From Loxodes magnus (Eukaryota; Ciliophora; Karyorelictea; Loxodida; Loxodidae), in contig CAMPDV010002054.1 of the NCBI GenBank assembly GCA_946699065.1, positions 1 through 64,000 on the forward strand: DNA of 64,000 nt. The letters run 5' to 3'. The notes beneath the pieces are model-generated. The model was not told the DNA's origin. It made no database searches and saw only the letters and a program-made list of their open reading frames with translations. How positions within the stretch are numbered: the stretch's first letter is position 1; each line of letters starts with the position of its first letter. The position numbers and the translations under genes are program-made. Below, in pieces: positions 1-64,000 of the stretch.

Positions 1-3000
1 GTATTTTGAAAAGTGAATAAGTAAAGTAAGAAAAGAAGATAGAATTTCAGTTTTAAGGAGTATGCTTTGAGAAGTAATAAGTATTTAAAAAGTGAATAAG
101 TAAAGTAAGAAAAGAAGATAGAATTTCAGTTTTAAGGAGTATGCTTTGAGAAGTAATAAGTATTTTGAAAAGTGAATAAGTAAAGTAAGAAAAGAAGATA
201 GAATTTCAGTTTTAAGGAGTATGCTTTGAGAAGTAATAAGTATTTTAAAAAGTGAAGAAGTAAAGTAAGAAAAGAAGATAGAATTTCAGTTTTAAGGAGT
301 ATGCTTTGAGAAGTAATAAGTATTTAGAAAAGTGAATAAGTAAAGTAAGAAAAGAAGATAGAATTTCAGTTTTAAGGAGTATGCTTTGAGAAGTAATAAG
401 TATTTTAAAAAGTGAAGAAGTAAAGTAAGAAAAGAAGATAGAATTTCAGTTTTAAGGAGTATGCTTTGAGAATTAATAAGTATTTAAAAAGTGAAGAAGT
501 AAAGTAAGAAAAGAAGATAGAATTTCAGTTTTAAGGAGTATGCTTTGAGAAGTAATAAGTATTTAGAAAAGTGAATAAGTAAAGTAAGAAAAGAAGATAG
601 AATTTCAGTTTAAAGGAGTATGCTTTGAGAAGTAATAAGTATTTTAAAAGTGAAGAAGTAAAGTAAGAAAAGAAGATAGAATTTCAGTTTTAAGGAGTAT
701 GCTTTGAGAAGTAATAAGTATTTAGAAAAGTGAATAAGTAAAGTAAGAAAAGAAGATAGAATTTCAGTTTTAAGGAGTATGCTTTGAGAAGTAATAAGTA
801 TTTAGAAAAGTGAATAAGTAAAGTAAGAAAAGAAGATAGAATTTCAGTTTTAAGGAGTATGCTTTGAGAAGTAATTAGTATTTAGAAAAGTGAAGAAGTA
901 AAGTAAGAAAAGAAGATAGAATTTCAGTTTAAAGGAGTATGCTTTGAGAAGTAATTAGTATTTAGAAAGTGAAGAAGTAAAGTAAGAAAAGAAGATAGAA
1001 TTTCAGTTTTAAGGAGTATGCTTTGAGAAGTAATAAGTATTTTGAAAAGTGAAGAAGTAAAGTAAGAAAAGAAGATAGAATTTCAGTTTTAAGGAGTATG
1101 CTTTGAGAAGTAATAAGTATTTTAAAAAGTGAAGAAGTAAAGTAAGAAAAGAAGATAGAATTTCAGTTTTAAGGAGTATGCTTTGAGAAGTAATAAGTAT
1201 TTTGAAAAGTGAATAAGTAAAGTAAGAAAAGAAGATAGAATTTCAGTTTTAAGTAGTATGCTTTGAGAAGTAATAAGTATTTAGAAAAGTGAATAAGTAA
1301 AGTAAGAAAAGAAGATAGAATTTCAGTTTTAAGGAGTATGCTTTGAGAAGTAATAAGTATTTTGAAAAGTGAATAAGTAAAGTAAGAAAAGAAGATAGAA
1401 TTTCAGTTTTAAGGAGTATGCTTTGAGAAGTAATAAGTATTTTGAAAAGTGAAGAAGTAAAGTAAGAAAAGAAGATAGAATTTCAGTTTTAAGGAGTATG
1501 CTTTGAGAAGTAATAAGTATTTTAAAAAGTGAAGAAGTAAAGTAAGAAAAGAAGATAGAATTTCAGTTTTAAGGAGTATGCTTTGAGAAGTAATAAGTAT
1601 TTTAAAAAGTGAAGAAGTAAAGTAAGAAAAGAAGATAGAATTTCAGTTTTAAGGAGTATGCTTTGAGAAGTAATAAGTATTTTAAAAAGTGAAGAAGTAA
1701 AGTAAGAAAAGAAGATAGAATTTCAGTTTTAAGGAGTATGCTTTGAGAAGTAATAAGTATTTAGAAAAGTGAAGAAGTAAAGTAAGAAAAGAAGATAGAA
1801 TTTCAGTTTAAAGGAGTATGCTTTGAGAAGTAATAAGTATTTTAAAAAGTGAATAAGTAAAGTAAGAAAAGAAGATAGAGTTTCAGTTTTAAGGAGTATG
1901 CTTTGAGAAGTAATAAGTATTTTGAAAAGTGAAGAAGTAAAGTAAGAAAAGAAGATAGAATTTCAGTTTTAAGGAGTATGCTTTGAGAAGTAATAAGTAT
2001 TTTAAAAAGTGAAGAAGTAAAGTAAGAAAAGAAGATAGAATTTCAGTTTTAAGGAGTATGCTTTGAGAAGTAATAAGTATTTTGAAAAGTGAAGAAGTAA
2101 AGTAAGAAAAGAAGATAGAATTTCAGTTTTAAGGAGTATGCTTTGAGAAGTAATAAGTATTTAGAAAAGTGAAGAAGTAAAGTAAGAAAAGAAGATAGAA
2201 TTTCAGTTTAAAGGAGTATGCTTTGAGAAGTAATAAGTATTTTAAAAAGTGAATAAGTAAAGTAAGAAAAGAAGATAGAGTTTCAGTTTTAAGGAGTATG
2301 CTTTGAGAAGTAATAAGTATTTTGAAAAGTGAAGAAGTAAAGTAAGAAAAGAAGATAGAATTTCAGTTTTAAGGAGTATGCTTTGAGAAGTAATAAGTAT
2401 TTTAAAAAGTGAATAAGTAAAGTAAGAAAAGAAGATAGAGTTTCAGTTTTAAGGAGTATGCTTTGAGAAGTAATAAGTATTTTGAAAAGTGAAGAAGTAA
2501 AGTAAGAAAAGAAGATAGAATTTCAGTTTTAAGGAGTATGCTTTGAGAAGTAATAAGTATTTTAAAAAGTGAAGAAGTAAAGTAAGAAAAGAAGATAGAA
2601 TTTCAGTTTTAAGGAGTATGCTTTGAGAAGTAATAAGTATTTAGAAAAGTGAATAAGTAAAGTAAGAAAAGAAGATAGAATTTCAGTTTTAAGGAGTATG
2701 CTTTGAGAAGTAATAAGTATTTTAAAAAGTGAAGAAGTAAAGTAAGAAAAGAAGATAGAATTTCAGTTTTAAGGAGTATGCTTTGAGAAGTAATAAGTAT
2801 TTTGAAAAGTGAATAAGTAAAGTAAGAAAAGAAGATAGAGTTTCAGTTTTAAGGAGTATGCTTTGAGAAGTAATAAGTATTTAGAAAAGTGAAGAAGTAA
2901 AGTAAGAAAAGAAGATAGAATTTCAGTTTTAAGGAGTATGCTTTGAGAAGTAATAAGTATTTAGAAAAGTGAATAAGTAAAGTAAGAAAAGAAGATAGAA

Positions 3001-3090
3001 TTTCAGTTTTAAGGAGTATGCTTTGAGAAGTAATAAGTATTTAGAAAAGTGAATAAGTAAAGTAAGAAAAGAAGATAGAGTTTCAGTTTT
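1..3090 (+). repeat. Satellite domain 1
   Basis: About 39 monomers, mostly differing only at 66-67 (TA, AG or TG) and 77 (G or T), with position 23 G appearing from about 1,879. Several 79-bp copies occur near 80-90, 480, 645 and 960, each with one base missing from the A/T run at 61-71. A five-monomer block (about 1,761-2,160) recurs in part 400 bp later, at 2,161-2,400, identified by the order AG/77G, TA/77T with GAGTTT, then TG/77G. The deleted variants A and B, C42 and the 86-bp variant C are absent here. Confidence 0.8.
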
Positions 3091-3092
3091 AA

Positions 3093-3116
3093 GGATTATT
3101 TTTTAGAAATAATAAG
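3093..3116 (+). repeat. Variant A monomer segment, copy 1
   Basis: GGATTATTTTTTAGAAATAA replaces the usual GGAGTATGCTTTGAGAAGTAA, giving a monomer one base short. It is preceded by three AG-type monomers, the last with GAGTTT at 22-27, and followed one repeat later by GTATTCGTTGAG. This fixed context is shared by all six A copies, so they descend from one block by duplication and are not recurrent mutations. Confidence 0.9.
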
Positions 3117-4209
3117 TATTTTAAAAAGTGAATAAGTAAAGTAAGAAAAGAAGATAGAATTTCAGTTTTAAGGAGTATTCGTTGAGAAGTAATAAGTATT
3201 TAGAAAAGTGAATAAGTAAAGTAAGAAAAGAAGATAGAATTTCAGTTTAAAGGAGTATGCTTTGAGAAGTAATAAGTATTTAGAAAAGTGAATAAGTAAA
3301 GTAAGAAAAGAAGATAGAATTTCAGTTTTAAGGAGTATGCTTTGAGAATTAATAAGTATTTTGAAAAGTGAAGAAGTAAAGTAAGAAAAGAAGATAGAAT
3401 TTCAGTTTTAAGGAGTATGCTTTGAGAAGTAATAAGTATTTTAAAAAGTGAAGAAGTAAAGTAAGAAAAGAAGATAGAATTTCAGTTTTAAGGAGTATGC
3501 TTTGAGAAGTAATAAGTATTTAGAAAAGTGAATAAGTAAAGTAAGAAAAGAAGATAGAATTTCAGTTTTAAGGAGTATGCTTTGAGAAGTAATAAGTATT
3601 TTAAAAAGTGAATAAGTAAAGTAAGAAAAGAAGATAGAATTTCAGTTTTAAGGAGTATGCTTTGAGAAGTAATAGTATTTAGAAAAGTGAAGAAGTAAAG
3701 TAAGAAAAGAAGATAGAATTTCAGTTTAAAGGAGTATGCTTTGAGAAGTAAAAAGTATTTAGAAAAGTGAAGAAGTAAAGTAAGAAAAGAAGATAGAGTT
3801 TCAGTTTAAGGAGTATGCTTTGAGAAGTAAAAAGTATTTAGAAAAGTGAAGAAGTAAAGTAAGAAAAGAAGATAGAGTTTCAGTTTTAAGGAGTATGCTT
3901 TGAGAAGTAATAAGTATTTAGAAAAGTGAATAAGTAAAGTAAGAAAAGAAGATAGAATTTCAGTTTTAAGGAGTATGCTTTGAGAAGTAATAAGTATTTT
4001 AAAAAGTGAAGAAGTAAAGTAAGAAAAGAAGATAGAGTTTCAGTTTTAAGGAGTATGCTTTGAGAAGTAATAAGTATTTAGAAAAGTGAATAAGTAAAGT
4101 AAGAAAAGAAGATAGAATTTCAGTTTAAAGGAGTATGCTTTGAGAATTAATAAGTATTTTAAAAAGTGAAGAAGTAAAGTAAGAAAAGAAGATAGAGTTT
4201 CAGTTTTAA

Positions 4210-4233
4210 GGAGTATTTTTTAGAAGTAATAAG
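4210..4233 (+). repeat. Variant B monomer segment, copy 1
   Basis: GGAGTATTTTTTAGAAGTAA replaces GGAGTATGCTTTGAGAAGTAA, one base short. Each of the seven B copies is preceded by GAGTTT at 22-27 and followed by a monomer with TTTTGAAAA and 77T. That shared haplotype points to common descent. In all copies but this one, three AATTAATAAG monomers precede the B segment, or two in the case of copy 6. Confidence 0.88.
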
Positions 4234-4846
4234 TATTTTGAAAAGTGAATAAGTAAAGTAAGAAAAGAAGATAGAATTTCAGTTTTAAGGAGTATGCTTT
4301 GAGAAGTAATAAGTATTTAAAAAGTGAATAAGTAAAGTAAGAAAAGAAGATAGAATTTCAGTTTTAAGGAGTATGCTTTAGAAGTAATAAGTATTTTGAA
4401 AAGTGAAGAAGTAAAGTAAGAAAAGAAGATAGAATTTCAGTTTTAAGGAGTATGCTTTGAGAAGTAATAAGTATTTTAAAAAGTGAAGAAGTAAAGTAAG
4501 AAAAGAAGATAGAATTTCAGTTTTAAGGAGTATGCTTTGAGAAGTAATAAGTATTTTAAAAAGTGAAGAAGTAAAGTAAGAAAAGAAGATAGAGTTTCAG
4601 TTTTAAGGAGTATGCTTTGAGAAGTAATAAGTATTTAGAAAAGTGAAGAAGTAAAGTAAGAAAAGAAGATAGAATTTCAGTTTTAAGGAGTATGCTTTGA
4701 GAAGTAATAAGTATTTAGAAAAGTGAATAAGTAAAGTAAGAAAAGAAGATAGAATTTCAGTTTTAAGGAGTATGCTTTGAGAAGTAATAAGTATTTAGAA
4801 AAGTGAATAAGTAAAGTAAGAAAAGAAGATAGAGTTTCAGTTTTAA

Positions 4847-4870
4847 GGATTATTTTTTAGAAATAATAAG
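4847..4870 (+). repeat. Variant A monomer segment, copy 2
   Basis: Same altered segment as copy 1, 1,754 bp downstream, with the same preceding AG-type monomers and the same following TTCGTTGAG monomer at about 4,931. It is the A copy of the 4.44-6.90 kb duplication. Confidence 0.9.
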
Positions 4871-5484
4871 TATTTTAAAAAGTGAATAAGTAAAGTAAGA
4901 AAAGAAGATAGAATTTCAGTTTTAAGGAGTATTCGTTGAGAAGTAATAAGTATTTAGAAAAGTGAATAAGTAAAGTAAGAAAAGAAGATAGAATTTCAGT
5001 TTAAAGGAGTATGCTTTAGAAGTAATAAGAATTTTGAAAAGTGAAGAAGTAAAGTAAGAAAAGAAGATAGAATTTCAGTTTTAAGGAGTATGCTTTGAGA
5101 AGTAATAAGTATTTTAAAAAGTGAAGAAGTAAAGTAAGAAAAGAAGATAGAATTTCAGTTTTAAGGAGTATGCTTTGAGAAGTAATAAGTATTTTAAAAA
5201 GTGAAGAAGTAAAGTAAGAAAAGAAGATAGAATTTCAGTTTTAAGGAGTATGCTTTGAGAATTAATAAGTATTTTAAAAAGTGAAGAAGTAAAGTAAGAA
5301 AAGAAGATAGAATTTCAGTTTTAAGGAGTATGCTTTGAGAATTAATAAGTATTTTAAAAAGTGAAGAAGTAAAGTAAGAAAAGAAGATAGAATTTCAGTT
5401 TTAAGGAGTATGCTTTGAGAATTAATAAGTATTTTAAAAAGTGAAGAAGTAAAGTAAGAAAAGAAGATAGAGTTTCAGTTTTAA

Positions 5485-5508
5485 GGAGTATTTTTTAGAA
5501 GTAATAAG
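5485..5508 (+). repeat. Variant B monomer segment, copy 2
   Basis: Same altered segment, preceded by three AATTAATAAG monomers. It pairs with copy 4 at an offset of 3,834 bp. Confidence 0.88.
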
Positions 5509-6682
5509 TATTTTGAAAAGTGAATAAGTAAAGTAAGAAAAGAAGATAGAATTTCAGTTTTAAGGAGTATGCTTTGAGAAGTAATAAGTATTTAGAAAAG
5601 TGAATAAGTAAAGTAAGAAAAGAAGATAGAATTTCAGTTTTAAGGAGTATGCTTTGAGAAGTAATAAGTATTTTAAAAAGTGAAGAAGTAAAGTAAGAAA
5701 AGAAGATAGAATTTTAGTTTTAAGGAGTATGCTTTGAGAAGTAATAAGTATTTAGAAAAGTGAATAAGTAAAGTAAGAAAAGAAGATAGAATTTCAGTTT
5801 TAAGGAGTATGCTTTGAGAAGTAATAAGTATTTTAAAAAGTGAATAAGTAAAGTAAGAAAAGAAGATAGAGTTTCAGTTTTAAGGAGTATGCTTTGAGAA
5901 GTAATAAGTATTTTAAAAAGTGAAGAAGTAAAGTAAGAAAAGAAGATAGAATTTCAGTTTTAAGGAGTATGCTTTGAGAATTAATAAGTATTTTAAAAAG
6001 TGAATAAGTAAAGTAAGAAAAGAAGATAGAATTTCAGTTTTAAGGAGTATGCTTTGAGAAGTAATAAGTATTTAGAAAAGTGAATAAGTAAAGTAAGAAA
6101 AGAAGATAGAATTTCAGTTTTAAGGAGTATGCTTTGAGAAGTAATAAGTATTTTAAAAAGTGAAGAAGTAAAGTAAGAAAAGAAGATAGAATTTCAGTTT
6201 AAAGGAGTATGCTTTAGAAGTAATAAGAATTTTGAAAAGTGAAGAAGTAAAGTAAGAAAAGAAGATAGAATTTCAGTTTTAAGGAGTATGCTTTGAGAAG
6301 TAATAAGTATTTTAAAAAGTGAATAAGTAAAGTAAGAAAAGAAGATAGAGTTTCAGTTTTAAGGAGTATGCTTTGAGAAGTAATAAGTATTTTAAAAAGT
6401 GAAGAAGTAAAGTAAGAAAAGAAGATAGAATTTCAGTTTTAAGGAGTATGCTTTGAGAATTAATAAGTATTTTAAAAAGTGAAGAAGTAAAGTAAGAAAA
6501 GAAGATAGAATTTCAGTTTTAAGGAGTATGCTTTGAGAATTAATAAGTATTTTAAAAAGTGAAGAAGTAAAGTAAGAAAAGAAGATAGAATTTCAGTTTT
6601 AAGGAGTATGCTTTGAGAATTAATAAGTATTTTAAAAAGTGAAGAAGTAAAGTAAGAAAAGAAGATAGAGTTTCAGTTTTAA

Positions 6683-6706
6683 GGAGTATTTTTTAGAAGT
6701 AATAAG
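6683..6706 (+). repeat. Variant B monomer segment, copy 3
   Basis: Same altered segment, 1,198 bp after copy 2. It pairs with copy 5 at an offset of 3,835 bp. Confidence 0.88.
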
Positions 6707-7561
6707 TATTTTGAAAAGTGAATAAGTAAAGTAAGAAAAGAAGATAGAATTTCAGTTTTAAGGAGTATGCTTTGAGAAGTAATAAGTATTTTAAAAAGTG
6801 AAGAAGTAAAGTAAGAAAAGAAGATAGAATTTCAGTTTTAAGGAGTATGCTTTGAGAAGTAATAAGTATTTAGAAAAGTGAAGAAGTAAAGTAAGAAAAG
6901 AAGATAGAGTTTCAGTTTTAAGGAGTATGCTTTGAGAAGTAATAAGTATTTTAAAAAGTGAAGAAGTAAAGTAAGAAAAGAAGATAGAATTTCAGTTTAA
7001 AGGAGTATGCTTTGAGAAGTAAAAAGTATTTAGAAAAGTGAAGAAGTAAAGTAAGAAAAGAAGATAGAATTTCAGTTTTAAGGAGTATGCTTTGAGAAGT
7101 AATAAGTATTTTAAAAAGTGAAGAAGTAAAGTAAGAAAAGAAGATAGAATTTCAGTTTTAAGGAGTATGCTTTGAGAAGTAATAAGTATTTTAAAAAGTG
7201 AAGAAGTAAAGTAAGAAAAGAAGATAGAATTTCAGTTTTAAGGAGTATGCTTTGAGAAGTAATAAGTATTTTAAAAAGTGAAGAAGTAAAGTAAGAAAAG
7301 AAGATAGAGTTTCAGTTTTAAGGAGTATGCTTTGAGAAGTAATAAGTATTTAGAAAAGTGAAGAAGTAAAGTAAGAAAAGAAGATAGAATTTCAGTTTTA
7401 AGGAGTATGCTTTGAGAAGTAATAAGTATTTAGAAAAGTGAATAAGTAAAGTAAGAAAAGAAGATAGAATTTCAGTTTTAAGGAGTATGCTTTGAGAAGT
7501 AATAAGTATTTAGAAAAGTGAATAAGTAAAGTAAGAAAAGAAGATAGAGTTTCAGTTTTAA

Positions 7562-7585
7562 GGATTATTTTTTAGAAATAATAAG
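7562..7585 (+). repeat. Variant A monomer segment, copy 3
   Basis: Same altered segment, with the TTCGTTGAG monomer following at about 7,646. It lies 1,119 bp before copy 4. That spacing is reproduced exactly between copies 5 and 6. Confidence 0.9.
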
Positions 7586-8680
7586 TATTTTAAAAAGTGA
7601 ATAAGTAAAGTAAGAAAAGAAGATAGAATTTCAGTTTTAAGGAGTATTCGTTGAGAAGTAATAAGTATTTAGAAAAGTGAATAAGTAAAGTAAGAAAAGA
7701 AGATAGAATTTCAGTTTTAAGGAGTATGCTTTGAGAAGTAATAAGAATTTTGAAAAGTGAAGAAGTAAAGTAAGAAAAGAAGATAGAATTTCAGTTTTAA
7801 GGAGTATGCTTTGAGAAGTAATAAGTATTTTAAAAAGTGAAGAAGTAAAGTAAGAAAAGAAGATAGAATTTCAGTTTTAAGGAGTATGCTTTGAGAAGTA
7901 ATAAGTATTTAGAAAAGTGAATAAGTAAAGTAAGAAAAGAAGATAGAATTTCAGTTTTAAGGAGTATGCTTTGAGAAGTAATAAGTATTTTAAAAAGTGA
8001 ATAAGTAAAGTAAGAAAAGAAGATAGAGTTTCAGTTTTAAGGAGTATGCTTTGAGAAGTAATAAGTATTTTAAAAAGTGAAGAAGTAAAGTAAGAAAAGA
8101 AGATAGAATTTCAGTTTAAAGGAGTATGCTTTGAGAAGTAAAAAGTATTTAGAAAAGTGAAGAAGTAAAGTAAGAAAAGAAGATAGAATTTCAGTTTTAA
8201 GGAGTATGCTTTGAGAAGTAATAAGTATTTTAAAAAGTGAAGAAGTAAAGTAAGAAAAGAAGATAGAATTTCAGTTTTAAGGAGTATGCTTTGAGAAGTA
8301 ATAAGTATTTTAAAAAGTGAAGAAGTAAAGTAAGAAAAGAAGATAGAATTTCAGTTTTAAGGAGTATGCTTTGAGAAGTAATAAGTATTTTAAAAAGTGA
8401 AGAAGTAAAGTAAGAAAAGAAGATAGAGTTTCAGTTTTAAGGAGTATGCTTTGAGAAGTAATAAGTATTTAGAAAAGTGAAGAAGTAAAGTAAGAAAAGA
8501 AGATAGAATTTCAGTTTTAAGGAGTATGCTTTGAGAAGTAATAAGTATTTAGAAAAGTGAATAAGTAAAGTAAGAAAAGAAGATAGAATTTCAGTTTTAA
8601 GGAGTATGCTTTGAGAAGTAATAAGTATTTAGAAAAGTGAATAAGTAAAGTAAGAAAAGAAGATAGAGTTTCAGTTTTAA

Positions 8681-8704
8681 GGATTATTTTTTAGAAATAA
8701 TAAG
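8681..8704 (+). repeat. Variant A monomer segment, copy 4
   Basis: Same altered segment, exactly 3,834 bp after copy 2 and 5,674 bp before copy 6. It therefore belongs to both of the large duplications in this domain. Confidence 0.9.
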
Positions 8705-9318
8705 TATTTTAAAAAGTGAATAAGTAAAGTAAGAAAAGAAGATAGAATTTCAGTTTTAAGGAGTATTCGTTGAGAAGTAATAAGTATTTAGAAAAGTGAA
8801 TAAGTAAAGTAAGAAAAGAAGATAGAATTTCAGTTTAAAGGAGTATGCTTTAGAAGTAATAAGAATTTTGAAAAGTGAAGAAGTAAAGTAAGAAAAGAAG
8901 ATAGAATTTCAGTTTTAAGGAGTATGCTTTGAGAAGTAATAAGTATTTTAAAAAGTGAAGAAGTAAAGTAAGAAAAGAAGATAGAATTTCAGTTTTAAGG
9001 AGTATGCTTTGAGAAGTAATAAGTATTTTAAAAAGTGAAGAAGTAAAGTAAGAAAAGAAGATAGAATTTCAGTTTTAAGGAGTATGCTTTGAGAATTAAT
9101 AAGTATTTTAAAAAGTGAAGAAGTAAAGTAAGAAAAGAAGATAGAATTTCAGTTTTAAGGAGTATGCTTTGAGAATTAATAAGTATTTTAAAAAGTGAAG
9201 AAGTAAAGTAAGAAAAGAAGATAGAATTTCAGTTTTAAGGAGTATGCTTTGAGAATTAATAAGTATTTTAAAAAGTGAAGAAGTAAAGTAAGAAAAGAAG
9301 ATAGAGTTTCAGTTTTAA

Positions 9319-9342
9319 GGAGTATTTTTTAGAAGTAATAAG
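9319..9342 (+). repeat. Variant B monomer segment, copy 4
   Basis: Same altered segment, 3,834 bp after copy 2 and 5,674 bp before copy 7. Confidence 0.88.
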
Positions 9343-10517
9343 TATTTTGAAAAGTGAATAAGTAAAGTAAGAAAAGAAGATAGAATTTCAGTTTTAAGGA
9401 GTATGCTTTGAGAAGTAATAAGTATTTAGAAAAGTGAATAAGTAAAGTAAGAAAAGAAGATAGAATTTCAGTTTTAAGGAGTATGCTTTGAGAAGTAATA
9501 AGTATTTTAAAAAGTGAAGAAGTAAAGTAAGAAAAGAAGATAGAATTTTAGTTTTAAGGAGTATGCTTTGAGAAGTAATAAGTATTTAGAAAAGTGAATA
9601 AGTAAAGTAAGAAAAGAAGATAGAATTTCAGTTTTAAGGAGTATGCTTTGAGAAGTAATAAGTATTTTAAAAAGTGAATAAGTAAAGTAAGAAAAGAAGA
9701 TAGAGTTTCAGTTTTAAGGAGTATGCTTTGAGAAGTAATAAGTATTTTAAAAAGTGAAGAAGTAAAGTAAGAAAAGAAGATAGAATTTCAGTTTTAAGGA
9801 GTATGCTTTGAGAATTAATAAGTATTTTAAAAAGTGAATAAGTAAAGTAAGAAAAGAAGATAGAATTTCAGTTTTAAGGAGTATGCTTTGAGAAGTAATA
9901 AGTATTTAGAAAAGTGAATAAGTAAAGTAAGAAAAGAAGATAGAATTTCAGTTTTAAGGAGTATGCTTTGAGAAGTAATAAGTATTTTAAAAAGTGAAGA
10001 AGTAAAGTAAGAAAAGAAGATAGAATTTCAGTTTTAAGGAGTATTCGTTGAGAAGTAATAAGTATTTAGAAAAGTGAAGAAGTAAAGTAAGAAAAGAAGA
10101 TAGAATTTCAGTTTTAAGGAGTATGCTTTGAGAAGTAATAAGTATTTTAAAAAGTGAATAAGTAAAGTAAGAAAAGAAGATAGAGTTTCAGTTTTAAGGA
10201 GTATGCTTTGAGAAGTAATAAGTATTTTAAAAAGTGAAGAAGTAAAGTAAGAAAAGAAGATAGAATTTCAGTTTTAAGGAGTATGCTTTGAGAATTAATA
10301 AGTATTTTAAAAAGTGAAGAAGTAAAGTAAGAAAAGAAGATAGAATTTCAGTTTTAAGGAGTATGCTTTGAGAATTAATAAGTATTTTAAAAAGTGAAGA
10401 AGTAAAGTAAGAAAAGAAGATAGAATTTCAGTTTTAAGGAGTATGCTTTGAGAATTAATAAGTATTTTAAAAAGTGAAGAAGTAAAGTAAGAAAAGAAGA
10501 TAGAGTTTCAGTTTTAA

Positions 10518-10541
10518 GGAGTATTTTTTAGAAGTAATAAG
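10518..10541 (+). repeat. Variant B monomer segment, copy 5
   Basis: Same altered segment, near the downstream end of the second copy of the 2.47 kb duplication. Confidence 0.88.
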
Positions 10542-12196
10542 TATTTTGAAAAGTGAATAAGTAAAGTAAGAAAAGAAGATAGAATTTCAGTTTTAAGGAG
10601 TATGCTTTGAGAAGTAATAAGTATTTTAAAAAGTGAAGAAGTAAAGTAAGAAAAGAAGATAGAATTTCAGTTTTAAGGAGTATGCTTTGAGAAGTAATAA
10701 GTATTTAGAAAAGTGAAGAAGTAAAGTAAGAAAAGAAGATAGAATTTCAGTTTTAAGGAGTATGCTTTGAGAAGTAATAAGTATTTAGAAAAGTGAATAA
10801 GTAAAGTAAGAAAAGAAGATAGAATTTCAGTTTTAAGTAGTATGCTTTGAGAATTAATGAGTATTTTAAAAAGTGAAGAAGTAAAGTAAGAAAAGAAGAT
10901 AGAATTTCAGTTTTAAGGAGTATGCTTTGAGAAGTAATAAGTATTTTAAAAAGTGAAGAAGTAAAGTAAGAAAAGAAGATAGAATTTCAGTTTAAAGGAG
11001 TATGCTTTGAGAAGTAAAAAGTATTTAGAAAAGTGAAGAAGTAAAGTAAGAAAAGAAGATAGAATTTCAGTTTTAAGGAGTATGCTTTGAGAAGTAATAA
11101 GTATTTTAAAAAGTGAAGAAGTAAAGTAAGAAAAGAAGATAGAATTTCAGTTTTAAGGAGTATGCTTTGAGAAGTAATAAGTATTTTAAAAAGTGAAGAA
11201 GTAAAGTAAGAAAAGAAGATAGAATTTCAGTTTTAAGGAGTATGCTTTGAGAAGTAATAAGTATTTTAAAAAGTGAATAAGTAAAGTAAGAAAAGAAGAT
11301 AGAATTTCAGTTTTAAGGAGTATGCTTTGAGAATTAATAAGTATTTTAAAAAGTGAAGAAGTAAAGTAAGAAAAGAAGATAGAATTTCAGTTTTAAGGAG
11401 TATGCTTTGAGAATTAATAAGTATTTTAAAAAGTGAAGAAGTAAAGTAAGAAAAGAAGATAGAATTTCAGTTTTAAGGAGTATGCTTTGAGAAGTAATAA
11501 GTATTTAGAAAAGTGAATAAGTAAAGTAAGAAAAGAAGATAGAATTTCAGTTTAAAGGAGTATGCTTTGAGAAGTAATAAGTATTTAGAAAAGTGAATAA
11601 GTAAAGTAAGAAAAGAAGATAGAATTTCAGTTTTAAGGAGTATGCTTTGAGAAGTAATTAGTATTTAGAAAAGTGAAGAAGTAAAGTAAGAAAAGAAGAT
11701 AGAATTTCAGTTTAAAGGAGTATGCTTTGAGAAGTAATAAGTATTTTAAAAAGTGAAGAAGTAAAGTAAGAAAAGAAGATAGAATTTCAGTTTTAAGGAG
11801 TATGCTTTGAGAAGTAATAAGTATTTTAAAAAGTGAAGAAGTAAAGTAAGAAAAGAAGATAGAATTTCAGTTTTAAGGAGTATGCTTTGAGAAGTAATAA
11901 GTATTTAGAAAAGTGAATAAGTAAAGTAAGAAAAGAAGATAGAGTTTCAGTTTTAAGTAGTATGCTTTGAGAAGTAATAAGTATTTAGAAAAGTGAAGAA
12001 GTAAAGTAAGAAAAGAAGATAGAATTTCAGTTTTAAGGAGTATGCTTTGAGAATTAATAAGTATTTTAAAAAGTGAAGAAGTAAAGTAAGAAAAGAAGAT
12101 AGAATTTCAGTTTTAAGGAGTATGCTTTGAGAATTAATAAGTATTTTAAAAAGTGAAGAAGTAAAGTAAGAAAAGAAGATAGAGTTTCAGTTTTAA

Positions 12197-12220
12197 GGAG
12201 TATTTTTTAGAAGTAATAAG
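12197..12220 (+). repeat. Variant B monomer segment, copy 6
   Basis: Same altered segment. It relates to copy 3 at 5,514 bp, which is 160 bp (two monomers) less than the 5,674 bp offset just downstream. Two extra monomers sit at about 12,460-12,620 compared with the earlier copy. Confidence 0.88.
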
Positions 12221-13235
12221 TATTTTGAAAAGTGAATAAGTAAAGTAAGAAAAGAAGATAGAATTTCAGTTTTAAGGAGTATGCTTTGAGAAGTAATAAG
12301 TATTTTAAAAAGTGAAGAAGTAAAGTAAGAAAAGAAGATAGAATTTCAGTTTTAAGGAGTATGCTTTGAGAAGTAATAAGTATTTAGAAAAGTGAAGAAG
12401 TAAAGTAAGAAAAGAAGATAGAATTTCAGTTTTAAGGAGTATGCTTTGAGAAGTAATAAGTATTTAGAAAAGTGAATAAGTAAAGTAAGAAAAGAAGATA
12501 GAATTTCAGTTTTAAGGAGTATGCTTTGAGAAGTAATAAGTATTTTAAAAAGTGAATAAGTAAAGTAAGAAAAGAAGATAGAGTTTCAGTTTTAAGGAGT
12601 ATGCTTTGAGAAGTAATAAGTATTTTAAAAAGTGAAGAAGTAAAGTAAGAAAAGAAGATAGAATTTCAGTTTAAAGGAGTATGCTTTGAGAAGTAAAAAG
12701 TATTTAGAAAAGTGAAGAAGTAAAGTAAGAAAAGAAGATAGAATTTCAGTTTTAAGGAGTATGCTTTGAGAAGTAATAAGTATTTTAAAAAGTGAAGAAG
12801 TAAAGTAAGAAAAGAAGATAGAATTTCAGTTTTAAGGAGTATGCTTTGAGAAGTAATAAGTATTTTAAAAAGTGAAGAAGTAAAGTAAGAAAAGAAGATA
12901 GAATTTCAGTTTTAAGGAGTATGCTTTGAGAAGTAATAAGTATTTTAAAAAGTGAAGAAGTAAAGTAAGAAAAGAAGATAGAGTTTCAGTTTTAAGGAGT
13001 ATGCTTTGAGAAGTAATAAGTATTTAGAAAAGTGAAGAAGTAAAGTAAGAAAAGAAGATAGAATTTCAGTTTTAAGGAGTATGCTTTGAGAAGTAATAAG
13101 TATTTAGAAAAGTGAATAAGTAAAGTAAGAAAAGAAGATAGAATTTCAGTTTTAAGGAGTATGCTTTGAGAAGTAATAAGTATTTAGAAAAGTGAATAAG
13201 TAAAGTAAGAAAAGAAGATAGAGTTTCAGTTTTAA

Positions 13236-13259
13236 GGATTATTTTTTAGAAATAATAAG
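13236..13259 (+). repeat. Variant A monomer segment, copy 5
   Basis: Same altered segment, exactly 5,674 bp after copy 3, with the TTCGTTGAG monomer following at about 13,318. Confidence 0.9.
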
Positions 13260-14354
13260 TATTTTAAAAAGTGAATAAGTAAAGTAAGAAAAGAAGATAG
13301 AATTTCAGTTTTAAGGAGTATTCGTTGAGAAGTAATAAGTATTTAGAAAAGTGAATAAGTAAAGTAAGAAAAGAAGATAGAATTTCAGTTTTAAGGAGTA
13401 TGCTTTGAGAAGTAATAAGAATTTTGAAAAGTGAAGAAGTAAAGTAAGAAAAGAAGATAGAATTTCAGTTTTAAGGAGTATGCTTTGAGAAGTAATAAGT
13501 ATTTTAAAAAGTGAAGAAGTAAAGTAAGAAAAGAAGATAGAATTTCAGTTTTAAGGAGTATGCTTTGAGAAGTAATAAGTATTTAGAAAAGTGAATAAGT
13601 AAAGTAAGAAAAGAAGATAGAATTTCAGTTTTAAGGAGTATGCTTTGAGAAGTAATAAGTATTTTAAAAAGTGAATAAGTAAAGTAAGAAAAGAAGATAG
13701 AGTTTCAGTTTTAAGGAGTATGCTTTGAGAAGTAATAAGTATTTTAAAAAGTGAAGAAGTAAAGTAAGAAAAGAAGATAGAATTTCAGTTTAAAGGAGTA
13801 TGCTTTGAGAAGTAAAAAGTATTTAGAAAAGTGAAGAAGTAAAGTAAGAAAAGAAGATAGAATTTCAGTTTTAAGGAGTATGCTTTGAGAAGTAATAAGT
13901 ATTTTAAAAAGTGAAGAAGTAAAGTAAGAAAAGAAGATAGAATTTCAGTTTTAAGGAGTATGCTTTGAGAAGTAATAAGTATTTTAAAAAGTGAAGAAGT
14001 AAAGTAAGAAAAGAAGATAGAATTTCAGTTTTAAGGAGTATGCTTTGAGAAGTAATAAGTATTTTAAAAAGTGAAGAAGTAAAGTAAGAAAAGAAGATAG
14101 AGTTTCAGTTTTAAGGAGTATGCTTTGAGAAGTAATAAGTATTTAGAAAAGTGAAGAAGTAAAGTAAGAAAAGAAGATAGAATTTCAGTTTTAAGGAGTA
14201 TGCTTTGAGAAGTAATAAGTATTTAGAAAAGTGAATAAGTAAAGTAAGAAAAGAAGATAGAATTTCAGTTTTAAGGAGTATGCTTTGAGAAGTAATAAGT
14301 ATTTAGAAAAGTGAATAAGTAAAGTAAGAAAAGAAGATAGAGTTTCAGTTTTAA

Positions 14355-14378
14355 GGATTATTTTTTAGAAATAATAAG
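14355..14378 (+). repeat. Variant A monomer segment, copy 6
   Basis: Same altered segment, 5,674 bp after copy 4 and 1,119 bp after copy 5. This is the last A variant in the window. Confidence 0.9.
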
Positions 14379-14992
14379 TATTTTAAAAAGTGAATAAGTA
14401 AAGTAAGAAAAGAAGATAGAATTTCAGTTTTAAGGAGTATTCGTTGAGAAGTAATAAGTATTTAGAAAAGTGAATAAGTAAAGTAAGAAAAGAAGATAGA
14501 ATTTCAGTTTAAAGGAGTATGCTTTAGAAGTAATAAGAATTTTGAAAAGTGAAGAAGTAAAGTAAGAAAAGAAGATAGAATTTCAGTTTTAAGGAGTATG
14601 CTTTGAGAAGTAATAAGTATTTTAAAAAGTGAAGAAGTAAAGTAAGAAAAGAAGATAGAATTTCAGTTTTAAGGAGTATGCTTTGAGAAGTAATAAGTAT
14701 TTTAAAAAGTGAAGAAGTAAAGTAAGAAAAGAAGATAGAATTTCAGTTTTAAGGAGTATGCTTTGAGAATTAATAAGTATTTTAAAAAGTGAAGAAGTAA
14801 AGTAAGAAAAGAAGATAGAATTTCAGTTTTAAGGAGTATGCTTTGAGAATTAATAAGTATTTTAAAAAGTGAAGAAGTAAAGTAAGAAAAGAAGATAGAA
14901 TTTCAGTTTTAAGGAGTATGCTTTGAGAATTAATAAGTATTTTAAAAAGTGAAGAAGTAAAGTAAGAAAAGAAGATAGAGTTTCAGTTTTAA

Positions 14993-15016
14993 GGAGTATT
15001 TTTTAGAAGTAATAAG
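14993..15016 (+). repeat. Variant B monomer segment, copy 7
   Basis: Same altered segment, 5,674 bp after copy 4, and the last B variant in the window. The long stretch without net indels begins directly after it. Confidence 0.88.
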
Positions 15017-18000
15017 TATTTTGAAAAGTGAATAAGTAAAGTAAGAAAAGAAGATAGAATTTCAGTTTTAAGGAGTATGCTTTGAGAAGTAATAAGTATT
15101 TAGAAAAGTGAATAAGTAAAGTAAGAAAAGAAGATAGAATTTCAGTTTTAAGGAGTATGCTTTGAGAAGTAATAAGTATTTTAAAAAGTGAAGAAGTAAA
15201 GTAAGAAAAGAAGATAGAATTTTAGTTTTAAGGAGTATGCTTTGAGAAGTAATAAGTATTTAGAAAAGTGAATAAGTAAAGTAAGAAAAGAAGATAGAAT
15301 TTCAGTTTTAAGGAGTATGCTTTGAGAAGTAATAAGTATTTTAAAAAGTGAATAAGTAAAGTAAGAAAAGAAGATAGAGTTTCAGTTTTAAGGAGTATGC
15401 TTTGAGAAGTAATAAGTATTTTAAAAAGTGAAGAAGTAAAGTAAGAAAAGAAGATAGAATTTCAGTTTTAAGGAGTATGCTTTGAGAAGTAATAAGTATT
15501 TTGAAAAGTGAATAAGTAAAGTAAGAAAAGAAGATAGAATTTCAGTTTTAAGGAGTATGCTTTGAGAAGTAATAAGTATTTTAAAAAGTGAATAAGTAAA
15601 GTAAGAAAAGAAGATAGAATTTCAGTTTTAAGGAGTATGCTTTGAGAAGTAATAAGTATTTAGAAAAGTGAAGAAGTAAAGTAAGAAAAGAAGATAGAAT
15701 TTCAGTTTTAAGGAGTATGCTTTGAGAAGTAATAAGTATTTAGAAAAGTGAATAAGTAAAGTAAGAAAAGAAGATAGAATTTCAGTTTTAAGGAGTATGC
15801 TTTGAGAAGTAATAAGTATTTTAAAAAGTGAATAAGTAAAGTAAGAAAAGAAGATAGAGTTTCAGTTTTAAGGAGTATGCTTTGAGAAGTAATAAGTATT
15901 TTAAAAAGTGAAGAAGTAAAGTAAGAAAAGAAGATAGAATTTCAGTTTAAAGGAGTATGCTTTGAGAAGTAAAAAGTATTTAGAAAAGTGAAGAAGTAAA
16001 GTAAGAAAAGAAGATAGAATTTCAGTTTTAAGGAGTATGCTTTGAGAAGTAATAAGTATTTTAAAAAGTGAAGAAGTAAAGTAAGAAAAGAAGATAGAAT
16101 TTCAGTTTTAAGGAGTATGCTTTGAGAAGTAATAAGTATTTTAAAAAGTGAAGAAGTAAAGTAAGAAAAGAAGATAGAATTTCAGTTTTAAGGAGTATGC
16201 TTTGAGAAGTAATAAGTATTTTAAAAAGTGAATAAGTAAAGTAAGAAAAGAAGATAGAGTTTCAGTTTTAAGGAGTATGCTTTGAGAATTAATAAGTATT
16301 TTAAAAAGTGAAGAAGTAAAGTAAGAAAAGAAGATAGAATTTCAGTTTTAAGGAGTATGCTTTGAGAATTAATAAGTATTTTAAAAAGTGAAGAAGTAAA
16401 GTAAGAAAAGAAGATAGAATTTCAGTTTTAAGGAGTATGCTTTGAGAAGTAATAAGTATTTAGAAAAGTGAATAAGTAAAGTAAGAAAAGAAGATAGAAT
16501 TTCAGTTTAAAGGAGTATGCTTTGAGAAGTAATAAGTATTTAGAAAAGTGAATAAGTAAAGTAAGAAAAGAAGATAGAATTTCAGTTTTAAGGAGTATGC
16601 TTTGAGAAGTAATTAGTATTTAGAAAAGTGAAGAAGTAAAGTAAGAAAAGAAGATAGAATTTCAGTTTAAAGGAGTATGCTTTGAGAAGTAATAAGTATT
16701 TTAAAAAGTGAAGAAGTAAAGTAAGAAAAGAAGATAGAATTTCAGTTTTAAGGAGTATGCTTTGAGAAGTAATAAGTATTTTAAAAAGTGAAGAAGTAAA
16801 GTAAGAAAAGAAGATAGAATTTCAGTTTTAAGGAGTATGCTTTGAGAAGTAATAAGTATTTTAAAAAGTGAATAAGTAAAGTAAGAAAAGAAGATAGAAT
16901 TTCAGTTTTAAGGAGTATGCTTTGAGAAGTAATAAGTATTTTAAAAAGTGAATAAGTAAAGTAAGAAAAGAAGATAGAATTTCAGTTTTAAGGAGTATGC
17001 TTTGAGAATTAATAAGTATTTTAAAAAGTGAAGAAGTAAAGTAAGAAAAGAAGATAGAATTTCAGTTTTAAGGAGTATGCTTTGAGAAGTAATAAGTATT
17101 TAGAAAAGTGAAGAAGTAAAGTAAGAAAAGAAGATAGAGTTTCAGTTTTAAGTAGTATGCTTTGAGAAGTAATAAGTATTTAGAAAAGTGAAGAAGTAAA
17201 GTAAGAAAAGAAGATAGAATTTCAGTTTTAAGGAGTATGCTTTGAGAAGTAATAAGTATTTAGAAAAGTGAATAAGTAAAGTAAGAAAAGAAGATAGAGT
17301 TTCAGTTTTAAGGAGTATGCTTTGAGAAGTAATAAGTATTTTGAAAAGTGAATAAGTAAAGTAAGAAAAGAAGATAGAATTTCAGTTTTAAGGAGTATGC
17401 TTTGAGAAGTAATAAGTATTTTAAAAAGTGAAGAAGTAAAGTAAGAAAAGAAGATAGAATTTCAGTTTTAAGGAGTATGCTTTGAGAAGTAATAAGTATT
17501 TAGAAAAGTGAAGAAGTAAAGTAAGAAAAGAAGATAGAATTTCAGTTTTAAGGAGTATGCTTTGAGAAGTAATAAGTATTTAGAAAAGTGAATAAGTAAA
17601 GTAAGAAAAGAAGATAGAATTTCAGTTTAAAGGAGTATGCTTTGAGAAGTAATAAGTATTTTAAAAAGTGAATAAGTAAAGTAAGAAAAGAAGATAGAGT
17701 TTCAGTTTTAAGGAGTATGCTTTGAGAAGTAATAAGTATTTTAAAAAGTGAAGAAGTAAAGTAAGAAAAGAAGATAGAATTTCAGTTTAAAGGAGTATGC
17801 TTTGAGAAGTAATAAGTATTTAGAAAAGTGAAGAAGTAAAGTAAGAAAAGAAGATAGAATTTCAGTTTTAAGGAGTATGCTTTGAGAAGTAATAAGTATT
17901 TTAAAAAGTGAAGAAGTAAAGTAAGAAAAGAAGATAGAATTTCAGTTTTAAGGAGTATGCTTTGAGAAGTAATAAGTATTTTAAAAAGTGAAGAAGTAAA

Positions 18001-21000
18001 GTAAGAAAAGAAGATAGAATTTCAGTTTTAAGGAGTATGCTTTGAGAAGTAATAAGTATTTTAAAAAGTGAATAAGTAAAGTAAGAAAAGAAGATAGAAT
18101 TTCAGTTTTAAGGAGTATGCTTTGAGAATTAATAAGTATTTTAAAAAGTGAAGAAGTAAAGTAAGAAAAGAAGATAGAATTTCAGTTTTAAGGAGTATGC
18201 TTTGAGAAGTAATAAGTATTTAGAAAAGTGAATAAGTAAAGTAAGAAAAGAAGATAGAATTTCAGTTTAAAGGAGTATGCTTTGAGAAGTAATAAGTATT
18301 TAGAAAAGTGAATAAGTAAAGTAAGAAAAGAAGATAGAATTTCAGTTTAAAGGAGTATGCTTTGAGAAGTAATAAGTATTTAGAAAAGTGAATAAGTAAA
18401 GTAAGAAAAGAAGATAGAATTTCAGTTTAAAGGAGTATGCTTTGAGAAGTAATAAGTATTTTAAAAAGTGAAGAAGTAAAGTAAGAAAAGAAGATAGAAT
18501 TTCAGTTTTAAGGAGTATGCTTTGAGAAGTAATAAGTATTTTGAAAAGTGAAGAAGTAAAGTAAGAAAAGAAGATAGAATTTCAGTTTTAAGGAGTATGC
18601 TTTGAGAAGTAATAAGTATTTAGAAAAGTGAATAAGTAAAGTAAGAAAAGAAGATAGAATTTCAGTTTTAAGGAGTATGCTTTGAGAAGTAATAAGTATT
18701 TAGAAAAGTGAAGAAGTAAAGTAAGAAAAGAAGATAGAATTTCAGTTTTAAGGAGTATGCTTTGAGAAGTAATAAGTATTTAGAAAAGTGAATAAGTAAA
18801 GTAAGAAAAGAAGATAGAATTTCAGTTTTAAGGAGTATGCTTTGAGAAGTAATAAGTATTCAGAAAAGTGAAGAAGTAAAGTAAGAAAAGAAGATAGAAT
18901 TTCAGTTTTAAGGAGTATGCTTTGAGAAGTAATAAGTATTTTAAAAAGTGAAGAAGTAAAGTAAGAAAAGAAGATAGAATTTCAGTTTTAAGGAGTATGC
19001 TTTGAGAAGTAATAAGTATTTAGAAAAGTGAATAAGTAAAGTAAGAAAAGAAGATAGAATTTCAGTTTTAAGGAGTATGCTTTGAGAAGTAATAAGTATT
19101 TTAAAAAGTGAAGAAGTAAAGTAAGAAAAGAAGATAGAGTTTCAGTTTTAAGTAGTATGCTTTGAGAAGTAATAAGTATTTAGAAAAGTGAAGAAGTAAA
19201 GTAAGAAAAGAAGATAGAGTTTCAGTTTTAAGTAGTATGCTTTGAGAAGTAATAAGTATTTAGAAAAGTGAAGAAGTAAAGTAAGAAAAGAAGATAGAAT
19301 TTTAGTTTTAAGGAGTATGCTTTGAGAAGTAATAAGTATTTTAAAAAGTGAAGAAGTAAAGTAAGAAAAGAAGATAGAATTTCAGTTTTAAGGAGTATGC
19401 TTTGAGAAGTAATAAGTATTTAGAAAAGTGAATAAGTAAAGTAAGAAAAGAAGATAGAATTTCAGTTTAAAGGAGTATGCTTTGAGAAGTAATAAGTATT
19501 TAGAAAAGTGAATAAGTAAAGTAAGAAAAGAAGATAGAATTTCAGTTTTAAGGAGTATGCTTTGAGAAGTAATTAGTATTTAGAAAAGTGAAGAAGTAAA
19601 GTAAGAAAAGAAGATAGAATTTCAGTTTAAAGGAGTATGCTTTGAGAAGTAAAAAGTATTTAGAAAAGTGAAGAAGTAAAGTAAGAAAAGAAGATAGAGT
19701 TTCAGTTTTAAGGAGTATGCTTTGAGAAGTAATAAGTATTTTAAAAAGTGAAGAAGTAAAGTAAGAAAAGAAGATAGAATTTCAGTTTAAAGGAGTATGC
19801 TTTGAGAAGTAAAAAGTATTTAGAAAAGTGAAGAAGTAAAGTAAGAAAAGAAGATAGAATTTCAGTTTTAAGGAGTATGCTTTGAGAAGTAATAAGTATT
19901 TTAAAAAGTGAAGAAGTAAAGTAAGAAAAGAAGATAGAATTTCAGTTTTAAGGAGTATGCTTTGAGAAGTAATAAGTATTTTAAAAAGTGAAGAAGTAAA
20001 GTAAGAAAAGAAGATAGAATTTCAGTTTTAAGGAGTATGCTTTGAGAAGTAATAAGTATTTTAAAAAGTGAATAAGTAAAGTAAGAAAAGAAGATAGAAT
20101 TTCAGTTTTAAGGAGTATGCTTTGAGAATTAATAAGTATTTTAAAAAGTGAAGAAGTAAAGTAAGAAAAGAAGATAGAATTTCAGTTTTAAGGAGTATGC
20201 TTTGAGAAGTAATAAGTATTTAGAAAAGTGAATAAGTAAAGTAAGAAAAGAAGATAGAATTTCAGTTTAAAGGAGTATGCTTTGAGAAGTAATAAGTATT
20301 TAGAAAAGTGAATAAGTAAAGTAAGAAAAGAAGATAGAATTTCAGTTTTAAGGAGTATGCTTTGAGAAGTAATTAGTATTTAGAAAAGTGAAGAAGTAAA
20401 GTAAGAAAAGAAGATAGAATTTCAGTTTAAAGGAGTATGCTTTGAGAAGTAATAAGTATTTTAAAAAGTGAAGAAGTAAAGTAAGAAAAGAAGATAGAAT
20501 TTCAGTTTTAAGGAGTATGCTTTGAGAAGTAATAAGTATTTAGAAAAGTGAAGAAGTAAAGTAAGAAAAGAAGATAGAATTTCAGTTTTAAGGAGTATGC
20601 TTTGAGAAGTAATAAGTATTTAGAAAAGTGAATAAGTAAAGTAAGAAAAGAAGATAGAATTTCAGTTTTAAGGAGTATGCTTTGAGAAGTAATAAGTATT
20701 CAGAAAAGTGAAGAAGTAAAGTAAGAAAAGAAGATAGAATTTCAGTTTTAAGGAGTATGCTTTGAGAATTAATAAGTATTTTAAAAAGTGAAGAAGTAAA
20801 GTAAGAAAAGAAGATAGAATTTCAGTTTAAAGGAGTATGCTTTGAGAAGTAATAAGTATTTAGAAAAGTGAAGAAGTAAAGTAAGAAAAGAAGATAGAGT
20901 TTCAGTTTTAAGTAGTATGCTTTGAGAAGTAATAAGTATTTAGAAAAGTGAAGAAGTAAAGTAAGAAAAGAAGATAGAATTTTAGTTTTAAGGAGTATGC

Positions 21001-21739
21001 TTTGAGAAGTAATTAGTATTTTAAAAAGTGAAGAAGTAAAGTAAGAAAAGAAGATAGAATTTCAGTTTTAAGGAGTATGCTTTGAGAAGTAATAAGTATT
21101 TAGAAAAGTGAATAAGTAAAGTAAGAAAAGAAGATAGAATTTCAGTTTAAAGGAGTATGCTTTGAGAAGTAATAAGTATTTAGAAAAGTGAATAAGTAAA
21201 GTAAGAAAAGAAGATAGAATTTCAGTTTTAAGGAGTATGCTTTGAGAAGTAATTAGTATTTAGAAAAGTGAAGAAGTAAAGTAAGAAAAGAAGATAGAAT
21301 TTCAGTTTAAAGGAGTATGCTTTGAGAAGTAATAAGTATTTTAAAAAGTGAAGAAGTAAAGTAAGAAAAGAAGATAGAATTTCAGTTTTAAGGAGTATGC
21401 TTTGAGAAGTAATAAGTATTTAGAAAAGTGAATAAGTAAAGTAAGAAAAGAAGATAGAATTTCAGTTTAAAGGAGTATGCTTTGAGAAGTAATTAGTATT
21501 TTAAAAAGTGAATAAGTAAAGTAAGAAAAGAAGATAGAATTTCAGTTTAAAGGAGTATGCTTTGAGAAGTAAAAAGTATTTAGAAAAGTGAAGAAGTAAA
21601 GTAAGAAAAGAAGATAGAATTTCAGTTTTAAGGAGTATGCTTTGAGAAGTAATAAGTATTTAGAAAAGTGAATAAGTAAAGTAAGAAAAGAAGATAGAAT
21701 TTCAGTTTTAAGGAGTATGCTTTGAGAAGTAATAAGTAT

Positions 21740-22135
21740 TTAGAAAAGTGAATAAGTAAAGTAAGAAAAGAAGATAGAATTTCAGTTTTAAGGAGTATGC
21801 TTTGAGAAGTAATAAGTATTTAGAAAAGTGAATAAGTAAAGTAAGAAAAGAAGATAGAATTTCAGTTTTAAGGAGTATGCTTTGAGAAGTAATAAGTATT
21901 TAGAAAAGTGAAGAAGTAAAGTAAGAAAAGAAGATAGAATTTAAGTTTTAAGGAGTATGCTTTGAGAAGTAATAAGTATTTTGAAAAGTGAATAAGTAAA
22001 GTAAGAAAAGAAGATAGAATTTCAGTTTTAAGGAGTATGCTTTGAGAAGTAATTAGTATTTTAAAAAGTGAAGAAGTAAAGTAAGAAAAGAAGATAGAAT
22101 TTCAGTTTTAAGGAGTATGCTTTGAGAAGTAATAA
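21740..22135 (+). repeat. Short duplicated block with GAATTTAAG marker, copy 1
   Basis: The rare GAATTTAAG monomer (position 27 A) at about 21,938 is followed by a TTTTGAAA/77T monomer and then AATTAG. The same series occurs 4,320 bp (54 monomers) downstream. Confidence 0.7.
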
Positions 22136-24354
22136 GTATTTTAAAAAGTGAAGAAGTAAAGTAAGAAAAGAAGATAGAATTTCAGTTTTAAGGAGTATGC
22201 TTTGAGAATTAATAAGTATTTTAAAAAGTGAAGAAGTAAAGTAAGAAAAGAAGATAGAATTTCAGTTTAAAGGAGTATGCTTTGAGAAGTAAAAAGTATT
22301 TAGAAAAGTGAAGAAGTAAAGTAAGAAAAGAAGATAGAGTTTCAGTTTAAAGGAGTATGCTTTGAGAAGTAATAAGTATTTAGAAAAGTGAATAAGTAAA
22401 GTAAGAAAAGAAGATAGAATTTCAGTTTAAAGGAGTATGCTTTGAGAAGTAAAAAGTATTTTAAAAAGTGAAGAAGTAAAGTAAGAAAAGAAGATAGAAT
22501 TTCAGTTTAAAGGAGTATGCTTTGAGAAGTAATAAGTATTTTAAAAAGTGAAGAAGTAAAGTAAGAAAAGAAGATAGAATTTCAGTTTTAAGGAGTATGC
22601 TTTGAGAAGTAATAAGTATTTTAAAAAGTGAATAAGTAAAGTAAGAAAAGAAGATAGAATTTCAGTTTTAAGGAGTATGCTTTGAGAATTAATAAGTATT
22701 TTAAAAAGTGAAGAAGTAAAGTAAGAAAAGAAGATAGAATTTCAGTTTTAAGGAGTACGCTTTGAGAAGTAATAAGTATTTTGAAAAGTGAATAAGTAAA
22801 GTAAGAAAAGAAGATAGAGTTTCAGTTTTAAGGAGTACGCTTTGAGAAGTAATAAGTATTTAGAAAAGTGAATAAGTAAAGTAAGAAAAGAAGATAGAAT
22901 TTCAGTTTTAAGGAGTATGCTTTGAGAAGTAATAAGTATTTAGAAAAGTGAATAAGTAAAGTAAGAAAAGAAGATAGAATTTCAGTTTAAAGGAGTATGC
23001 TTTGAGAAGTAAAAAGTATTTAGAAAAGTGAAGAAGTAAAGTAAGAAAAGAAGATAGAATTTCAGTTTTAAGTAGTATGCTTTGAGAATTAATGAGTATT
23101 TTAAAAAGTGAAGAAGTAAAGTAAGAAAAGAAGATAGAATTTCAGTTTTAAGGAGTATGCTTTGAGAAGTAATAAGTATTTTAAAAAGTGAATAGGTAAA
23201 GTAAGAAAAGAAGATATAATTTCAGTTTTAAGGAGTATGCTTTGAGAAGTAATAAGTATTTAGAAAAGTGAATAAGTAAAGTAAGAAAAGAAGATAGAAT
23301 TTCAGTTTTAAGGAGTATGCTTTGAGAAGTAAAAAGTATTTAGAAAAGTGAAGAAGTAAAGTAAGAAAAGAAGATAGAATTTCAGTTTTAAGGAGTATGC
23401 TTTGAGAAGTAATAAGTATTTAGAAAAGTGAATAAGTAAAGTAAGAAAAGAAGATAGAATTTCAGTTTTAAGGAGTATGCTTTGAGAAGTAATAAGTATT
23501 TTAAAAAGTGAAGAAGTAAAGTAAGAAAAGAAGATAGAATTTCAGTTTAGAGGAATATGCTTTGAGAAGTAATAAGTATTTTAAAAAGTGAAGAAGTAAA
23601 GTAAGAAAAGAAGATAGAATTTCAGTTTAAAGGAGTATGCTTTGAGAAGTAAAAAGTATTTAGAAAAGTGAATAAGTAAAGTAAGAAAAGAAGATAGAGT
23701 TTCAGTTTTAAGTAGTATGCTTTGAGAAGTAATAAGTATTTAGAAAAGTGAATAAGTAAAGTAAGAAAAGAAGATAGAATTTCAGTTTTAAGGAGTATGC
23801 TTTGAGAAGTAATAAGTATTTTGAAAAGTGAATAAGTAAAGTAAGAAAAGAAGATAGAGTTTCAGTTTTAAGTAGTATGCTTTGAGAAGTAATAAGTATT
23901 TAGAAAAGTGAAGAAGTAAAGTAAGAAAAGAAGATAGAATTTCAGTTTTAAGGAGTATGCTTTGAGAAGTAATAAGTATTTAGAAAAGTGAATAAGTAAA
24001 GTAAGAAAAGAAGATAGAATTTCAGTTTTAAGGAGTATGCTTTGAGAAGTAATAAGTATTTAGAAAAGTGAATAAGTAAAGTAAGAAAAGAAGATAGAAT
24101 TTCAGTTTTAAGGAGTATGCTTTGAGAAGTAATAAGTATTTAGAAAAGTGAAGAAGTAAAGTAAGAAAAGAAGATAGAATTTCAGTTTTAAGGAGTATGC
24201 TTTGAGAAGTAATAAGTATTTAGAAAAGTGAATAAGTAAAGTAAGAAAAGAAGATAGAATTTCAGTTTTAAGGAGTATGCTTTGAGAAGTAATAAGTATT
24301 TAGAAAAGTGAATAAGTAAAGTAAGAAAAGAAGATAGAATTTCAGTTTTAAGGA

Positions 24355-25075
24355 GTATGCTTTGAGAAGTAATTAGTATTTTAAAAAGTGAAGAAGTAAA
24401 GTAAGAAAAGAAGATAGAATTTCAGTTTTAAGGAGTATGCTTTGAGAAGTAATAAGTATTTAGAAAAGTGAAGAAGTAAAGTAAGAAAAGAAGATAGAAT
24501 TTCAGTTTTAAGGAGTATGCTTTGAGAATTAATAAGTATTTTAAAAAGTGAAGAAGTAAAGTAAGAAAAGAAGATAGAATTTCAGTTTTAAGGAGTACGC
24601 TTTGAGAAGTAATAAGTATTTTGAAAAGTGAATAGGTAAAGTAAGAAAAGAAGATAGAATTTCAGTTTTAAGGAGTATGCTTTGAGAAGTAATAAGTATT
24701 TTAAAAAGTGAAGAAGTAAAGTAAGAAAAGAAGATAGAATTTCAGTTTTAAGGAGTATGCTTTGAGAAGTAATAAGTATTTTAAAAAGTGAATAGGTAAA
24801 GTAAGAAAAGAAGATATAATTTCAGTTTTAAGGAGTATGCTTTGAGAAGTAATAAGTATTTAGAAAAGTGAATAAGTAAAGTAAGAAAAGAAGATAGAAT
24901 TTCAGTTTAAAGGAGTATGCTTTGAGAAGTAAAAAGTATTTAGAAAAGTGAAGAAGTAAAGTAAGAAAAGAAGATAGAATTTCAGTTTTAAGGAGTATGC
25001 TTTGAGAAGTAATAAGTATTTAGAAAAGTGAATAAGTAAAGTAAGAAAAGAAGATAGAATTTCAGTTTTAAGGAG
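24355..25075 (+). repeat. 720-bp duplicated block with GATATAAT marker, copy 1
   Basis: Nine monomers in the order AATTAG, AG/77G, AATTAATAAG, TACGC with 79G, TA/77G, 79G with GATATAAT, AG with 33A, AAAAAG, AG/77T. The same order is found 3,999 bp downstream. GATATAAT (position 21 T) is rare: about 23,213, 24,813 and 28,812. The first of these is 1,600 bp (20 monomers) before the second. Confidence 0.8.
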
Positions 25076-26059
25076 TATGCTTTGAGAAGTAATAAGTATT
25101 TTAAAAAGTGAAGAAGTAAAGTAAGAAAAGAAGATAGAATTTCAGTTTTAAGGAGTATGCTTTGAGAAGTAATAAGTATTTAGAAAAGTGAATAAGTAAA
25201 GTAAGAAAAGAAGATAGAATTTCAGTTTTAAGGAGTATGCTTTGAGAAGTAATAAGTATTTTAAAAAGTGAAGAAGTAAAGTAAGAAAAGAAGATAGAAT
25301 TTTAGTTTTAAGGAGTATGCTTTGAGAAGTAATAAGTATTTAGAAAAGTGAATAAGTAAAGTAAGAAAAGAAGATAGAATTTCAGTTTTAAGGAGTATGC
25401 TTTGAGAAGTAATAAGTATTTAGAAAAGTGAATAAGTAAAGTAAGAAAAGAAGATAGAATTTCAGTTTTAAGGAGTATGCTTTGAGAAGTAATAAGTATT
25501 TTAAAAAGTGAAGAAGTAAAGTAAGAAAAGAAGATAGAATTTTAGTTTTAAGGAGTATGCTTTGAGAAGTAATAAGTATTTAGAAAAGTGAATAAGTAAA
25601 GTAAGAAAAGAAGATAGAATTTCAGTTTTAAGGAGTATGCTTTGAGAATTAATAAGTATTTTGAAAAGTGAATAAGTAAAGTAAGAAAAGAAGATAGAAT
25701 TTCAGTTTTAAGGAGTATGCTTTGAGAAGTAATAAGTATTTTGAAAAGTGAAGAAGTAAAGTAAGAAAAGAAGATAGAATTTCAGTTTTAAGGAGTATGC
25801 TTTGAGAAGTAATTAGTATTTTAAAAAGTGAAGAAGTAAAGTAAGAAAAGAAGATAGAATTTCAGTTTAAAGGAGTATGCTTTGAGAAGTAAAAAGTATT
25901 TAGAAAAGTGAAGAAGTAAAGTAAGAAAAGAAGATAGAATTTCAGTTTAGAGGAATATGCTTTGAGAAGTAATAAGTATTTAGAAAAGTGAATAAGTAAA
26001 GTAAGAAAAGAAGATAGAATTTCAGTTTTAAGGAGTATGCTTTGAGAAGTAATTAGTAT

Positions 26060-26455
26060 TTTAAAAAGTGAAGAAGTAAAGTAAGAAAAGAAGATAGAAT
26101 TTCAGTTTTAAGGAGTATGCTTTGAGAAGTAATAAGTATTTAGAAAAGTGAATAAGTAAAGTAAGAAAAGAAGATAGAATTTCAGTTTTAAGGAGTATGC
26201 TTTGAGAAGTAATAAGTATTTAGAAAAGTGAAGAAGTAAAGTAAGAAAAGAAGATAGAATTTAAGTTTTAAGGAGTATGCTTTGAGAAGTAATAAGTATT
26301 TTGAAAAGTGAATAAGTAAAGTAAGAAAAGAAGATAGAATTTCAGTTTTAAGGAGTATGCTTTGAGAAGTAATTAGTATTTTAAAAAGTGAAGAAGTAAA
26401 GTAAGAAAAGAAGATAGAATTTCAGTTTTAAGGAGTATGCTTTGAGAAGTAATAA
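26060..26455 (+). repeat. Short duplicated block with GAATTTAAG marker, copy 2
   Basis: Second copy of 21,740-22,135, with the marker at about 26,258. The two are the only GAATTTAAG monomers I noticed. Confidence 0.7.
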
Positions 26456-26499
26456 GTATTTTAAAAAGTGAATAAGTAAAGTAAGAAAAGAAGATAGAA

Positions 26500-28040
26500 T
26501 TTCAGTTTTAAGGAGTATGCTTTGAGAAGTAATAAGTATTTTAAAAAGTGAAGAAGTAAAGTAAGAAAAGAAGATAGAGTTTCAGTTTTAAGGAGTATGC
26601 TTTGAGAAGTAATAAGTATTTTAAAAAGTGAAGAAGTAAAGTAAGAAAAGAAGATAGAATTTCAGTTTTAAGGAGTATGCTTTGAGAAGTAATAAGTATT
26701 TTAAAAAGTGAATAAGTAAAGTAAGAAAAGAAGATAGAATTTCAGTTTAAAGGAGTATGCTTTGAGAAGTAATAAGTATTTTAAAAAGTGAAGAAGTAAA
26801 GTAAGAAAAGAAGATAGAATTTCAGTTTTAAGGAGTATGCTTTAGAAGTAATAAGTATTTTAAAAAGTGAAGAAGTAAAGTAAGAAAAGAAGATAGAATT
26901 TCAGTTTTAAGGAGTATGCTTTGAGAAGTAATAAGTATTTTGAAAAGTGAATAAGTAAAGTAAGAAAAGAAGATAGAATTTTAGTTTTAAGGAGTATGCT
27001 TTGAGAAGTAATAAGTATTTAGAAAAGTGAATAAGTAAAGTAAGAAAAGAAGATAGAATTTCAGTTTTAAGGAGTATGCTTTGAGAAGTAATAAGTATTT
27101 TAAAAAGTGAAGAAGTAAAGTAAGAAAAGAAGATAGAATTTCAGTTTTAAGGAGTATGCTTTGAGAATTAATAAGTATTTTAAAAAGTGAAGAAGTAAAG
27201 TAAGAAAAGAAGAAAGAATTTCAGTTTTAAGGAGTATGCTTTGAGAAGTAATAAGTATTTTAAAAAGTGAAGAAGTAAAGTAAGAAAAGAAGATAGAATT
27301 TCAGTTTTAAGGAGTATGCTTTGAGAAGTAATTAGTATTTTGAAAAGTGAATAGGTAAAGTAAGAAAAGAAGATAGAATTTCAGTTTTAAGGAGTATGCT
27401 TTGAGAAGTAATTAGTATTTAGAAAAGTGAATAAGTAAAGTAAGAAAAGAAGATAGAGTTTCAGTTTTAAGGAGTATGCTTTGAGAAGTAATAAGTATTT
27501 AGAAAAGTGAAGAAGTAAAGTAAGAAAAGAAGATAGAATTTCAGTTTTAAGGAGTATGCTTTGAGAAGTAATAAGTATTTTGAAAAGTGAAGAAGTAAAG
27601 TAAGAAAAGAAGATAGAATTTCAGTTTTAAGGAGTATGCTTTGAGAAGTAATAAGTATTTAGAAAAGTGAAGAAGTAAAGTAAGAAAAGAAGATAGAATT
27701 TCAGTTTTAAGGAGTATGCTTTGAGAAGTAATTAGTATTTTAAAAAGTGAAGAAGTAAAGTAAGAAAAGAAGATAGAATTTCAGTTTTAAGGAGTATGCT
27801 TTGAGAAGTAATAAGTATTTTAAAAAGTGAAGAAGTAAAGTAAGAAAAGAAGAAAGAATTTCAGTTTTAAGGAGTACGCTTTGAGAAGTAATAAGTATTT
27901 TGAAAAGTGAAGAAGTAAAGTAAGAAAAGAAGATAGAATTTCAGTTTTAAGGAGTATGCTTTGAGAAGTAATAAGTATTTAGAAAAGTGAATAAGTAAAG
28001 TAAGAAAAGAAGATAGAGTTTCAGTTTTAAGGAGTATGCT
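26500..28040 (+). repeat. 1.5 kb dispersed block, copy 1
   Basis: Marked by the GCTTTAGAAG deletion monomer at 26,841 and by the series GAAAGAATT followed by TACGC at about 27,851-27,890. A similar series occurs about 17.22 kb downstream, with offsets of 17,230 at the deletion monomer and 17,220 near 27,421. Copies differ by several substitutions and about one base of phase, so this is older or more rearranged than the other blocks. Confidence 0.65.
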
Positions 28041-28353
28041 TTGAGAAGTAATAAGTATTTAGAAAAGTGAATAAGTAAAGTAAGAAAAGAAGATAGAATT
28101 TCAGTTTTAAGGAGTATGCTTTGAGAATTAATAAGTATTTTGAAAAGTGAATAAGTAAAGTAAGAAAAGAAGATAGAATTTCAGTTTTAAGGAGTATGCT
28201 TTGAGAAGTAATAAGTATTTTGAAAAGTGAAGAAGTAAAGTAAGAAAAGAAGATAGAATTTTAGTTTTAAGGAGTATGCTTTGAGAAGTAATGAGTATTT
28301 TAAAAAGTGAAGAAGTAAAGTAAGAAAAGAAGATAGAATTTCAGTTTTAAGGA

Positions 28354-29075
28354 GTATGCTTTGAGAAGTAATTAGTATTTTAAAAAGTGAAGAAGTAAAG
28401 TAAGAAAAGAAGATAGAATTTCAGTTTTAAGGAGTATGCTTTGAGAAGTAATAAGTATTTAGAAAAGTGAAGAAGTAAAGTAAGAAAAGAAGATAGAATT
28501 TCAGTTTTAAGGAGTATGCTTTGAGAATTAATAAGTATTTTAAAAAGTGAAGAAGTAAAGTAAGAAAAGAAGATAGAATTTCAGTTTTAAGGAGTACGCT
28601 TTGAGAAGTAATAAGTATTTTGAAAAGTGAATAGGTAAAGTAAGAAAAGAAGATAGAATTTCAGTTTTAAGGAGTATGCTTTGAGAAGTAATAAGTATTT
28701 TAAAAAGTGAAGAAGTAAAGTAAGAAAAGAAGATAGAATTTCAGTTTTAAGGAGTATGCTTTGAGAAGTAATAAGTATTTTAAAAAGTGAATAGGTAAAG
28801 TAAGAAAAGAAGATATAATTTCAGTTTTAAGGAGTATGCTTTGAGAAGTAATAAGTATTTAGAAAAGTGAATAAGTAAAGTAAGAAAAGAAGATAGAATT
28901 TCAGTTTAAAGGAGTATGCTTTGAGAAGTAAAAAGTATTTAGAAAAGTGAAGAAGTAAAGTAAGAAAAGAAGATAGAATTTCAGTTTTAAGGAGTATGCT
29001 TTGAGAAGTAATAAGTATTTAGAAAAGTGAATAAGTAAAGTAAGAAAAGAAGATAGAATTTCAGTTTTAAGGAGT
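28354..29075 (+). repeat. 720-bp duplicated block with GATATAAT marker, copy 2
   Basis: Second copy of 24,355-25,075. The offset is 3,999, not 4,000, because the 2-bp deletion at 26,841 and other small changes fall between them. Confidence 0.8.
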
Positions 29076-31564
29076 ATGCTTTGAGAATTAATAAGTATTT
29101 TGAAAAGTGAATAAGTAAAGTAAGAAAAGAAGATAGAATTTCAGTTTTAAGGAGTATGCTTTGAGAAGTAATAAGTATTTAGAAAAGTGAATAAGTAAAG
29201 TAAGAAAAGAAGATAGAATTTCAGTTTTAAGGAGTATGCTTTGAGAAGTAATAAGTATTTTAAAAAGTGAAGAAGTAAAGTAAGAAAAGAAGATAGAATT
29301 TCAGTTTTAAGGAGTATGCTTTGAGAATTAATAAGTATTTTAGAAAAGTGAATAAGTAAAGTAAGAAAAGAAGATAGAATTTCAGTTTTAAGGAGTATGC
29401 TTTGAGAAGTAATAAGTATTTTAAAAAGTGAAGAAGTAAAGTAAGAAAAGAAGATAGAATTTTAGTTTTAAGGAGTATGCTTTGAGAAGTAATAAGTATT
29501 TAGAAAAGTGAATAAGTAAAGTAAGAAAAGAAGATAGAATTTCAGTTTTAAGGAGTATGCTTTGAGAATTAATAAGTATTTTGAAAAGTGAATAAGTAAA
29601 GTAAGAAAAGAAGATAGAATTTCAGTTTTAAGGAGTATGCTTTGAGAAGTAATAAGTATTTTGAAAAGTGAAGAAGTAAAGTAAGAAAAGAAGATAGAAT
29701 TTCAGTTTTAAGGAGTATGCTTTGAGAAGTAATAAGTATTTTAAAAAGTGAAGAAGTAAAGTAAGAAAAGAAGATAGAATTTCAGTTTTAAGGAGTATGC
29801 TTTGAGAAGTAATTAGTATTTTGAAAAGTGAATAGGTAAAGTAAGAAAAGAAGATAGAATTTCAGTTTTAAGGAGTATGCTTTGAGAAGTAATAAGTATT
29901 TAGAAAAGTGAATAAGTAAAGTAAGAAAAGAAGATAGAATTTCAGTTTTAAGGAGTATGCTTTGAGAAGTAATAAGTATTTTAAAAAGTGAAGAAGTAAA
30001 GTAAGAAAAGAAGATAGAATTTCAGTTTTAAGGAGTATGCTTTGAGAAGTAATAAGTATTTAGAAAAGTGAATAAGTAAAGTAAGAAAAGAAGATAGAAT
30101 TTCAGTTTTAAGGAGTATGCTTTGAGAATTAATAAGTATTTTAAAAAGTGAAGAAGTAAAGTAAGAAAAGAAGATAGAGTTTCAGTTTAAAGGAGTATGC
30201 TTTGAGAAGTAAAAAGTATTTAGAAAAGTGAAGAAGTAAAGTAAGAAAAGAAGATAGAATTTCAGTTTTAAGGAGTATGCTTTGAGAAGTAATAAGTATT
30301 TAGAAAAGTGAATAAGTAAAGTAAGAAAAGAAGATAGAATTTCAGTTTTAAGGAGTATGCTTTGAGAAGTAATAAGTATTTTAAAAAGTGAAGAAGTAAA
30401 GTAAGAAAAGAAGATAGAATTTCAGTTTTAAGGAGTATGCTTTGAGAAGTAATAAGTATTTAGAAAAGTGAATAAGTAAAGTAAGAAAAGAAGATAGAAT
30501 TTCAGTTTTAAGGAGTATGCTTTGAGAAGTAATAAGTATTTTAAAAAGTGAAGAAGTAAAGTAAGAAAAGAAGATAGAATTTTAGTTTTAAGGAGTATGC
30601 TTTGAGAAGTAATAAGTATTTTGAAAAGTGAATAGGTAAAGTAAGAAAAGAAGATAGAATTTCAGTTTTAAGGAGTATGCTTTGAGAATTAATAAGTATT
30701 TTGAAAAGTGAATAAGTAAAGTAAGAAAAGAAGATAGAATTTCAGTTTTAAGGAGTATGCTTTGAGAAGTAATAAGTATTTTGAAAAGTGAAGAAGTAAA
30801 GTAAGAAAAGAAGATAGAATTTTAGTTTTAAGGAGTATGCTTTGAGAAGTAATAAGTATTTTAAAAAGTGAAGAAGTAAAGTAAGAAAAGAAGATAGAAT
30901 TTCAGTTTTAAGGAGTATGCTTTGAGAAGTAATAAGTATTTAGAAAAGTGAATAAGTAAAGTAAGAAAAGAAGATAGAATTTCAGTTTTAAGGAGTATGC
31001 TTTGAGAATTAATAAGTATTTTAAAAAGTGAAGAAGTAAAGTAAGAAAAGAAGATAGAGTTTCAGTTTTAAGGAGTATGCTTTGAGAAGTAATAAGTATT
31101 TAGAAAAGTGAATAAGTAAAGTAAGAAAAGAAGATAGAATTTCAGTTTTAAGGAGTATGCTTTGAGAAGTAATAAGTATTTTAAAAAGTGAAGAAGTAAA
31201 GTAAGAAAAGAAGATAGAATTTTAGTTTTAAGGAGTATGCTTTGAGAAGTAATAAGTATTTAGAAAAGTGAATAAGTAAAGTAAGAAAAGAAGATAGAAT
31301 TTCAGTTTTAAGGAGTATGCTTTGAGAATTAATAAGTATTTTAAAAAGTGAAGAAGTAAAGTAAGAAAAGAAGATAGAGTTTCAGTTTTAAGGAGTATGC
31401 TTTGAGAAGTAATAAGTATTTAGAAAAGTGAATAAGTAAAGTAAGAAAAGAAGATAGAATTTCAGTTTTAAGGAGTATGCTTTGAGAATTAATAAGTATT
31501 TTGAAAAGTGAATAAGTAAAGTAAGAAAAGAAGATAGAATTTCAGTTTTAAGGAGTATGCTTTG

Positions 31565-34556
31565 AGAAGTAATAAGTATTTAGAAAAGTGAATAAGTAAA
31601 GTAAGAAAAGAAGATAGAATTTCAGTTTTAAGGAGTATGCTTTGAGAAGTAATAAGTATTTTAAAAAGTGAATAGGTAAAGTAAGAAAAGAAGATAGAAT
31701 TTCAGTTTTAAGGAGTATGCTTTGAGAAGTAATAAGTATTTAGAAAAGTGAATAAGTAAAGTAAGAAAAGAAGATAGAATTTCAGTTTTAAGGAGTATGC
31801 TTTGAGAAGTAATAAGTATTCAGAAAAGTGAAGAAGTAAAGTAAGAAAAGAAGATAGAATTTCAGTTTTAAGGAGTATGCTTTGAGAAGTAATAAGTATT
31901 TAGAAAAGTGAATAAGTAAAGTAAGAAAAGAAGATAGAATTTCAGTTTTAAGGAGTATGCTTTGAGAAGTAATAAGTATTTTAAAAAGTGAAGAAGTAAA
32001 GTAAGAAAAGAAGATAGAATTTTAGTTTTAAGGAGTATGCTTTGAGAAGTAATTAGTATTTTAAAAAGTGAAGAAGTAAAGTAAGAAAAGAAGATAGAAT
32101 TTCAGTTTTAAGGAGTATGCTTTGAGAAGTAATAAGTATTTAGAAAAGTGAATAAGTAAAGTAAGAAAAGAAGATAGAATTTCAGTTTTAAGGAGTATGC
32201 TTTGAGAATTAATAAGTATTTTAAAAAGTGAAGAAGTAAAGTAAGAAAAGAAGATAGAGTTTCAGTTTTAAGGAGTATGCTTTGAGAAGTAATAAGTATT
32301 TAGAAAAGTGAATAAGTAAAGTAAGAAAAGAAGATAGAATTTCAGTTTTAAGGAGTATGCTTTGAGAAGTAATAAGTATTTTAAAAAGTGAAGAAGTAAA
32401 GTAAGAAAAGAAGATAGAATTTCAGTTTTAAGGAGTATGCTTTGAGAAGTAATAAGTATTTAGAAAAGTGAAGAAGTAAAGTAAGAAAAGAAGATAGAAT
32501 TTCAATTTTTGGGATTAAACTTTGAGTTGAAGAAGTAATAAGTATTTAGAAAAGTGAATAAGTAAAGTAAGAAAAGAAGATAGAATTTCAGTTTTAAGGA
32601 GTACGCTTTGAGAAGTAATAAGTATTTTAAAAAGTGAAGAAGTAAAGTAAGAAAAGAAGATAGAATTTCAGTTTTAAGGAGTATGCTTTGAGAAGTAATT
32701 AGTATTTTAAAAAGTGAAGAAGTAAAGTAAGAAAAGAAGATAGAATTTCAGTTTTAAGGAGTATGCTTTGAGAAGTAATAAGTATTTTAAAAAGTGAAGA
32801 AGTAAAGTAAGAAAAGAAGATAGAGTTTCAGTTTTAAGGAGTATGCTTTGAGAAGTAATAAGTATTTTAAAAAGTGAAGAAGTAAAGTAAGAAAAGAAGA
32901 TAGAATTTCAGTTTTAAGGAGTATGCTTTGAGAAGTAATAAGTATTTTAAAAAGTGAAGAAGTAAAGTAAGAAAAGAAGATAGAATTTCAGTTTTAAGGA
33001 GTATGCTTTGAGAATTAATAAGTATTTTAAAAAGTGAAGAAGTAAAGTAAGAAAAGAAGATAGAATTTCAGTTTTAAGGAGTATGCTTTGAGAAGTAATA
33101 AGTATTTTAAAAAGTGAAGAAGTAAAGTAAGAAAAGAAGATAGAATTTCAGTTTTAAGGAGTATGCTTTGAGAATTAATAAGTATTTTAAAAAGTGAAGA
33201 AGTAAAGTAAGAAAAGAAGATAGAATTTCAGTTTTAAGGAGTATGCTTTGAGAAGTAATAAGTATTTTGAAAAGTGAAGAAGTAAAGTAAGAAAAGAAGA
33301 TAGAATTTCAGTTTTAAGGAGTATGCTTTGAGAAGTAATTAGTATTTTGAAAAGTGAATAGGTAAAGTAAGAAAAGAAGATAGAATTTCAGTTTTAAGGA
33401 GTATGCTTTGAGAAGTAATAAGTATTTTGAAAAGTGAATAAGTAAAGTAAGAAAAGAAGATAGAATTTCAGTTTTAAGGAGTATGCTTTGAGAAGTAATA
33501 AGTATTTTGAAAAGTGAAGAAGTAAAGTAAGAAAAGAAGATAGAATTTCAGTTTTAAGGAGTATGCTTTGAGAAGTAATAAGTATTTAGAAAAGTGAATA
33601 AGTAAAGTAAGAAAAGAAGATAGAATTTCAGTTTAAAGGAGTATGCTTTGAGAAGTAAAAAGTATTTAGAAAAGTGAAGAAGTAAAGTAAGAAAAGAAGA
33701 TAGAATTTCAGTTTTAAGGAGTATGCTTTGAGAAGTAATAAGTATTTTAAAAAGTGAAGAAGTAAAGTAAGAAAAGAAGATAGAATTTCAGTTTTAAGGA
33801 GTATGCTTTGAGAAGTAATAAGTATTTTAAAAAGTGAAGAAGTAAAGTAAGAAAAGAAGATAGAATTTCAGTTTTAAGGAGTATGCTTTGAGAAGTAATA
33901 AGTATTTAGAAAAGTGAAGAAGTAAAGTAAGAAAAGAAGATAGAATTTCAGTTTTAAGGAGTATGCTTTGAGAATTAATAAGTATTTTAAAAAGTGAAGA
34001 AGTAAAGTAAGAAAAGAAGATAGAATTTCAGTTTTAAGGAGTATGCTTTGAGAAGTAATAAGTATTTAGAAAAGTGAATAAGTAAAGTAAGAAAAGAAGA
34101 TAGAATTTCAGTTTAAAGGAGTATGCTTTGAGAAGTAATAAGTATTTAGAAAAGTGAAGAAGTAAAGTAATAAAAGAAGATAGAATTTCAGATTTAAGGA
34201 GTATGCTTTTAGATGTAATAAGTATTTAGAAAAGTGAGGAAGTAAAGTAAGAAAAGAAGATAGAATTTCAGTTTAAAGGAGTATGCTTTGAGAATTAATG
34301 AGTATTTTAAAAAGTGAAGAAGTAAAGTAAGAAAAGAAGATAGAATTTCAGTTTTAAGGAGTATGCTTTGAGAAGTAATAAGTATTTTGAAAAGTGAAGA
34401 AGTAAAGTAAGAAAAGAAGATAGAATTTCAGTTTTAAGGAGTATGCTTTGAGAAGTAATAAGTATTTAGAAAAGTGAATAAGTAAAGTAAGAAAAGAAGA
34501 TAGAATTTCAGTTTAAAGGAGTATGCTTTGAGAAGTAATAAGTATTTAGAAAAGTG
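31565..34556 (+). repeat. 3 kb tandem duplication, copy 1
   Basis: Matches 34,771-37,778 at an offset of 3,206 bp, checked at the 79G monomer (31,661 to 34,867), at TATTCAG (31,821 to 35,027) and at variant C (32,503 to 35,709). After two small insertions in copy 2 the offset becomes 3,222, checked at the GTAATAAAAG monomer (34,171 to 37,393). Ends are approximate. Confidence 0.88.
32503..32542 (+). repeat. Variant C monomer segment (86 bp form), copy 1
   Basis: CAATTTTTGGGATTAAAC followed by TTTGAGTTGAAGAAGTAA replaces monomer positions 27-56, making the monomer 86 bp. This is the most divergent monomer type seen. All four copies have the same sequence, and each is followed two repeats later by a TACGC then TTTTAAAA monomer, so they share descent. 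Confidence 0.9.
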
Positions 34557-35708
34557 AATAAGTAAAGTAAGAAAAGAAGATAGAATTTCAGTTTTAAGGA
34601 GTATGCTTTGAGAAGTAATTAGTATTTAGAAAAGTGAAGAAGTAAAGTAAGAAAAGAAGATAGAATTTCAGTTTTAAGGAGTATGCTTTGAGAAGTAATA
34701 AGTATTTAGAAAAGTGAATAAGTAAAGTAAGAAAAGAAGATAGAATTTCAGTTTAAAGGAGTATGCTTTGAGAAGTAATAAGTATTTAGAAAAGTGAATA
34801 AGTAAAGTAAGAAAAGAAGATAGAATTTCAGTTTTAAGGAGTATGCTTTGAGAAGTAATAAGTATTTTAAAAAGTGAATAGGTAAAGTAAGAAAAGAAGA
34901 TAGAATTTCAGTTTTAAGGAGTATGCTTTGAGAAGTAATAAGTATTTAGAAAAGTGAATAAGTAAAGTAAGAAAAGAAGATAGAATTTCAGTTTTAAGGA
35001 GTATGCTTTGAGAAGTAATAAGTATTCAGAAAAGTGAAGAAGTAAAGTAAGAAAAGAAGATAGAATTTCAGTTTTAAGGAGTATGCTTTGAGAAGTAATA
35101 AGTATTTAGAAAAGTGAATAAGTAAAGTAAGAAAAGAAGATAGAATTTCAGTTTTAAGGAGTATGCTTTGAGAAGTAATAAGTATTTTAAAAAGTGAAGA
35201 AGTAAAGTAAGAAAAGAAGATAGAATTTTAGTTTTAAGGAGTATGCTTTGAGAAGTAATTAGTATTTTAAAAAGTGAAGAAGTAAAGTAAGAAAAGAAGA
35301 TAGAATTTCAGTTTTAAGGAGTATGCTTTGAGAAGTAATAAGTATTTAGAAAAGTGAATAAGTAAAGTAAGAAAAGAAGATAGAATTTCAGTTTTAAGGA
35401 GTATGCTTTGAGAATTAATAAGTATTTTAAAAAGTGAAGAAGTAAAGTAAGAAAAGAAGATAGAGTTTCAGTTTTAAGGAGTATGCTTTGAGAAGTAATA
35501 AGTATTTAGAAAAGTGAATAAGTAAAGTAAGAAAAGAAGATAGAATTTCAGTTTTAAGGAGTATGCTTTGAGAAGTAATAAGTATTTTAAAAAGTGAAGA
35601 AGTAAAGTAAGAAAAGAAGATAGAATTTCAGTTTTAAGGAGTATGCTTTGAGAAGTAATAAGTATTTAGAAAAGTGAAGAAGTAAAGTAAGAAAAGAAGA
35701 TAGAATTT

Positions 35709-35748
35709 CAATTTTTGGGATTAAACTTTGAGTTGAAGAAGTAATAAG
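35709..35748 (+). repeat. Variant C monomer segment, copy 2
   Basis: Same segment as at 32,503, 3,206 bp downstream, carried by the 3 kb tandem duplication. Confidence 0.9.
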
Positions 35749-36354
35749 TATTTAGAAAAGTGAATAAGTAAAGTAAGAAAAGAAGATAGAATTTCAGTTT
35801 TAAGGAGTACGCTTTGAGAAGTAATAAGTATTTTAAAAAGTGAAGAAGTAAAGTAAGAAAAGAAGATAGAATTTCAGTTTTAAGGAGTATGCTTTGAGAA
35901 GTAATTAGTATTTTAAAAAGTGAAGAAGTAAAGTAAGAAAAGAAGATAGAATTTCAGTTTTAAGGAGTATGCTTTGAGAAGTAATAAGTATTTTAAAAAG
36001 TGAAGAAGTAAAGTAAGAAAAGAAGATAGAGTTTCAGTTTTAAGGAGTATGCTTTGAGAAGTAATAAGTATTTTAAAAAGTGAAGAAGTAAAGTAAGAAA
36101 AGAAGATAGAATTTCAGTTTTAAGGAGTATGCTTTGAGAAGTAATAAGTATTTTAAAAAGTGAAGAAGTAAAGTAAGAAAAGAAGATAGAATTTCAGTTT
36201 TAAGGAGTATGCTTTGAGAATTAATAAGTATTTTAAAAAGTGAAGAAGTAAAGTAAGAAAAGAAGATAGAATTTCAGTTTTAAGGAGTATGCTTTGAGAA
36301 GTAATAAGTATTTTAAAAAGTGAAGAAGTAAAGTAAGAAAAGAAGATAGAATTT

Positions 36355-36500
36355 CAGTTTAAAGTAAGAAAAGAAGGAGTATGCTTTGAGAATTAATAAG
36401 TATTTTAAAAAGTGAAGAAGTAAAGTAAGAAAAGAAGATAGAATTTCAGTTTTAAGGAGTATGCTTTGAGAAGTAATAAGTATTTAATAAGAAAAGTGAA
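36355..36500 (+). repeat. Two monomers with internal insertions
   Basis: At about 36,361-36,376 the text AAAGTAAGAAAAGAAG, which is monomer positions 2-17, is inserted between CAGTTT and GAGTATGC. About 120 bp later TATTTAATAAGAAAAG occurs where TATTTTGAAAAG is expected, as if TAATAAG from 54-60 had been copied again. Both look like short template-switch or slippage events inside the monomer. The matching copy at about 33,150-33,280 lacks them. Confidence 0.75.
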
Positions 36501-39500
36501 GAAGTAAAGTAAGAAAAGAAGATAGAATTTCAGTTTTAAGGAGTATGCTTTGAGAAGTAATTAGTATTTTGAAAAGTGAATAGGTAAAGTAAGAAAAGAA
36601 GATAGAATTTCAGTTTTAAGGAGTATGCTTTGAGAAGTAATAAGTATTTTGAAAAGTGAATAAGTAAAGTAAGAAAAGAAGATAGAATTTCAGTTTTAAG
36701 GAGTATGCTTTGAGAAGTAATAAGTATTTTGAAAAGTGAAGAAGTAAAGTAAGAAAAGAAGATAGAATTTCAGTTTTAAGGAGTATGCTTTGAGAAGTAA
36801 TAAGTATTTAGAAAAGTGAATAAGTAAAGTAAGAAAAGAAGATAGAATTTCAGTTTAAAGGAGTATGCTTTGAGAAGTAAAAAGTATTTAGAAAAGTGAA
36901 GAAGTAAAGTAAGAAAAGAAGATAGAATTTCAGTTTTAAGGAGTATGCTTTGAGAAGTAATAAGTATTTTAAAAAGTGAAGAAGTAAAGTAAGAAAAGAA
37001 GATAGAATTTCAGTTTTAAGGAGTATGCTTTGAGAAGTAATAAGTATTTTAAAAAGTGAAGAAGTAAAGTAAGAAAAGAAGATAGAATTTCAGTTTTAAG
37101 GAGTATGCTTTGAGAAGTAATAAGTATTTAGAAAAGTGAAGAAGTAAAGTAAGAAAAGAAGATAGAATTTCAGTTTTAAGGAGTATGCTTTGAGAATTAA
37201 TAAGTATTTTAAAAAGTGAAGAAGTAAAGTAAGAAAAGAAGATAGAATTTCAGTTTTAAGGAGTATGCTTTGAGAAGTAATAAGTATTTAGAAAAGTGAA
37301 TAAGTAAAGTAAGAAAAGAAGATAGAATTTCAGTTTAAAGGAGTATGCTTTGAGAAGTAATAAGTATTTAGAAAAGTGAAGAAGTAAAGTAATAAAAGAA
37401 GATAGAATTTCAGATTTAAGGAGTATGCTTTTAGATGTAATAAGTATTTAGAAAAGTGAGGAAGTAAAGTAAGAAAAGAAGATAGAATTTCAGTTTAAAG
37501 GAGTATGCTTTGAGAATTAATGAGTATTTTAAAAAGTGAAGAAGTAAAGTAAGAAAAGAAGATAGAATTTCAGTTTTAAGGAGTATGCTTTGAGAAGTAA
37601 TAAGTATTTTGAAAAGTGAAGAAGTAAAGTAAGAAAAGAAGATAGAATTTCAGTTTTAAGGAGTATGCTTTGAGAAGTAATAAGTATTTAGAAAAGTGAA
37701 TAAGTAAAGTAAGAAAAGAAGATAGAATTTCAGTTTAAAGGAGTATGCTTTGAGAAGTAATAAGTATTTAGAAAAGTGAAGAAGTAAAGTAAGAAAAGAA
37801 GATAGAGTTTCAGTTTTAAGGAGTATGCTTTGAGAAGTAATAAGTATTTAGAAAAGTGAATAAGTAAAGTAAGAAAAGAAGATAGAATTTCAGTTTTAAG
37901 GAGTATGCTTTGAGAATTAATAAGTATTTTGAAAAGTGAATAAGTAAAGTAAGAAAAGAAGATAGAATTTCAGTTTTAAGGAGTATGCTTTGAGAAGTAA
38001 TAAGTATTTAGAAAAGTGAAGAAGTAAAGTAATAAAAGAAGATAGAATTTCAGATTTACGGAGTATGCTTTTAGATGTAATAAGTATTTAGAAAAGTGAG
38101 GAAGTAAAGTAAGAAAAGAAGATAGAATTTCAGTTTAAAGGAGTATGCTTTGAGAAGTAATAAGTATTTAGAAAAGTGAATAAGTAAAGTAAGAAAAGAA
38201 GATAGAATTTCAGTTTTAAGGAGTATGCTTTGAGAAGTAATAAGTATTTTGAAAAGTGAAGAAGTAAAGTAAGAAAAGAAGATAGAATTTCAGTTTTAAG
38301 GAGTATGCTTTGAGAAGTAAAAAGTATTTTGAAAAGTGAAGAAGTAAAGTAAGAAAAGAAGATAGAATTTCAGTTTTAAGTAGTATGCTTTGAGAATTAA
38401 TGAGTATTTTAAAAAGTGAAGAAGTAAAGTAAGAAAAGAAGATAGAATTTCAGTTTTAAGGAGTATGCTTTGAGAAGTAATAAGTATTTTAAAAAGTGAA
38501 GAAGTAAAGTAAGAAAAGAAGATAGAATTTCAGTTTTAAGGAGTATGCTTTGAGAATTAATAAGTATTTTAAAAAGTGAAGAAGTAAAGTAAGAAAAGAA
38601 GATAGAATTTCAGTTTTAAATAGTATGCTTTGAGAAGTTGAATTTTGAAAAGTGAAGAAGTAAAGTAAGAAAAGAAGATAGAATTTCAGTTTTAAGGAGT
38701 ATGCTTTGAGAAGTAATTAGTATTTTGAAAAGTGAAGAAGTAAAGTAAGAAAAGAAGATAGAATTTCAGTTTTAAGGAGTATGCTTTGAGAATTAATAAG
38801 TATTTTAAAAAGTGAAGAAGTAAAGTAAGAAAAGAAGATAGAATTTCAGTTTAAAGGAGTATGCTTTGAGAAGTAATAAGTATTTTAAAAAGTGAAGAAG
38901 TAAAGTAAGAAAAGAAGATAGAATTTCAGTTTTAAGGAGTATGCTTTGAGAAGTAATAAGTATTTAGAAAAGTGAATAAGTAAAGTAAGAAAAGAAGATA
39001 GAATTTCAGTTTAAAGGAGTATGCTTTGAGAAGTAAAAAGTATTTTGAAAAGTGAAGAAGTAAAGTAAGAAAAGAAGATAGAGTTTCAGTTTTAAGTAGT
39101 ATGCTTTGAGAATTAATGAGTATTTTAAAAAGTGAAGAAGTAAAGTAAGAAAAGAAGATAGAATTTCAGTTTTAAGGAGTATGCTTTGAGAAGTAATAAG
39201 TATTTTAAAAAGTGAAGAAGTAAAGTAAGAAAAGAAGATAGAATTTCAGTTTTAAGGAGTATGCTTTGAGAATTAATAAGTATTTTAAAAAGTGAAGAAG
39301 TAAAGTAAGAAAAGAAGATAGAATTTCAGTTTTAAGGAGTATGCTTTGAGAATTAATAAGTATTTAGAAAAGTGAATAAGTAAAGTAAGAAAAGAAGATA
39401 GAATTTCAGTTTAGAGGAATATGCTTTGAGAAGTAATAAGTATTTAGAAAAGTGAATAAGTAAAGTAAGAAAAGAAGATAGAATTTCAGTTTTAAGGAGT

Positions 39501-42206
39501 ATGCTTTGAGAAGTAATTAGTATTTTAAAAAGTGAAGAAGTAAAGTAAGAAAAGAAGATAGAATTTCAGTTTTAAGGAGTATGCTTTGAGAATTAATAAG
39601 TATTTTAAAAAGTGAAGAAGTAAAGTAAGAAAAGAAGATAGAATTTCAGTTTAAAGGAGTATGCTTTGAGAAGTAATAAGTATTTTAAAAAGTGAAGAAG
39701 TAAAGTAAGAAAAGAAGATAGAATTTCAGTTTTAAGGAGTATGCTTTGAGAAGTAATAAGTATTTTAAAAAGTGAAGAAGTAAAGTAAGAAAAGAAGATA
39801 GAATTTTAGTTTTAAGGAGTATGCTTTGAGAAGTAATTAGTATTTTAAAAAGTGAAGAAGTAAAGTAAGAAAAGAAGATAGAATTTCAGTTTTAAGGAGT
39901 ACGCTTTGAGAAGTAATAAGTATTAAAAAAAGTGAAGAAGTAAAGTAAGAAAAGAAGATAGAATTTCAGTTTTAAGGAGTATGCTTTGAGAAGTAATAAG
40001 TATTTTAAAAAGTGAAGAAGTAAAGTAAGAAAAGAAGATAGAATTTCAGTTTTAAGGAGTATGCTTTGAGAATTAATAAGTATTTTAAAAAGTGAAGAAG
40101 TAAAGTAAGAAAAGAAGATAGAATTTCAGTTTTAAGGAGTACGCTTTGAGAAGTAATAAGTATTTTGAAAAGTGAATAGGTAAAGTAAGAAAAGAAGATA
40201 GAATTTCAGTTTTAAGGAGTATGCTTTGAGAAGTAATAAGTATTTTAAAAAGTGAAGAAGTAAAGTAAGAAAAGAAGATAGAATTTCAGTTTTAAGGAGT
40301 ATGCTTTGAGAAGTAATAAGTATTTAGAAAAGTGAATAAGTAAAGTAAGAAAAGAAGATAGAATTTCAGTTTTAAGGAGTATGCTTTGAGAAGTAATAAG
40401 TATTTTAAAAAGTGAATAAGTAAAGTAAGAAAAGAAGATAGAATTTCAGTTTTAAGGAGTATGCTTTGAGAAGTAATAAGTATTTAGAAAAGTGAATAAG
40501 TAAAGTAAGAAAAGAAGATAGAATTTCAGTTTTAAGGAGTATGCTTTGAGAAGTAATAAGTATTTTAAAAAGTGAATAGGTAAAGTAAGAAAAGAAGATA
40601 GAATTTCAGTTTTAAGGAGTATGCTTTGAGAAGTAATAAGTATTTAGAAAAGTGAATAAGTAAAGTAAGAAAAGAAGATAGAATTTCAGTTTTAAGGAGT
40701 ATGCTTTGAGAAGTAATAAGTATTTAGAAAAGTGAATAAGTAAAGTAAGAAAAGAAGATAGAATTTCAGTTTAAAGGAGTATGCTTTGAGAAGTAATAAG
40801 TATTTTAAAAAGTGAAGAAGTAAAGTAAGAAAAGAAGATAGAATTTCAGTTTTAAGGAGTATGCTTTGAGAAGTAATAAGTATTTAGAAAAGTGAATAAG
40901 TAAAGTAAGAAAAGAAGATAGAATTTCAGTTTTAAGGAGTATGCTTTGAGAAGTAATAAGTATTTAGAAAAGTGAATAAGTAAAGTAAGAAAAGAAGATA
41001 GAATTCCAGTTTTAAGGAGTATGCTTTGAGAAGTAATAAGTATTTAGAAAAGTGAAGAAGTAAAGTAAGAAAAGAAGATAGAATTTCAGTTTTAAGGAGT
41101 ATGCTTTGAGAAGTAATAAGTATTTAGAAAAGTGAAGAAGTAAAGTAAGAAAAGAAGATAGAATTTCAGTTTTAAGGAGTATGCTTTGAGAATTAATAAG
41201 TATTTTAAAAAGTGAAGAAGTAAAGTAAGAAAAGAAGATAGAATTTCAGTTTTAAGGAGTATGCTTTGAGAAGTAATAAGTATTTTAAAAAGTGAAGAAG
41301 TAAAGTAAGAAAAGAAGATAGAATTTCAGTTTTAAGGAGTATGCTTTGAGAATTAATAAGTATTTTAAAAAGTGAAGAAGTAAAGTAAGAAAAGAAGATA
41401 GAATTTCAGTTTTAAGGAGTACGCTTTGAGAAGTAATAAGTATTTTAAAAAGTGAAGAAGTAAAGTAAGAAAAGAAGATAGAATTTCAGTTTTAAGGAGT
41501 ATGCTTTGAGAAGTAATAAGTATTCAGAAAAGTGAAGAAGTAAAGTAAGAAAAGAAGATAGAATTTCAGTTTTAAGGAGTATGCTTTGAGAAGTAATAAG
41601 TATTTAGAAAAGTGAATAAGTAAAGTAAGAAAAGAAGATAGAATTTCAGTTTTAAGGAGTATGCTTTGAGAAGTAATAAGTATTTTAAAAAGTGAAGAAG
41701 TAAAGTAAGAAAAGAAGATAGAATTTTAGTTTTAAGGAGTATGCTTTGAGAAGTAATTAGTATTTTAAAAAGTGAAGAAGTAAAGTAAGAAAAGAAGATA
41801 GAATTTCAGTTTTAAGGAGTATGCTTTGAGAAGTAATAAGTATTTTAAAAAGTGAAGAAGTAAAGTAAGAAAAGAAGAAAGAATTTCAGTTTTAAGGAGT
41901 ACGCTTTGAGAAGTAATAAGTATTTTGAAAAGTGAAGAAGTAAAGTAAGAAAAGAAGATAGAATTTCAGTTTTAAGGAGTATGCTTTGAGAAGTAATAAG
42001 TATTTAGAAAAGTGAAGAAGTAAAGTAAGAAAAGAAGATAGAATTTCAGTTTTAAGGAGTATGCTTTGAGAAGTAATTAGTATTTTAAAAAGTGAAGAAG
42101 TAAAGTAAGAAAAGAAGATAGAATTTCAGTTTTAAGGAGTATGCTTTGAGAAGTAATAAGTATTTTGAAAAGTGAATAAGTAAAGTAAGAAAAGAAGATA
42201 GAATTT

Positions 42207-42246
42207 CAATTTTTGGGATTAAACTTTGAGTTGAAGAAGTAATAAG
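42207..42246 (+). repeat. Variant C monomer segment, copy 3
   Basis: Same segment, here preceded by a TTTTGAAA/77T monomer where copies 1 and 2 have AG/77G. It is therefore from a different, though related, block. Confidence 0.9.
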
Positions 42247-43729
42247 TATTTAGAAAAGTGAATAAGTAAAGTAAGAAAAGAAGATAGAATTTCAGTTTTA
42301 AGGAGTACGCTTTGAGAAGTAATAAGTATTTTAAAAAGTGAAGAAGTAAAGTAAGAAAAGAAGATAGAATTTCAGTTTTAAGGAGTATGCTTTGAGAAGT
42401 AATAAGTATTTTGAAAAGTGAATAGGTAAAGTAAGAAAAGAAGATAGAATTTCAGTTTTAAGGAGTATGCTTTGAGAAGTAATAAGTATTTTAAAAAGTG
42501 AAGAAGTAAAGTAAGAAAAGAAGATAGAATTTCAGTTTTAAGGAGTATGCTTTGAGAAGTAATTAGTATTTTAAAAAGTGAAGAAGTAAAGTAAGAAAAG
42601 AAGATAGAATTTCAGTTTTAAGGAGTATGCTTTGAGAAGTAATAAGTATTTTAAAAAGTGAAGAAGTAAAGTAAGAAAAGAAGATAGAATTTCAGTTTTA
42701 AGGAGTATGCTTTGAGAAGTAATAAGTATTTTAAAAAGTGAAGAAGTAAAGTAAGAAAAGAAGATAGAATTTCAGTTTTAAGGAGTATGCTTTGAGAAGT
42801 AATAAGTATTTAGAAAAGTGAAGAAGTAAAGTAAGAAAAGAAGATAGAATTTCAGTTTTAAGGAGTATGCTTTGAGAAGTAATAAGTATTTAGAAAAGTG
42901 AATAAGTAAAGTAAGAAAAGAAGATAGAATTTCAGTTTTAAGGAGTATGCTTTGAGAATTAATAAGTATTTTAAAAAGTGAAGAAGTAAAGTAAGAAAAG
43001 AAGATAGAATTTCAGTTTTAAGGAGTATGCTTTGAGAAGTAATAAGTATTTTAAAAAGTGAAGAAGTAAAGTAAGAAAAGAAGATAGAATTTCAGTTTTA
43101 AGGAGTATGCTTTGAGAAGTAATTAGTATTTTAAAAAGTGAATAAGTAAAGTAAGAAAAGAAGATAGAATTTTAGTTTTAAGGAGTATGCTTTGAGAAGT
43201 AATAAGTATTTTAAAAAGTGAAGAAGTAAAGTAAGAAAAGAAGATAGAATTTCAGTTTTAAGGAGTATGCTTTGAGAAGTAATAAGTATTTTAAAAAGTG
43301 AAGAAGTAAAGTAAGAAAAGAAGATAGAGTTTCAGTTTTAAGGAGTATGCTTTGAGAAGTAATAAGTATTTTAAAAAGTGAAGAAGTAAAGTAAGAAAAG
43401 AAGATAGAATTTCAGTTTTAAGGAGTATGCTTTGAGAAGTAATAAGTATTTAGAAAAGTGAAGAAGTAAAGTAAGAAAAGAAGATAGAATTTCAGTTTTA
43501 AGGAGTATGCTTTGAGAAGTAATAAGTATTTAGAAAAGTGAATAAGTAAAGTAAGAAAAGAAGATAGAATTTCAGTTTTAAGGAGTATGCTTTGAGAATT
43601 AATAAGTATTTTAAAAAGTGAAGAAGTAAAGTAAGAAAAGAAGATAGAATTTCAGTTTTAAGGAGTATGCTTTGAGAAGTAATAAGTATTTAGAAAAGTG
43701 AATAAGTAAAGTAAGAAAAGAAGATAGAA

Positions 43730-45270
43730 TTTCAGTTTTAAGGAGTATGCTTTGAGAAGTAATAAGTATTTTAAAAAGTGAAGAAGTAAAGTAAGAAAAG
43801 AAGATAGAGTTTCAGTTTTAAGGAGTATGCTTTGAGAAGTAATAAGTATTTTAAAAAGTGAAGAAGTAAAGTAAGAAAAGAAGATAGAATTTCAGTTTTA
43901 AGGAGTATGCTTTGAGAACTAATAAGTATTTTAAAAAGTGAATAAGTAAAGTAAGAAAAGAAGATAGAATTTCAGTTTAAAGGAGTATGCTTTGAGAAGT
44001 AATAAGTATTTTAAAAAGTGAAGAAGTAAAGTAAGAAAAGAAGATAGAATTTCAGTTTTAAGGAGTATGCTTTAGAAGTAATAAGTATTTTAAAAAGTGA
44101 AGAAGTAAAGTAAGAAAAGAAGATAGAATTTCAGTTTTAAGGAGTATGCTTTGAGAAGTAATAAGTATTTTGAAAAGTGAATAAGTAAAGTAAGAAAAGA
44201 AGATAGAATTTCAGTTTTAAGGAGTATGCTTTGAGAAGTAATTAGTATTTTAAAAAGTGAAGAAGTAAAGTAAGAAAAGAAGATAGAATTTCAGTTTTAA
44301 GGAGTATGCTTTGAGAAGTAATAAGTATTTTAAAAAGTGAAGAAGTAAAGTAAGAAAAGAAGATAGAATTTCAGTTTTAAGGAGTATGCTTTGAGAATTA
44401 ATAAGTATTTTAAAAAGTGAAGAAGTAAAGTAAGAAAAGAAGAAAGAATTTCAGTTTTAAGGAGTACGCTTTGAGAAGTAATAAGTATTTAGAAAAGTGA
44501 ATAGGTAAAGTAAGAAAAGAAGATAGAATTTCAGTTTAAGGAGTATGCTTTGAGAAGTAATTAGTATTTTAAAAAGTGAAGAAGTAAAGTAAGAAAAGAA
44601 GATAGAATTTCAGTTTTAAGGAGTATGCTTTGAGAAGTAATAAGTATTTAGAAAAGTGAATAAGTAAAGTAAGAAAAGAAGATAGAGTTTCAGTTTTAAG
44701 GAGTATGCTTTGAGAAGTAATAAGTATTTAGAAAAGTGAAGAAGTAAAGTAAGAAAAGAAGATAGAATTTCAGTTTTAAGGAGTATGCTTTGAGAAGTAA
44801 TAAGTATTTTGAAAAGTGAAGAAGTAAAGTAAGAAAAGAAGATAGAATTTCAGTTTTAAGGAGTATGCTTTGAGAAGTAATAAGTATTTAGAAAAGTGAA
44901 GAAGTAAAGTAAGAAAAGAAGATAGAATTTCAGTTTTAAGGAGTATGCTTTGAGAAGTAATTAGTATTTTAAAAAGTGAAGAAGTAAAGTAAGAAAAGAA
45001 GATAGAATTTCAGTTTTAAGGAGTATGCTTTGAGAAGTAATAAGTATTTTAAAAAGTGAAGAAGTAAAGTAAGAAAAGAAGAAAGAATTTCAGTTTTAAG
45101 GAGTACGCTTTGAGAAGTAATAAGTATTTTGAAAAGTGAAGAAGTAAAGTAAGAAAAGAAGATAGAATTTCAGTTTTAAGGAGTATGCTTTGAGAAGTAA
45201 TAAGTATTTAGAAAAGTGAATAAGTAAAGTAAGAAAAGAAGATAGAGTTTCAGTTTTAAGGAGTATGCTT
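43730..45270 (+). repeat. 1.5 kb dispersed block, copy 2
   Basis: Related to 26,500-28,040, with the GCTTTAGAAG monomer at 44,071. Because this lies inside the 8.1 kb duplication, a third copy follows at about 52.2-53.7 kb. Confidence 0.65.
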
Positions 45271-48200
45271 TGAGAAGTAATAAGTATTTTAAAAAGTGAA
45301 GAAGTAAAGTAAGAAAAGAAGATAGAATTTCAGTTTTAAGGAGTATGCTTTGAGAAATAATAAGTATTTAGAAAAGTGAATAAGTAAAGTAAGAAAAGAA
45401 GATAGAATTTCAGTTTTAAGGAGTATGCTTTGAGAAGTAATAAGTATTTTGAAAAGTGAAGAAGTAAAGTAAGAAAAGAAGATAGAATTTTAGTTTTAAG
45501 GAGTATGCTTTGAGAAGTAATGAGTATTTTAAAAAGTGAAGAAGTAAAGTAAGAAAAGAAGATAGAATTTCAGTTTTAAGGAGTATGCTTTGAGAAGTAA
45601 TGAGTATTTTAAAAAGTGAAGAAGTAAAGTAAGAAAAGAAGATAGAATTTCAGTTTTAAGGAGTATGCTTTGAGAAGTAATAAGTATTTAGAAAAGTGAA
45701 TAAGTAAAGTAAGAAAAGAAGATAGAATTTCAGTTTTAAGGAGTATGCTTTGAGAAGTAATTAGTATTTTAAAAAGTGAAGAAGTAAAGTAAGAAAAGAA
45801 GATAGAATTTCAGTTTTAAGGAGTATGCTTTGAGAAGTAATAAGTATTTTAAAAAGTGAAGAAGTAAAGTAAGAAAAGAAGATAGAATTTCAGTTTTAAG
45901 GAGTATGCTTTGAGAAATAATAAGTATTTAGAAAAGTGAATAAGTAAAGTAAGAAAAGAAGATAGAATTTCAGTTTTAAGGAGTACGCTTTGAGAAGTAA
46001 TAAGTATTTTGAAAAGTGAAGAAGTAAAGTAAGAAAAGAAGAAAGAATTTCAGTTTTAAGGAGTACGCTTTGAGAAGTAATAAGTATTTTGAAAAGTGAA
46101 GAAGTAAAGTAAGAAAAGAAGAAAGAATTTCAGTTTTAAGGAGTATGCTTTGAGAAGTAATAAGTATTTTAAAAAGTGAAGAAGTAAAGTAAGAAAAGAA
46201 GATAGAATTTCAGTTTTAAGGAGTATGCTTTGAGAAGTAATAAGTATTTAGAAAAGTAAATAAGTAAAGTAAGAAAAGAAGATAGAATTTCAGTTTTAAG
46301 GAGTATGCTTTGAGAAGTAATAAGTATTTTGAAAAGTGAATAAGTAAAGTAAGAAAAGAAGATAGAATTTCAGTTTTAAGGAGTATGCTTTGAGAAGTAA
46401 TAAGTATTTTGAAAAGTGAATAAGTAAAGTAAGAAAAGAAGATAGAATTTCAGTTTTAAGGAGTATGCTTTGAGAACTAATAAGTATTTTGAAAAGTGAA
46501 TAGGTAAAGTAAGAAAAGAAGATAGAATTTCAGTTTTAAGGAGTATGCTTTGAGAAGTAATAAGTATTTTAAAAAGTGAATAAGTAAAGTAAGAAAAGAA
46601 GATAGAATTTCAGTTTAAAGGAGTATGCTTTGAGAAGTAATAAGTATTTTAAAAAGTGAAGAAGTAAAGTAAGAAAAGAAGATAGAATTTCAGTTTTAAG
46701 GAGTATGCTTTGAGAAGTAATAAGTATTTTAAAAAGTGAAGAAGTAAAGTAAGAAAAGAAGATAGAATTTCAGTTTTAAGGAGTATGCTTTGAGAAGTAA
46801 TAAGTATTTAGAAAAGTGAATAAGTAAAGTAAGAAAAGAAGATAGAATTTCAGTTTTAAGGAGTATGCTTTGAGAAGTAATAAGTATTTTAAAAAGTGAA
46901 GAAGTAAAGTAAGAAAAGAAGATAGAATTTCAGTTTAAAGGAGTATGCTTTGAGAAGTAATAAGTATTTAGAAAAGTGAATAAGTAAAGTAAGAAAAGAA
47001 GATAGAATTTCAGTTTTAAGGAGTATGCTTTGAGAAGTAATAAGTATTTAGAAAAGTGAATAAGTAAAGTAAGAAAAGAAGATAGAATTTCAGTTTTAAG
47101 GAGTATGCTTTGAGAAGTAATAAGTATTTAGAAAAGTGAAGAAGTAAAGTAAGAAAAGAAGATAGAATTTCAGTTTTAAGGAGTATGCTTTGAGAAGTAA
47201 TAAGTATTTTAAAAAGTGAAGAAGTAAAGTAAGAAAAGAAGATAGAATTTCAGTTTTAAGGAGTATGCTTTGAGAACTAATAAGTATTTAGAAAAGTGAA
47301 TAAGTAAAGTAAGAAAAGAAGATAGAATTTCAGTTTTAAGGAGTATGCTTTGAGAAGTAATAAGTATTTTGAAAAGTGAAGAAGTAAAGTAAGAAAAGAA
47401 GATAGAATTTCAGTTTAAAGGAGTATGCTTTGAGAAGTAATAAGTATTTTAAAAAGTGAAGAAGTAAAGTAAGAAAAGAAGATAGAATTTCAGTTTTAAG
47501 GAGTATGCTTTAGAAGTAATAAGTATTTAGAAAAGTGAAGAAGTAAAGTAAGAAAAGAAGATAGAATTTCAGTTTTAAGGAGTATGCTTTGAGAAGTAAT
47601 AAGTATTTTAAAAAGTGAAGAAGTAAAGTAAGAAAAGAAGAAAGAATTTCAGTTTTAAGGAGTACGCTTTGAGAAGTAATAAGTATTTTGAAAAGTGAAG
47701 AAGTAAAGTAAGAAAAGAAGATAGAATTTCAGTTTTAAGGAGTATGCTTTGAGAAGTAATAAGTATTTAGAAAAGTGAAGAAGTAAAGTAAGAAAAGAAG
47801 ATAGAATTTCAGTTTTAAGGAGTATGCTTTGAGAAGTAATTAGTATTTTAAAAAGTGAAGAAGTAAAGTAAGAAAAGAAGATAGAATTTCAGTTTTAAGG
47901 AGTATGCTTTGAGAAGTAATAAGTATTTTAAAAAGTGAAGAAGTAAAGTAAGAAAAGAAGAAAGAATTTCAGTTTTAAGGAGTACGCTTTGAGAAGTAAT
48001 TAGTATTTTAAAAAGTGAATAAGTAAAGTAAGAAAAGAAGATAGAATTTTAGTTTTAAGGAGTATGCTTTGAGAAGTAATAAGTATTTTAAAAAGTGAAG
48101 AAGTAAAGTAAGAAAAGAAGATAGAATTTCAGTTTTAAGGAGTATGCTTTGAGAAGTAATAAGTATTTTAAAAAGTGAAGAAGTAAAGTAAGAAAAGAAG

Positions 48201-50689
48201 ATAGAGTTTCAGTTTTAAGGAGTATGCTTTGAGAAGTAATAAGTATTTTAAAAAGTGAAGAAGTAAAGTAAGAAAAGAAGATAGAATTTCAGTTTTAAGG
48301 AGTATGCTTTGAGAAGTAATAAGTATTTAGAAAAGTGAAGAAGTAAAGTAAGAAAAGAAGATAGAATTTCAGTTTTAAGGAGTATGCTTTGAGAAGTAAT
48401 AAGTATTAAAAAAAGTGAAGAAGTAAAGTAAGAAAAGAAGATAGAATTTCAGTTTTAAGGAGTATGCTTTGAGAAGTAATAAGTATTTTAAAAAGTGAAG
48501 AAGTAAAGTAAGAAAAGAAGATAGAATTTCAGTTTTAAGGAGTATGCTTTGAGAATTAATAAGTATTTTAAAAAGTGAAGAAGTAAAGTAAGAAAAGAAG
48601 ATAGAATTTCAGTTTTAAGGAGTACGCTTTGAGAAGTAATAAGTATTTTGAAAAGTGAATAGGTAAAGTAAGAAAAGAAGATAGAATTTCAGTTTTAAGG
48701 AGTATGCTTTGAGAAGTAATAAGTATTTTAAAAAGTGAAGAAGTAAAGTAAGAAAAGAAGATAGAATTTCAGTTTTAAGGAGTATGCTTTGAGAAGTAAT
48801 AAGTATTTAGAAAAGTGAATAAGTAAAGTAAGAAAAGAAGATAGAATTTCAGTTTTAAGGAGTATGCTTTGAGAAGTAATAAGTATTTTAAAAAGTGAAT
48901 AAGTAAAGTAAGAAAAGAAGATAGAATTTCAGTTTTAAGGAGTATGCTTTGAGAAGTAATAAGTATTTAGAAAAGTGAATAAGTAAAGTAAGAAAAGAAG
49001 ATAGAATTTCAGTTTTAAGGAGTATGCTTTGAGAAGTAATAAGTATTTTAAAAAGTGAATAGGTAAAGTAAGAAAAGAAGATAGAATTTCAGTTTTAAGG
49101 AGTATGCTTTGAGAAGTAATAAGTATTTAGAAAAGTGAATAAGTAAAGTAAGAAAAGAAGATAGAATTTCAGTTTTAAGGAGTATGCTTTGAGAAGTAAT
49201 AAGTATTTAGAAAAGTGAATAAGTAAAGTAAGAAAAGAAGATAGAATTTCAGTTTAAAGGAGTATGCTTTGAGAAGTAATAAGTATTTTAAAAAGTGAAG
49301 AAGTAAAGTAAGAAAAGAAGATAGAATTTCAGTTTTAAGGAGTATGCTTTGAGAAGTAATAAGTATTTAGAAAAGTGAATAAGTAAAGTAAGAAAAGAAG
49401 ATAGAATTTCAGTTTTAAGGAGTATGCTTTGAGAAGTAATAAGTATTTAGAAAAGTGAATAAGTAAAGTAAGAAAAGAAGATAGAATTCCAGTTTTAAGG
49501 AGTATGCTTTGAGAAGTAATAAGTATTTAGAAAAGTGAAGAAGTAAAGTAAGAAAAGAAGATAGAATTTCAGTTTTAAGGAGTATGCTTTGAGAAGTAAT
49601 AAGTATTTAGAAAAGTGAAGAAGTAAAGTAAGAAAAGAAGATAGAATTTCAGTTTTAAGGAGTATGCTTTGAGAATTAATAAGTATTTTAAAAAGTGAAG
49701 AAGTAAAGTAAGAAAAGAAGATAGAATTTCAGTTTTAAGGAGTATGCTTTGAGAAGTAATAAGTATTTTAAAAAGTGAAGAAGTAAAGTAAGAAAAGAAG
49801 ATAGAATTTCAGTTTTAAGGAGTATGCTTTGAGAATTAATAAGTATTTTAAAAAGTGAAGAAGTAAAGTAAGAAAAGAAGATAGAATTTCAGTTTTAAGG
49901 AGTACGCTTTGAGAAGTAATAAGTATTTTGAAAAGTGAAGAAGTAAAGTAAGAAAAGAAGATAGAATTTCAGTTTTAAGGAGTATGCTTTGAGAAGTAAT
50001 AAGTATTCAGAAAAGTGAAGAAGTAAAGTAAGAAAAGAAGATAGAATTTCAGTTTTAAGGAGTATGCTTTGAGAAGTAATAAGTATTTAGAAAAGTGAAT
50101 AAGTAAAGTAAGAAAAGAAGATAGAATTTCAGTTTTAAGGAGTATGCTTTGAGAAGTAATAAGTATTTTAAAAAGTGAAGAAGTAAAGTAAGAAAAGAAG
50201 ATAGAATTTTAGTTTTAAGGAGTATGCTTTGAGAAGTAATTAGTATTTTAAAAAGTGAAGAAGTAAAGTAAGAAAAGAAGATAGAATTTCAGTTTTAAGG
50301 AGTATGCTTTGAGAAGTAATAAGTATTTTAAAAAGTGAAGAAGTAAAGTAAGAAAAGAAGAAAGAATTTCAGTTTTAAGGAGTACGCTTTGAGAAGTAAT
50401 AAGTATTTTGAAAAGTGAAGAAGTAAAGTAAGAAAAGAAGATAGAATTTCAGTTTTAAGGAGTATGCTTTGAGAAGTAATAAGTATTTAGAAAAGTGAAG
50501 AAGTAAAGTAAGAAAAGAAGATAGAATTTCAGTTTTAAGGAGTATGCTTTGAGAAGTAATTAGTATTTTAAAAAGTGAAGAAGTAAAGTAAGAAAAGAAG
50601 ATAGAATTTCAGTTTTAAGGAGTATGCTTTGAGAAGTAATAAGTATTTTGAAAAGTGAATAAGTAAAGTAAGAAAAGAAGATAGAATTT

Positions 50690-50729
50690 CAATTTTTGGG
50701 ATTAAACTTTGAGTTGAAGAAGTAATAAG
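50690..50729 (+). repeat. Variant C monomer segment, copy 4
   Basis: Same segment, exactly 8,483 bp after copy 3, carried by the 8.1 kb duplication. Confidence 0.9.
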
Positions 50730-52559
50730 TATTTAGAAAAGTGAATAAGTAAAGTAAGAAAAGAAGATAGAATTTCAGTTTTAAGGAGTACGCTTTGAGA
50801 AGTAATAAGTATTTTAAAAAGTGAAGAAGTAAAGTAAGAAAAGAAGATAGAATTTCAGTTTTAAGGAGTATGCTTTGAGAAGTAATAAGTATTTTGAAAA
50901 GTGAATAGGTAAAGTAAGAAAAGAAGATAGAATTTCAGTTTTAAGGAGTATGCTTTGAGAAGTAATAAGTATTTTAAAAAGTGAAGAAGTAAAGTAAGAA
51001 AAGAAGATAGAATTTCAGTTTTAAGGAGTATGCTTTGAGAAGTAATTAGTATTTTAAAAAGTGAAGAAGTAAAGTAAGAAAAGAAGATAGAATTTCAGTT
51101 TTAAGGAGTATGCTTTGAGAAGTAATAAGTATTTTAAAAAGTGAAGAAGTAAAGTAAGAAAAGAAGATAGAATTTCAGTTTTAAGGAGTATGCTTTGAGA
51201 AGTAATAAGTATTTTAAAAAGTGAAGAAGTAAAGTAAGAAAAGAAGATAGAATTTCAGTTTTAAGGAGTATGCTTTGAGAAGTAATAAGTATTTAGAAAA
51301 GTGAAGAAGTAAAGTAAGAAAAGAAGATAGAATTTCAGTTTTAAGGAGTATGCTTTGAGAAGTAATAAGTATTTAGAAAAGTGAATAAGTAAAGTAAGAA
51401 AAGAAGATAGAATTTCAGTTTTAAGGAGTATGCTTTGAGAATTAATAAGTATTTTAAAAAGTGAAGAAGTAAAGTAAGAAAAGAAGATAGAATTTCAGTT
51501 TTAAGGAGTATGCTTTGAGAAGTAATAAGTATTTTAAAAAGTGAAGAAGTAAAGTAAGAAAAGAAGATAGAATTTCAGTTTTAAGGAGTATGCTTTGAGA
51601 AGTAATTAGTATTTTAAAAAGTGAATAAGTAAAGTAAGAAAAGAAGATAGAATTTTAGTTTTAAGGAGTATGCTTTGAGAAGTAATAAGTATTTTAAAAA
51701 GTGAAGAAGTAAAGTAAGAAAAGAAGATAGAATTTCAGTTTTAAGGAGTATGCTTTGAGAAGTAATAAGTATTTTAAAAAGTGAAGAAGTAAAGTAAGAA
51801 AAGAAGATAGAGTTTCAGTTTTAAGGAGTATGCTTTGAGAAGTAATAAGTATTTTAAAAAGTGAAGAAGTAAAGTAAGAAAAGAAGATAGAATTTCAGTT
51901 TTAAGGAGTATGCTTTGAGAAGTAATAAGTATTTAGAAAAGTGAAGAAGTAAAGTAAGAAAAGAAGATAGAATTTCAGTTTTAAGGAGTATGCTTTGAGA
52001 AGTAATAAGTATTTAGAAAAGTGAATAAGTAAAGTAAGAAAAGAAGATAGAATTTCAGTTTTAAGGAGTATGCTTTGAGAATTAATAAGTATTTTAAAAA
52101 GTGAAGAAGTAAAGTAAGAAAAGAAGATAGAATTTCAGTTTAAAGGAGTATGCTTTGAGAAGTAATAAGTATTTTAAAAAGTGAAGAAGTAAAGTAAGAA
52201 AAGAAGATAGAATTTCAGTTTTAAGGAGTATGCTTTGAGAAGTAATAAGTATTTTAAAAAGTGAAGAAGTAAAGTAAGAAAAGAAGATAGAGTTTCAGTT
52301 TTAAGGAGTATGCTTTGAGAAGTAATAAGTATTTTAAAAAGTGAAGAAGTAAAGTAAGAAAAGAAGATAGAATTTCAGTTTTAAGGAGTATGCTTTGAGA
52401 ACTAATAAGTATTTTAAAAAGTGAATAAGTAAAGTAAGAAAAGAAGATAGAATTTCAGTTTAAAGGAGTATGCTTTGAGAAGTAATAAGTATTTTAAAAA
52501 GTGAAGAAGTAAAGTAAGAAAAGAAGATAGAATTTCAGTTTTAAGGAGTATGCTTTAGA

Positions 52560-55500
52560 AGTAATAAGTATTTAAAAAGTGAAGAAGTAAAGTAAGAAAA
52601 GAAGATAGAATTTCAGTTTTAAGGAGTATGCTTTGAGAAGTAATAAGTATTTTGAAAAGTGAATAAGTAAAGTAAGAAAAGAAGATAGGAATTTCAGTTT
52701 TAAGGAGTATGCTTTCAGAGAAGCTTTAAGTAATAGTATTTTAAAAAGTGAAGAAGTAAAGTAAGAAAAGAAGATAGAATTTCAGTTTTAAGGAGTATGC
52801 TTTGAGAAGTAATAAGTATTTTAAAAAGTGAAGAAGTAAAGTAAGAAAAGAAGAAAGAATTTCAGTTTTAAGGAGTACGCTTTGAGAAGTAATAAGTATT
52901 TAGAAAAGTGAATAGGTAAAGTAAGAAAAGAAGATAGAATTTCAGTTTTAAGGAGTATGCTTTGAGAAGTAATAGTATTTTGAAAAGTGAAGAAGTAAAG
53001 TAAGAAAAGAAGATAGAATTTCAGTTTTAAGGAGTATGCTTTTGAGAAGTAATAAGTATTTAGAAAAGTGAATAAGTAAAGTAAGAAAAGAAGATAGAGT
53101 TTCAGTTTTAAGGAGTATGCTTTGAGAAGTAATAAGTATTTAGAAAAGTGAAGAAGTAAAGTAAGAAAAGAAGATAGAATTTCAGTTTTAAGGAGTATGC
53201 TTTGAGAAGTAATAAGTATTTTGAAAAGTGAAGAAGTAAAGTAAGAAAAGAAGATAGAATTTCAGTTTTAAGGAGTATGCTTTGAGAAGTAATAAGTATT
53301 TAGAAAAGTGAAGAAGTAAAGTAAGAAAAGAAGATAGAATTTCAGTTTTAAGGAGTATGCTTTGAGAAGTAATTAGTATTTTAAAAAGTGAAGAAGTAAA
53401 GTAAGAAAAGAAGATAGAATTTCAGTTTTAAGGAGTATGCTTTGAGAAGTAATAAGTATTTTAAAAAGTGAAGAAGTAAAGTAAGAAAAGAAGAAAGAAT
53501 TTCAGTTTTAAGGAGTACGCTTTGAGAAGTAATAAGTATTTTGAAAAGTGGAAGAAGTAAAGTAAGAAAAGAAGATAGAATTTCAGTTTTAAGGAGTATG
53601 CTTTGAGAAGTAATAAGTATTTAAAATAGTGAATAAGTAAAGTAAGAAAAGAAGATAGAGTTTCAGTTTTAAGGAGTATGCTTTGAGAAGTAATAAGTAT
53701 TTTAAAAAGTGAAGAAGTAAAGTAAGAAAAGAAGATAGAATTTCAGTTTTAAGGAGTATGCTTTGAGAAATAATAAGTATTTAGAAAAGTGAATAAGTAA
53801 AGTAGAAAAGAAGATAGAATTTCAGTTTTAAGGAGTATGCTTTGAGAAGTAATAAGTATTTTGAAAAGTGAAGAAGTAAAGTAAGAAAAGAAGATAGAAT
53901 TTTAGTTTTAAGGAGTATGCTTTGAGAAGTAATGAGTATTTAAAAGTGAAGAAGTAAAGTAAGAAAGAAGATAGAATTTCAGTTTAAGGAGTATGCTTTG
54001 AGAAGTAATGAGTATTTTAAAAAGTGAAGAAGTAAAGTAAGAAAAGAAGATAGAATTTCAGTTTTAAGGAGTATGCTTTGAGAAGTAATAAGTATTTAGA
54101 AAAGTGAATAAGTAAAGTAAGAAAAGAAGATAGAATTTCAGTTTTAAGGAGTATGCTTTGAGAAGTAATTAGTATTTTAAAAAGTGAAGAAGTAAAGTAA
54201 GAAAAGAAGATAGAATTTCAGTTTTAAGGAGTATGCTTGAGAAGTAATAAGTATTTTAAAAAGTGAAGAAGTAAAGTAAGAAAAGAAGATAGAATTTCAG
54301 TTTTAAGGAGTATGCTTTGAGAAATAATAAGTATTTAGAAAAGTGAATAAGTAAAGTAAGAAAAGAAGATAGAATTTCAGTTTTAAGGAGTACGCTTTGA
54401 GAAGTAATAAGTATTTTGAAAAGTGAAGAAGTAAAGTAAGAAAAGAAGAAAGAATTTCAGTTTTAAGGAGTACGCTTTGAGAAGTAATAAGTATTTTGAA
54501 AAGTGAAGAAGTAAAGTAAGAAAAGAAGAAAGAATTTCAGTTTTAAGGAGTATGCTTTGAGAAGTAATAAGTATTTTAAAAAGTGAAGAAGTAAAGTAAG
54601 AAAAGAAGATAGAATTTCAGTTTTAAGGAGTATGCTTTGAGAAGTAATAAGTATTTAGAAAAGTAAATAAGTAAAGTAAGAAAAGAAGATAGAATTTCAG
54701 TTTTAAGGAGTATGCTTTGAGAAGTAATAAGTATTTTGAAAAGTGAATAAGTAAAGTAAGAAAAGAAGATAGAATTTCAGTTTTAAGGAGTATGCTTTGA
54801 GAAGTAATAAGTATTTTTGAAAAGTGAATAAGTAAAGTAAGAAAAGAAGATAGAATTCAGTTTTAAGGAGTATGCTTTGAGAACTAATAAGTATTTTGAA
54901 AAGTGAATAGGTAAAGTAAGAAAAGAAGATAGAAATTCAGTTTTAAGGAGTATGCTTTGAGAAGTAATAAGTATTTTAAAAAGTGAATAAGTAAAGTAAG
55001 AAAAGAAGATAGAATTTCAGTTTAAAGGAGTATGCTTTGAGAAGTAATAAGTATTTTAAAAAGTGAAGAAGTAAAGTAAGAAAAGAAGATAGAATTTCAG
55101 TTTTAAGGAGTATGCTTTGAGAAGTAATAAGTATTTTAAAAAGTGAAGAAGTAAAGTAAGAAAAGAAGATAGAATTTCAGTTTTAAGGAGTATGCTTTGA
55201 GAAGTAATAAGTATTTAGAAAAGTGAATAAGTAAAGTAAGAAAAGAAGATAGAATTTCAGTTTTAAGGAGTATGCTTTGAGAAGTAATAAGTATTTTAAA
55301 AAGTGAAGAAGTAAAGTAAGAAAAGAAGATAGAATTTCAGTTTAAAGGAGTATGCTTTGAGAAGTAATAAGTATTTAGAAAAGTGAATAAGTAAAGTAAG
55401 AAAAGAAGATAGAATTTCAGTTTTAAGGAGTATGCTTTGAGAAGTAATAGTATTTAGAAAAGTGAATAAAGTAAAGTAAGAAAAGAAGATAGAATTTCAG

Positions 55501-58500
55501 TTTTAAGGAGTATGCTTTGAGAAGTATTAAGTATTTAGAAAAGTGAAGAAGTAAAGTAAGAAAAGAAGATAGAATTTCAGTTTTAAGGAGTATGCTTTGA
55601 GAAGTAATAAGTATTTTAAAAAGTGAAGAAGTAAAGTAAGAAAAGAAGATAGAATTTCAGTTTTAAGGAGTATGCTTTGAGAACTAATAAGTATTTAGAA
55701 AAGTGAATAAGTAAGTAAGAAAAGAAGATAGAATTTCAGTTTAAGGAGTATGCTTTAGAAGTAATAAGTATTTAGAAAAGTGAAGAAGTAAAGTAAGAAA
55801 GAAGATAGAATTTCAGTTTAAAGGAGTATGCTTTGAGAAGTAAATAAGTATTTTAAAAAGTGAAGAAGTAAAGTAAGAAAAGAAGATAGAATTTCAGTTT
55901 TAAGGAGTATGCTTTAGAAGTAATAAGTATTTAGAAAAGTGAAGAAGTAAAGTAAGAAAAGAAGATAGAATTTCAGTTTTAAGGGTATGCTTTGAGAAGT
56001 AATAAGTATTTAAAAAGTGAAGAAGTAAAGTAAGAAAAGAAGAAAGAATTTCAGTTTTAAGGAGTACGCTTTGAGAAGTAATAAGTATTTTGAAAAGTGA
56101 AGAAGTAAAGTAAGAAAAGAAGATAGAATTTCAGTTTTAAGGAGTATGCTTTGAGAAGTAATAAGTATTTAGAAAAGTGAAGAAGTAAAGTAAGAAAAGG
56201 AAGATAGAATTTCAGTTTTAAGGAGTATGCTTTGAGAAGTAATTAGTATTTTAAAAAGTGAAGAAGTAAAGTAAGAAAAGAAGATAGAATTTCAGTTTTA
56301 AGGAGTATGCTTTGAGAAGTAATAAGTATTTTAAAAAGTGAAGAAGTAAAGTAAGAAAAGAAGAAAGAATTTCAGTTTTAAGGAGTACGCTTTGAGAAGT
56401 AATAAGTATTTTGAAAAGTGAAGAAGTAAAGTAAGAAAAGAAGAAAGAATTTCAGTTTAAAGGAGTATGCTTTAGAAGTAATAAGTATTTTGAAAAGTGA
56501 AGAAGTAAAGTAAGAAAAGAAGATAGAATTTCAGTTTTAAGGAGTATGCTTGAGAAGTAATAAGTATTTTAAAAAGTGAAGAAGTAAAGTAAGAAAAGAA
56601 GATAGAATTTCAGTTTTAAGGAGTATGCTTTGAGAAGTAATAAGTATTTTAAAAAGTGAAGAAGTAAAGTAAGAAAAGAAGATAGAGTTTCAGTTTTAAG
56701 GAGTATGCTTTGAGAACTAATAAGTATTTGAAAAGTGAAGAAGTAAAGTAAGAAAAGAAGATAGAATTTCAGTTTTAAGGAGTATGCTTTGAGAAGTAAT
56801 TAGTATTTAAAAAAGTGAAGAAGTAAAAGTAAGAAAGAAGATAGAATTTCAGTTTTAAGGAGTATGCTTTGAGAAGTAATAAGTATTTTAAAAAGTGAAG
56901 AAGTAAAGTAAGAAAAGAAGATAGAATTTCAGTTTTAAGGAGTATGCTTTGAGAAGTAATTAGTATTTTAAAAAAGTGAAGAAGTAAAGTAAGAAAAGAA
57001 GATAGAATTTCAGTTTTAAGGAGTATGCTTTGAGAAGTAATAAGTATTTTAAAAAGTGAAGAAGTAAAGTAAGAAAAGAAGAAAGAATTTCAGTTTTAAG
57101 GAGTACGCTTTGAGAAGTAATAAGTATTTTGAAAAGTGAAGAAGTAAAGTAAGAAAAGAAGAAAGAATTTCAGTTTAAAGGAGTATGCTTTAGAAGTAAT
57201 AAGTATTTTGAAAAGTGAAGAAGTAAAGTAAGAAAAGAAGATAGAATTTCAGTTTTAAGGAGTATGCTTTAGAAGTAATAAGTATTTTAAAAAGTGAAGA
57301 AGTAAAGTAAGAAAAGAAGATAGAATTTCAGTTTAAAGGAGTATGCTTTGAGAAGTAATAAGTATTTTAAAAAGTGAAGAAGTAAAGTAAGAAAAGAAGA
57401 TAGAGTTTCAGTTTTAAGGAGTATGCTTTGAGAACTAATAAGTATTTTGAAAAGTGAAGAAGTAAAGTAAGAAAAGAAGATAGAATTTCAGTTTTAAGGA
57501 GTATGCTTTGAGAAGTAATTAGTATTTTAAAAAGTGAAGAAGTAAAGTAAGAAAAGAAGATAGAATTTCAGTTTTAAGGAGTATGCTTTGAGAAGTAATA
57601 AGTATTTTAAAAAGTGAAGAAGTAAAGTAAGAAAAGAAGATAGAATTTCAGTTTTAAGGAGTATGCTTTGAGAAATAATAAGTATTTAGAAAAGTGAATA
57701 AGTAAAGTAAGAAAAGAAGATAGAATTTCAGTTTTAAGGAGTATGCTTTGAGAAGTAATAAGTATTTTAAAAAGTGAAGAAGTAAAGTAAGAAAAGAAGA
57801 TAGAATTTCAGTTTTAAGGAGTATGCTTTGAGAAGTAATAAGTATTTAGAAAAGTGAAGAAGTAAAGTGAGAAAAGAAGATAGAATTTCAGTTTTAAGGA
57901 GTATGCTTGAGAAGTAATAAGTATTTAGAAAAGTGAATAAGTAAAGTAAGAAAAGAAGATAGAATTTCAGTTTAAAGAGTATGCTTTGAGAAGTAATAAG
58001 TATTTTAAAAAGTGAAGAAGTAAAGTAAGAAAAGAAGATAGAATTTCAGTTTTAAGGAGTATGCTTTGAGAAGTAATAAGTATTTAGAAAAGTGAATAAG
58101 TAAAGTAGAAAAGAAGATAGAATTTCAGTTTAAAGGAGTATGCTTTGAGAAATAATAAGTATTTTAAAAAGTGAAGAAGTAAAGTAAGAAAAGAAGATAG
58201 AGTTTCAGTTTTAAGGAGTATGCTTTGAGAACTAATAAGTATTTTGAAAAGTGAAGAAGTAAAGTAAGAAAAGAAGATAGAATTTCAGTTTTAAGGAGTA
58301 TGCTTTGAGAACTAATAAGTATTTAGAAAAGTGAATAAGTAAAGTAAGAAAAGAAGATAGAATTTCAGTTTTAAGGAGTATGCTTTAGAAGTAATAAGTA
58401 TTTAGAAAAGTGAAGAAGTAAAGTAAGAAAAGAAGATAGAATTTCAGTTTTAAGGAGTATGCTTTGAGAAGTAATAAGTATTTAAAAAGTGAAGAAGTAA

Positions 58501-60650
58501 AGTAAGAAAAGAAGAAAGAATTTCAGTTTTAAGGAGTACGCTTTGAGAAGTAATAAGTATTTTGAAAAGTGAAGAAGTAAAGTAAGAAAAGAAGATAGAA
58601 TTTCAGTTTTAAGGAGTATGCTTTGAGAACTAATAAGTATTTAGAAAAGTGAATAAGTAAAGTAAGAAAAGAAGATAGAATTTCAGTTTTAAGGAGTATG
58701 CTTTGAGAAGTAATAAGTATTTTAAAAAGTGAAGAAGTAAAGTAAGAAAAGAAGAAAGAATTTCAGTTTTAAGGAGTACGCTTTGAGAAGTAATAAGTAT
58801 TTTGAAAAGTGAAGAAGTAAAGTAAGAAAAGAAGATAGAATTCAGTTTTAAGGAGTATGCTTTGAGAAGTAATAAGTATTTAGAAAAGTGAATAAGTAAA
58901 GTAAGAAAAGAAGATAGAATTTCAGTTTTAAGGAGTATGCTTTGAGAACTAATAAGTATTTAGAAAAGTGAATAAGTAAAGTAAGAAAAGAAGATAGAAT
59001 TTCAGTTTTAAGGAGTATGCTTTAGAAGTAATAAGTATTTAGAAAAGTGAAGAAGTAAAGTAAGAAAAGAAGATAGAATTTCAGTTTTAAGGAGTATGCT
59101 TTGAGAAGTAATAAGTATTTAGAAAAGTGAAGAAGTAAAGTAAGAAAAGAAGATAGAATTTCAGTTTAAAGGAGTACGCTTTGAGAAGTAATAAGTATTT
59201 AGAAAAGTGAATAAGTAAAGTAAGAAAAGAAGATAGAATTTCAGTTTAAGGAGTATGCTTTGAGAAGTAATAAGTATTTTAAAAAGTGAAGAAGTAAAGT
59301 AAGAAAAGAAGATAGAATTTCAGTTTTAAGGAGTATGCTTTGAGAAGTAATTAGTATTTTAAAAAGTGAAGAAGTAAAGTAAGAAAAGAAGATAGAATTT
59401 CAGTTTTAAGGAGTATGCTTTGAGAAGTAATAAGTATTTTAAAAAGTGAAGAAGTAAAGTAAGAAAGAAGAAAGAATTTCAGTTTTAAGGAGTACGCTTT
59501 GAGAAGTAATAAGTATTTTGAAAAGTGAAGAAGTAAAGTAAGAAAAGAAGAAAGAATTTCAGTTTAAAGGAGTATGCTTTGAGAAATAATAAGTATTTAG
59601 AAAAGTGAATAAGTAAAGTAAGAAAAGAAGATAGAATTTCAGTTTTAAGGAGTATGCTTTGAGAAGTAATAAGTATTTTAAAAAGTGAAGAAGTAAAGTA
59701 AGAAAAGAAGATAGAATTTCAGTTTTAGGAGTATGCTTTGAGAATTAATAAGTATTTTAAAAAAGTGAAGAAGTAAAGTAAGAAAAGAAGATAGAATTTC
59801 AGTTTTAAGGAGTATGCTTTGAGAAATAATAAGTATTTTGAAAAGTGAATAAGTAAAGTAAGAAAAGAAGATAGAATTTCAGTTTTAAGGAGTATGCTTT
59901 GAGAAATAATTATAATTTAGAATAGTGAAGAAGTAAAGTAAGAAAAGAAGAAAGAATTTCAGTTTTAAGGAGTATGCTTTGAGAAGTAATAAGTATTTAG
60001 AAAAGTGAAGAAGTAAAGTAAGAAAAGAAGAAAGAATTTCAGTTTTAAGGAGTATGCTTTGAGAAGTAATAAGTATTTAGAAAAGTGAAGAAGTAAAGTA
60101 AGAAAAGAAGATAGAATTTCAGTTTTAAGGAGTATGCTTTGAGAAGTAATAAGTATTTAGAAAAGTGAAGAAGTAAAGTAAGAAAAGAAGATAGAATTTC
60201 AGTTTAAAGGAGTATGCTTTGAGAAGTAATAAGTATTTTAAAAAGTGAAGAAGTAAAGTAAGAAAAGAAGATAGAATTTCAGTTTTAAGGAGTATGCTTT
60301 AGAAGTAATAAGTATTTTAAAAAGTGAAGAAGTAAAGTAAGAAAAGAAGATAGAATTTCAGTTTTAAGGGTATGCTTTGAGAAGTAATAAGTATTTGAAA
60401 AGTGAATAAGTAAAGTAAGAAAAGAAGATAGAATTTCAGTTTTAAGGAGTATGCTTTGAGAAGTAATTAGTATTTTAAAAAGTGAAGAAGTAAAAGTAAG
60501 AAAAGAAGATAGAATTTCAGTTTTAAGGAGTATGCTTTGAGAAGTAATAAGTATTTTAAAAGTGAAGAAGTAAAGTAAGAAAAGAAGATAGAATTTCAGT
60601 TTTAAGGAGTATGCTTTGAGAATTAATAAGTATTTTAAAAAGTGAGAAGT
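52560..60650 (+). repeat. Indel-rich part of the array
   Basis: Roughly 40 isolated indels by my reading in about 100 monomers, mostly in A or T runs. Examples are GTATTTAAAAAGTG at 52,568, GATAGGAATTT at 52,685, GTGGAAGAAG at 53,549, GTAGAAAAG at 53,804, GAATTCAG at 54,852, AAGGGTATG at 55,981, GTAAAAGTAAG at 56,823 and AAAGAGTATG at 57,973. By contrast, 15,003-26,840 shows no net indel in 148 monomers. Beneath the noise the monomer order follows copy 1 of the 8.1 kb duplication up to about 56,390. Two nine-monomer blocks repeat with an offset of about 718 bp (TACGC at 56,386 and 57,104). The pattern fits uncorrected long-read sequence better than mutation. Confidence 0.8.
52681..52740 (+). 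repeat. Scrambled monomer
   Basis: After GATAGGAATTTCAG the text reads GCTTTCAGAGAAGCTTTAAG then TAATAGTATT, where the counterpart near 44,221 has GCTTTGAGAAGTAATTAG. About 11 extra bases and several changes fall in one monomer. It is the largest local disturbance in the indel-rich part. It may be a read error or a microrearrangement; nothing suggests a functional insert. Confidence 0.6.
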
Positions 60651-60651
60651 A
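57331..60651 (+). repeat. Left arm of the 3.3 kb palindrome
   Basis: Mirror partner of 60,679-64,000. I compared the 16 monomers nearest the junction one by one (66-67, 77, 53, 57-58, 33, 42, 19 and deletions such as CTTTAGAAG). The inverted arm shows the same series in reverse order at each. The ends also pair, with GTTTAAAGGA at 57,331 and its complement at 63,991. Private differences are single-base indels on one arm or the other. Confidence 0.9.
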
Positions 60652-60690
60652 AGTAATTCTTTCTCTTAGTCTTACTTTACTTCTTCACTT
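60645..60690. other. Strand-switch junction (palindrome centre)
   Basis: The plus-oriented array stops after AGTGAGAAGTAAGTAA and the minus-oriented array is established by CTTACTTTACTTCTTCAC. The text between, roughly 60,655-60,670, is imperfect monomer sequence. Pairing mirror-image variants puts the centre at 60,665: 59,911 with 61,419, 57,331 with 64,000 and 60,641 with 60,689 all have a midpoint of about 60,665. Both flanks carry the AATTAATAAG form of the monomer with TTTTAAAA at 63-70, so the same monomer is met on the way in and the way out. This is either a chromosomal fold-back inverted duplication or a template-plus-complement chimeric read built into the assembly. The second looks more likely because of the surrounding indel noise. 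Confidence 0.9.
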
Positions 60691-63600
60691 TTTAAAATAC
60701 TTATTAATTCTCAAAGCATACTCCTTAAAACTGAAATTCTATCTTCTTTTCTTACTTTACTTCTTCACTTTTTAAAATACTTATACTTCTCAAAGCATAC
60801 TCCTTAAAACTGAAATTCTATCTTCTTTTCTTACTTTACTTCTTCACTTTTTAAAATACTAATTACTTCTCAAAGCATACTCCTTAAAACTGAAATTCTA
60901 TCTTCTTTTCTTACTTTACTTATTCACTTTTCAAAATACTTATTACTTCTCAAAGCATACTCCTTAAAAACTGAAATTCTATCTTCTTTTCTTACTTTAC
61001 TTCTTCACTTTTTAAAATACTTATTACTTCTAAAGCATACTCTTAAAACTGAAATTCTATCTTCTTTTCTTACTTTACTTCTTCACTTTTTAAAATACTT
61101 ATTACTTCTCAAAGCATACTCCTTTAAACTGAAATTCTATCTTCTTTTCTTACTTTACTTCTTCACTTTTCTAAATACTTATTACTTCTCAAAGCATACT
61201 CCTTAAAACTGAAATCTATCTTCTTTTCTTACTTTACTTCTTCACTTTTCTAAATACTTATTACTTCTCAAAGCATACTCCTTAAAACTGAAATTCTTTC
61301 TTCTTTTCTTACTTTACTTCTTCACTTTTCTAAATACTTATTACTTCTCAAAGCATACTCCTTAAAACTGAAATTCTTTCTTCTTTTCTTACTTTACTTC
61401 TTCACTATTCTAAATTATAATTATTTCTCAAAGCATACTCCTTAAAACTGAAATTCTATCTTCTTTTCTTACTTTACTTATTCACTTTTCAAAATACTTA
61501 TTATTTCTCAAAGCATACTCCTTAAAACTGAAATTCTATCTTCTTTTTCTTACTTTACTTCTTCACTTTTTAAAATTACTTATTAATTCTCAAAGCATAC
61601 TCCTTAAAACTGAAATTCTATCTTCTTTTCTTACTTTACTTCTTCACTTTTAAAATACTTATTACTTCTCAAAGCATACTCCTTAAAACTGAAATTCTAT
61701 CTTCTTTTCTTACTTTACTATTCACTTTTCTAAATACTTATTATTTCTCAAGCATACTCCTTTAAACTGAAATTCTTTCTTCTTTTCTTACTTTACTTCT
61801 TCACTTTTCAAAATACTTATTACTTCTCAAAGCGTACTCCTTAAAACTGAAATTCTTTCTTCTTTTCTTACTTTACTTCTTCACTTTTTAAAATACTTAT
61901 TACTTCTCAAAGCATACTCCTTAAAACTGAATTCTATCTTCTTTTCTTACTTTACTTCTTCACTTTTTAAAATACTAATTACTTCTCAAAGCATACTCCT
62001 TAAAACTGAAATTCTATCTTCTTTTCTTACTTTACTTCTTCACTTTTTAAAATACTTATTACTTCTCAAAGCATACTCCTTAAAACTGAAATTCTATCTC
62101 TTTTTCTTACTTTACTTATTCACTTTTCTAAATACTTATTACTTCTCAAAGCGTACTCCTTTAAACTGAAATTCTATCTTCTTTTCTTACTTTACTTCTT
62201 CACTTTTCTAAATACTTATTACTTCTCAAAGCATACTCCTTAAAACTGAAATTCTATCTTCTTTTCTTACTTTACTTCTTCACTTTTCTAAATACTTATT
62301 ACTTCTAAAGCATACTCCTTAAAACTGAAATTCTATCTTCTTTTCTTACTTTACTTATTCACTTTTCTAAATACTTATTAGTTCTCAAAGCATACTCCTT
62401 AAAACTGAAATTCTATCTTCTTTTCTTACTTTACTTATTCACTTTTCTAAATACTTATTACTTCTCAAAGCATACTCCTTAAAACTGGAAATTCTATCTT
62501 CTTTTCTTACTTTACTTCTTCACTTTTCTAAATACTTATTACTTCTCAAAGCGTACTCCTTAAAACTGAAATTCTTCTTCTTTTCTTACTTTACTTCTTC
62601 ACTTTTTAAAATACTTATTACTTCTCAAAGCATACTCCTTAAAACTGAAATTCTATCTTCTTTTCTTACTTTACTTATTCACTTTTCTAAATACTTATTA
62701 GTTCTCAAAGCATACTCCTTAAAACTGAAATTCTATCTTCTTTTCTTACTTTACTTCTTCACTTTTCAAAATACTTATTACTTCTCAAAGCGTACTCCTT
62801 AAAACTGAAATTCTTTCTTCTTTTCTTACTTTACTTCTTCACTTTTTAAAATACTTATTACTTCTCAAAGCATACTCCTTAAAACTGAAATTCTATCTTC
62901 TTTTCTTACTTACTTCTTCACTTTTCTAAATACTTATTACTTCTAAAGCATACTCCTTAAAACTGAAATTCTATCTTCTTTTCTTACTTTACTTATTCAC
63001 TTTTCTAAATACTTATTAGTTCTCAAAGCATACTCCTTAAAACTGAATTCTATCTTCTTTTCTTACTTTACTTCTTCACTTTTCAAAATACTTATTAGTT
63101 CTCAAAGCATACTCCTTAAAACTGAAACCTATCTTCTTTTCTTACTTTACTTCTTCACTTTTTAAAATACTTATTATTTCTCAAAGCATACTCCTTTAAA
63201 CTGAAATTCTATCTTCTTTTCTTACTTTACTTATTCACTTTTCTAAATACTTATTACTTCTCAAAGCATACTCCTTAAAACTGAAATTCTATCTTCTTTT
63301 CTTACTTTACTTCTTCACTTTTTAAAATACTTATTACTTCTCAAAGCATACTCCTTTAAACTGAAATTCTATCTTCTTTTCTTACTTTACTTATTCACTT
63401 TTCTAAATACTTATTACTTCTCAAAGCATACTCCTTAAAACTGAAATTCTATCTTCTTTTCTCACTTACTTCTTCACTTTTCTAAATACTTATTACTTCT
63501 CAAAGCATACTCCTTAAAACTGAAATTCTATCTTCTTTTCTTACTTTACTTCTTCACTTTTTAAAATACTTATTACTTCTCAAAGCATACTCCTTAAAAC

Positions 63601-64000
63601 TGAAATTCTATCTTCTTTTCTTACTTTACTTATTCACTTTTCTAAATACTTATTATTTCTCAAAGCATACTCCTTAAAACTGAAATTCTATCTTCTTTTC
63701 TTACTTTACTTCTTCACTTTTTAAAATACTTATTACTTCTCAAAGCATACTCCTTAAAACTGAAATTCTATCTTCTTTTCTTACTTTACTTCTTCACTTT
63801 TTAAAATACTAATTACTTCTCAAAGCATACTCCTTAAAACTGAAATTCTATCTTCTTTTCTTACTTTACTTCTTCACTTTTCAAAATACTTATTAGTTCT
63901 CAAAGCATACTCCTTAAAACTGAAACTCTATCTTCTTTTCTTACTTTACTTCTTCACTTTTTAAAATACTTATTACTTCTCAAAGCATACTCCTTTAAAC
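60679..64000 (-). repeat. 80-bp satellite DNA array, inverted arm
   Basis: The same monomer continues here as its reverse complement, about 41-42 copies running to the window edge. Typical plus-strand text is now CTTACTTTACTTCTTCACTT and CAAAGCATACTCC. The order of variant monomers is the mirror image of 57,331-60,650. For example, the unusual monomer at about 59,901-59,926 (AATAATTATAATTTAG) reappears reverse-complemented at about 61,405-61,426, and the block GTTTAAAGGA at 57,331-57,340 pairs with 63,991-64,000. The arm contains many isolated one-base indels not shared with its partner. See the junction entry for interpretation. Confidence 0.96.

Follow-up and report, generated by a model that had tools for sequence, protein, structure and literature searches.

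The window, i.e., the whole stretch of DNA analysed here, comprises the first 64,000 bp of the Loxodes magnus contig C2054, which is 75,834 bp long and belongs to an assembly of 705,730,643 bases in 7,843 contigs. The entire contig is built from a single 80-bp satellite, and TRF showed that this satellite changes strand at approximately 60,656, lying on the + strand before this point and on the opposite strand from 60,655. The array at 1–60,656 is purine-rich on the + strand and was split into approximately 758 monomers. The Rfam and tRNA scans of the window returned no matches, and Rfam was also blank on 11 further loci of the assembly. The macronuclear assembly has been described as 706 Mbp with 231 Mbp of tandem repeats and the table 27 genetic code, and it was produced from PacBio circular consensus (HiFi) reads at approximately 20–30× coverage, with Falcon for assembly and Racon for polishing under a mapping-quality filter (PMC11441545). 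In contig C1, we observed a gene that contains a START domain and stays open when TAA and TAG are translated as glutamine and TGA is translated as tryptophan, in agreement with this code.

The palindrome and its markers

The contig mirrors itself about a centre at 60,665, and the mirror extends to the contig end. The left arm (45,541–60,665, + strand) and the right arm (60,666–75,834, − strand, with 60,666–64,000 lying inside the window) were 15,125 and 15,169 bp long, respectively, so that the outer end of the left arm is the mirror of the contig end. When the two arms were aligned, 15,029 of 15,247 columns were identical. The sequence-only reading had placed a palindrome at this centre with arms of at least 3.3 kb reaching the edge of the window; the centre was confirmed, and the full arm measures 15.2 kb. 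The same reading had proposed to follow the mirror beyond 64,000 and beyond the counterpart of 52,560. The symmetry persisted to 75,834: we compared 30 windows (400 bp each) along the right arm with their mirror places and counted 0–13 edits in each as far as the contig end. It also passed the counterpart of 52,560, with a single loss of 67 bp in the left arm at 52,718–52,722.

The 142 differences between the arms were 13 substitutions, 127 plain indels (122 of one base), and 2 mixed events. The right arm had lost 74 stretches, each of one base, and the left arm had lost 53, of which 48 were of one base, two were of 2 bases, and one each was of 3, 19, and 48 bases. The 19- and 48-base losses are together the 67-bp loss mentioned above, which falls in an irregular 89-bp unit (52,647–52,722, + strand).

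The mirror was fixed by rare words. A 33-base marker has only two exact copies in the whole assembly, at 59,898–59,930 (+) and at 61,400–61,432 (−), and the midpoint of these copies is 60,665. The 16-mer inside it, at 59,905–59,920 (+) and 61,410–61,425 (−), has the same midpoint; it had been regarded as a private marker, and its symmetric placement held, but it occurs at 57 places across the assembly and is not private genome-wide. We found 138 22-mers that were single on the left tail and single, in inverted form, on the right arm. The midpoints of 76 of them lay at 60,663–60,666 and those of the other 62 lay elsewhere, and we took the latter as words made similar by one-base indels.

The order of the variant monomers was identical on the two arms. 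When the monomer signatures of the right arm were scored against the array, the offset of 463 scored 0.455, the offsets of 568 and 569 scored 0.455 and 0.453, respectively, and all other offsets scored at most 0.34. The first of these is a direct duplication of 106 monomers, and the other two are the two parts of the mirror, which are split by the lost monomer. Because the direct duplication scores equally, these registers are not decisive for the mirror by themselves, and the mirror was settled by the unique 33-mer at symmetric positions. Counted in register, the mirror had 6 substitutions in 4,509 columns, compared with 82 in 2,247 columns out of register. This contrast and the unique 33-mer bear out the earlier claim that the likeness of the arms goes beyond that of an independent inverted array.

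The direct duplication joins 40,800–44,005 to 49,283–52,488 with a shift of 106 monomers (8,483 bp), and it had 5 substitutions over five blocks of approximately 640 bp; past these blocks, the left copy is one monomer short. Shorter direct duplications with shifts of 40, 48, 71, and 119 monomers were also identical or nearly so.

Base accuracy and the turn

The share of monomers bearing an indel relative to the consensus was 24 of 195 in 1–15,500, 12 of 461 in 15,501–52,488, 41 of 102 in 52,489–60,620, and 86 of 191 in the right arm. The share jumps at 52,489 and then holds its level up to the contig end, which gives a tail of low base accuracy at 52,489–64,000 that continues to 75,834. Indel noise had been noted on both arms. 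This was found throughout the right arm, but in the left arm only from 52,489, and the outer part of the left arm (45,541–52,488) was clean. In four direct duplications elsewhere in the contig (1.4–3.0 kb), the numbers of indels were 0, 0, 0, and 4; these duplications were chosen as runs of equal substitution pattern, and their zero substitutions carry no weight. At the head of the contig (1–15,500), indel-bearing monomers were commoner than in the middle. Thirteen of the deletions before 15,000 removed one particular G of the monomer, and part of the head indels may be true variation.

Judging from these counts, the differences between the arms look like base errors in a 23.3-kb stretch supported by few reads, and 52,489–75,834 behaves as if it were one read of low quality. 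Falcon contigs are presumably stitched from single reads. Together with the step at 52,489, this suggests that the step is a boundary between reads, and the low read support of the tail is what we infer from it. The irregular 89-bp unit at the start of the noisy tail may be a splice fault from read to read.

The turn itself is a garbled stretch (60,629–60,690). Within the first 20 bp of the centre, 8 of 21 columns differed, compared with 1 of 21 in the next, both in the consensus sequence, so that the drop in accuracy known from fold-back artefacts is also seen here at the consensus level. The unpaired bases at the turn numbered 39 without gaps and approximately 13–19 when one-base gaps were allowed, as judged by eye. 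A simply missed sequencing adapter was considered and fits poorly, because the unpaired stretch seems too short for an intact adapter and, by eye, resembles noisy satellite.

Strand reversals in other satellite contigs

From among the satellite contigs listed, 13 of the 14 others of known length were sampled with 400 bp at both ends, with C292 left out and C2926 treated apart, and five more were sampled at the start only. The strand changed between the two ends in seven of the 13 (C2945, C5393, C2537, C3956, C3823, C3194, and C2103). No strand change was seen at the sampled points in C4119, C6765, C2141, C1942, C7007, and C6110, and paired reversals could escape this sampling. Another tandem repeat family lies near the start of the 386-kb contig C292, where a 61-residue open frame occurs at least five identical times in 1–8,000.

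Nine reversals were examined, namely those of the seven contigs above, of the window contig, and of C2926, which was reached by a search favouring turns. In seven of the nine, including the window, the repeat array was in mirror order, mostly with very few substitutions. Mirror profiles of 200 bp are weak in a repeat array, and several contigs fitted equally well elsewhere, so long alignments with an out-of-register control were used instead, spanning 4–5 kb per side for C3956, C3823, C3194, and C2103 and 1.5 kb for C2537. In register, the substitutions and indels were 3 and 11 in 4,992 columns for C3956, 6 and 33 in 3,977 columns for C3823, 34 and 29 in 3,905 columns for C3194, 1 and 23 in 1,505 columns for C2537, and 0 and 32 in 4,107 columns for C2103. 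Out of register, the substitutions were 107 in 2,482, 53 in 1,920, 105 in 1,852, 35 in 728, and 88 in 2,025 columns, respectively.

Two of these contigs show possible signs of stitching between reads. In C3194, the first 1.99 kb from the turn held zero substitutions and the following 1.8 kb held 34, as expected where another read takes over. In C2103, all five 300-bp windows at 11.4–12.9 kb from the turn found their mirror with 0–5 edits and one midpoint. Six windows at approximately 20–22 kb from the turn had 1–15 edits and scattered midpoints, like the controls (2–17 edits), and the contig continues there. The reach of the mirror is thus 13–20 kb in C2103, and it is at least 15.2 kb in the window contig.

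C5393 was mirrored with a register offset of 400 bp, and one divergent segment of 2.1 kb carried 57 of its 58 substitutions. At the turn of C5393, approximately 400 bp (15,398–15,796, five monomers) have no mirror partner, although the sequence forms a clean hairpin locally at this turn. C2926 and C2945 had no long mirror, though C2945 does show local pairing at its turn (57 of 60 places). C2926 carries related satellites: an array of the 92-bp type occupies 20–30 kb and gives way near 30 kb to a homogeneous unit of 240 bp (81 + 81 + 78), and the array of this unit reverses its strand at 47,031, again with no long mirror.

An exact hairpin-turn pattern in one monomer phase was found at 24 places in 23 contigs, and the reversed control gave 0. 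These 24 turns had 17 distinct sequences, the commonest of which occurred 5 times, with 0–11 unpaired bases at the centre; two of them (C3956 and C5393) were followed beyond the pattern itself. A conserved inversion-site sequence was not found among these same-phase turns. In C2500, two such turns, at 8,713 and 59,589, have the same 30-base sequence on opposite strands.

The nine compared turns occupy several monomer phases, and those of C3823 and C2103 have an 11-base loop in common. Six of the nine map to two 4-bp inverted repeats within the monomer. For all nine together, comparing the mean stem score with that of random phases gave P = 0.0005, in a post hoc test for which we placed the centres of C2537 and C2054 by eye. 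The turn of the window had a stem score of 0 and lies away from any native inverted repeat. The distance of the nine turns from the nearer contig end was 8.8–25.9 kb in contigs of 24–103 kb, being 14–26 kb for six of them and 8.8–15.2 kb for the other three, including the window. A clustering of turns at contig ends, which is expected were every fold a last read, was not seen.

Origin of the folds

We believe that the palindrome is probably a fold-back read carried into the assembly and not a fixed feature of the chromosome, and from the sequence we give this reading a probability of roughly three in four. A native satellite fragment of approximately 15.1 kb would have had one end closed as a hairpin, for example when a single-stranded 3' end snapped back, was filled in, and was ligated. 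Such a hairpin-capped molecule in a circular PacBio library would offer a single recognisable adapter, and its consensus read would span both strands, giving approximately 30.3 kb folded at the midpoint. If the read began at 45,541 and was placed last in the contig by the assembler, then 75,834, where the contig stops, would mirror the distal end of the insert, and 52,489–75,834 would have poor base accuracy because the doubled read alone supplied it. Single molecules folding back at short native inverted repeats would account for the varied turns, the arms nearly free of substitutions, the indel noise, and the insert-like reach, and the fold-backs most likely arose during library preparation. 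The sequence-only reading had leaned towards an artefact over a fold-back duplication, and this is supported by the arm differences dominated by indels, the error step at 52,489, the garbled turn, the recurrent folds with varied turns, and the limited mirror reach in C2103.

Fold-back reads are known from long-read sequencing. Fold-back reads made up 0.55–0.6% of Nanopore genomic reads, whereas virtually none were reported in the PacBio HiFi (Revio) sample described in the same account (PMC12870357), and palindromic reads of human rDNA have been described as single-molecule fold-backs, also on Nanopore (PMC8559705). Like these, the fold in C2054 has halves that are reverse complements of each other about a central turn, as if the two strands of one molecule were mirrored; the turn lies in the middle of the presumed read, the accuracy of the consensus is poor there, and the turns vary from case to case. 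Unlike these artefacts, which are mainly known from Nanopore and nearly absent from that HiFi sample, the folds here are in the contigs of a HiFi assembly. For short-read libraries, the PDSM model describes a fold-back during end repair at short natural inverted repeats (PMC10908179). The resulting chimeras would resemble our case in folding at short native inverted repeats, to which six of the nine turns map, and in arising in library preparation, but they come from short reads, whereas the arms here measure 15 kb, presumably because a whole duplex insert would form them. A literature search for Loxodes together with palindromes found no account.

Several points weigh against an artefact: fold-back reads were virtually absent from the HiFi sample of PMC12870357, the window's turn is off the native inverted repeats, C5393 has a register offset at its turn, and C2926 and C2945 lack long mirrors. 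The frequency of the reversals (7 of 13) and the position of most turns, which are not close to contig ends, also count against an artefact. An occasional artefact predicts neither, and the reading as a folded read therefore needs an assembler that favours doubled reads; long, oversized reads may well have been favoured. In C2103, where the contig runs past the end of the mirror, other reads must have been joined on.

The frequent reversals and the turns remote from contig ends also suit palindromes that are inherited, so that the satellite arrays of this ciliate would truly contain long inverted pairs, as do the macro-dyad symmetries of Tribolium, a biological counterpart verified on raw HiFi reads in the original study (PMC13081366). 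In both HiFi assemblies, satellite arrays change strand and form palindrome-like structures that measure from kilobases to tens of kilobases, and C2054, with its strand change and long inverted subarrays, has the form of a macro-dyad. However, the inversion sites of Tribolium are reported as conserved (98–99% within types) and confirmed on raw reads (PMC13081366), whereas the folds of Loxodes are known from the assembly alone and the 24 turns have 17 sequences. Inherited palindromes of mixed age should also carry substitutions between their arms, but four of the five compared showed 0–6, and neither the jump in errors at 52,489 nor the sharp drop in identity 1.99 kb from the turn of C3194 is explained. 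We consider this origin quite unlikely.

An origin within the cell at a younger stage is an unlikely alternative as well. Breaks in the macronuclear satellite would leave ends that snap back and are then sealed or copied. The products would be hairpin-capped somatic molecules or inverted duplications of very recent date, differing between molecules. The near-zero divergence of the arms suits very young events, the turns at native repeats (six of nine) and the variety of turn sequences suit a snap-back in the cell as well as in the tube, and Loxodes macronuclei are described as non-dividing (PMC11441545). Against this, no result favours the cell over the library, and the many base errors of the tail suggest that few reads support the turn of the window. 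Jointly, we assign about a fifth of the probability to inherited palindromes and fold-backs in vivo. One form of the latter is very unlikely in our estimate, namely that macronuclear satellite arrays of Loxodes terminate in covalently closed hairpins in vivo or are sealed in this form after breakage. Neither telomeres nor telomerase were detected in Loxodes magnus, as far as the account in PMC11441545 goes, which makes satellite hairpin ends a candidate cap for the ends of chromosomes or fragments, and reads rounding such ends would resemble the observed folds. The poor tail accuracy at the turn of the window speaks against the many reads that a chromosome-end hairpin should have there, insofar as the consensus sequence reflects read number.

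Two further explanations need no folded molecule. The assembler could have joined the two strands through a false overlap with no read being folded, and the authors of the assembly do suspect misassembly of low-complexity repeats (PMC11441545). In our satellite samples, however, the purine share was approximately 0.63–0.72 on one strand and 0.28–0.36 on the other. Because the satellite is so strongly one-sided, there is no long overlap between the strands, and with nothing to join, the turn would have to lie within a read, so a false overlap is highly improbable. That a second, unrelated array of this satellite happens to adjoin the first in inverted orientation, sharing only the likeness of the family, has practically negligible probability. 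C2926 may be such a case, since among the nearest 42 of its 240-bp units, 3 on the left departed from the consensus, compared with 19 of 42 on the right, in another order. For the window, this explanation is refuted by the unique marker common to mirror positions, and the in-register substitution count and the repeated monomer series also speak against it.

If the folded-read interpretation is correct, a published satellite-rich ciliate assembly, with 231 of its 706 Mbp in tandem repeats (PMC11441545), carries folded contigs, and claims on inverted satellite arrays, array size, and hairpins that are drawn from the assembly need a check at the level of reads. Fold-back reads would then seem to occur in HiFi data too, and assembly would seem able to enrich them. 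If the folds instead form in the cell, they would bear on how DNA ends are handled in a ciliate without detected telomeres.
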